DNA of 33,953 bases, from contig CADBRR010000092.1 in assembly GCA_902797145.1 (NCBI GenBank), positions 1-33,953 on the forward strand, in the 5' to 3' direction. The notes below the pieces were generated by a model. The model worked only from the letters and a program-made list of their open reading frames with translations, was not told the DNA's origin and ran no database searches. This document shows positions 1 to 33,953 of this stretch, in pieces (within the stretch, counting starts at the first letter, position 1; each line of letters begins with the position of its first letter). Both the position numbers and the translations under genes were made by a program. Origin of the DNA: an uncultured Eubacteriales bacterium (GTDB lineage: Bacteria > Bacillota > Clostridia > Christensenellales > CAG-138).

Positions 1-122
1 CAAATACTATATATTTATACCATACCGCCGATAACTCATTTCTTTCATATCTCTATTCGATACAAAAAGTATGTCTTTATTTTTTGTTCTGCAAATTCAC
101 CTTTCAGTATCGTTTAGGGTGT

Positions 123-145
123 CCCGACGGTCTAAGACCGTCGGG
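123..145. repeat. Perfect GC-rich palindrome
   Basis: Bases 123-132 and 136-145 form a perfect 10-bp inverted repeat (CCCGACGGTC with its complement) around a TAA loop. It lies 13 bases beyond the stop codon of the lipoprotein gene on the minus strand. Neither side carries a T-run, so it is a poor intrinsic terminator. It may protect the 3' end of that transcript or be a copy of a dispersed intergenic palindrome. Confidence 0.6.
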
Positions 146-158
146 TAGTGTGTTGGCG

Positions 159-917
159 CTACTCAAACCGCCAGCCATTGCGTATTTTGAACTCATGAAC
201 CTGTAATTGATAATCTAATAAATTCTTGATTTCCATAACTTCTTTACTATCATATATTTCATTTTCTTGAACGATTACAACATATAGTTTTATAGTATCT
301 CGAATTATAAAATTATTTTTAACGCTCTCATCATATACATTTGCTAAAAATAATGCTTTTCCATTTTTGTCTGTATCAATATAAATTATTCTTATATCGT
401 GTTCAGTTGCAGATTTATTATAGTTTTTTATGTATTCTTCCGCACTTTTGGTAAGGCTTTGCGAGCAAATCCGTTTTGATGTTCCCTCATGAATATATTC
501 CCTTGCGGTCATTTTTCCATAATAGAGTGGTTCGTTCCAATCATTAATCTTTTTTAATTGTTCAACCTCTGAATCTTCAAAATTTGATTCAGTCTTTACT
601 ATGGCGCAAATATCCTCATAAAAATATGTGTCTTTATCATCAAAATGCTGACATATGCACAACGCATAGAAATATCTGTTATGCCCATCTTCATCATCGG
701 TCAAAACCGATGAAAACCTATATAAAAACAATATTCGCCCCTGATTATCTTCTTCAATAACCTTTGTTCTTGATGAAGATCCATAATCTCCGCCGAGTAC
801 GTTATGCGCAGCTACAGTGAACAATTCTTTATTATTTCCCTCATATTGTAGCGGATTACAGCCAACACAAATGAAGAGAATTGTTATAATACTTAGCCAA
901 GAAAAAAATTTTTTCAT
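159..917 (-). CDS. Predicted lipoprotein of unknown function
   Basis: A 252-residue protein that I do not recognise. The N-terminus is a lipoprotein signal: two lysines, a hydrophobic stretch, then C-V-G-C with the lipidated cysteine at residue 20, so the mature protein should sit on the outer face of the cytoplasmic membrane. The lipobox is slightly atypical because position -3 is Cys. The rest is a soluble, charged domain with many Asp, Glu, Lys and Tyr, no membrane segments and no repeat that I can see. The start is supported by AGAGG about 8 bases upstream of ATG. It is not part of an operon: 370 bases of non-coding DNA lie upstream and a palindrome lies downstream. Function cannot be stated; it is real by length, signal and ribosome binding site. 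Confidence 0.8.
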   Translation of the reverse strand: MKKFFSWLSIITILFICVGCNPLQYEGNNKELFTVAAHNVLGGDYGSSSRTKVIEEDNQGRILFLYRFSSVLTDDEDGHNRYFYALCICQHFDDKDTYFYEDICAIVKTESNFEDSEVEQLKKINDWNEPLYYGKMTAREYIHEGTSKRICSQSLTKSAEEYIKNYNKSATEHDIRIIYIDTDKNGKALFLANVYDESVKNNFIIRDTIKLYVVIVQENEIYDSKEVMEIKNLLDYQLQVHEFKIRNGWRFE

Positions 918-1287
918 TTTTCAAGCCTCTTTGTAAAAATTCCTATTGCAAATACATAAAGATTATGCTATAATAAACTCATATAATGATAACTTCATTG
1001 CATACATTATTACAGCGGCTCACCGTAACGGAACACATCAAAGTTTGCAGACCATAGATATATTCGTTGCAGTGGGCTATTCTTTTACTATTTCATTGTA
1101 ACCATCTCGCTTATACGATTAATTTGTAATTATGATTTAGATTATGTTTATATTTTACAATATATTTTCCCGGATGTAAATATATCTTTAATAACTTTAT
1201 GCAATTTCATAATTGGGCGACATAATTTTACCATCTAAAAAGCAGCAAACTTATTTATGTAAGCATACTGTCATTATTGCAATTAAA
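918..1287. other. 370-base intergenic region, no supported gene
   Basis: This AT-rich gap separates the orphan lipoprotein gene from the small metallopeptidase-like gene, both on the minus strand. No convincing protein gene is present. Near its left end there is a well-formed plus-strand promoter (see 946-974) with nothing obvious to transcribe. A 23-codon frame at 986-1057 starts only a few bases after the expected transcription start and has no ribosome binding site. The rest shows no strong hairpin apart from a small CCGT/ACGG palindrome near 1022-1031. Confidence 0.6.
946..974 (+). promoter_or_regulatory. Orphan sigma-A promoter
   Basis: TTGCAA (946-951), a 17-base spacer and TATAAT (969-974), with TG at -14/-15 giving an extended -10. 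This is among the best promoter matches in the window, yet it faces a stretch with no plus-strand gene and runs antisense towards the metallopeptidase and sbcC. It may drive a small RNA or be a remnant. Confidence 0.55.
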
Positions 1288-1752
1288 TTATCTATTTTTT
1301 ATTTTAATTTTGCTTTTATATTCATTATATTTTTGTTCCGCATCGAGTTCATACGAATAATTTTGACGCATAACGTTGCCAAGAACATCCGCCTCGTACT
1401 CCCACGGTTGTGAATAGTAACTGTTATACGGAACGCCGCCAAAGTACCCTTTAAGTGACGGGGCAGCAACGAACCGCACATATTTAAAAAATCCAAGTTT
1501 TTTATACTGCAAGTAATGCCCATATTCGTGCCTTAATGTTTCCTCCGCTTCACAACCTGAGCAAGGTTCACGCTTGCCCCAGAATATCATACCGAACGAA
1601 CACGCATTCATACGAAATGGAACTTTTAAAAACCTTACACCTTTATAATATGAAAACACATTGCAGGAAAGAGTTTTTGATTCATCATCACAGAGCTTAT
1701 CTGCATTGACCCTATCCTGCTTTATTTTTTCAAAAAAGCTTTTGAGCGACAT
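1288..1752 (-). CDS. Small HExxH zinc metallopeptidase-like protein
   Basis: A 154-residue protein with the zinc-binding helix H-E-Y-G-H at residues 75-79, directly followed by Y-L-Q. A downstream P-W-E-Y-E-A-D (116-122) could supply the third ligand, as in gluzincin-type families where E-x-x-A-D follows HExxH. No signal peptide and no clear membrane span are seen, so it is probably cytoplasmic. Cysteines cluster at 51, 64 and 67 (C-S-G-C). The gene begins 4 bases after the sbcC stop, with GAGGT about 9 bases before ATG, so it is the third gene of the sbcD-sbcC transcript. The fold assignment rests on the motif only; substrate and even activity are unknown. It may equally be a non-proteolytic zincin-like protein. 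Confidence 0.7.
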   Translation of the reverse strand: MSLKSFFEKIKQDRVNADKLCDDESKTLSCNVFSYYKGVRFLKVPFRMNACSFGMIFWGKREPCSGCEAEETLRHEYGHYLQYKKLGFFKYVRFVAAPSLKGYFGGVPYNSYYSQPWEYEADVLGNVMRQNYSYELDAEQKYNEYKSKIKIKNR

Positions 1753-1756
1753 AACA

Positions 1757-4528
1757 TCAAACCTCGATTTTTACCCTACTTGAACCATCTTTTTGTTTTG
1801 TAACAATCATCTTTTTGTCGATTTTATCTGCGAGTTCGGTTACATGGGAAATAATACCGACAAGCCTATTTTCATCTGACAAACCTTTTAAAGCCCTAAC
1901 TGCATGGTCGAGCGTTTCGTTATCGAGCGAACCGAAGCCCTCGTCAACAAACATAGTATCGAGTTGTATTCCGCCAGATGATGATTGAATTTCCTCAGAA
2001 AGTCCAAGCGCAAGCGATAACGATGCAATAAACGATTCACCGCCCGAAAGCGTTTTTACGCTTCTAACATCATTTGAGTTATTCGTATTGAAATGATCGA
2101 CAACGCACAAGTCAAGTCCTGATTTTACCTGCTTACTCTCTCCCGTTTCAGCTCGTTTAAGCTCATATCTTCCGCCCGACATTTTCAAAAACTGCTTATT
2201 GGCACGTGCAATTATTCTATCGAAATATGTTGACTGCACAAACGTTTCAAGCGTAACCTTTTCCCTTTCGCTAAGCTTACCCTTTGTTGTATCGTCAAGT
2301 GATTTTATATAAGAGTATCGTTTTGACGCAATTATCAATTCATTGAGGCTTTCTTTGATTTTTGCATACATATGGCTGTTAATCTCAATTTTTGAAGTCA
2401 AAGCTGATAATTTATCCTGCAATTGTCTTGTAACAGTTTCAAACTTTGTCTTATCGTTTCTAAGCTTTTCTACATCGACATCAGCGCTGTTTTTGACACT
2501 ATTTTCAAGCGTTGCGATACCAGCTTCTAACGTATGCACTTTTTCCTGTTCAGATTTAAGGCTTTTTTCAGCATTTTCGTATTCGCTGTTTATTTGCTTT
2601 TTCTTATTTTCAAGCTCGCTTAAACCTTTTAATGCTGCATTCTTATCTGAAAATTCTAAATTTGCTTTAAGTTTTTCGCACTCTTGCTTATACAAACTCA
2701 TCTTTTCAGATTCTGATGCTATCCCGTTTTTGATTTCATTGAGCTGCGCAGTCTTTGTTTCAATAAGGTTTCTAAGGTTCTCAATTTCCTTCAAATACTC
2801 TTCCCTTCTTTTCTCATCGTTTTCTTTATGAGGAATTGAACAGCTTAATGCCTTGACGATTTTATCACATTCATCCATCTGCTCGATTATCATTTTATTT
2901 ATAGAATTTAAATCGCCTTTAAGCTCATTTTCGCTGAATGTTTCTTTGAGTTTCTTTTCCTTTTCCTCATAAATTCCACGATATTTTGAAGCATTCTCGC
3001 TCGCCTTTATTGCATTATTTCGTTCGTTTTCAGCGATACTCTCTACTTCTTCGACTTTTTCAAGCGTTGGTGCATTTTCGTTTCTATGCGCAATTTCAGG
3101 ATGATGCAAGCTTCCGCAAACAGGGCATTTTTCACCCTCTACAAGATTTTGTGCAAGCGTTCCTGCTATCTCCATATTATAAATTTTTCTTAGCCTTATC
3201 GCCTCGCTCTGATATGCATCTGCACGCTTTTGTGTCCTGATATATACATCTTGTTTTGCATAACAATTGTGTTTAGATTCATTAAAAGATAATATATCGT
3301 TTTTAATTGATTTTAGTTTCTTTCTTCGCTCGATTTGCGTTGCCTTTTCATGCTCCATTCTAAGTTTTTCTTCTCCTGAGCCTGCAAGCATTTCTGCATT
3401 TTTTATGGCATTTTCAAGTTCACGCTTTTTTAAATCTATATCATTTTCAACTTTTTCTTTTTTGTTTGAGGATATAGCAAGGCTCTCGTTTAAAGATTCC
3501 ATTTCATTACGCTTTTTCTCATATTCGTCATAATCTGCAATTTTGCCTTTTATAATCGCTATTTGCTCCATTAGCTTATCAACGGATTTAAGATTTTCTT
3601 TTTTTAAATTGAAATCTAATTCGAGCATTTCACATTCGGGTTTTAAAGCTTCAAGTTCGATTTTTTTCTCAGCAATTTCATTCCTTGTTTTTTCTAATTC
3701 TTCCGCTATAGTAAGTGCTTTGTTTGCCTCGAACAGCTTTTTATCTATATCTTCACGCTCTTTATTTATAACTTTCCTTTCTTCAGAATCCTTTTCAATA
3801 AAATCCTTTATTTGTTCAATTTTATCGTAACAGTCTTCAAATCCTGTCATTGAAATCAATTCATTTTTAAAGCTATCATCACACGATAACCCATCAATAA
3901 ACGACCTTATATTACTATTTATATTATCGTATTTTGCTTTTTCTTCCTTTGTTTTTTCGGACAACATATCCTGGAAGCGGTTAAAAATATCAGTTTTGAA
4001 AATATCCCTGAAAATCTTTTGCCTTTCCTCTGTTTTCGCATTGAGAAGCCTTAAAAAATCGCCCTGTGCAATAAGCGCTATCTGTTTAAACTGAACAGCA
4101 TCCAATCCGATTATATCATTTATCTTTTCATCAGCGTTTTTGACACCGCTACATATAACAGTACCATCTGACAGCATAAGTGTAGCATCTGCATTTTTGC
4201 TTGTTACTCCGTTTCCCCTGCTTTTCTTTTTTTCATAACGAGGATTCCTTCTTATTATATATATTTTTCCTGCATAGTCGAATTTGAGTTCAACATATGT
4301 TTCAGTATTTTCGTCAGCATATTTTGAACGGAGCATACCTGCGTCCCTTTGTTCACCGCTTGCTTCGCCATACAGTGCAAAAGTTATCGCATCGAATATC
4401 GTTGTTTTGCCTGCGCCTGTATCGCCTGTTATTATATAAATTCCATGCGTGCCGAGTTTTTCAAAATCAATTATAGTTTCATTGCAATAAGGTCCGAAAC
4501 CCGAAATTTTAAGAGTAAGTGGTCTCAT
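1757..4528 (-). CDS. sbcC: Exonuclease SbcC, SMC-like ATPase subunit
   Basis: ATPase subunit of the SbcCD (Mre11-Rad50 type) nuclease, which opens hairpins and protein-blocked DNA ends during repair. The 923 residues show the full Rad50 layout: Walker A G-D-T-G-A-G-K-T-T at 35-43, a long charged coiled coil, the zinc-hook C-P-V-C at 468-471 in the middle, a second coiled coil, the ABC signature L-S-G-G-E-S at 827-832, Walker B ending V-D-E-G-F-G at 861-866 and the switch S-H-V near 894. It is somewhat shorter than the E. coli protein (1048 residues), through shorter coiled coils. ATG overlaps the sbcD stop by 4 bases, so the two are translationally coupled and made in one transcript. Confidence 0.97.
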   Translation of the reverse strand: MRPLTLKISGFGPYCNETIIDFEKLGTHGIYIITGDTGAGKTTIFDAITFALYGEASGEQRDAGMLRSKYADENTETYVELKFDYAGKIYIIRRNPRYEKKKSRGNGVTSKNADATLMLSDGTVICSGVKNADEKINDIIGLDAVQFKQIALIAQGDFLRLLNAKTEERQKIFRDIFKTDIFNRFQDMLSEKTKEEKAKYDNINSNIRSFIDGLSCDDSFKNELISMTGFEDCYDKIEQIKDFIEKDSEERKVINKEREDIDKKLFEANKALTIAEELEKTRNEIAEKKIELEALKPECEMLELDFNLKKENLKSVDKLMEQIAIIKGKIADYDEYEKKRNEMESLNESLAISSNKKEKVENDIDLKKRELENAIKNAEMLAGSGEEKLRMEHEKATQIERRKKLKSIKNDILSFNESKHNCYAKQDVYIRTQKRADAYQSEAIRLRKIYNMEIAGTLAQNLVEGEKCPVCGSLHHPEIAHRNENAPTLEKVEEVESIAENERNNAIKASENASKYRGIYEEKEKKLKETFSENELKGDLNSINKMIIEQMDECDKIVKALSCSIPHKENDEKRREEYLKEIENLRNLIETKTAQLNEIKNGIASESEKMSLYKQECEKLKANLEFSDKNAALKGLSELENKKKQINSEYENAEKSLKSEQEKVHTLEAGIATLENSVKNSADVDVEKLRNDKTKFETVTRQLQDKLSALTSKIEINSHMYAKIKESLNELIIASKRYSYIKSLDDTTKGKLSEREKVTLETFVQSTYFDRIIARANKQFLKMSGGRYELKRAETGESKQVKSGLDLCVVDHFNTNNSNDVRSVKTLSGGESFIASLSLALGLSEEIQSSSGGIQLDTMFVDEGFGSLDNETLDHAVRALKGLSDENRLVGIISHVTELADKIDKKMIVTKQKDGSSRVKIEV

Positions 4529-5646
4529 ATTCTTTCCTCCTCTGCTATAGCGAACAGTTCTTCGACAATCTTTCTCTGTTCATTGTTCATAGGCTTTCCG
4601 TTCTGCTTCAAATAAAATTCTTCAAACAGTTCTTCATTTGATTTTTTATCGACATCATCGCATAAATCAATATGTCCTATACTTTTAGTGCGAGAGTTAT
4701 CATAATCGAGCTTCATCATATTCGGAAAAACATTCCTGAGCCTACCGACAGCATTTATTACATCGTCTTCATCAGTAAGAATAACGTGAATATAATCATC
4801 GCTCTTTTCACAATTTATAATTTCATCAAACGAGCCACGCATTTCACGCATATGGCGAACTGGTTCAAGCGTACGCTCAGTTATAAAAACTTCGCCTTTT
4901 CTTCCCATTTCCACTACTGTAACGGATTTTTCATGTCCGCATTCTGAAAACGAATACGCAAGCGGAGTTCCACAATACCTGACCTGTTCACGATTTATAT
5001 ACTGCGGTTTATGGATATGACCAAGCGCAACATAATCAAAATCATCAAAAACGCCACAACCAACATTTTCGCTGCCGCCAACTGATATTTCTTCAGATTC
5101 AGAAACGCTTGCGCCCGTTATGAACTGATGCGCAACTATTATATTCCTTACGGATTTATCAATCACCATAGAATCAATAGCGCATTTTACAGCATCTTCG
5201 TAATTTTCTATATTTTCATCTTCAAATATGCTTCTTACATAAGCCGGTTTTATAAACGGAAGCATATAAACATCAACAAACCCGAACTCATCTTCAAGCC
5301 TTGTCATATCTTTCCTTCCATCAAAAACCCTTGACATATGCACACCACTTTTTTTCATAAGGCTTGAACCGAACGCTATCCTTTCAGCAGAATCATGGTT
5401 TCCGCTTATAACAAATATCTGTCTATCATTTTTTGCAATAGACTCAAGGAAATTATCAAATAATTCGACAGCCTCAGCTGATGGAACCGATTTGTCATAT
5501 ACATCGCCTGCTATAAGAACTGCCTGTGGCTTTTCTTCATCTATTATGTTTACGATTTTATCAAGTATATATTTTTGATCATCAATTAAAGAAAAATCAT
5601 TTAACCTTTTTCCTATATGTAAATCTGATAAGTGTATTAATTTCAT
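4525..5646 (-). CDS. sbcD: Exonuclease SbcD, Mre11-type nuclease subunit
   Basis: Nuclease subunit of SbcCD: a metal-dependent phosphoesterase that acts with the SbcC ATPase on DNA ends and hairpins. In the 373-residue form all metal-site motifs are present: S-D-L-H (D8, H10), G-D-V-Y-D (D48), G-N-H-D (N83, H84), A-H-Q (H173) and G-H-I-H (H210, H212). An in-frame ATG exists 5 codons earlier, at 5661, but GGGAG lies 6 bases before the ATG at 5646 and family members usually start M-K-L/I-I-H, so I use 5646. First gene of the sbcD-sbcC-metallopeptidase operon, served by the promoter at 5678-5707. Confidence 0.96.
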   Translation of the reverse strand: MKLIHLSDLHIGKRLNDFSLIDDQKYILDKIVNIIDEEKPQAVLIAGDVYDKSVPSAEAVELFDNFLESIAKNDRQIFVISGNHDSAERIAFGSSLMKKSGVHMSRVFDGRKDMTRLEDEFGFVDVYMLPFIKPAYVRSIFEDENIENYEDAVKCAIDSMVIDKSVRNIIVAHQFITGASVSESEEISVGGSENVGCGVFDDFDYVALGHIHKPQYINREQVRYCGTPLAYSFSECGHEKSVTVVEMGRKGEVFITERTLEPVRHMREMRGSFDEIINCEKSDDYIHVILTDEDDVINAVGRLRNVFPNMMKLDYDNSRTKSIGHIDLCDDVDKKSNEELFEEFYLKQNGKPMNNEQRKIVEELFAIAEEERI

Positions 5647-5677
5647 AATTTGCTCCCACATCTAATCTTGTAGTTAT

Positions 5678-5707
5678 ATTGTAATTTACCATTATGTATA
5701 TTGTCAA
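5678..5707 (-). promoter_or_regulatory. sigma-A promoter of sbcDC
   Basis: On the minus strand TTGACA (5702-5707) is followed after 18 bases by TACAAT (5678-5683), about 30 bases before the sbcD start. The -35 hexamer is a perfect consensus. It begins only a few bases after the T-run of the terminator of the upstream gene. Confidence 0.75.
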
Positions 5708-5711
5708 GCAC

Positions 5712-5739
5712 AAAAAAATTCCCATACTGAATATGGGAA
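5712..5739 (-). terminator. Intrinsic terminator of the YqhQ-family gene
   Basis: Minus-strand TTCCCATA / TATGGGAA stem (5719-5726 with 5732-5739) followed directly by seven T residues. It sits 20 bases after the stop codon of the DUF1385 gene and isolates it from sbcD. Confidence 0.85.
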
Positions 5740-5758
5740 AAATAATTTTTATTACCAA

Positions 5759-6682
5759 TTACCATGTATCGCTTCCATCATCGGGGATAACCCTCTTCAT
5801 TGCAGCAATAGCGCATTCTATCATTGAATCATCAGGTTCTTTTGTTGTAATGTGCTGGAGCCATACACCAGGTGCAGAAATTATCTTTGAAATAAGGTTA
5901 TCGTGCCTACCTGCAAACTTGATAAGCTCATAACCACAACCTACAACGAGCGGCAAGAGCAAAATCCTAATCGCAACATATATTGGAAGTGCAAGTGCGT
6001 TCTGCGCAACAGCTTTAACTATTATCGACACGAAAATGCTTACAAGCATCATCAAAATTATAAATGATGTTCCGCATCTTGGGTGAAACCTTCTCTGCTC
6101 CCTGACATTTTCAACTGTCAATGGAAGATTTTTTTCATAACAAGCAATAGTCTTATGTTCTGCGCCATGATACATAAATACACGATGAATATCTTTCATA
6201 AAACTAATTACGAACATATAACCGACTATTAGAGCTATCTTTATAAGTCCCTCAACAACGCTTGCAAGTATAAAATGCTCCTCGCCGAAAACAAGCTTAG
6301 CAATAAGTGACGGCACATACATAAAAAGACCAATCGCAAGCGCAACACCGATTATTATAGCGATAACCATAGCAACCGAAAAGACAGCTTTGTCCTTTTT
6401 TGTCGGTTCTTCATCGTCAAGCCCTGCTATTTCAGCAGAACGCATAAGCGATTTATAACCGGTAATCAAGCTGTCTGCGAAGCCAAAAAGACCTCTTACA
6501 AACGGTATTTTCTTAACCTTATTAAACACCTTACTCGCTTTCGTCTGATATTCTTCTATAACTATTTCGCCGGCAGGATTTCTAACAGCCATTGCAGTTT
6601 TTTCAGGGCCACGCATCATAATGCCCTCAATGAGTGCCTGACCGCCGATTGACGTTCTTTTACAAGATTTATTGTTACTCAT
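5759..6682 (-). CDS. yqhQ: DUF1385 (YqhQ family) membrane protein
   Basis: A 307-residue integral membrane protein of the DUF1385 family, whose Bacillus member is YqhQ; its biochemical role is not settled. Family hallmarks are G-G-Q-A-L-I-E-G-I-M-M-R-G near residues 13-25, H-G-A-E-H-K-T at 172-178 and F-H-P-R-C-G-T-S-F at 199-207. The conserved His, Glu and Cys could bind a metal. About four hydrophobic segments are visible (roughly 100-125, 137-162, 205-225 and 228-250). It is a single-gene unit: a strong promoter lies at 6722-6750 and a terminator just after the stop. AAGGGG precedes the ATG at a rather long distance of 12 bases. In many Firmicutes this gene sits near prfA and prmC; those are not in this window. 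Confidence 0.9.
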   Translation of the reverse strand: MSNNKSCKRTSIGGQALIEGIMMRGPEKTAMAVRNPAGEIVIEEYQTKASKVFNKVKKIPFVRGLFGFADSLITGYKSLMRSAEIAGLDDEEPTKKDKAVFSVAMVIAIIIGVALAIGLFMYVPSLIAKLVFGEEHFILASVVEGLIKIALIVGYMFVISFMKDIHRVFMYHGAEHKTIACYEKNLPLTVENVREQRRFHPRCGTSFIILMMLVSIFVSIIVKAVAQNALALPIYVAIRILLLPLVVGCGYELIKFAGRHDNLISKIISAPGVWLQHITTKEPDDSMIECAIAAMKRVIPDDGSDTW

Positions 6683-6721
6683 AAATCATTAGTTCCCCTT
6701 TCTTAAACTCTTCCACATATA

Positions 6722-6750
6722 ATTATAACAACATACTTTATTATTTTCAA
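6722..6750 (-). promoter_or_regulatory. sigma-A promoter of the YqhQ-family gene
   Basis: On the minus strand TTGAAA (6745-6750), a 17-base spacer and TATAAT (6722-6727), with TG before the -10. The expected start of transcription is about 30 bases before the coding start. Confidence 0.75.
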
Positions 6751-6820
6751 CATTTTTAATTTCAATAATGAATTATATTTATTTACTAATTAAGAACTTA
6801 TTTACCTTTATGCTCCGAAC

Positions 6821-6844
6821 AAAAAAGCAGGGCTTTCGCCCCGC
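6821..6844 (-). terminator. Intrinsic terminator of hsp20
   Basis: Minus-strand GCGGGGC, tetraloop GAAA, GCCCTGC (one G-U pair), then six T residues. It lies about 55 bases after the hsp20 stop codon. Confidence 0.9.
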
Positions 6845-6897
6845 ATAAGATTGACAATATGATAAGAGTTCAGCTTCTCATTATATTTAAGTATCTT

Positions 6898-7311
6898 TTA
6901 GCGAATTTCAATATGTCGCTCATATTCAGTTTTTTCTTCCTTTTTAGGCATTGTAACATACAATACGCCGTCTTTATACTGTGCAGTTATGCTTTCCTTA
7001 TCAACATTTTGTATGTTATATGTTCTTGAATAGCTTCCGTAGCTTCGTTCCTTATAAAGGTACTTTGAGTTTTCGTTTTCCTGTTCGTTTTCTGCCGAAA
7101 TTGTGAGGTAGTCGCCTTGCGTATCTATATGAATATTCTCACGCTTATAGCCCGGCATTTCCGCTTCAAGCACGTATTCATTTCCGTTATCGTGGATATC
7201 GGTTTTGAACATATAGTCATCGCTATCGCCAAAAAAGCGTTTTTCAAGCTCCCTCATATTCTTAAACGCATCATATGCGCCAACTGATGTATATGGTCTT
7301 ATTCCGTACAT
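6898..7311 (-). CDS. Small heat shock protein Hsp20
   Basis: A 137-residue member of the alpha-crystallin/Hsp20 family, an ATP-independent holdase that forms oligomers and keeps unfolding proteins soluble. The alpha-crystallin domain spans about residues 35-125, with the typical E-A-E-M-P-G-Y turn after the first strands and G-V-L-Y-V-T-M-P-K near 114-122. The C-terminal I-E-I (just before the last Arg) is the I-x-I oligomerisation motif. AGGAGG stands 7 bases before the ATG. The gene is monocistronic, with its own terminator. The 180 bases shared with azlC are very AT-rich; I see no CIRCE element and no clear promoter for this gene. Confidence 0.95.
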   Translation of the reverse strand: MYGIRPYTSVGAYDAFKNMRELEKRFFGDSDDYMFKTDIHDNGNEYVLEAEMPGYKRENIHIDTQGDYLTISAENEQENENSKYLYKERSYGSYSRTYNIQNVDKESITAQYKDGVLYVTMPKKEEKTEYERHIEIR

Positions 7312-7409
7312 ATTATTTCCTCCTGTTCTTTGTACTTCGTAATTTTATTATCCCCTAAATTATATTTTTTATTATATATTTTTTATCACATATTTTTTTC
7401 AATATTGAG

Positions 7410-7438
7410 TTGTAAATATCTTTTATAAATGTTATAAT
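7410..7438 (+). promoter_or_regulatory. sigma-A promoter of azlCD
   Basis: TTGTAA (7410-7415), a 17-base spacer and TATAAT (7433-7438), about 54 bases before the azlC start in the region divergent from hsp20. Confidence 0.65.
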
Positions 7439-7491
7439 TTCAACGGTCAAAAAAATATACATCATTGCATAAAAGGATATTTTGATATTTT

Positions 7492-8205
7492 ATGGAAAAC
7501 AGATTAACTTTTAAAGATGGAATTAAAAAGGGATTGCCTATTGGGCTTGGTTATATTCCTGTTTCGTTCACATTCGGACTTACTGCTGTAAAGTTCGGTA
7601 TTCCTGTATTGCTCGCAATATTTACATCGCTTAGCAATCTTTCTTCGGCAGGACAATTTGCAGGAACAAACCTTATTATCGCAGGCGCAACATATCTTGA
7701 AATTGCGCTTACAACGCTTGTCGTTAATATGCGTTATATGCTTATGTCGCTTGCGCTTTCGCAAAAGCTTGAAAGCGGCATACCGCTTCGCAAGCGTCTT
7801 TTGTTTGGGTTTGGAATAACCGATGAAGTTTTTGCAGTTGCAAGTATGGAAACGCTCCCTATTACTTCATCATATATGTTTGGGCTTATAATACTTCCGA
7901 TTCTCGGCTGGACTATTGGAACAGCACTCGGCGCTTGCACATCGGAAATTCTTCCGCCGATGCTTCAAAATGCGTTTGGAATAGCTCTTTATACGATGTT
8001 TATTGCAATTATTATTCCGCCTGCAAAGAAGTCAAAGTCGGTTCTGCTCGTAATTGGGCTTTCAGTAGCGCTTACATGCTTATTCTATTATGTTCCGTTT
8101 TTCTCATTTATTTCAGACGGATTCAAGATAATTATTGCAACGCTCGTTTCATCTTCTATCGCTGCTTGGTTATTCCCGATTAAAGACGGTAATGCGGAGG
8201 TGTAA
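7492..8205 (+). CDS. azlC: AzlC family branched-chain amino acid permease subunit
   Basis: Large subunit of a two-part branched-chain amino acid exporter (AzlCD in Bacillus, homologous to YgaZH in E. coli) in the cytoplasmic membrane. The 237 residues carry the family start K-x-G-L-P-I-G-L-G-Y-I-P-V-S-F-T-F-G near residues 13-30, followed by about six to seven hydrophobic segments. The polar S-S-A-G-Q-F-A-G around 52-58 matches the family. Upstream an in-frame stop at 7483 fixes ATG 7492 as the only ATG start; the ribosome binding site AAAGGA is rather far away, at 14 bases. azlD follows after 3 bases. No Lrp-type regulator or amino-acid leader is visible. Confidence 0.93.
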   Translation: MENRLTFKDGIKKGLPIGLGYIPVSFTFGLTAVKFGIPVLLAIFTSLSNLSSAGQFAGTNLIIAGATYLEIALTTLVVNMRYMLMSLALSQKLESGIPLRKRLLFGFGITDEVFAVASMETLPITSSYMFGLIILPILGWTIGTALGACTSEILPPMLQNAFGIALYTMFIAIIIPPAKKSKSVLLVIGLSVALTCLFYYVPFFSFISDGFKIIIATLVSSSIAAWLFPIKDGNAEV

Positions 8206-8208
8206 GGT

Positions 8209-8508
8209 ATGTATCAATTTATTGCTATTTTAGTTATGGCGCTTGTAACTTATCTTCCGAGAGTTCTGCCCGTTTCGATTTTTAAGCGGAGAATCAAGTC
8301 GGTTTTCGTAAAATCGTTATTGTTCTATGTTCCTTATGCGGTGCTTGCGGCGCTTACGTTCCCGTCAATTTTCTATTCAACGGGCAGCACGATTACTGCC
8401 GCTATCGGAACGGCTGTTGCAATTATTCTTTCATATTTCAACTGCGGTCTTGTTATTGTTGCATTAGCATCTATTGCAGTTGTTTTCATTGGCGGACTTT
8501 TTTTCTAA
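8209..8508 (+). CDS. azlD: AzlD family branched-chain amino acid transport subunit
   Basis: Small partner of AzlC, 99 residues with about three to four hydrophobic segments and the family pattern T-Y-L-P-R-V-L-P near residues 14-21. AzlC and AzlD together are needed for export of leucine, isoleucine, valine or their analogues. GGAGGTG lies inside the end of azlC, 7 bases before ATG, and the genes are 3 bases apart, so they are co-translated. No terminator is seen after it; the next gene has its own promoter 8 bases downstream of the stop. Confidence 0.92.
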   Translation: MYQFIAILVMALVTYLPRVLPVSIFKRRIKSVFVKSLLFYVPYAVLAALTFPSIFYSTGSTITAAIGTAVAIILSYFNCGLVIVALASIAVVFIGGLFF

Positions 8509-8515
8509 AAACATA

Positions 8516-8544
8516 TAGACACAATTATTACTTTATGTTACAAT
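8516..8544 (+). promoter_or_regulatory. sigma-A promoter of the 475-residue membrane protein
   Basis: TAGACA (8516-8521), a 17-base spacer and TACAAT (8539-8544), 26 bases before the ATG at 8571. Confidence 0.6.
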
Positions 8545-8570
8545 AAAGAAAAACTATTCTGGAGATAATA

Positions 8571-9998
8571 ATGTCTATTGATAATAATAAATTTGTTTAT
8601 TCAACAGCGGTATTGTTGCTCATTAGTGCGTTTACAATACCGCATATAATTTATGATGATAATGTAGCTTATCCTGTGATTTTTTCGATAGGAGCTTTAT
8701 GCGCAGGCATTATTGGGATTTGCGGCAAGGTTGCTATTTTAAAATATATGCCATTTTTTATAGGGTTTTCGCTATTAATGATAAATGAATCTAATTCATT
8801 GGCCACGATTTTATTCGTTTCAATCGGCGTTACGATTTTAGAAGTATTATTTGCAAGAAACAAAAGCTGTTTCTATCCAAAATATTTTACTGCTCAAAAA
8901 GCTATCGAAGATACTAAATTTGCCGATCATCAAGCAAGAATTGCCAATGGTTTCGCAGAAAACTATAAACACTCAACGCTAACTATCATTAAAATAGTTT
9001 TCTTATGTGTTCAATATATTGCAACATTTATTATGGTATATGCGCTTAGTAACAGTTCAAGTATTCTTGTTGGAATCAGCATATATCTTTTTATACTCGG
9101 ATATTTGATTTTAGCAAACGGGTTTGCATATGCGATAGCGTATTCACTTTGTGCGTTGCCTATAATTCCGCTTATGATGATATATGAAAGGCTTTATGAA
9201 AATGTTTCGCAGGCATTATTTATATTATTCATCGCAATTTCTATAATGGTTTATATTATGCTCGTTTCTCGCCTTGCAAGCAAGATTACGAACAGGCATA
9301 CAACAAACATCCAATTTAAAAAGATTGATGATATTTATTTATCGCTTCACCCCAATTTATTTTACTCTATTCCCGTATGGGATATTAAATACGCAAACAA
9401 AGTAACTTTCGCTTACAGCGAAAATGACAATAAAATAAAGAACATTGAAGAAATAATTTATTCGCTTTATAGGTTTTGCAACTTTTTTAATTACATATAT
9501 GGATACGGCATTATTAAAGGTTCAAGCGGGAAAATTTTAGTATATTCAAAAAATAAGAATCCATTATTGCTCCGTGCTTTCTTTGCTTTTCATACGCTAA
9601 AAAACAGCGAAATATCGTGTTATGATGATGAATCGTTTTCGTCCTGCAAGGAGTTTATCAGTCTTTCAAGGCAAGAACTAACAAGGCGTCACATATCTAA
9701 CTTCGTAAAATTGCTCGGATTTAGCGATTATGTTCTATCAAAAGAGCACAGGGTCAAGTACACTTTTCTTTTCCTTTGTGAGGATGATATGAACGGTTTT
9801 ATCAGAGAATTAAATGATAACGGCATTGAATGTAAAAAGATTGAAACCATATTCAATGAAACGACCGGTCAGATATTTTTCAATGCTGATGCGATAATTT
9901 TATCTTCTCTCGGTTTTGACAGATCGTATTTCAATGCGCTAAAGCTGACTGAATTCGCTGAAAAGCACAATGGAATGTTCAAAGCGATAGGATTGTAA
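8571..9998 (+). CDS. Polytopic membrane protein of unknown function
   Basis: A 475-residue protein that I do not recognise. The N-terminal half (about 8-245) has some seven to eight hydrophobic segments arranged in pairs, with a charged cytoplasm-like loop at about 95-135. The C-terminal half (about 250-475) is soluble, mixed alpha/beta in appearance and ends in a pattern of a hydrophobic strand, acidic residues, then G-I-E-C, and finally F-A-E-K-H-N-G-M-F. The last ~75 residues vaguely recall the layout of RraB-type regulator domains, but I would not rely on it. GGAG precedes the ATG by 6 bases, and the gene has its own promoter. It could be a sensor or a membrane-anchored regulator; this is only inferred from the layout. 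Confidence 0.75.
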   Translation: MSIDNNKFVYSTAVLLLISAFTIPHIIYDDNVAYPVIFSIGALCAGIIGICGKVAILKYMPFFIGFSLLMINESNSLATILFVSIGVTILEVLFARNKSCFYPKYFTAQKAIEDTKFADHQARIANGFAENYKHSTLTIIKIVFLCVQYIATFIMVYALSNSSSILVGISIYLFILGYLILANGFAYAIAYSLCALPIIPLMMIYERLYENVSQALFILFIAISIMVYIMLVSRLASKITNRHTTNIQFKKIDDIYLSLHPNLFYSIPVWDIKYANKVTFAYSENDNKIKNIEEIIYSLYRFCNFFNYIYGYGIIKGSSGKILVYSKNKNPLLLRAFFAFHTLKNSEISCYDDESFSSCKEFISLSRQELTRRHISNFVKLLGFSDYVLSKEHRVKYTFLFLCEDDMNGFIRELNDNGIECKKIETIFNETTGQIFFNADAIILSSLGFDRSYFNALKLTEFAEKHNGMFKAIGL

Positions 9999-10066
9999 AA
10001 GTTTTTGAACCAATATAAAATTTAGTAAAAAGTTCATAATTTATTAACAAATAGCGTTTTAATTTG

Positions 10067-10075
10067 TGTTATAAT
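10067..10075 (+). promoter_or_regulatory. Extended -10 promoter of the NlpC/P60 leader
   Basis: TGtTATAAT at 10067-10075; no good -35 hexamer is found at normal spacing (TTAACA is 20 bases upstream). Transcription from about 10082 would give a 5' leader of roughly 210 bases. Confidence 0.5.
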
Positions 10076-10109
10076 AAATTAAAGAAATTCATTTTGTCCA
10101 CCTTTCTTG

Positions 10110-10140
10110 ATAGGGGCGCAGCCGTGAGCTGTGCCTCTAT
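10110..10140 (+). other. Strong hairpin in the NlpC/P60 leader
   Basis: Bases 10110-10122 and 10128-10140 pair as a 13-bp stem with two G-U pairs and the loop CGTGA. A weaker, terminator-like helix (A6-TGG with CCA-T6, one bulged G) follows at 10147-10174. Just before the hairpin, CACCTTT at 10099-10105 is fully complementary to AAAGGTG (10279-10285), the ribosome binding site of the downstream gene. It may be a regulated leader or a separate short RNA. Confidence 0.5.
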
Positions 10141-10292
10141 TGCATTAAAAAAGTGGTTTTTTGCACCATTTTTTACACAAATTAGGTCAAAACACTTGTA
10201 TTTTTTGGGATATAATATTACAATGTAAAAAAGTATTTCGATTTGGGCAATTAAAATTTAAACTAATTTTTTGTTCACAAAGGTGTAATGTT

Positions 10293-11387
10293 ATGTTTAA
10301 AAAAATACTGGAAAAGATTTTAAATCTTTTCTCAAAATTTAAAGCAGCTTCGGCAAGGGACAAGGTGATTATTTCTCTGCTTGGCTCTGTTGCGGTATGC
10401 TTTTTTATTGTAATCATCGTTTCTATTTCAAAAAGGATTGTTTCATCGGATTCGATCACAAACAGGGTTGATGTAATAATAGATAGCACGCCCGAACCAG
10501 TCGTTACAAGAAATGTTGAAGTTATACCTACCCCTACTCCGTTTGTGGAGCTTAAAGAAGGTATGGAGGGCGAAGAGATACAGATATTACAGGAAAGGCT
10601 TATGGACCTCAATTATCTTGATATTGATGAGTCAACACAATATTTCGGACCTGCAACAAAAGGTGCGCTTGAAATGTTCCAGCGACAAGAGGGATTTGAG
10701 CAGACAGGCATCGCTGATGAACAGGTTATAAACTTAATCTATACCAACGATGCAAAAAAGTATATGATTAAAGAAGGGTTCGAGGGTGAAGATGTTCGTG
10801 ACTTACAATACAGGCTCAAAGAACTTGGTTATATGAAAGAAATTACCGGTTACTTTGGTACTGTTACGACAGAGGCTATAAAGGCTTTTCAAAAGCGAAA
10901 CTCGCTTTCATCTGACGGTCTTGCAGGCGAGAAGACATTAGCCCTTATATATTCAGACAAGGCAAGGCCAACTGCGGATCTTGAAAATGCAAAAAGGCGT
11001 CAGGGCAACATCGACAAGTTCATTAGTATTGCCCGTTCAAAGCTTGGCTGCAAGTATGTATGGGGCGCAAGAGGGCCTAAAACATTCGATTGCTCAGGAT
11101 TAGTATATTATTGTTTGCATCAGTCGGGTTCTTCAATCGGAAGATATACTGCGGCAGGGTATTCTGAAGTTACACGATGGTCAAAAGTTACATCTTTATC
11201 TGCACTCAAGAGAGGCGACCTTATATTCTTCCACGATAAAAACTCATCAAGAATCGGTCATGTTGGCATAGCGCTTGGCAACGGTTATATGATTGATGCA
11301 TCTTCAGTAAATGGCAAGGTTGTTATGAGGTCATGCACGACTGCATGGTGCAAGAGGAGTTTTGCATTCGGCAGGAGGCCATGGTAA
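10293..11387 (+). CDS. NlpC/P60 cell-wall hydrolase with two PG-binding domains
   Basis: A 364-residue membrane-anchored peptidoglycan hydrolase. Residues 27-46 form a single membrane anchor, followed by a Pro/Thr-rich linker, two PG_binding_1 repeats (about 90-150 and 160-221) that bind the cell wall, and a C-terminal NlpC/P60 domain (about 240-364) that cuts the stem peptide. Catalytic Cys267 lies in F-D-C-S-G and His323 in I-G-H-V-G-I; the third polar position, usually His in the M-I-H-A-S type motif, is Asp335 here. An open frame extends 44 codons further upstream, but AAAGGTG lies 7 bases before ATG 10293, and only this start gives a normal anchor. Followed after 30 bases by thiN, probably in the same transcript. 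Confidence 0.92.
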   Translation: MFKKILEKILNLFSKFKAASARDKVIISLLGSVAVCFFIVIIVSISKRIVSSDSITNRVDVIIDSTPEPVVTRNVEVIPTPTPFVELKEGMEGEEIQILQERLMDLNYLDIDESTQYFGPATKGALEMFQRQEGFEQTGIADEQVINLIYTNDAKKYMIKEGFEGEDVRDLQYRLKELGYMKEITGYFGTVTTEAIKAFQKRNSLSSDGLAGEKTLALIYSDKARPTADLENAKRRQGNIDKFISIARSKLGCKYVWGARGPKTFDCSGLVYYCLHQSGSSIGRYTAAGYSEVTRWSKVTSLSALKRGDLIFFHDKNSSRIGHVGIALGNGYMIDASSVNGKVVMRSCTTAWCKRSFAFGRRPW

Positions 11388-11417
11388 ATTTTACATAATT
11401 ACAGGAGATATTTTTAA

Positions 11418-12044
11418 ATGATAGAAAAAAATGTATGCTACATAGTAGGCGCAGGAGATTTTGACGAAAGCAGGGAGGCATTCTTAGAATCTGATTACAT
11501 TATTGCCTGCGATGGCGGTTATGAATACCTTGAAAAAATCGGGATAAAACCCGACCTTATAATAGGCGATTTCGATTCTGCAAGCGCCGTTCCAACAGGC
11601 GACAACATTATAAAATTAAATCCTATCAAGAATGATACTGACACGTTTCATGCGCTTATGACAGGGCTTGAAATGGGTTACAAGGAATTTAAAATTTTCG
11701 GTGGAACGGGCGGAAGAATTTCGCACACGCTCGCTAACATTCAGGCGCTTTCATACCTTACAAAGCTCGGCGCAAAGGGTTATCTTATTGATAGAACAAG
11801 CGTTATTACCGCAATAACAAACGATATATTTTCGTTCGGTTCAGATATGAAAGGTTACATATCGGTATTTTCAAACGGTGGAATATCTGAGGGTATAACT
11901 ATAAATGGGCTTAAATACGAGCTTGAAGACGGAACGCTTGACTGTGATTTTTCACTCGGCGTCAGCAACGAGTTTATCGGCAAATCCGGTTCAATAAGCG
12001 TAAAAAGTGGCACATTAATAATAGTTTACGAAAGGCAGAAATGA
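11418..12044 (+). CDS. thiN: Thiamine pyrophosphokinase
   Basis: Converts thiamine and ATP to thiamine diphosphate and AMP, the last step of cofactor salvage. The 208 residues carry the family motifs C-D-G-G at 31-34, G-D-F-D-S at 50-54, K-N-D-T-D-T at 71-76 and G-G-T-G-G-R-I-S-H at about 94-102, which together bind ATP/Mg and thiamine. AGGAGAT precedes the ATG. The gene follows the NlpC/P60 hydrolase by 30 bases and overlaps ybaK by 4 bases (ATGA). In many Firmicutes thiN lies after rpe and rsgA; that context is absent. No TPP riboswitch is seen upstream. The enzyme would serve the TPP-dependent transketolase encoded elsewhere in this window. Confidence 0.95.
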   Translation: MIEKNVCYIVGAGDFDESREAFLESDYIIACDGGYEYLEKIGIKPDLIIGDFDSASAVPTGDNIIKLNPIKNDTDTFHALMTGLEMGYKEFKIFGGTGGRISHTLANIQALSYLTKLGAKGYLIDRTSVITAITNDIFSFGSDMKGYISVFSNGGISEGITINGLKYELEDGTLDCDFSLGVSNEFIGKSGSISVKSGTLIIVYERQK

Positions 12045-12529
12045 TGGCAAACAAGGAGATAAAAACAAATGCAATGCGTTTGCTCGAACAGGCAGGCATT
12101 AGTTACAAAACAGCTAAATATGATGTTGACGAATCGGATTTGAGCGGTGTTCATGCGGCGCAAGTTCTTGGAGTAGAAAGTGAGGTTGTGTTCAAGACGC
12201 TCGTTGCGAGAGGCGACAAACAGGGCATTAGTGTTTTTTGCATACCGGTTGACCAGGAGCTTGATTTAAAAAAATGCGCCTGCGTTACAGGCGACAAGAA
12301 GATAGAAATGCTTCATGTTAAGGATTTACTTGCAAACACAGGTTACATTCGTGGCGGTTGTTCGCCAATCGGCATGAAAAAGAGTTATCCGACATACATT
12401 GATGAAACAGCCCAGCTATTCGATGAAATTTACATAAGTGCCGGACAGCGTGGACATCAGATAATTATTGCGCCCGATGTTCTCGCTTCGTTCGTTCATG
12501 CAAGGTTCGTTGATTTGATAAAGATTTAG
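12041..12529 (+). CDS. ybaK: Cys-tRNA(Pro)/Cys-tRNA(Cys) deacylase, YbaK family
   Basis: Editing protein that hydrolyses cysteine mischarged on tRNA(Pro), acting in trans with prolyl-tRNA synthetase. The 162 residues match the YbaK/EbsC type of the YbaK/ProX domain: V-F-K-T-L-V with the conserved lysine near residue 52, then G-Y-I-R-G-G-C-S-P-I-G near 112-122 and the G-Q-R-G-H-Q end motif near 143-148. Two consecutive ATG codons (12041 and 12044) are possible starts; AAAGG lies 5 or 8 bases upstream. ATG 12041 overlaps the thiN stop. It closes the plus-strand group and is followed at once by a strong terminator. Confidence 0.93.
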   Translation: MMANKEIKTNAMRLLEQAGISYKTAKYDVDESDLSGVHAAQVLGVESEVVFKTLVARGDKQGISVFCIPVDQELDLKKCACVTGDKKIEMLHVKDLLANTGYIRGGCSPIGMKKSYPTYIDETAQLFDEIYISAGQRGHQIIIAPDVLASFVHARFVDLIKI

Positions 12530-12577
12530 GAGATGCTAAAAACACGTTTCATCGTGTTTTAACATCTCCCATTTTTT
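12529..12577 (+). terminator. Intrinsic terminator after ybaK
   Basis: A long stem of about 17 bp (12529-12546 with 12553-12569, one bulge) starts at the last base of the ybaK stop codon, and a T6 run follows at 12572-12577. The T-run overlaps the stop codon of the convergent gene. On the minus strand there is no T-run, so it serves mainly the plus strand. Confidence 0.92.
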
Positions 12578-14366
12578 AGTCGTCATCCGCTTCATTATCG
12601 AACACTTCTGAAACTTCTTCAAGCAATTTACGAATCTGCAAGTTCTGCGGACATACCTTTTCGCACTTACCGCATTTTATGCAATCGCCTGCTTTGCCGT
12701 TATTCTTCGTATGGACGCTATGATAATAATAGCTTGAGTTCCAATCCTTATGCTGCTTCTTTGCGTTCAAGCAAGCGAACAGGTCAGGAATGCTTATATG
12801 TTTAGGACATCCATCGACGCAATATCTGCACGCAGTACATGGTATCATATCCTGTGCCCTGAAAATTTCCTGAACAGCATTTACTGCTTTCATTTCCTTT
12901 TCATTAAGCGGTTCAAAATCCTTCATATAGCTTATATTATCCTGCATTTGTTCAAGGCTGCTCATTCCTGACAAAACCATCATCATATTATCAAAGCCTG
13001 CTGCAAACCTAATTGCATATGATGCGTAGCTCAAACCATTTCCGACTTCATCAAAAACTTTCTTTGCATCATCTGGAATATTTACGAGGCTTCCACCCTT
13101 TACAGGTTCCATAACTATTGTAGGCTTATTATGCTTTACGCACACTTCATAGCAAAGCTTACTCTGAACTGCTGCATCTAAATAATCCACATAATTGAAC
13201 TGAATCTGAACAGCTTCTATCTGCGGATATTCCGTCAATATTCTATCAAGTACATCAGCTTTATCGTGGAACGAAATTCCGAAATGCTTAATCTTGCCTT
13301 CGTTTTTAAGCTCCAACGCTGTTTCATAGGCTTTACAAGCTTTGAACTTTTCATAATTACGGGCATTCTGTGCGTGCATAAGATAAAAGTCAAAATATTC
13401 TACTCCGCACGCTTCAAGCTGACTTTCAAAGAATGGCCTTATATCTTCCTGTTTTGAAAAATAAGGGTCTGTCAGCTTATCGGTGAGCAAGAACTCTTCC
13501 CTATTATGTCGCTTCGATAGACATTCACGAATTGCAATCTCGCTCTTACCGCTAATATAGCCATGTGCAGTATCGAAATAATTGAAGCCATTATCGATAA
13601 ACATATCGACCATTTTTGAAAACTCATCGTAATCTACTTCTTTTCCGTTTTCGCCATCCTTCATCGGCAGTCGCATACAGCCGAATCCAAACTTGTTCTT
13701 AATCTCATCAAAAAATTTGTTCTTCATAGTTTTCTCCTTTTTAATAACAGCATTGAGTTTAATTAAATCCGCTTCATATATTTCCTTTAAAGCTCTATTA
13801 TAAATTATGCTCGCAGGATGATAAATCGGAAACCACAAATAGCTTATTCCGTCAATAGTTATTGCAATTTGTTTACCATGAAGTTCCCCGATTTTACTGC
13901 CTTTATGCGTTTTATCATTGGCAAGAGTCAAAATTGCTTCAAGCGGTGTATTGCCAAGCGTTACAATAATTTTCGGTTTTACCTCTAAAATCTCTATTTT
14001 CAGCGTTTGAATACCAGCTAAAAGTTCTGCTTTTGTTGGTGTTCTATTTGATACTGTTTTTGTTTTTTGCTTTACAGGTCGATATTTTACGGTATTTGTA
14101 ACAAAACCGTTTTTCCTTGAGATACCTGCCTTTTCAAGCAATTCGTCAAGCTGTTTCCCAGCTTTCCCGACAAAAGGTTTACCACGTTTTGCCTCTTCTG
14201 CCCCCGGCGCTTCGCCAATGAGCATAAATAGCGAGTCTACATTCCCTTCGCCGAAAACAGGATTTTCAAAATCGCCATCATATTTTTCATTCCCTTTTAG
14301 CTCAATTATTCTTTCAGCTTCGAGTTCATAGGCATTTGAGATTCTATCTCTGCGTTCATTTCGCAT
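12576..14366 (-). CDS. Uracil-DNA glycosylase-like / 4Fe-4S aldo-keto reductase fusion
   Basis: One open frame of 596 codons with two unrelated parts. Residues 1-210 resemble family-4 uracil-DNA glycosylases: V-F-G-E-G-N at 37-42, G-E-A-P-G at 51-55, P-F-V-G-K-A-G at 64-70, T-N-T-V-K-Y-R-P near 90-97 and Y-H-P-A-S near the end. The Fe-S cysteines of classical family 4 are absent, as in a known clostridial subgroup. Residues 214-596 are a complete aldo/keto reductase with N-Y-F-D-T-A-H-G-Y, then a C-terminal double ferredoxin motif: Cys 510, 513, 516, 520 and Cys 562, 565, 568, 572. Codon 214 is ATG with AAGGAG 6 bases before it, so the reductase may also be made alone. The frame starts on the last base of the PBP stop (TAATG). 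The fusion may be real or reflect a lost stop or a sequence error. Confidence 0.8.
   Translation of the reverse strand: MRNERRDRISNAYELEAERIIELKGNEKYDGDFENPVFGEGNVDSLFMLIGEAPGAEEAKRGKPFVGKAGKQLDELLEKAGISRKNGFVTNTVKYRPVKQKTKTVSNRTPTKAELLAGIQTLKIEILEVKPKIIVTLGNTPLEAILTLANDKTHKGSKIGELHGKQIAITIDGISYLWFPIYHPASIIYNRALKEIYEADLIKLNAVIKKEKTMKNKFFDEIKNKFGFGCMRLPMKDGENGKEVDYDEFSKMVDMFIDNGFNYFDTAHGYISGKSEIAIRECLSKRHNREEFLLTDKLTDPYFSKQEDIRPFFESQLEACGVEYFDFYLMHAQNARNYEKFKACKAYETALELKNEGKIKHFGISFHDKADVLDRILTEYPQIEAVQIQFNYVDYLDAAVQSKLCYEVCVKHNKPTIVMEPVKGGSLVNIPDDAKKVFDEVGNGLSYASYAIRFAAGFDNMMMVLSGMSSLEQMQDNISYMKDFEPLNEKEMKAVNAVQEIFRAQDMIPCTACRYCVDGCPKHISIPDLFACLNAKKQHKDWNSSYYYHSVHTKNNGKAGDCIKCGKCEKVCPQNLQIRKLLEEVSEVFDNEADDD
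13725..13738 (-). promoter_or_regulatory. Internal ribosome binding site and start of the reductase
   Basis: On the minus strand AGGAG (13734-13738) lies 6 bases before ATG (13725-13727), which is in frame inside the fused gene. It sits exactly where a free-standing aldo/keto reductase of this class would begin. This suggests recent joining of two genes, and probably two protein products. Confidence 0.7.
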
Positions 14367-17164
14367 TATGGTTCGTTCTCCCCTGGCGGATTTGTAGGTT
14401 CAGTAGGTGGCGGAGCTATCGGATAATCCTCAAGCGCCTTTTCATAATTAGCTTTTAATTCATCATAATATCTATTGAGCAAGCTTTCACTTCTAAAGCT
14501 TATCGAGAATTTCAGCCAATTGATATTCTTTTTAAGCAATTCCTTTGTTGTATTCGGCAAATTATGAACCTTTGACATATAATCTTCAACTTCGCTTATA
14601 AGCTTATTTGAACGCCTTACCATATCTTCAAACGTTTCTTTTTGTTCCTGCTTAGTATGAACAGGGCAGCGTGATTCTTCATCCGATGAATTATCGCCAT
14701 ATTCGCTAACAGGAATATCAGTAAATACTGCATTGGGGATAACCTGCAATATATATTTTTCTTCAAACTGCATATAGGGCGAACTGCTATTTATTAAAAC
14801 AACGCTCTTCGTTTCTTTTAATTCATCAGGGCAAAACTCCGATGCAGGTTTATTTGAAGATTTACAGATTGTAACAGTTGCGTGCATATCGCAAGTCTTA
14901 GTTGGAACGCTATCTTTATCAAACCAATCCTCAATCGGAGTATGTCCGCAAGCATCGTTTTCACAAGCTTCTGTTGCAAGCAAACCTGAAATCGAGCATA
15001 CACGGCGCTTTACAAGGCCATTTTCCTCTGGTGTACCATCTAATATCTGTTTATTTTCTAAATCAACGTGTATCTTTGACATAAATGCCTGCCACAACGG
15101 AGCTGCGCACTTTCCGCCCGTTGAACCGCTTACAAGCTTATTTGCTGGGTAATCATGACCTATCCATACAACTGCTGTATAATACGGCGTCATTCCTGCA
15201 AAATAAACGCTTGTATAGTCTGAATTTGTACCTGTTTTGCCTGCAACAGTCATACCTGTTATCTGAGCATTTGCACCAGTACCGCTTTTTACAGCTTCAG
15301 ATAGCATATCAACAAGCATATAACAAGTTGAACGTTTGAACACCGGTCTTCTCTCAGTAAGTGTTCTTCCATCTAATATAACGTTTCCTGCATCATCTAC
15401 AACCTTTGTAAACGATATTGGTTTTTTATATTCGCCGCCCGATGCTATTGTTGCATATGCGCCTGCCATTTCGATAGGTGTAATACCGCTTGTACCGAGC
15501 GCAAGACCCGGACCATCGGCATTAATTCTTGAACCTTCAATTCCAAGCGCTTCAAGATACCTTACCGAATTTTCTATTCCTACACGCTCGAACAGCGTTC
15601 TTGCAGCTACAACGTTGAGCGACTGAACTATACCTGTTCTTATGCTTGTAGGTCCTATATACCTTGTACTTCCTATTGCAGGATAACCTGTTCCGCCATA
15701 ACCCTGAATAGGTCCTTCCATATTCATTATAATGCTTGCAGGTGCAGAACCCATATCAAGCGCAGGGCCATATATTGCTAATGGCTTTATTGATGAACCG
15801 ACCATCATACTGCTTTGATATGCTCTATTCCATTCCTTTTTGCGTTCGGGCGATGTTCTACCGCCAATTATTGCCCTTAACTGACCTGTTGACTGGTCGA
15901 TAACTACTGCTGCTGCCTGTGGCTCTACTATTTCTATTGTCGTTCCGTCAGCGTTTGTTGTAACTTCAACTGCAGCATTAGGATTTTCAAGCTTCGGATA
16001 TTTATCCCACTCAGTTATTGTATCCTGTACAGTATGCTGTATTTCAGGGTCTACTGTTGTATAGATATGATAACCGCCTGTACGTATTTCGTTCTCTATT
16101 GCGTTTCTATTTGCCTGTGTATCGGGCAAATTCCTCGCTTCAAGCAAATGTGTTATAACATCATAAATTGCGTACTCAACAAAATATGGCATATCATAAA
16201 GCTGTTTCTGCTTTGAAACGGGAAGTATATTCACTTCTTCTTTCAATGCGCTTTCGTACTGTTGTTTTGTTATACAACCTGCCTGAAACATTCTTTTCAA
16301 AACGAGGTCTGTTCTCTCGTTTGTTATATTCATTTTATTCGTTCCATCAGCGTTTTTACGCTTATACATATTCGCTCTTGGATTAGTTTCATATGGTTTT
16401 TGAACCATACCTGCAAGCATTGCGCATTCCCTTATAGTAAGCTCCGATAGTTCCTTACCGAAATAGTCCTTTGCCGCTGTCTTTACGCCATAGTTTGATT
16501 CGCCAAGGAATACATCATTGAGATATGCTTCGAGTATCTGGTCTTTCGATATCGTTTCTTCAACTTCAAGCGCAAGGTAAAGTTCCTGAATTTTCCTTTT
16601 ATACGATTGCTCATTTGTCAAAATTTTATTTTTAACGAGCTGCTGCGTTAGCGTACTTCCGCCGTGAGCATTGCTGTTTGTAAGCGTTCCAACAACAGCC
16701 GAAACAAGCCTTTTATAGTCAACGCCATGATGCTTATAAAACCTTACATCTTCTACGGAAATAAGTGCATTAACGAGCATATCGGGTATTTCATCAATCG
16801 TTGCCCAATCCCTATACTCCATGCCTGCATATGTGGTTATGAGTTTTCCGTTCATATCATAAATGTACGAAGTTCTATCCGATTTTGTAAGCATACTTGC
16901 ATCGAGTTCGGGAACAGTATCCACATATGCTTTTGCAACGCCAAGCACGAGTCCCATTACTGCGCATCCGAGCAAGAACACAAGCGCAATAGTAGCTTTA
17001 ATAGTATTGAACACTATTTCAAGCGCAAACGGCTTTTTCTTTGTTGTCGGAACAAATAGCGGTTCTTCATCCTGTGAAGTTAGATTATGAAAAAGATTAT
17101 TTTCAGCTTTTCCGCTAATTTTATTCTTTATTTTTTCAAAAAATGTTTTAAGCTTTTCGCCCAT
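14366..17164 (-). CDS. Class A penicillin-binding protein (PBP1A type)
   Basis: Bifunctional enzyme that polymerises glycan strands and cross-links peptides outside the membrane. Of 932 residues, 1-50 are cytoplasmic and 51-79 form the anchor. The GT51 transglycosylase has catalytic Glu138 in I-S-V-E-D and G-G-S-T-L-T-Q-Q at 168-175. The transpeptidase has Ser457 in S-S-I-K, the S-L-N triad at 515-517 and K-T-G at 643-645. After the transpeptidase comes a long extension with Cys pairs (around R-R-V-C, T-E-A-C, C-D-M-H and E-F-C-P), a charged helical stretch and a Pro-rich tail; such extensions are common in clostridial PBPs. AAGGAG precedes the ATG. The fused glycosylase-reductase gene follows with a 1-base overlap. 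yunB is divergent. Confidence 0.95.
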   Translation of the reverse strand: MGEKLKTFFEKIKNKISGKAENNLFHNLTSQDEEPLFVPTTKKKPFALEIVFNTIKATIALVFLLGCAVMGLVLGVAKAYVDTVPELDASMLTKSDRTSYIYDMNGKLITTYAGMEYRDWATIDEIPDMLVNALISVEDVRFYKHHGVDYKRLVSAVVGTLTNSNAHGGSTLTQQLVKNKILTNEQSYKRKIQELYLALEVEETISKDQILEAYLNDVFLGESNYGVKTAAKDYFGKELSELTIRECAMLAGMVQKPYETNPRANMYKRKNADGTNKMNITNERTDLVLKRMFQAGCITKQQYESALKEEVNILPVSKQKQLYDMPYFVEYAIYDVITHLLEARNLPDTQANRNAIENEIRTGGYHIYTTVDPEIQHTVQDTITEWDKYPKLENPNAAVEVTTNADGTTIEIVEPQAAAVVIDQSTGQLRAIIGGRTSPERKKEWNRAYQSSMMVGSSIKPLAIYGPALDMGSAPASIIMNMEGPIQGYGGTGYPAIGSTRYIGPTSIRTGIVQSLNVVAARTLFERVGIENSVRYLEALGIEGSRINADGPGLALGTSGITPIEMAGAYATIASGGEYKKPISFTKVVDDAGNVILDGRTLTERRPVFKRSTCYMLVDMLSEAVKSGTGANAQITGMTVAGKTGTNSDYTSVYFAGMTPYYTAVVWIGHDYPANKLVSGSTGGKCAAPLWQAFMSKIHVDLENKQILDGTPEENGLVKRRVCSISGLLATEACENDACGHTPIEDWFDKDSVPTKTCDMHATVTICKSSNKPASEFCPDELKETKSVVLINSSSPYMQFEEKYILQVIPNAVFTDIPVSEYGDNSSDEESRCPVHTKQEQKETFEDMVRRSNKLISEVEDYMSKVHNLPNTTKELLKKNINWLKFSISFRSESLLNRYYDELKANYEKALEDYPIAPPPTEPTNPPGENEP

Positions 17165-17214
17165 TATATCAAACTCCTTAAAAACAATCTTATTTTTTAA
17201 ATATACATATAATT

Positions 17215-17223
17215 ATTGTACCA
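17215..17223 (-). promoter_or_regulatory. Extended -10 promoter of the PBP gene
   Basis: On the minus strand TGGTACAAT (extended -10), about 50 bases before the PBP start. The -35 region is weak (TATGCA at 17 bases). Confidence 0.4.
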
Positions 17224-17273
17224 CTTTTTTTCAGTTTTGCATATAATTTAGAATAAAATTTAACAAAAAAGAG

Positions 17274-17951
17274 GTGATAATTATTAAAGCGAAACGGATT
17301 TTTAAGAGGATAATTCATATATCAATTATAATATTTATATTAATTTTAATACTTATCATACTTTTTCTTATAATCATTAACAAAAATGCATCTGAAACGA
17401 TTGGCGTTTTATCACAAGCACGAATAAAATCGCTTGCCGCAAAGGCGATGAACGATGCGGTCCTTGAATCAATGGCTGACGATGAAACATATGCAAGCCT
17501 AATCGAGTTTAAAGACAACGGACAAAAAGTATATATGCTTCAAGCAAACACGAGAAGTATGAACATACTTGCAGCGGATTGTGCAGAGCTTGCTCAGGAA
17601 AAAATCAAGGATCTTGGTGAACAAGGCATTTCTGTTCCTATTGGAACGATAAGCGGCATAACATTCCTTGCAGGCAGAGGTCCGTCAATCAAGGCATATT
17701 TTACTCCGGCAGGAAGCGTTAAAAGCGAGTTTACTTCCGAATTTGTTTCTGCCGGAATAAACCAGACACTTCACCGAGTAAAAATAAGACTTACAGCCTC
17801 TGTAAATGTTGTTTTGCCCAATTATTCAGAAATTGTCAAGGTATCCACTGAAGCCTCTATCGCTGAAAGCATAATCGTTGGCGATGTGCCTCAATCATAC
17901 ACGAATGTTGCAAACGAAGATGATATGCTCAACTTCATACCATCTGATTAA
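17274..17951 (+). CDS. yunB: Sporulation protein YunB
   Basis: A 225-residue protein of the YunB family, a sporulation protein made in the mother cell in Bacillus, where it is needed for full spore formation; its molecular role is unknown. It has one N-terminal membrane anchor (about residues 14-36) and a domain outside or in the intermembrane space. Typical are A-R-I-K-S-L-A-A-K-A-M-N-D-A-V near 49-63, a hydrophobic G-T-I-S-G-I-T-F-L-A-G-R-G-P stretch near 123-136 and V-K-I-R-L-T-A-S-V-N-V-V-L-P near 168-181. The start is uncertain: the GTG at 17274 lies inside the GAGGTGAT ribosome binding site, so translation may begin at an AUU codon at 17280 or 17283. CATATAAT at 17240-17247 could be a sigma-E or sigma-A -10. 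Confidence 0.88.
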   Translation: MIIIKAKRIFKRIIHISIIIFILILILIILFLIIINKNASETIGVLSQARIKSLAAKAMNDAVLESMADDETYASLIEFKDNGQKVYMLQANTRSMNILAADCAELAQEKIKDLGEQGISVPIGTISGITFLAGRGPSIKAYFTPAGSVKSEFTSEFVSAGINQTLHRVKIRLTASVNVVLPNYSEIVKVSTEASIAESIIVGDVPQSYTNVANEDDMLNFIPSD

Positions 17952-17990
17952 AAAGCAATACCGCCACCGATAAATCGGTGACGGCACTGC
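17951..17990 (-). terminator. Intrinsic terminator of the nifS-thiI-lipoprotein operon
   Basis: Bases 17955-17969 pair with 17976-17990 as a 15-bp stem; on the minus strand the non-canonical positions are G-U pairs, and the stem ends in TTTTT next to the yunB stop. Read on the plus strand these become A-C mismatches without a T-run, so it serves the minus strand. Confidence 0.88.
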
Positions 17991-17998
17991 TCTGTGTC

Positions 17999-18703
17999 CT
18001 ATTCATTAATGAGGTAATTAAGCTGATTTAATGGAATCATAAATTCCGGTACATTCCCTGTGTATGTAGTAATTTCATAATTCCTATACACAAGAACTAT
18101 GCTATCTTCTGTTATATAAAAATATTGTTCATCGCTTATGGGAAGCACATCCGATAGAAGCGTTAGCCCTGCCCTATCCGCCTGAGCGGTTATAACATCT
18201 GGCAAAACATATCGCCAATTTTCATTATCGCCTTTAAAGTAATCGCAAATCTTAATTATTTTACCTTTATTACAATCGAAATTTATCGGTACTTTTTCAG
18301 CAGTTTTTAGAATATCCTCTTCATATGCTGTCAATACAACAGAAAAAATTCCTTTATCGTTAAATGTGACTTCATAATCAATATCAATATCCTTACCGTT
18401 TCTCTGAATTATACCATCAATTTCTGACATTATTATTTCATTGAGCGTACTATCAAACTTACCCCTTGCAATCGGAAAAATCACGTCAACTCCGTTTATG
18501 CGCCTTTTATCGTAAATATACGGCATAAAGTTTCTAAAACGTGTCTCCTGCGTTTCCTCATCCTCGTTATCCGCATTAATTTCCTGCGTCTGTTCGGGAA
18601 TTACGTTTGGAAGCGGCTGCTGTATTTCCTTCCTCACATCACAGCCTATGAGCACAATCAACATAACCGCAACCCAAATAGTATAACATATTTTTCTCAA
18701 CAT
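17999..18703 (-). CDS. DUF3298/RsiV-like lipoprotein
   Basis: A 234-residue predicted lipoprotein with lipid attachment at Cys21 (L-I-G-C), a charged acidic linker and a C-terminal region that looks like the DUF3298 / RsiV C-terminal fold: Q-Y-F-Y-I-T-E-D-S-I-V-L-V-Y, then E-I-T-T-Y-T-G-N-V-P-E-F-M-I-P and a final L-N-Y-L-I. Such domains occur in the anti-sigma factor RsiV and in PdaC-type cell-wall proteins and can bind muropeptides or lysozyme; here the ligand is unknown. The open frame extends 11 codons further into thiI, but ATG 18703 directly after the thiI stop gives a proper signal peptide. The ribosome binding site is weak (GGTTGAT), so translation probably depends on coupling with thiI. 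Confidence 0.75.
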   Translation of the reverse strand: MLRKICYTIWVAVMLIVLIGCDVRKEIQQPLPNVIPEQTQEINADNEDEETQETRFRNFMPYIYDKRRINGVDVIFPIARGKFDSTLNEIIMSEIDGIIQRNGKDIDIDYEVTFNDKGIFSVVLTAYEEDILKTAEKVPINFDCNKGKIIKICDYFKGDNENWRYVLPDVITAQADRAGLTLLSDVLPISDEQYFYITEDSIVLVYRNYEITTYTGNVPEFMIPLNQLNYLINE

Positions 18704-18704
18704 A

Positions 18705-19898
18705 TCAACCGACAAATACGACCTGAGTATCCTCAATCGCCTTATTTATCATTTCCGTAAAGTCTACAAGCTGTTCGCTTGCCCTCAAATCCTCAACCTT
18801 GGGTTTTGTAACAGGGTGTTGCGGAACAAATACGGTACAACAATCCTCATACGGAAGTATTGATGTTTCATAAGTGCCTATCTGCCTTGCGATAAGCATA
18901 ATATCGTCCTTATCAAATCCGATTAGCGGACGGAATACCGGCATAGTAACTGCATCATTAGTAACGCAGAGGCTTTCAAGTGTCTGGCTCGCAACCTGAC
19001 CGAGCGCTTCGCCTGTTATCAGTGCAAGCGCACCGTCTTTTTCTGCTATCATCTGTGCAATCTTCATCATAAGTCTGCGCATAATAACAGTTGTTTCCTT
19101 TGATGGACATTTTTCATATATTGCAAGCTGTATATCTGTGAACGGCACAAGATGAAGCTTAATAGGTCCTGAATATTCAGCCACTATCTTTGCAAGGTCT
19201 ACGACCTTATCCCTTGCTCTTTCGCTCGTATACGGATAACTGTAAAAATGAACTGCTGAAAGCTCAAGGCCTCTTTTTGCCATCATATATCCTGCAACAG
19301 GGCTATCAATTCCACCCGAAATGAGCAACGCTGCCCTTCCCGAACTGCCTGTCGGCATACCGCCAACGCCCTTTATTTCATCTGTATACATATATACTTT
19401 TTCCCTTATTTCTATGCCGACCTTAATTTCAGGTTCATGAACGTCAACATATATTTCAGGTATATTTTCGAGCAAGTAATGGCCAAGCTCCCTGCCAATA
19501 ACATCACTCTGCATAGGGAATCGCTTATCAGCACGCTTTGCAAAAACCTTAAATGATATTTTTTCTCTTCCATTGAGTTTATTTGCCACTGTTTTTTCAA
19601 CGAGCAACTTTGCGTTTTCGCAAATATCGTTCCATTCCTTTGACTCGGTTTCTACAGCAGGGCTTACTGAATGAACGCCGAAAACCTTTTTAACCTTTTC
19701 TGTTGCTTCTTCGATGTTCTGTTCATCGAGCCCTGCAACATATATTCTGCCCTGTTCACGAAGAACACGTGCATTAAACACCTTTACTGCCTTTTTAATA
19801 TTTTCTATGAGTTTTCCCTCAAAGAACGGTCTATTAAGACCTTTAAGATGTATTTCCGAATATCGTACAAGCAATATTCTGTTTCCTGTATTATTCAT
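18705..19898 (-). CDS. thiI: tRNA 4-thiouridine synthase ThiI
   Basis: Uses ATP and a persulfide sulfur to make 4-thiouridine at position 8 of tRNA, a near-UV sensor. The 397 residues show the N-terminal ferredoxin-like and THUMP domains (about 1-170), followed by the PP-loop adenylation site S-G-G-I-D-S-P at 194-200. The catalytic cysteine region is E-D-C-C at 351-354. The rhodanese domain of the E. coli protein is missing, as is normal in Firmicutes; sulfur is then delivered from a dedicated desulfurase, and one is encoded 27 bases upstream. GGAGGAAG precedes the ATG. It belongs to the nifS-thiI-lipoprotein operon. Confidence 0.96.
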   Translation of the reverse strand: MNNTGNRILLVRYSEIHLKGLNRPFFEGKLIENIKKAVKVFNARVLREQGRIYVAGLDEQNIEEATEKVKKVFGVHSVSPAVETESKEWNDICENAKLLVEKTVANKLNGREKISFKVFAKRADKRFPMQSDVIGRELGHYLLENIPEIYVDVHEPEIKVGIEIREKVYMYTDEIKGVGGMPTGSSGRAALLISGGIDSPVAGYMMAKRGLELSAVHFYSYPYTSERARDKVVDLAKIVAEYSGPIKLHLVPFTDIQLAIYEKCPSKETTVIMRRLMMKIAQMIAEKDGALALITGEALGQVASQTLESLCVTNDAVTMPVFRPLIGFDKDDIMLIARQIGTYETSILPYEDCCTVFVPQHPVTKPKVEDLRASEQLVDFTEMINKAIEDTQVVFVG

Positions 19899-19925
19899 AG
19901 CTATCTTCCTCCGTAAAGATATATT

Positions 19926-21071
19926 TTATCTTCTCTTAAATCTTCTTAAAAATTCGACTTTCTCAGCAATAAACTGAGATGCTGTATCAATCTCTTCAAT
20001 CGTATTAAACGGGCTAAACGAAAATCTCAGTGCGCCTTCGAGCCTTGCGCCCTTTATACCCATCATTTCAAGAACTCTACTTCCGCCTTTTTTATGTGCA
20101 GAGCAAGCAGAACCTGTTGAAACATAAATCTGCTTTTCTTCGAGCGCATGAAGCAAAACTTCGCCTCGAACTCCTACAAAAGAAGCATTGAGGATATGCG
20201 GTGCGCCATTTATTCTATCGTCAAATTTAGGTCCATTTATATATACATCGGGTATCTGCATAAGATTCTTTGCAAGCCTTTCCTTGCAATTACGCATATT
20301 TTCTATAAGACCCTGCTGATTATTTCTATAAAATTCAAGCGCCTTGTCCATTGCCATTATTCCGGGCATATTGCTCGTGCCTGACCTAAGATTTTTCTCC
20401 TGCCCTCCGCCTGTCTGACCGCCTGCAAACTTAATGCCCTTTCTTACATAAAGTGCGCCTATGCCTTTAACGCCATGGAATTTATGACCACTTATAGAAT
20501 ACATATCCGCCTTGATTTTGTCAAACGGAAGTTTACAAAAAGCTTGAACACCATCACAATGGAACACAGCTTCCGGAGCTTTCCTCTTTATCATATCATA
20601 AATTCTGCCGATATCATTTATTGCGCCTGTTTCGTTATTCACGTGCATAATGCTTACGAACTGCACAGAATTATCGAGCAGTCTATCGAGCAGTTCAAGA
20701 TTAACTCTTCCGTCCTCATAAACGGGAATCGTCATTGCATTATATCCTTTGAGCGAACGAACAGTTTCGTACATTGACGGATGTTCAACCGAGCTTATTA
20801 TAACCTTACCCATTCCACGCTTTGCCTTGAGCGTTCCCATAAGCGCCATATTGTTGCTTTCAGTTCCGCCCGATGTATAGATTATTTCATCAGCTGTTGC
20901 GCCAAGCGCTTGCGCAAGATTTGTCCTTGCCCTGTTCATATCTCGTTCAGTATCAACTGACGGTGAATATGCGCTTGCAGGATTAAAAAACTTTTCTGTC
21001 ATATAATATGCTGCAACATCTGCTGCTTCTTTAAGCGTGCGTGTTGTAGCGCTGTTATCAAGATAAATCAT
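19926..21071 (-). CDS. nifS: Cysteine desulfurase (NifS/IscS family)
   Basis: PLP enzyme that takes sulfur from cysteine as a protein persulfide; its position before thiI says it feeds tRNA thiolation. In the 381-residue form the PLP-binding Lys197 lies in S-G-H-K-F-H-G, His97 in V-E-H-P-S, and the persulfide Cys323 in S-A-C-S-A on the mobile loop. An open frame extends 16 codons upstream, with ATG also at codon 15 of that frame, but GGAGA stands 6 bases before the ATG at 21071 and the family begins M-I-Y-L-D-N-S-A-T-T. No iscU follows, so it is probably not the main Fe-S assembly desulfurase. The promoter is at 21135-21163. Confidence 0.95.
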   Translation of the reverse strand: MIYLDNSATTRTLKEAADVAAYYMTEKFFNPASAYSPSVDTERDMNRARTNLAQALGATADEIIYTSGGTESNNMALMGTLKAKRGMGKVIISSVEHPSMYETVRSLKGYNAMTIPVYEDGRVNLELLDRLLDNSVQFVSIMHVNNETGAINDIGRIYDMIKRKAPEAVFHCDGVQAFCKLPFDKIKADMYSISGHKFHGVKGIGALYVRKGIKFAGGQTGGGQEKNLRSGTSNMPGIMAMDKALEFYRNNQQGLIENMRNCKERLAKNLMQIPDVYINGPKFDDRINGAPHILNASFVGVRGEVLLHALEEKQIYVSTGSACSAHKKGGSRVLEMMGIKGARLEGALRFSFSPFNTIEEIDTASQFIAEKVEFLRRFKRR

Positions 21072-21134
21072 AATCATTCTCCATAAAATATTTTTTATAT
21101 ATAATATTAATTCATTCAATTATATGGTTACTTT

Positions 21135-21163
21135 ATTTTAACATATATTTTCTGATTTTTAAA
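21135..21163 (-). promoter_or_regulatory. Promoter of the nifS-thiI operon
   Basis: On the minus strand TTTAAA (21158-21163), a 17-base spacer and TAAAAT (21135-21140), with TG before the -10. It is divergent from and close to the amidase-like gene promoter. Confidence 0.5.
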
Positions 21164-21171
21164 CATTTTTA

Positions 21172-21201
21172 TTGTTGGAGTTTATTAAAATATGTTATAA
21201 T
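21172..21201 (+). promoter_or_regulatory. sigma-A promoter of the pseudo-amidase-bofA operon
   Basis: TTGTTG (21172-21177), an 18-base spacer and TATAAT (21196-21201) with TG before it, 29 bases before the start codon. Confidence 0.6.
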
Positions 21202-21230
21202 ATATAAAATAAAATGAGGGAGGGTTCGTT

Positions 21231-22205
21231 ATGAAGAAAAAAGCGTGTATAATGCTGGCAGTAATGATTTTGATTTCATTATGTTTTTCGTCCTCCCATG
21301 CTGATATTTCAATATTAAAAACAGGCGATGTAGGCGAAAATGTTGAAAAAGTTCAGCGTTTGCTAAAATATCATGGTTTATATTCAGAACCTATTGACGG
21401 AGTTTATGATTCAGCGCTCGAACAATCAGTTCGACGTTTTCAGCTTTTAGTAGGCGCAAAAAGCGATGGTATATTTGGTCCTGAAACGTACACAAAATAT
21501 CTTCATGCGCTTGCGAATGGCGTTTTTAACAGCCACGAGCAGGTGAATACCGATATTCTTAATGGCAAAATAATAGGCATTGACCCTATGTATCAAGCTG
21601 ACGAAGATTTATCATTTGAACAGATAAGTCCTGAAAGCGAACGCACAAAACCTAAAATGAGCAAAGGTGCTTCTGGTATCAAGACGGGCACACAAGAATG
21701 CGAAATCAACCTTGTAATAGCATTAAAGCTTAAAACGATGCTTGAAAATGCAGGGGCTACAGTAATAATATCCCGAAGCGAAAGCAATGTATCTATTTCA
21801 AATATTGAAAGGGCAGAAATTATGAATGATGCAGGTGTTGATATATGGCTCAGGATTTGTTGCAACAGTTCAAAAAACAGCAGCACGAATGGCGCAATTG
21901 CGCTCGTTCCGTCAAGATTTAATAATTACGATAAATACAAGAGCAGCCTTTTGCTTGGAAAATCGGTTATAAGCGGCTTTTGCAAATCAACAAAAGCCGA
22001 GAATCTTTCGGTAAAAGCTTTATCGGATCAGGCAGGATTTAATTGGTCGGATAATACTGTTATTACTCTTTCACTCGGTTATCTTTCAAACGCAAATGAG
22101 GATTCAAAGCTTAACAGAAGCTCGTACCAAATTAAATGTGCAGAGGGATTATTTGACGGAATTGTTGAATATTACAGTAAAATAGCAGACGCTACGCAAG
22201 AATAA
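21231..22205 (+). CDS. PG-binding protein with degraded amidase_3 domain
   Basis: A 324-residue exported protein: signal peptide 1-24, a PG_binding_1 domain at about 30-90, and a domain from about 112 that follows the N-acetylmuramoyl-L-alanine amidase type 3 fold. Catalytic positions are lost: the D-P-G-H-G-G zinc His is Tyr121 (D-P-M-Y), the S-I-H-A-N zinc His is Cys210 (R-I-C-C-N), and the catalytic Glu of E-x-G-F-L-S-N is Ser281 (S-L-G-Y-L-S-N). Only the zinc Glu156 remains. The frame is intact and GGGAGGG precedes ATG, so it is likely a wall-binding pseudoenzyme, not a decaying gene. It heads an operon with a lipoprotein and BofA, which points to a sporulation or envelope role. Confidence 0.85.
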   Translation: MKKKACIMLAVMILISLCFSSSHADISILKTGDVGENVEKVQRLLKYHGLYSEPIDGVYDSALEQSVRRFQLLVGAKSDGIFGPETYTKYLHALANGVFNSHEQVNTDILNGKIIGIDPMYQADEDLSFEQISPESERTKPKMSKGASGIKTGTQECEINLVIALKLKTMLENAGATVIISRSESNVSISNIERAEIMNDAGVDIWLRICCNSSKNSSTNGAIALVPSRFNNYDKYKSSLLLGKSVISGFCKSTKAENLSVKALSDQAGFNWSDNTVITLSLGYLSNANEDSKLNRSSYQIKCAEGLFDGIVEYYSKIADATQE

Positions 22206-22216
22206 ACGGAGGAAAA

Positions 22217-22906
22217 ATGAAGCGAAGTTCGTTATTTATATCAATAATAATACTTATGGCATTATTTTTATCTGCCTGTTCGGGGAAGGACGATACCATC
22301 AGCAATACAACTGAGTCAGTTCCGACAAATTCGCCCGATTCAGGCGATGATGTGTTTGATGACACACTGTTTTCTGATTCTAATCCCATTTCGCAATTTA
22401 TGCAGGAATACATAGATGATGTGAGATTGGGAGTCAATGCGTATTGTCAGCGAAGCGATGAGTTTTCAAAGCATTATTCAACGCTTATGGTTGCACATAT
22501 TTCCGATTTAAGCGAAGTATATATAACAGTAGGTCGTTTGTCCGTAAGTTCGCTTATTGAATGGGATAACATATATGGCGAAGGTTCTTTAAGTCAGCTT
22601 AGTGAAGGTACATATTCATTCAACTTCACATATAATAATGGTGATAGCCTCACAGGAAGCCTTGATAACAATATATTAAAGTTTACTTTAATTTCTCAAT
22701 CGGGGCAGACAAAGCTTGTTTGTAGAATTGAAAAGACTTTGATAGGTTATCTATCGTATGTTTCATCAAGCGGTACTCGTTCTGCGCTTTATTATTCCGG
22801 CAAACTTATGTTTGCAAGCGGTATTGCGCAGTACGATACAAATACTGAATTTACATGGGAGAATTTATCTTCATCAGCATCGTATATTATAGACTATGAA
22901 TTTTAA
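22217..22906 (+). CDS. Predicted lipoprotein of unknown function
   Basis: A 229-residue lipoprotein with a clear lipobox L-S-A-C (Cys21), followed by a Ser/Thr/Asp-rich linker to about residue 55. The rest is likely a beta-rich domain: repeated short strands with Gly/Ser/Asn turns, such as the G-T-Y-S-F-N-F-T-Y and G-S-L-D-N-N-I-L-K-F stretches, and an aromatic end. I do not recognise a family. GGAGG lies 6 bases before ATG. It starts 11 bases after the pseudo-amidase gene and ends 14 bases before bofA, so all three are in one transcript. It probably works at the membrane-wall interface, perhaps with the pseudo-amidase. Confidence 0.82.
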   Translation: MKRSSLFISIIILMALFLSACSGKDDTISNTTESVPTNSPDSGDDVFDDTLFSDSNPISQFMQEYIDDVRLGVNAYCQRSDEFSKHYSTLMVAHISDLSEVYITVGRLSVSSLIEWDNIYGEGSLSQLSEGTYSFNFTYNNGDSLTGSLDNNILKFTLISQSGQTKLVCRIEKTLIGYLSYVSSSGTRSALYYSGKLMFASGIAQYDTNTEFTWENLSSSASYIIDYEF

Positions 22907-22920
22907 GGGAGAATAAAATT

Positions 22921-23175
22921 ATGGATTACAGCATTGAAATTATTGTTTTTATCGGAGCATTGATTTTTATAGGTCTAATCGTAAGGTTTGCAACAACGCC
23001 GCTCAGAACATTTTTCAAGCTTTTGATAAACTCTATCGGCGGAGCAATACTTTTATGGCTTGTAACATTTGTTTTTAATATTGATATTCCTATCACAATA
23101 TGGACAGCGCTCGCAACAGGAATATTTGGTATTCCAGCTGTAATAGTAATGTACATACTCACATTGTTAAATTAA
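22921..23175 (+). CDS. bofA: Pro-sigma-K processing inhibitor BofA
   Basis: An 84-residue integral membrane protein of the BofA family. In Bacillus BofA sits with SpoIVFA in the outer forespore membrane and holds the SpoIVFB protease inactive until the forespore signals, which times sigma-K activation. Visible are two to three hydrophobic segments (about 5-23, 36-52 and 57-82), the conserved L-I-N-S-I-G-G near 35-41 and G-I-F-G-I-P-A-V near 67-74. GGGAG precedes the ATG. The family is usually found next to recR; here it closes an operon with a wall-binding pseudo-amidase and a lipoprotein. No spoIVFA/B is in this window. Confidence 0.9.
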   Translation: MDYSIEIIVFIGALIFIGLIVRFATTPLRTFFKLLINSIGGAILLWLVTFVFNIDIPITIWTALATGIFGIPAVIVMYILTLLN

Positions 23176-23178
23176 AAT

Positions 23179-23218
23179 AAAAGCAGAGGGTATTTGTTTG
23201 ATATATCCCCCTGCTTTT
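23179..23218. terminator. Convergent bidirectional terminator
   Basis: AAAAGCAG-AGGG pairs with CCCC-CTGCTTTT around an AT-rich loop and is flanked by A/T runs on both sides. It can end both the bofA operon (plus strand) and the DUF378 gene (minus strand). Confidence 0.8.
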
Positions 23219-23239
23219 TGTTTAATATATTTTTATTTA

Positions 23240-23449
23240 TTAGTCATCATGGTGTTTAATGCCGTCTCTGCGGAAGAGAATAGATATTCCCCATATTCCT
23301 GCTATGCCTACTATTGTGTAGATAATTCTTGCAAGTACACCGCTCATACCGCCACCTATTGCTGCCACAAGGTCGAACTGGAAAAGACCGATAAGCAACC
23401 AGTTAAGCGCACCGATTATAATTATAATAAGTGAAAGCGTATCCATCAT
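23240..23449 (-). CDS. DUF378 family small membrane protein
   Basis: A 69-residue protein with two hydrophobic segments (about 4-24 and 42-58) and the family pattern G-A-L-N-W-L-L-I-G-L-F-x-F-D-L-V near residues 13-28. DUF378 proteins are widespread small inner-membrane proteins without a known role. The tail ends in R-R-D-G-I-K-H-H-D-D, a short His/Asp-rich end. AGGAG stands 5 bases before ATG 23449 (a second ATG follows directly). It lies 87 bases after the small unknown gene on the same strand, with a separate terminator downstream; I see no clear promoter in the gap. Confidence 0.88.
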   Translation of the reverse strand: MMDTLSLIIIIIGALNWLLIGLFQFDLVAAIGGGMSGVLARIIYTIVGIAGIWGISILFRRDGIKHHDD

Positions 23450-23536
23450 ATCAACTCCTTTTCAAATAATTTATTCAGAGTTATTATGCCCAGATACGCT
23501 AATTCTTTATTCATTGAAAATCAATGATATTAAATT

Positions 23537-23815
23537 CTATCTTTTCCTATCTTTATCTGCAAATAATTCAATTTCCAATTTATCAAAATCAACGCTTTCT
23601 ATAAAATCGCTTGCCCTGAACGTAGTTCGAGAAAAACCAACAATTTCTCTCAAATGCTTTTCAAGCACAACAGGGTGTGACAAATCAAGTTCTTTGCAGA
23701 CTGCATCAATGACGCTTTGCCATTGACCAACCGTTGAGATACCATCAAAATCGAATTCTTTGACAGTATCTGCAATAGTTTTGTTGTTCTTCTTTATTAT
23801 TCCCCATACACGCAT
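23537..23815 (-). CDS. Small conserved-looking protein of unknown function
   Basis: A protein of 92 residues (95 if the GTG at 23824 is used) that I do not recognise. It is soluble, rich in Asp, Glu and Lys, and predicted mostly helical. It begins M-R-V-W-G-I-I-K-K-N and continues with a D-G-I-S-T-V-G-Q-W-Q-S-V-I-D stretch that looks like a conserved core. I prefer ATG 23815 because GGTG lies 6 bases before it. It starts 17 bases after the stop of the zinc-ribbon membrane protein gene and is probably co-transcribed with it, so the two may work together. Real by position and good frame, but no function can be given. Confidence 0.7.
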   Translation of the reverse strand: MRVWGIIKKNNKTIADTVKEFDFDGISTVGQWQSVIDAVCKELDLSHPVVLEKHLREIVGFSRTTFRASDFIESVDFDKLEIELFADKDRKR

Positions 23816-23832
23816 ATATAACACCGACCTAA

Positions 23833-25713
23833 TTATCCGTTATATACAAACCACGCATATATCTTAAGGAGTCCTGTTTCTTCATCAATTCCGTCAGGGA
23901 ATCCATAAACTGCCTTTTTCTGACCTACTTCAAACGATGCTGTATCGTGATAGTATTCAATAAGCACTTCGTGACCGCCTGTTGTTTTAACCTTTATAAG
24001 CTTATACGGTGTTGATCTTATAATTTCAACAACTTCGCAATCAATCTTATAGCCCTGATTCTGATGCGGTTCAGACATTATATTTTCATATGTGTTATCG
24101 AACTTATATGCCGTCCTTGTATACGTATCCTTATTCGGCATATGCTCCATAAATATTATCTTTGTAGTAGTAACTCCATTGAGCGTTGACTCAATTGTTA
24201 CTGTATAAAGTCCGATTTCCGGAAGAACAGCCTTAAAGCTAAATCTACCCTCTGTGCTGTCAAATGTTGGAGTTCCTTCAAATGTAACACCGCTTATCTT
24301 AATTGTTGCGCCCTGTGGCATTGAACCTGTTACTGTCAAAGTATTATCCCAACCTGTGTTATCAGAACCATTAAGCTTTACGCTTTCATCAAGCTTTATT
24401 CCCGATGCGTTCTGTGAGTAATCTACCTGAACTTCTTTCCTTGCGATTGAATAGCCATTGAGCCTTCCCTCAATAATCAAAGTCTGTGCACCCATATCTG
24501 CAAACTGATATGTTCCTGAGAAATTGCCCTCTGAATCTACGCTTATTTCCTTATCATTCAAGAATACCTGTGCCGATGCGTTTCCAACTTTACCATTTAC
24601 ATCAACAATGCCAAACTCAGTTACTATTGCCATAACGCTCGGATTTACAACTTCGAGTTCAAGCTTCGGTATATCAATTGTAATTTCAGGCATTTCAACC
24701 TTTGTTTCCTTGCCCTCTGCATTTATAATCGTAATGTTCGGCGTTGTCTTGTACGTATCGCCATCTGTCGGCTGGTTGGGTATCCACAACTGTTCTGCTA
24801 TTCTGAATTTAACTACTCCATCTTGAACTGTTGCTTCCTGAACAGTTTCACCCTCGCTAAACCTTACAATGTTGCCATTCTTTGAATATATTTTAAGAAT
24901 ATAAGCCGGTTCACCGCTATCGAGTTGCGATTTTTCAACAGATGGCGTTCTTGTAACAACATTGCCTGTGAATGTATATCTTACAGCAGCTATAAAATCT
25001 CCGCCAAAGCTGCTTGCTGCAATTACAAAGAAAATTATAATCACGAGCACGAGCGCTGCAACAGAACCTATTATAACCTTAGGCATCATTGTATTGTTTC
25101 CACCAAAGCTATTAGAACGCTTTTTATAATTACTTCTGCGCCTATTTTCTATGCCGCCCATATTATTATTGGCTTTCATATTATTTGTTCTCGCTCTATC
25201 GGTTGTCCTTCGCTGCGAATTGCCCTGAGCATTATTTACATTCTTTTTGCGTACAGGCATCGTTGCTGATTCACGATTCATACGATTATCGTTATTCTTA
25301 TGAATACGTGGTTCTTGCCTTATCTTTTTTACAGGTTCTCTCATATATTCATCGTCTTCGTCATCATCGAAAAGGTCAAATTTGTCGTTACCTTTGAAGT
25401 TTGCATCATCTTCATCGTCATCAAAGTCAAAGTCAACATCTTCATCATCGATATCATCATCGTTATTATCCTTTGCAACATTGAGCCATGACGGTTTCTT
25501 TGCAAAGCTCCATTCAGGTCTTTGCGGTTTAGCATACCCTTCTTCACCATCATTCATTTCATCAATATATGCAAATTCATCTTCAACGTTTCTATCGTTG
25601 TTATCGTTTACTGCCGAGTTTTGCTCTTCGGCTATCGGAAGTGGTGATGCACAATTTTCACAATATTCGAGATAGTCTGCATTTTCCGTTCCGCATACGC
25701 TACACTTCTTCAT
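23833..25713 (-). CDS. Zinc-ribbon membrane protein with Ig-like domains
   Basis: A 626-residue single-pass protein in clear blocks. Residues 4-21 hold a zinc ribbon (Cys4, Cys7, Cys18, Cys21). Residues 30-125 are very acidic, with long Asp/Glu runs; 127-208 are basic and Asn/Arg-rich, both likely disordered. A membrane span follows at 212-234. The outer part (235-626) seems to carry two or three beta-rich Ig-like modules (about 325-430 and 440-520) and a final beta domain near 540-626. The N-terminal zinc ribbon is cytoplasmic by this layout. The family resembles zinc-ribbon proteins common in Firmicutes, but the combination has no known role. GGAGG precedes ATG, and a promoter lies at 25813-25821. 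Confidence 0.82.
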   Translation of the reverse strand: MKKCSVCGTENADYLEYCENCASPLPIAEEQNSAVNDNNDRNVEDEFAYIDEMNDGEEGYAKPQRPEWSFAKKPSWLNVAKDNNDDDIDDEDVDFDFDDDEDDANFKGNDKFDLFDDDEDDEYMREPVKKIRQEPRIHKNNDNRMNRESATMPVRKKNVNNAQGNSQRRTTDRARTNNMKANNNMGGIENRRRSNYKKRSNSFGGNNTMMPKVIIGSVAALVLVIIIFFVIAASSFGGDFIAAVRYTFTGNVVTRTPSVEKSQLDSGEPAYILKIYSKNGNIVRFSEGETVQEATVQDGVVKFRIAEQLWIPNQPTDGDTYKTTPNITIINAEGKETKVEMPEITIDIPKLELEVVNPSVMAIVTEFGIVDVNGKVGNASAQVFLNDKEISVDSEGNFSGTYQFADMGAQTLIIEGRLNGYSIARKEVQVDYSQNASGIKLDESVKLNGSDNTGWDNTLTVTGSMPQGATIKISGVTFEGTPTFDSTEGRFSFKAVLPEIGLYTVTIESTLNGVTTTKIIFMEHMPNKDTYTRTAYKFDNTYENIMSEPHQNQGYKIDCEVVEIIRSTPYKLIKVKTTGGHEVLIEYYHDTASFEVGQKKAVYGFPDGIDEETGLLKIYAWFVYNG

Positions 25714-25812
25714 TGAAAAACCTCCATTTCTTTCATCCCTAATTTATTAACAATAATCGGATTTTTCTGATTTTCGTTTTAATACTCGTTTGAAATATTT
25801 ACGATTATCTAT

Positions 25813-25821
25813 ATTATACCA
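25813..25821 (-). promoter_or_regulatory. Extended -10 promoter of the zinc-ribbon protein gene
   Basis: On the minus strand TGGTATAAT, about 100 bases before the start codon; the -35 region (TTTTAT) is poor. No other signal is seen in the 171-base gap to the upstream operon. Confidence 0.45.
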
Positions 25822-25884
25822 AATTCCAATGCAATATAAAAGATATATTTTTCACATAATTTCAAACAATTTATTAACGGAGTA

Positions 25885-26997
25885 TTAATTTTTCTTATTT
25901 TTAAAATACTGATAGAGTGTACATTGCATTCCGCCATTTGAAAGCTTTCTGCGTTTATCAGCCTTTTTTCCATATATTTTTTCAAAATCCTTATGTGATG
26001 TAATAACATTTACCGAGAAATTATCAAGCTCATCAAACTTTGCCCTCATCTGCCCATACAAGCTTTCAGCCTGTCGCCTTTCGAGCATTCTTTCACCATA
26101 CGGCGGATTGCAAACGATAATTCCATCCGATTTTTCGCACTTTAATGTACTTAATGGAGCAACCTCCCATGAAACCATTATTCCTGCTTTTTTTGCGTGC
26201 TTCTTACACAAATCAATACTCCTTGCATCTATATCCCTGCCAAGAATATCGAGCTTAACGTCCTTTACGCTATCCCTTGCTTCTTCCTTTGCAAGTGCCA
26301 TTATCCTGTCATCAAAAAAGTGCCATTTTTCAAACGCAAATTCACGATTCATACCTACTGCCATATTTTTTGCAATCATAGCCGCTTCAATAGGCATTGT
26401 CCCCGAACCGCACATAGGGTCAATAAGCGTTTGTTCGCCTCTAAACCTCGAAAGCAGAATTATTGCAGCTCCAAGCGTTTCGGCAATAGGTGCAGCAACA
26501 TTATACGTTCTATAACCTCGCCTTGACAAACCTGCGCCGCAACAATCGAGCGCAAGCGTTACGTTATCTTTAAGTATTCCTACCTCGACTATAATTTCCT
26601 TGCCCGTTTCAGGAAGCGTTTGTGTTTTATATGCTTTTTTGAGGTTTTCTACAATAGCCTTTTTAGTTATGCTCTGGCAATCAGAAACGCTAAACAACGT
26701 ACTTTTTGCGCTCTTGCCATTGACATGAATAAAGCTATCCTTTGCTATATACTGTTTCCAATCAATAGCCTTTACGCCTTCAAACAGTTCTTCAAACGAC
26801 CTCGCCTCGAACGTACCGACTTCAAGCAAGACCCTTTCAGCGGTGCGAAGCCACAGGCAGGCTCTTGCCATCGCATCGAATCCGCCTGTAAAAAACACCC
26901 TTGCATCTTCAACTTTTTCTACTTCTATATTATGGTAACGAAGCTCGCTTGAAACTACCGATTCAAGCCCCAGCTTACACGTTGCTATAAATCTCAT
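25885..26997 (-). CDS. THUMP-domain class I RNA methyltransferase (RlmL/YpsC type)
   Basis: Predicted 23S rRNA guanine-N2 methyltransferase of the YpsC / RlmL N-terminal type. Its 370 residues hold a THUMP RNA-binding domain at about 45-155 and a Rossmann methyltransferase with the SAM motif D-P-M-C-G-S-G-T at 193-200 and the catalytic motif N-P-P-Y-G-E-R at 297-303. This is the usual length for single-domain Firmicute members; the second methyltransferase half of E. coli RlmKL is absent. It is the last gene of the purR operon, 23 bases after the TPR gene. No clear terminator follows. The target base (likely G2445 by E. coli numbering) is inferred from the family. Confidence 0.92.
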   Translation of the reverse strand: MRFIATCKLGLESVVSSELRYHNIEVEKVEDARVFFTGGFDAMARACLWLRTAERVLLEVGTFEARSFEELFEGVKAIDWKQYIAKDSFIHVNGKSAKSTLFSVSDCQSITKKAIVENLKKAYKTQTLPETGKEIIVEVGILKDNVTLALDCCGAGLSRRGYRTYNVAAPIAETLGAAIILLSRFRGEQTLIDPMCGSGTMPIEAAMIAKNMAVGMNREFAFEKWHFFDDRIMALAKEEARDSVKDVKLDILGRDIDARSIDLCKKHAKKAGIMVSWEVAPLSTLKCEKSDGIIVCNPPYGERMLERRQAESLYGQMRAKFDELDNFSVNVITSHKDFEKIYGKKADKRRKLSNGGMQCTLYQYFKNKKN

Positions 26998-27020
26998 ATT
27001 TATCTCCGTAAATTCTTTAA

Positions 27021-28901
27021 TTAAATTTCTTTTAAAAACTCAAAGAAATCAAGCCATTTATTAAGCATATACAGCGTTATTTCATATTTTTTGCACATCG
27101 CTTGTTTTACGCAGTATTGCTTTGTGGCATATTCAATAGATATAAGCTCGACAGCCGCAGTGCATGCCAACCAATTTTTTATATCTAAATCATCTATATC
27201 AACCCTTGCAGAAAAAGCCACCCACAAATCCATAGCAAATGTTACTGCATTTTTCATTTCTTCAGGTGACTTATTCAGTTGCTCGTTTTCCTGAAGATTG
27301 CCTATGCTTATATCTATCGCTTTTTTAAGCATTGGATTGAGTTTTTCCATATCAAAGTCAAACTTGCTGACTTTTCCCTCGACTATCTGATCCGCTATCA
27401 ATGCAAGGTATGGTTCATCAGCATCCATTTTTTTGAGCAATGGGAATATACTGTTCTTAATTTCCGAATCGTATTCAGGGTTTAAAAGAACTTCCCTAAG
27501 TATAATCTCTGCCCTTTTATCGCCTATATCGCAAAGCAATTCAAATGCTGCTTGCCTTATTCCTGTATCCTGAAGCGTTAGCGACCATCTCATAAGCGTT
27601 TCAAATTCATCGCTTTCGTTCCATTTATCAACAAGTTCATCATGTGAATTTAAATCAAAGCTTGCAATTCTATTAAGCCTTGAAACTATTTCCGTATACG
27701 GAACCTGATAGTTCATTATCGACATTCCGTCTTCTATTATTTTTCGTTTATTGCCTTCTAACGCATCCCTACATATATTTCTATAATATCTTGCAATAGA
27801 ATCGAACTCATCCATCTTCAGAATTACATCATAGCATTCTAACGCATCTTCGTAATTGCCAAGCTCGAAGTTACAAATGCCTGCTGTATGCAGAAAAACA
27901 CTTTCATACGGCACTTCATCGAGCATACTATATACTATGTTCCTTGCACGGGTAAATTCTTTTACATCGGCAAACGCTATTGCAATTTTATTTTTATCAC
28001 CAATATACGCATTCTTTGCCATTTCATCTAATTTTTTGAGTTGCTTTTCAAGCTTATCTTTAAAATTGAGTTTATAATAGCACAACAATGCATTACAATG
28101 CGCAGTTATATCAAACGCATCATCTTTTATTGCACTTGACGCATATTTGAGCGCATTCTCGTAATTTCCATTATTGTATTCTATAAATGCAAGCGTATCT
28201 TTAAATATTGTAACATCGTATCTATCAGATGCTATCAACAGCATTTCAATTGCTTCATTTATCCTGCCATCAGAAATTAAATACTGAGCTTTTTCGAGTA
28301 TTTCCTGTATATCTGAGTTTGTTGCCTTCGCAATACTGCTTATATTGACTTTCTTCGTTTCTTTTTGCTGTTCAGCAGCGTTTGCTTTCGCTTTCATTTT
28401 TTTATCGAAACCAAACTCGACAACTTTCCCGTCATACTTTGCTTTTTTCGTATGCTCTACACCATTATCTGCTGATTTATCTTCGTATTCCATATCATCG
28501 AGGAAATCGAGCATATCGAGTGCTTCAGGAACATATTTCCCGTTCGGATTCTTATCTACATATTTTTTAAGATTAGTTTTTGCGTTTTGCGCTTGTTCAA
28601 GCCCGAAAAAGTTACAGCCCAGCCCGAATAGCTCTTCGCCATTATCCTTATCCTTCTCACAATATATAAGCAAAACAGCATTTGATTCATAAAACTTATT
28701 TATTGAAGTCAAAACCTCTGCGAGCGCAAGTGCGCATTTTTTATTTTTATAATCTAAACGTAGTCCCCTTTTATAATTGAAAATCGCTTCGGGAATATCG
28801 CCGTTATCAAACGCATTCGTCCCACGCCTGAGATAGAAATCGGAATTTCTTTTAAAAGAAATCACTTTACCATCGTTCTTATCTTTCTTAATTTGTTTCA
28901 T
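27021..28901 (-). CDS. Tetratricopeptide repeat protein
   Basis: A 626-residue soluble protein without signal peptide, made of helical repeats. TPR-like units are visible near residues 25-60 (A-F-D-N-G-D-I-P-E-A-I-F-N-Y-K-R-G), 200-260 (I-N-E-A-I-E-M-L and N-Y-E-N-A-L-K-Y-A) and 330-360 (F-E-L-G-N-Y-E-D-A-L-E-C-Y). A charged linker lies at about 135-190, and the last 250 residues are helical with no clear repeat. TPRs mediate protein-protein contacts; the partner is unknown. GGAG precedes the ATG by 7 bases. The gene lies between hslO and the rRNA methyltransferase in one operon, which suggests a link to protein or ribosome quality control. Confidence 0.85.
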   Translation of the reverse strand: MKQIKKDKNDGKVISFKRNSDFYLRRGTNAFDNGDIPEAIFNYKRGLRLDYKNKKCALALAEVLTSINKFYESNAVLLIYCEKDKDNGEELFGLGCNFFGLEQAQNAKTNLKKYVDKNPNGKYVPEALDMLDFLDDMEYEDKSADNGVEHTKKAKYDGKVVEFGFDKKMKAKANAAEQQKETKKVNISSIAKATNSDIQEILEKAQYLISDGRINEAIEMLLIASDRYDVTIFKDTLAFIEYNNGNYENALKYASSAIKDDAFDITAHCNALLCYYKLNFKDKLEKQLKKLDEMAKNAYIGDKNKIAIAFADVKEFTRARNIVYSMLDEVPYESVFLHTAGICNFELGNYEDALECYDVILKMDEFDSIARYYRNICRDALEGNKRKIIEDGMSIMNYQVPYTEIVSRLNRIASFDLNSHDELVDKWNESDEFETLMRWSLTLQDTGIRQAAFELLCDIGDKRAEIILREVLLNPEYDSEIKNSIFPLLKKMDADEPYLALIADQIVEGKVSKFDFDMEKLNPMLKKAIDISIGNLQENEQLNKSPEEMKNAVTFAMDLWVAFSARVDIDDLDIKNWLACTAAVELISIEYATKQYCVKQAMCKKYEITLYMLNKWLDFFEFLKEI

Positions 28902-28918
28902 TTCAATCTCCGATTATT

Positions 28919-29809
28919 TTATTTTTTGCACTCGTCAATAAGCTTTTCTAAATCCCCTTCATCGAAATTATATTTTGTATTGCAGAAATGGCATTTTAGC
29001 TCTGCGCCATGCTCCTTTTCTTTCATTTCTTCAAGCTCATCTATACCGAGTGATATAAGGACTCTTTCAAGCCTTTCCCTGCTACAATCGCATTTGAACA
29101 TAGGTTCAATCGTCTGTGTCACTTCTATTCCAATATCTGAAAAAATATCATTTAAACATTCTTCAAGGTCTTTACTTTCAAGCATTTTTGCAAGTTCCTT
29201 GATTTGATTTACTTTCGCATCAAGCTTATCGAGCACTTCATCAGGGCAACCCGGAAGTGGCTGTATCAAAATTCCGCCCGATGAAAGAACATTGCCGCTC
29301 TGCGCCTCTACATGAACGCCGAGATATACTAGCGATGGCTGCTGTTCACTTACAGTAAAATAATTTGCAAAATCCTCTGCAATTTCGCCCGAAACCATAT
29401 TGCATTTACCGATATACGGTTCTTTGAGCGACAAATCCTTTATAACGGTTAAATCGCCAAACCAACCTACTGCGCTTGCAACATCAATTTTGCCATTAGG
29501 CATAGGTGGAAGCTCTACCGATGGATTTTCGATATATCCCTTTACTATCCCGTGCGGTCTTCCTGCGCAAACAATGTTGCCTGCAAGCCCTTCACCCTTG
29601 ATTATATTTGTAATACTATCCGTTTCATTTTTAAGCTGTGCGCTCATCATAGAAGTCATAAGCAGCGTTCTTCCAAGCGCAGCAGTACACGTTCTTGAAA
29701 GCTCATGCGTTTTCCTTGCTGTTTCTACAAGTTTTTTGCCTGAAATTGCAACAAAATTAACCTGTTCATCACAGAGCATACCTTTTATAATAATATCTTT
29801 GTTATCCAT
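28919..29809 (-). CDS. hslO: Redox-regulated chaperone Hsp33
   Basis: Cytosolic holdase activated by oxidative unfolding: four cysteines bind zinc when reduced and form disulfides under stress. All four are present in the 296-residue form: C-D-C at 240-242 and C-H-F-C at 273-276. The N-terminal core contains G-R-T-L-L-M-T-S-M-M near 46-55 and the conserved G-Y-I-E-N-P-S-V near 91-98. The open frame extends 32 codons further into the methyltransferase gene, but AGAGG lies before ATG 29809 and the family begins close to this point. The start is 13 bases after the stop of the upstream methyltransferase gene. Third gene of the purR operon. Confidence 0.96.
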   Translation of the reverse strand: MDNKDIIIKGMLCDEQVNFVAISGKKLVETARKTHELSRTCTAALGRTLLMTSMMSAQLKNETDSITNIIKGEGLAGNIVCAGRPHGIVKGYIENPSVELPPMPNGKIDVASAVGWFGDLTVIKDLSLKEPYIGKCNMVSGEIAEDFANYFTVSEQQPSLVYLGVHVEAQSGNVLSSGGILIQPLPGCPDEVLDKLDAKVNQIKELAKMLESKDLEECLNDIFSDIGIEVTQTIEPMFKCDCSRERLERVLISLGIDELEEMKEKEHGAELKCHFCNTKYNFDEGDLEKLIDECKK

Positions 29810-29822
29810 ATTTAATACCTCT

Positions 29823-30575
29823 TTATTTAACCAATTTTTTTGCAACAAACTGTATTCTTTCACTCTTATCGTCAGCCTCATCAAGCGTAAATGCGTTATA
29901 TACACCTACAAGCTCAAAGCCTGCATCGTTTAACGCACCTGAAATTTCCCTTACAGAATGTGCCCTTTGTATATGCGTTTCTGAAAATCTTTCAAACAGT
30001 TCGCCTTTCCTTGAAAAGAACGTAAGGTTCATTTCAATAAGCTTATTTGTTTCATCATATATATTTTTCCATATATATGCGTTATCCTCCTGATTTTCAC
30101 CAAACGTATTATTTGCAAGTATTGTTGAAAGCTTATATCGTGACGAAATATCGAATAAAAGCAAACCATTATCCTTTAACGCATCATATGCGCTTGAAAA
30201 GAATTTCAATAGTTTTTCACGACTTGTAAGATAATTTACACCATCACAGCAGCTAATAACAGCATCGACACGCTTATGAAGTGAAATACACGTCATATCC
30301 TGCCTTATAAAATGTATATTAAGTCTATTCCTGCGTGCTTTTTCTGACGCTACTTCAAGCATATCCTCCGATAAATCACTTCCGATTATATTATATCCAC
30401 GCTTTGCCATTCTTATAGTAACTGCACCTGTTCCACAGGCACATTCAAGAATATTGATTTTTTTATCACCATAGTTTTTTACTAAAAAACTAATTACATA
30501 TTCTGCCCATTTATCGTAATCCACATCATTCATGAGCGCATCATAAATGTGTGCAAATCTTTCATATGATTCCAT
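29823..30575 (-). CDS. Class I SAM-dependent methyltransferase
   Basis: A 250-residue Rossmann-fold methyltransferase. It starts Y-E-R-F-A-H-I-Y-D-A-L-M-N-D-V-D-Y, the usual opening of the CmoM/YqeM-like group, with SAM motif I at 42-50 (I-L-E-C-A-C-G-T-G), acidic motif II at G-S-D-L-S (65-69) and motif III D-A-V-I-S-C-C-D near 103-110. The substrate is not known; members act on tRNA or small molecules. It lies 2 bases after purR and 13 before hslO, so it is firmly in the operon. The same order, purR-methyltransferase-hslO, suggests co-regulation rather than a shared pathway. Confidence 0.9.
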   Translation of the reverse strand: MESYERFAHIYDALMNDVDYDKWAEYVISFLVKNYGDKKINILECACGTGAVTIRMAKRGYNIIGSDLSEDMLEVASEKARRNRLNIHFIRQDMTCISLHKRVDAVISCCDGVNYLTSREKLLKFFSSAYDALKDNGLLLFDISSRYKLSTILANNTFGENQEDNAYIWKNIYDETNKLIEMNLTFFSRKGELFERFSETHIQRAHSVREISGALNDAGFELVGVYNAFTLDEADDKSERIQFVAKKLVK

Positions 30576-30577
30576 TT

Positions 30578-31387
30578 TTATATCCTCGATTTTATATCGA
30601 CTATCTTATTGTCAGTATCTACATTATAAAGGGTCATAAGCTGATAGAAATCATCTACAAGCTTCTTTTTAGGTTCTTCGGTTGCTATAATTACACCCGT
30701 TCCAACTATCTCTGCATCAAATTCACTCAGCAAATCTGCAATTCCCTTTGCAGTTCCTCCGCCCTTCATAAAGTCATCTATAATCAATGCACGTTCGCCC
30801 CTATGAAGCAATCTTCTTGAAAGCGACATCGACTGCATTCTATTTGAAGATGCAGAAACATAATTTATCGTAACAGTACTGCCCTCGCTCGCCTTTATAT
30901 TGTGCCTTGCAGTTACCATAGGTATCCCAAGCGCCTTTGCTGTCATACTCGCAATCGGAACGCCCATAGATTCGACTGTTACTACAACGTCGGGTTTTCT
31001 TGCGTAAAAATGCTTTGCAAATATTTCACCCATCGCCTGAGTAATTTTCGGATTAGAAAACATATCTGTTGTATAAAGATATCCGCCCGGAAGTATTCTT
31101 TCATTCTTTTTAAGCTCTTCGCACACGCTTTCCATTATAAGCCTGTCCGATTCATCGCTGTTAAATGGCAAAAATCTGAGTCCGCCATTTGTTCCGTTCA
31201 CAGTTTCAAGCGTACCCATACCCATTTTCAAAAGCGAGCTTTTTATATGCGCAATATCTTCGCTGAGTGTAGATTTTGCGCAGCCGAACATATCCACAAA
31301 TTCGCCAAGAGTGATAAGCCTACATGGGTTTGACGTAAACACACGCATAATCGCTACTATCCTCTCAGTTCTCTTTATTCGTTCCAT
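30578..31387 (-). CDS. purR: Purine operon repressor PurR
   Basis: DNA-binding regulator of purine synthesis genes of the Bacillus type, where PRPP acts as inducer. The 269 residues hold an N-terminal winged helix (about 1-75, with F-G-C-A-K-S-T-L-S-E-D-I as the recognition region) and a C-terminal phosphoribosyltransferase-like domain. The PRPP loop A-L-I-I-D-D-F-M-K-G-G-G-T-A-K-G spans 200-215. AAAGG lies 6 bases before the ATG. It heads a five-gene minus-strand operon and is divergent from transketolase, which makes the pentose phosphate precursor of PRPP. I could not find a clear PurBox in this intergenic region. Confidence 0.95.
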   Translation of the reverse strand: MERIKRTERIVAIMRVFTSNPCRLITLGEFVDMFGCAKSTLSEDIAHIKSSLLKMGMGTLETVNGTNGGLRFLPFNSDESDRLIMESVCEELKKNERILPGGYLYTTDMFSNPKITQAMGEIFAKHFYARKPDVVVTVESMGVPIASMTAKALGIPMVTARHNIKASEGSTVTINYVSASSNRMQSMSLSRRLLHRGERALIIDDFMKGGGTAKGIADLLSEFDAEIVGTGVIIATEEPKKKLVDDFYQLMTLYNVDTDNKIVDIKSRI

Positions 31388-31438
31388 TGTTATCCTTTCC
31401 TCCGAAAATTCAGCGTCAGTATATTTCTTTATCTATTA

Positions 31439-31467
31439 ATTATATAAAATTACGCAACCTTTATCAA
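31439..31467 (-). promoter_or_regulatory. sigma-A promoter of the purR operon
   Basis: On the minus strand TTGATA (31462-31467), a 17-base spacer and TATAAT (31439-31444), about 50 bases before the purR start. Confidence 0.75.
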
Positions 31468-31512
31468 GCATTTTTTCAATTACCTTTTAATTTTATAAAT
31501 AAACAAATTTTT

Positions 31513-31547
31513 TCACATTTCGACTTTAAATATTTTTCAAAATGTGA
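31513..31547. promoter_or_regulatory. Inverted repeat over the transketolase promoter
   Basis: TCACATTT (31513-31520) and AAATGTGA (31540-31547) are perfect 8-base arms 19 bases apart. The right arm covers the likely -10 element of the transketolase gene (TGTGATAAT, 31543-31551, extended -10). A dimeric regulator here would block the promoter; which one is unknown. Confidence 0.45.
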
Positions 31548-31588
31548 TAATCTATATATGTAAATTTCCTGTCTTAGGAGGACGTACA

Positions 31589-33565
31589 ATGAATTTTAAT
31601 CAAATTGACAAAAAAGTTATAGAAACAATTAGAGTGCTTTCTATGGACGCTATCCAGAAAGCAAACAGCGGTCATCCCGGCTTCCCTATTGATGCTGCAC
31701 CTATGGCATATACATTGTGGAAGCAAATGCGCCACAATCCTTTGAATCCTACTTGGTCAGGTCGTGATAGATTCGTGCTTTCAGCAGGCCACGCTTCAAT
31801 GCTCGAATATTCACTTCTTCATCTTTTCGGTTATAAGCTGAGCATGGACGATATTAAATCTTTCCGTCAGTTCGGCAGCAACGCACCCGGTCATCCTGAA
31901 GTTTCAAGGGAGTTTGGCATCGAATCATCATCAGGACCTCTTGGACAGGGCATTGCTACTGCTGTAGGTATGGCAATGGCTGAAGCAAAAATGGCTTCAA
32001 TATTTAATCGTGATGGCTTCAATGTTGTTGATAACTACACATATGTAATTATGGGCGATGGCTGCGTTATGGAAGGTATTTCGGGCGAAGCTGCTTCACT
32101 TGCAGGTACGCTCGGTCTTTCAAAGCTCATTGCGCTTTATGATAGAAACAGCATTACAATCGAAGGCAACATTGATATAGCTTTCAGGGAAAATGTTGGC
32201 GCAAGATACGAAGCATACGGCTGGCACGTTCAGGAAGTAAAAGACGGCGAAAATATGGCTGCTATATATGAAGCAATTCAAAACGCAAAGTCAGAAAAGG
32301 ACAAGCCTTCACTTATTATCGTAAATACTAAAATCGCTGTTGGCACAGCTAAGGAAGGCCTTGCAAGCGCACATGGCGAACCGCTCGGCGAAGAAAACAT
32401 TAAGAATTATAAAGCTTCTATCGGTTGGAATGAAGATGCGTTCACAGTGCCGGAAGATGTTAAGAAGCATTTTGCTGATATGCTCCCGACATACAAAGCA
32501 TACGAAGATGAATGGAACGAAATGTTTGCTCGCTACAAGGTAGAATATCCCGAACTTGCAAAGATGTGGGAAGAATATCACAATCCTGTTGATGCGCAAA
32601 TGCTTATGGACAACGAAGACTTGTGGTCACTTTCAGGCAATATGGCAACAAGGGCAGCTTCAGGCAAAGTTATAAATAAGCTTGCTAACATTTTGCCTAA
32701 CCTCTTTGGTGGTTCTGCGGATCTCGGTCCGTCTAACAAGACTGTTATGGATGGTAGAGGCTGGTTCTCAAAGGAAGACAGGACAGGCTATAACGTTCAT
32801 TTTGGCATTCGTGAATTTGCTATGGCTGCTGCTTGCAACGGAATAATGCTTTATGGCGGACTCCACGCATATTGCGCAACATTTATGGTATTTTCCGATT
32901 ACCTCAAACCTGCGCTCAGACTTTCTGCACTCATGGAATTGCCGGTTATATATGTGCTCACACACGACTCAATCGCTGTTGGCGAAGACGGACCTACTCA
33001 TCAGCCTATTGAACAGCTTGCAATGCTCCGTTCAATACCTAACAGCTTGACATTCCGCCCTGCTGACTGCACAGAAACAGTTGCAGGTTATGTAACAGCA
33101 CTCACACATAATATGCCTACAGCGCTTATCCTTTCAAGGCAGAACTTGCCCGTAAACGAAATGACGAGCAAAGAAGCGCTCAAAGGCGGATATATTCTTA
33201 AAGATACAGACGGAACACCTGACGTTATAATTATGGCATCGGGTTCTGAAGTTTCAATTATGTGCGAAGCTTATGATATTCTTGCAAGCAAGGGCATCAA
33301 GGCAAGGCTTGTAAGTATGCCATGTACTGAATTATTTGAAATGCAGAGCGAGGATTACAAAAAGAGCGTTCTTCCCGACTCTGTTCGTGCAAGAGTTGCT
33401 GTTGAAGCTGCATCGGATTTCGGCTGGTACAAATATGTAGGTCTTGACGGCGAAGTTGTTTCAATCAATCACTTTGGCGCATCAGCTCCCGGCGGTTTCT
33501 TGCTCAAACACTTTGGTTTCACAGCAGAAAACGTTGTTGCAGCAGTTGAAAGAGTTATAAAATAA
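31589..33565 (+). CDS. tkt: Transketolase
   Basis: TPP-dependent enzyme of the non-oxidative pentose phosphate pathway, moving two-carbon units between sugar phosphates. The full-length 658-residue protein shows S-G-H-P-G at 27-31, the TPP/Mg motif starting G-D-G at 156-158, A-H-G-E-P-L-G near residue 260, and the second-domain motif around G-I-R-E-F-A-M, with the T-H-D-S-I-A-V-G-E-D-G-P-T-H-Q-P substrate region after it. An open frame extends 15 codons upstream, but AGGAGG lies 7 bases before ATG 31589. It is a single gene, divergent from purR, and no clear terminator follows. Codons are clearly tuned: the gene looks highly expressed. Confidence 0.97.
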   Translation: MNFNQIDKKVIETIRVLSMDAIQKANSGHPGFPIDAAPMAYTLWKQMRHNPLNPTWSGRDRFVLSAGHASMLEYSLLHLFGYKLSMDDIKSFRQFGSNAPGHPEVSREFGIESSSGPLGQGIATAVGMAMAEAKMASIFNRDGFNVVDNYTYVIMGDGCVMEGISGEAASLAGTLGLSKLIALYDRNSITIEGNIDIAFRENVGARYEAYGWHVQEVKDGENMAAIYEAIQNAKSEKDKPSLIIVNTKIAVGTAKEGLASAHGEPLGEENIKNYKASIGWNEDAFTVPEDVKKHFADMLPTYKAYEDEWNEMFARYKVEYPELAKMWEEYHNPVDAQMLMDNEDLWSLSGNMATRAASGKVINKLANILPNLFGGSADLGPSNKTVMDGRGWFSKEDRTGYNVHFGIREFAMAAACNGIMLYGGLHAYCATFMVFSDYLKPALRLSALMELPVIYVLTHDSIAVGEDGPTHQPIEQLAMLRSIPNSLTFRPADCTETVAGYVTALTHNMPTALILSRQNLPVNEMTSKEALKGGYILKDTDGTPDVIIMASGSEVSIMCEAYDILASKGIKARLVSMPCTELFEMQSEDYKKSVLPDSVRARVAVEAASDFGWYKYVGLDGEVVSINHFGASAPGGFLLKHFGFTAENVVAAVERVIK

Positions 33566-33656
33566 TCATATAGGATTGATGAAAGTGGAAAGTGATTATA
33601 TGAACATTTATGATAAAATATTTCATATTCTGTCATTGATTATCTACACTTTCTAC

Positions 33657-33685
33657 CTAACATTGTCACATTTTTAAGTTATAAT
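33657..33685 (+). promoter_or_regulatory. sigma-A promoter of a candidate small RNA
   Basis: CTAACA (33657-33662), a 17-base spacer and TATAAT (33680-33685). No protein gene follows on this strand within the window, only the hairpin region described at 33690-33824. Confidence 0.5.
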
Positions 33686-33689
33686 ATAC

Positions 33690-33824
33690 TTGTTAGTTAA
33701 TTTCATCCCCCCTATATGCAAAAGGTCGTTAAGCCGTTGGTTTAGCGACCTTTCGCAATATGCGAAGCATATTGCCCTTATTTGAAATGTTGATGCGTTA
33801 AGCCGTTGGTTTAGCGATATTTTT
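33690..33824 (+). ncRNA. Candidate small structured RNA with twin hairpins
   Basis: About 135 bases between a promoter and a terminator-like end. Parts: a run of six C at about 33705-33711; a 15-bp hairpin at 33721-33753 (two G-U pairs, GTT loop); a perfect 9-bp hairpin at 33755-33775 (GCAATATGC, loop GAA); and a third hairpin at 33796-33816 followed by ATATTTTT. The first and third hairpins share 22 identical bases (33727-33748 and 33796-33817). No ribosome binding site with an open frame is present. The family is not one I recognise; it could also be a pair of repeat elements. Confidence 0.4.
33796..33824 (+). terminator. Terminator-like end of the candidate small RNA
   Basis: A 9-bp stem (33796-33804 with 33808-33816, two G-U pairs, GTT loop) followed by ATATTTTT. 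Confidence 0.5.
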
Positions 33825-33857
33825 AACAATTTATACATTATTAAAATTCACATTGAC

Positions 33858-33889
33858 AAAAAAGCTGCGGAAGAACAATTCCACAGCTT
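33858..33889 (-). terminator. Intrinsic terminator of tadA
   Basis: On the minus strand an 11-bp stem (33879-33889 with 33862-33872, one G-U pair) is followed by a run of six T (33858-33863), a few bases after the tadA stop codon. Confidence 0.9.
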
Positions 33890-33893
33890 AATT

Positions 33894-33953
33894 TTACCTT
33901 TTAGTTTTAAAGTAATCCGAAAGAATCTGACCACATTCTTTTTCCATAATACC
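33894..33953 (-). CDS. tadA: tRNA-specific adenosine deaminase TadA, C-terminal end (partial)
   Basis: Only the last 19 codons lie in the window, reading G-I-M-E-K-E-C-G-Q-I-L-S-D-Y-F-K-T-K-R and stop. This matches the C-terminal helix typical of TadA (G-x-x-E-x-E-C-x-x-L-L-x-x-F-F-x-x-x-R), the enzyme that converts A34 to inosine in tRNA(Arg). The gene runs off the right edge; the catalytic H-A-E and P-C-x-x-C motifs would lie outside. A terminator follows the stop directly. The call rests on a short end and should be confirmed with the flanking sequence. Confidence 0.75.
   Translation of the reverse strand, partial: GIMEKECGQILSDYFKTKR

Follow-up and report, generated by a model that had tools for sequence, protein, structure and literature searches.

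A single open reading frame in the window (the whole 33,953-nucleotide stretch analysed here) encodes a uracil-DNA glycosylase (UDG) followed by an aldo/keto reductase (AKR), which raises the question of whether the two form a selected two-domain enzyme or were joined by an accident of gene order. The frame was open throughout its 596 codons, as an earlier sequence-only reading had reported without giving the strand, which is the minus strand (14366–12576). Because no stop codon separates UDG and AKR, they were read as a single protein. Pfam matches to this protein were UDG at residues 38–194 (E 3.6e-29) and Aldo_ket_red at residues 227–499 (E 2.8e-42), with 4Fe–4S domains following at approximately 508–582. 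Among PDB sequences, the first half matched family-4 UDGs and UdgX and the second half matched AKRs. The UDG portion was intact from residue 1 to ~208, and the linker between the domains is probably short (about 15–20 residues). The evidence makes it likely that UDG–AKR is a lineage-specific, probably recent, operon-type stop-loss fusion, which would yield two products and leave each domain with its activity. It looks like a recent gene-order accident and not a new system. Features of the locus are given in Table 1.

Table 1. Features of the UDG–AKR locus in window coordinates
Feature	Position	Strand	Basis
Fused open reading frame UDG–AKR, 596 aa	12576..14366	-	Frame and domain searches
Family-4-like UDG half, residues 1–213, without Fe–S cysteines	13728..14366	-	Pfam/TIGR profiles, motifs
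AKR half, residues 214–596, with C-terminal 2x[4Fe–4S] ferredoxin-type motifs	12576..13727	-	Pfam, motifs
AKR leader AAAAAGGAGAAAACT, AGGAG plus 6-base spacer to ATG, read as KKEKT in the fusion	13728..13742	-	Sequence, alignment to relatives
PBP1A-type penicillin-binding protein, directly upstream of UDG	14366..17164	-	Conserved pair in relatives
yunB, divergent	17274..17951	+	YunB/PBP1A/UDG order kept in many relatives
Possible terminator (inverted repeat with a run of T on its + side) where the ends of ybaK (+) and AKR (-) converge	12526..12572		By eye

Motif A of family 4 UDGs is defined as GE(A/G)PG (PMC10359453), and the UDG half has GEAPG at residues 51–55, in common with the UDGs of Thermus (UDGa, 1ui0), Thermotoga (TM0511) and Sulfolobus tokodaii (4zbx). 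Its other motifs were VTNTVK (89–94), SNRTP (106–110) and YHPASIIYN (182–190), and its TIGR00758 score of 128.2 bits exceeded the curated cut-off of 125.3. Sequence alignment located the R-loop Asn (N89 of Thermus UDG) in SNRTP and the motif B His in YHPAS (182–186). The F of KPFVG and the N of TN.VK aligned with F55 and N82, the uracil-contact residues of S. tokodaii UDG (PMC11078745), and HPA...YN was also as in that enzyme (Y170). The UDG half differed from the known family 4 enzymes, however, in lacking all four [4Fe–4S]-binding cysteines (there were no cysteines in residues 1–213), in having several added residues ahead of SNRTP and in lacking the Arg that ends motif B. Membership of UdgX was not indicated, with GEAPG and SNRTP in place of the GEQPG motif A and KRRIH R-loop and a TIGR03914 score of 98 bits against a cut-off of 189.95. 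The UDG half is family-4-like and not a canonical Fe–S family-4 UDG, a label chosen because the [4Fe–4S] cluster that defines canonical members is absent. It probably excises uracil or a related base.

Canonical family-4 UDGs carry a redox-active [4Fe–4S] cluster (PMC9266487). The sequence-only reading had noted a glycosylase without the Fe–S cysteines; the observation stands, and it extends to all of the UDG relatives compared by alignment (29 of 29). Loss of the cysteines driven by the fusion was thus ruled out, and their absence characterises the UDG clade as a whole, independently of the fusion. The 29 loci (L007–L035), together with window positions 13728–14366, represent an Fe–S-free family-4-like clade usually found directly behind PBP1A, and the genomes of this clade mostly encode a second, more distant UDG as well. 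That of the source genome (L004) is located on another contig and has four cysteines (in CQDCQLC, VKCRPP and ALAC). The retention of an Fe–S-free clade beside PBP1A, alongside a canonical Fe–S paralogue, is a more general observation than the fusion and may merit a study of its own.

The AKR half would be 383 aa long if begun at its own ATG and scored 145.2 bits against PF00248 (cut-off 24). The eight ferredoxin-type cysteines counted in the sequence-only reading were confirmed as two CxxCxxCxxxC motifs (C510/513/516/520 and C562/565/568/572). D265, Y270, K297 and H331, placed by motif position, form the putative AKR catalytic tetrad. Homologues with 63–69 % identity were free proteins of ~380 aa, from several families and located on other contigs or at a distance. 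These free AKRs with C-terminal 4Fe–4S clusters are presumably of the COG1453 type (Pfam PF00248 plus Fer4). They have the eight cysteines and the putative D/Y/K/H tetrad in common with the AKR half, from which they differ in that its start codon sits within a longer frame. The AKR half probably reduces carbonyls with NAD(P)H and ferredoxin-type clusters. A quick tree, weakly supported, placed it with AKRs of another family (L086 and L089, support 0.75) and apart from most AKRs of its own family; this placement is compatible with acquisition of the AKR but is no proof of it. Against it, the AKR is close in base composition to the remainder of the window (GC 0.39, GC3 0.40).

A match to the UDG half was found in 47 of 103 family genomes, about 40 of which had a close homologue. 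Identity of the UDG half to family relatives was 45–56 %, and the close homologues were mostly free proteins of ~206–230 aa, with 55 % for the best match in the family search. The joining itself was sought in order, class and phylum samples comprising about 1,200 distinct genomes, among which the source genus was represented by one genome. No other match in these genomes spanned residues 1–596. The two halves, which the sequence-only reading had described as normally separate proteins, were separate in all of the other genomes searched. Homologues with the same joining, which it had proposed seeking, numbered zero in these genomes, and a conserved fusion was rejected. Other AKR matches with long frames or partial upstream alignment contained no UDG once fetched and were mostly free AKRs or stop-poor upstream sequence, with one AKR–MenD frame. 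No UDG–AKR fusion was found in the open-access literature searched. Because the joining is absent from all other genomes searched, there is no evidence for a selected joint function of UDG–AKR.

Upstream of the fusion, the TAA stop of PBP1A and the ATG of UDG share one base (TAATG), and the three genes are therefore tightly packed. PBP1A was directly upstream of UDG in 20 of 29 fetched family loci, and the YunB/PBP1A–UDG order of the window recurred in wider stretches from relatives. None of the genes downstream of UDG in the fetched stretches matched the downstream genes of the window. As UDG and AKR are not neighbours in relatives, their adjacency itself appears to be new in the source lineage. 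The inverted repeat beyond the AKR end (Table 1) was missing from the output of a consensus scan. Elsewhere in the window, two pairs of neighbouring minus-strand ORFs were of equal length, and each pair possibly consists of duplicates (626/626 aa, 23833–25713 and 27021–28901; 397/397 aa, 18705–19898 and 19926–21119).

The start codon of the AKR (13727–13725, minus strand) is preceded by AAAAAGGAGAAAACT. Both the AGGAG six bases before this ATG and the TAA stops in the other frames just upstream, the latter checked by eye, were as the sequence-only reading had described, and the UDG frame is open. Across 27 window genes, AGGAG or GGAGG at 3–10 bases preceded 2 of 279 in-frame internal ATGs, namely the AKR start and an ATG at codon 16 of the 31544 ORF. 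As the motif is so rare, and the other occurrence may itself be a true start, the AGGAG before the AKR ATG is best read as marking a real gene start. The second ORF (31544–33565, plus strand) is listed with a GTG start that may be wrong, its in-frame ATG at codon 16 having AGGAG at 8 bases. Shine–Dalgarno-like leaders were present in 47 of 49 AKR homologues, as counted by a script whose choice of start favours such sequences; examples are GAAGGAGAGAACTATG (L052) and AAGGAGAAAAAACTATG (L078). The UDG C-termini of relatives differ in length, and two of them, ..LNALLKER* and ..LNVLIKER*, aligned with ..LNAVIKKE-KT-M of the window and thus ended at the AKR leader. The KKEKT codons are the AKR Shine–Dalgarno sequence and spacer, and the alignment would place the lost UDG stop inside this leader. 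The UDG ends of relatives and the AKR-type leaders therefore indicate that UDG and AKR were joined whole, with the leader of the AKR between them and only a stop missing. A promoter for the AKR was also sought. The best minus-strand match (TTATCA-16-TATAAT, 13824–13797) was located some 70 bases ahead of the AKR start, inside the codons for UDG motif B (IYN), and an own promoter was rejected since matches were no commoner than in shuffled sequence (18 vs 15±3.5).

The sequence-only reading had proposed that two neighbouring genes fused when the first lost its stop. With the reductase start retained, this account agrees best with the UDG ends and AKR leaders, but the genes are not adjacent in relatives. 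An additional step probably came first, in which an AKR gene, bringing its own ribosome binding site, was placed directly behind the native PBP1A–UDG pair. Loss of the UDG stop codon would then have let the UDG frame run in phase through the AKR Shine–Dalgarno sequence and into the AKR. Two products would most likely be translated, namely a UDG–AKR fusion of ~67 kDa and a free reductase of ~43 kDa begun at the internal start. The UDG and AKR domains would probably each keep their own activity.

A base error in the assembly could instead hide a UDG stop near the AKR leader, in which case the operon would hold UDG and AKR as two neighbouring cistrons and the fusion would exist only in this assembly. 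A single miscalled base would be enough, since the few codons at which the UDG would normally end are also those of the AKR leader. The fusion is also known from one genome and from no other genome searched, and that genome is a single fragmented assembly (1.96 Mb in 162 contigs, 92 % complete, the window being contig C92). Against a base error, which is judged unlikely, the frame is clean and neither half is damaged. Mis-joining of the contig at this point is also unlikely, because the junction lies exactly between two complete genes and the PBP1A–UDG order is native.

In a variant of the stop-loss fusion, which is distinctly unlikely, the free reductase would be the sole product made in useful amounts. 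The fusion would then be poorly translated or degraded and UDG activity would be in the course of being lost, with the separate four-cysteine UDG as cover. The AKR's own Shine–Dalgarno sequence and the second, canonical family-4 UDG in the source genome are consistent with this, but the UDG half is undecayed, as shown by its identity to family relatives and its intact active-site motifs.

Selection for a two-domain enzyme, in which the Fe–S reductase works with or on the glycosylase, is very improbable. Motifs are retained in both halves, and the UDG clade lacks the cluster that is redox-active in canonical family-4 enzymes (PMC9266487). Against this, the arrangement is unique to one genome, the Fe–S-free UDG relatives are free proteins with no AKR alongside, and the AKR retains a leader for independent initiation. 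It is scarcely credible that the fusion gives the Fe–S-free UDG a new covalent redox module, with a two-[4Fe–4S] carbonyl reductase brought to uracil sites in DNA and an internal start supplying free reductase in a set ratio.

UDG–AKR is thus probably an ordinary lineage-specific stop-loss fusion. It provides a clean example of two unrelated genes merging into one frame with survival of the downstream start signal, and a caution that this one genome is no basis for linking UDG and AKR in function. The AKR–MenD frame, from another genome of the class (L097, G788:C5; minus strand, 729–3905), is a single frame of 1059 codons in which a homologous AKR reads through into the next gene, MenD, with a further C-terminal stretch. 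AGGAG is located 7 bases before its internal ATG. It differs from UDG–AKR in that the AKR comes first in the frame and is joined to MenD, and is an independent event of like kind with a different partner.
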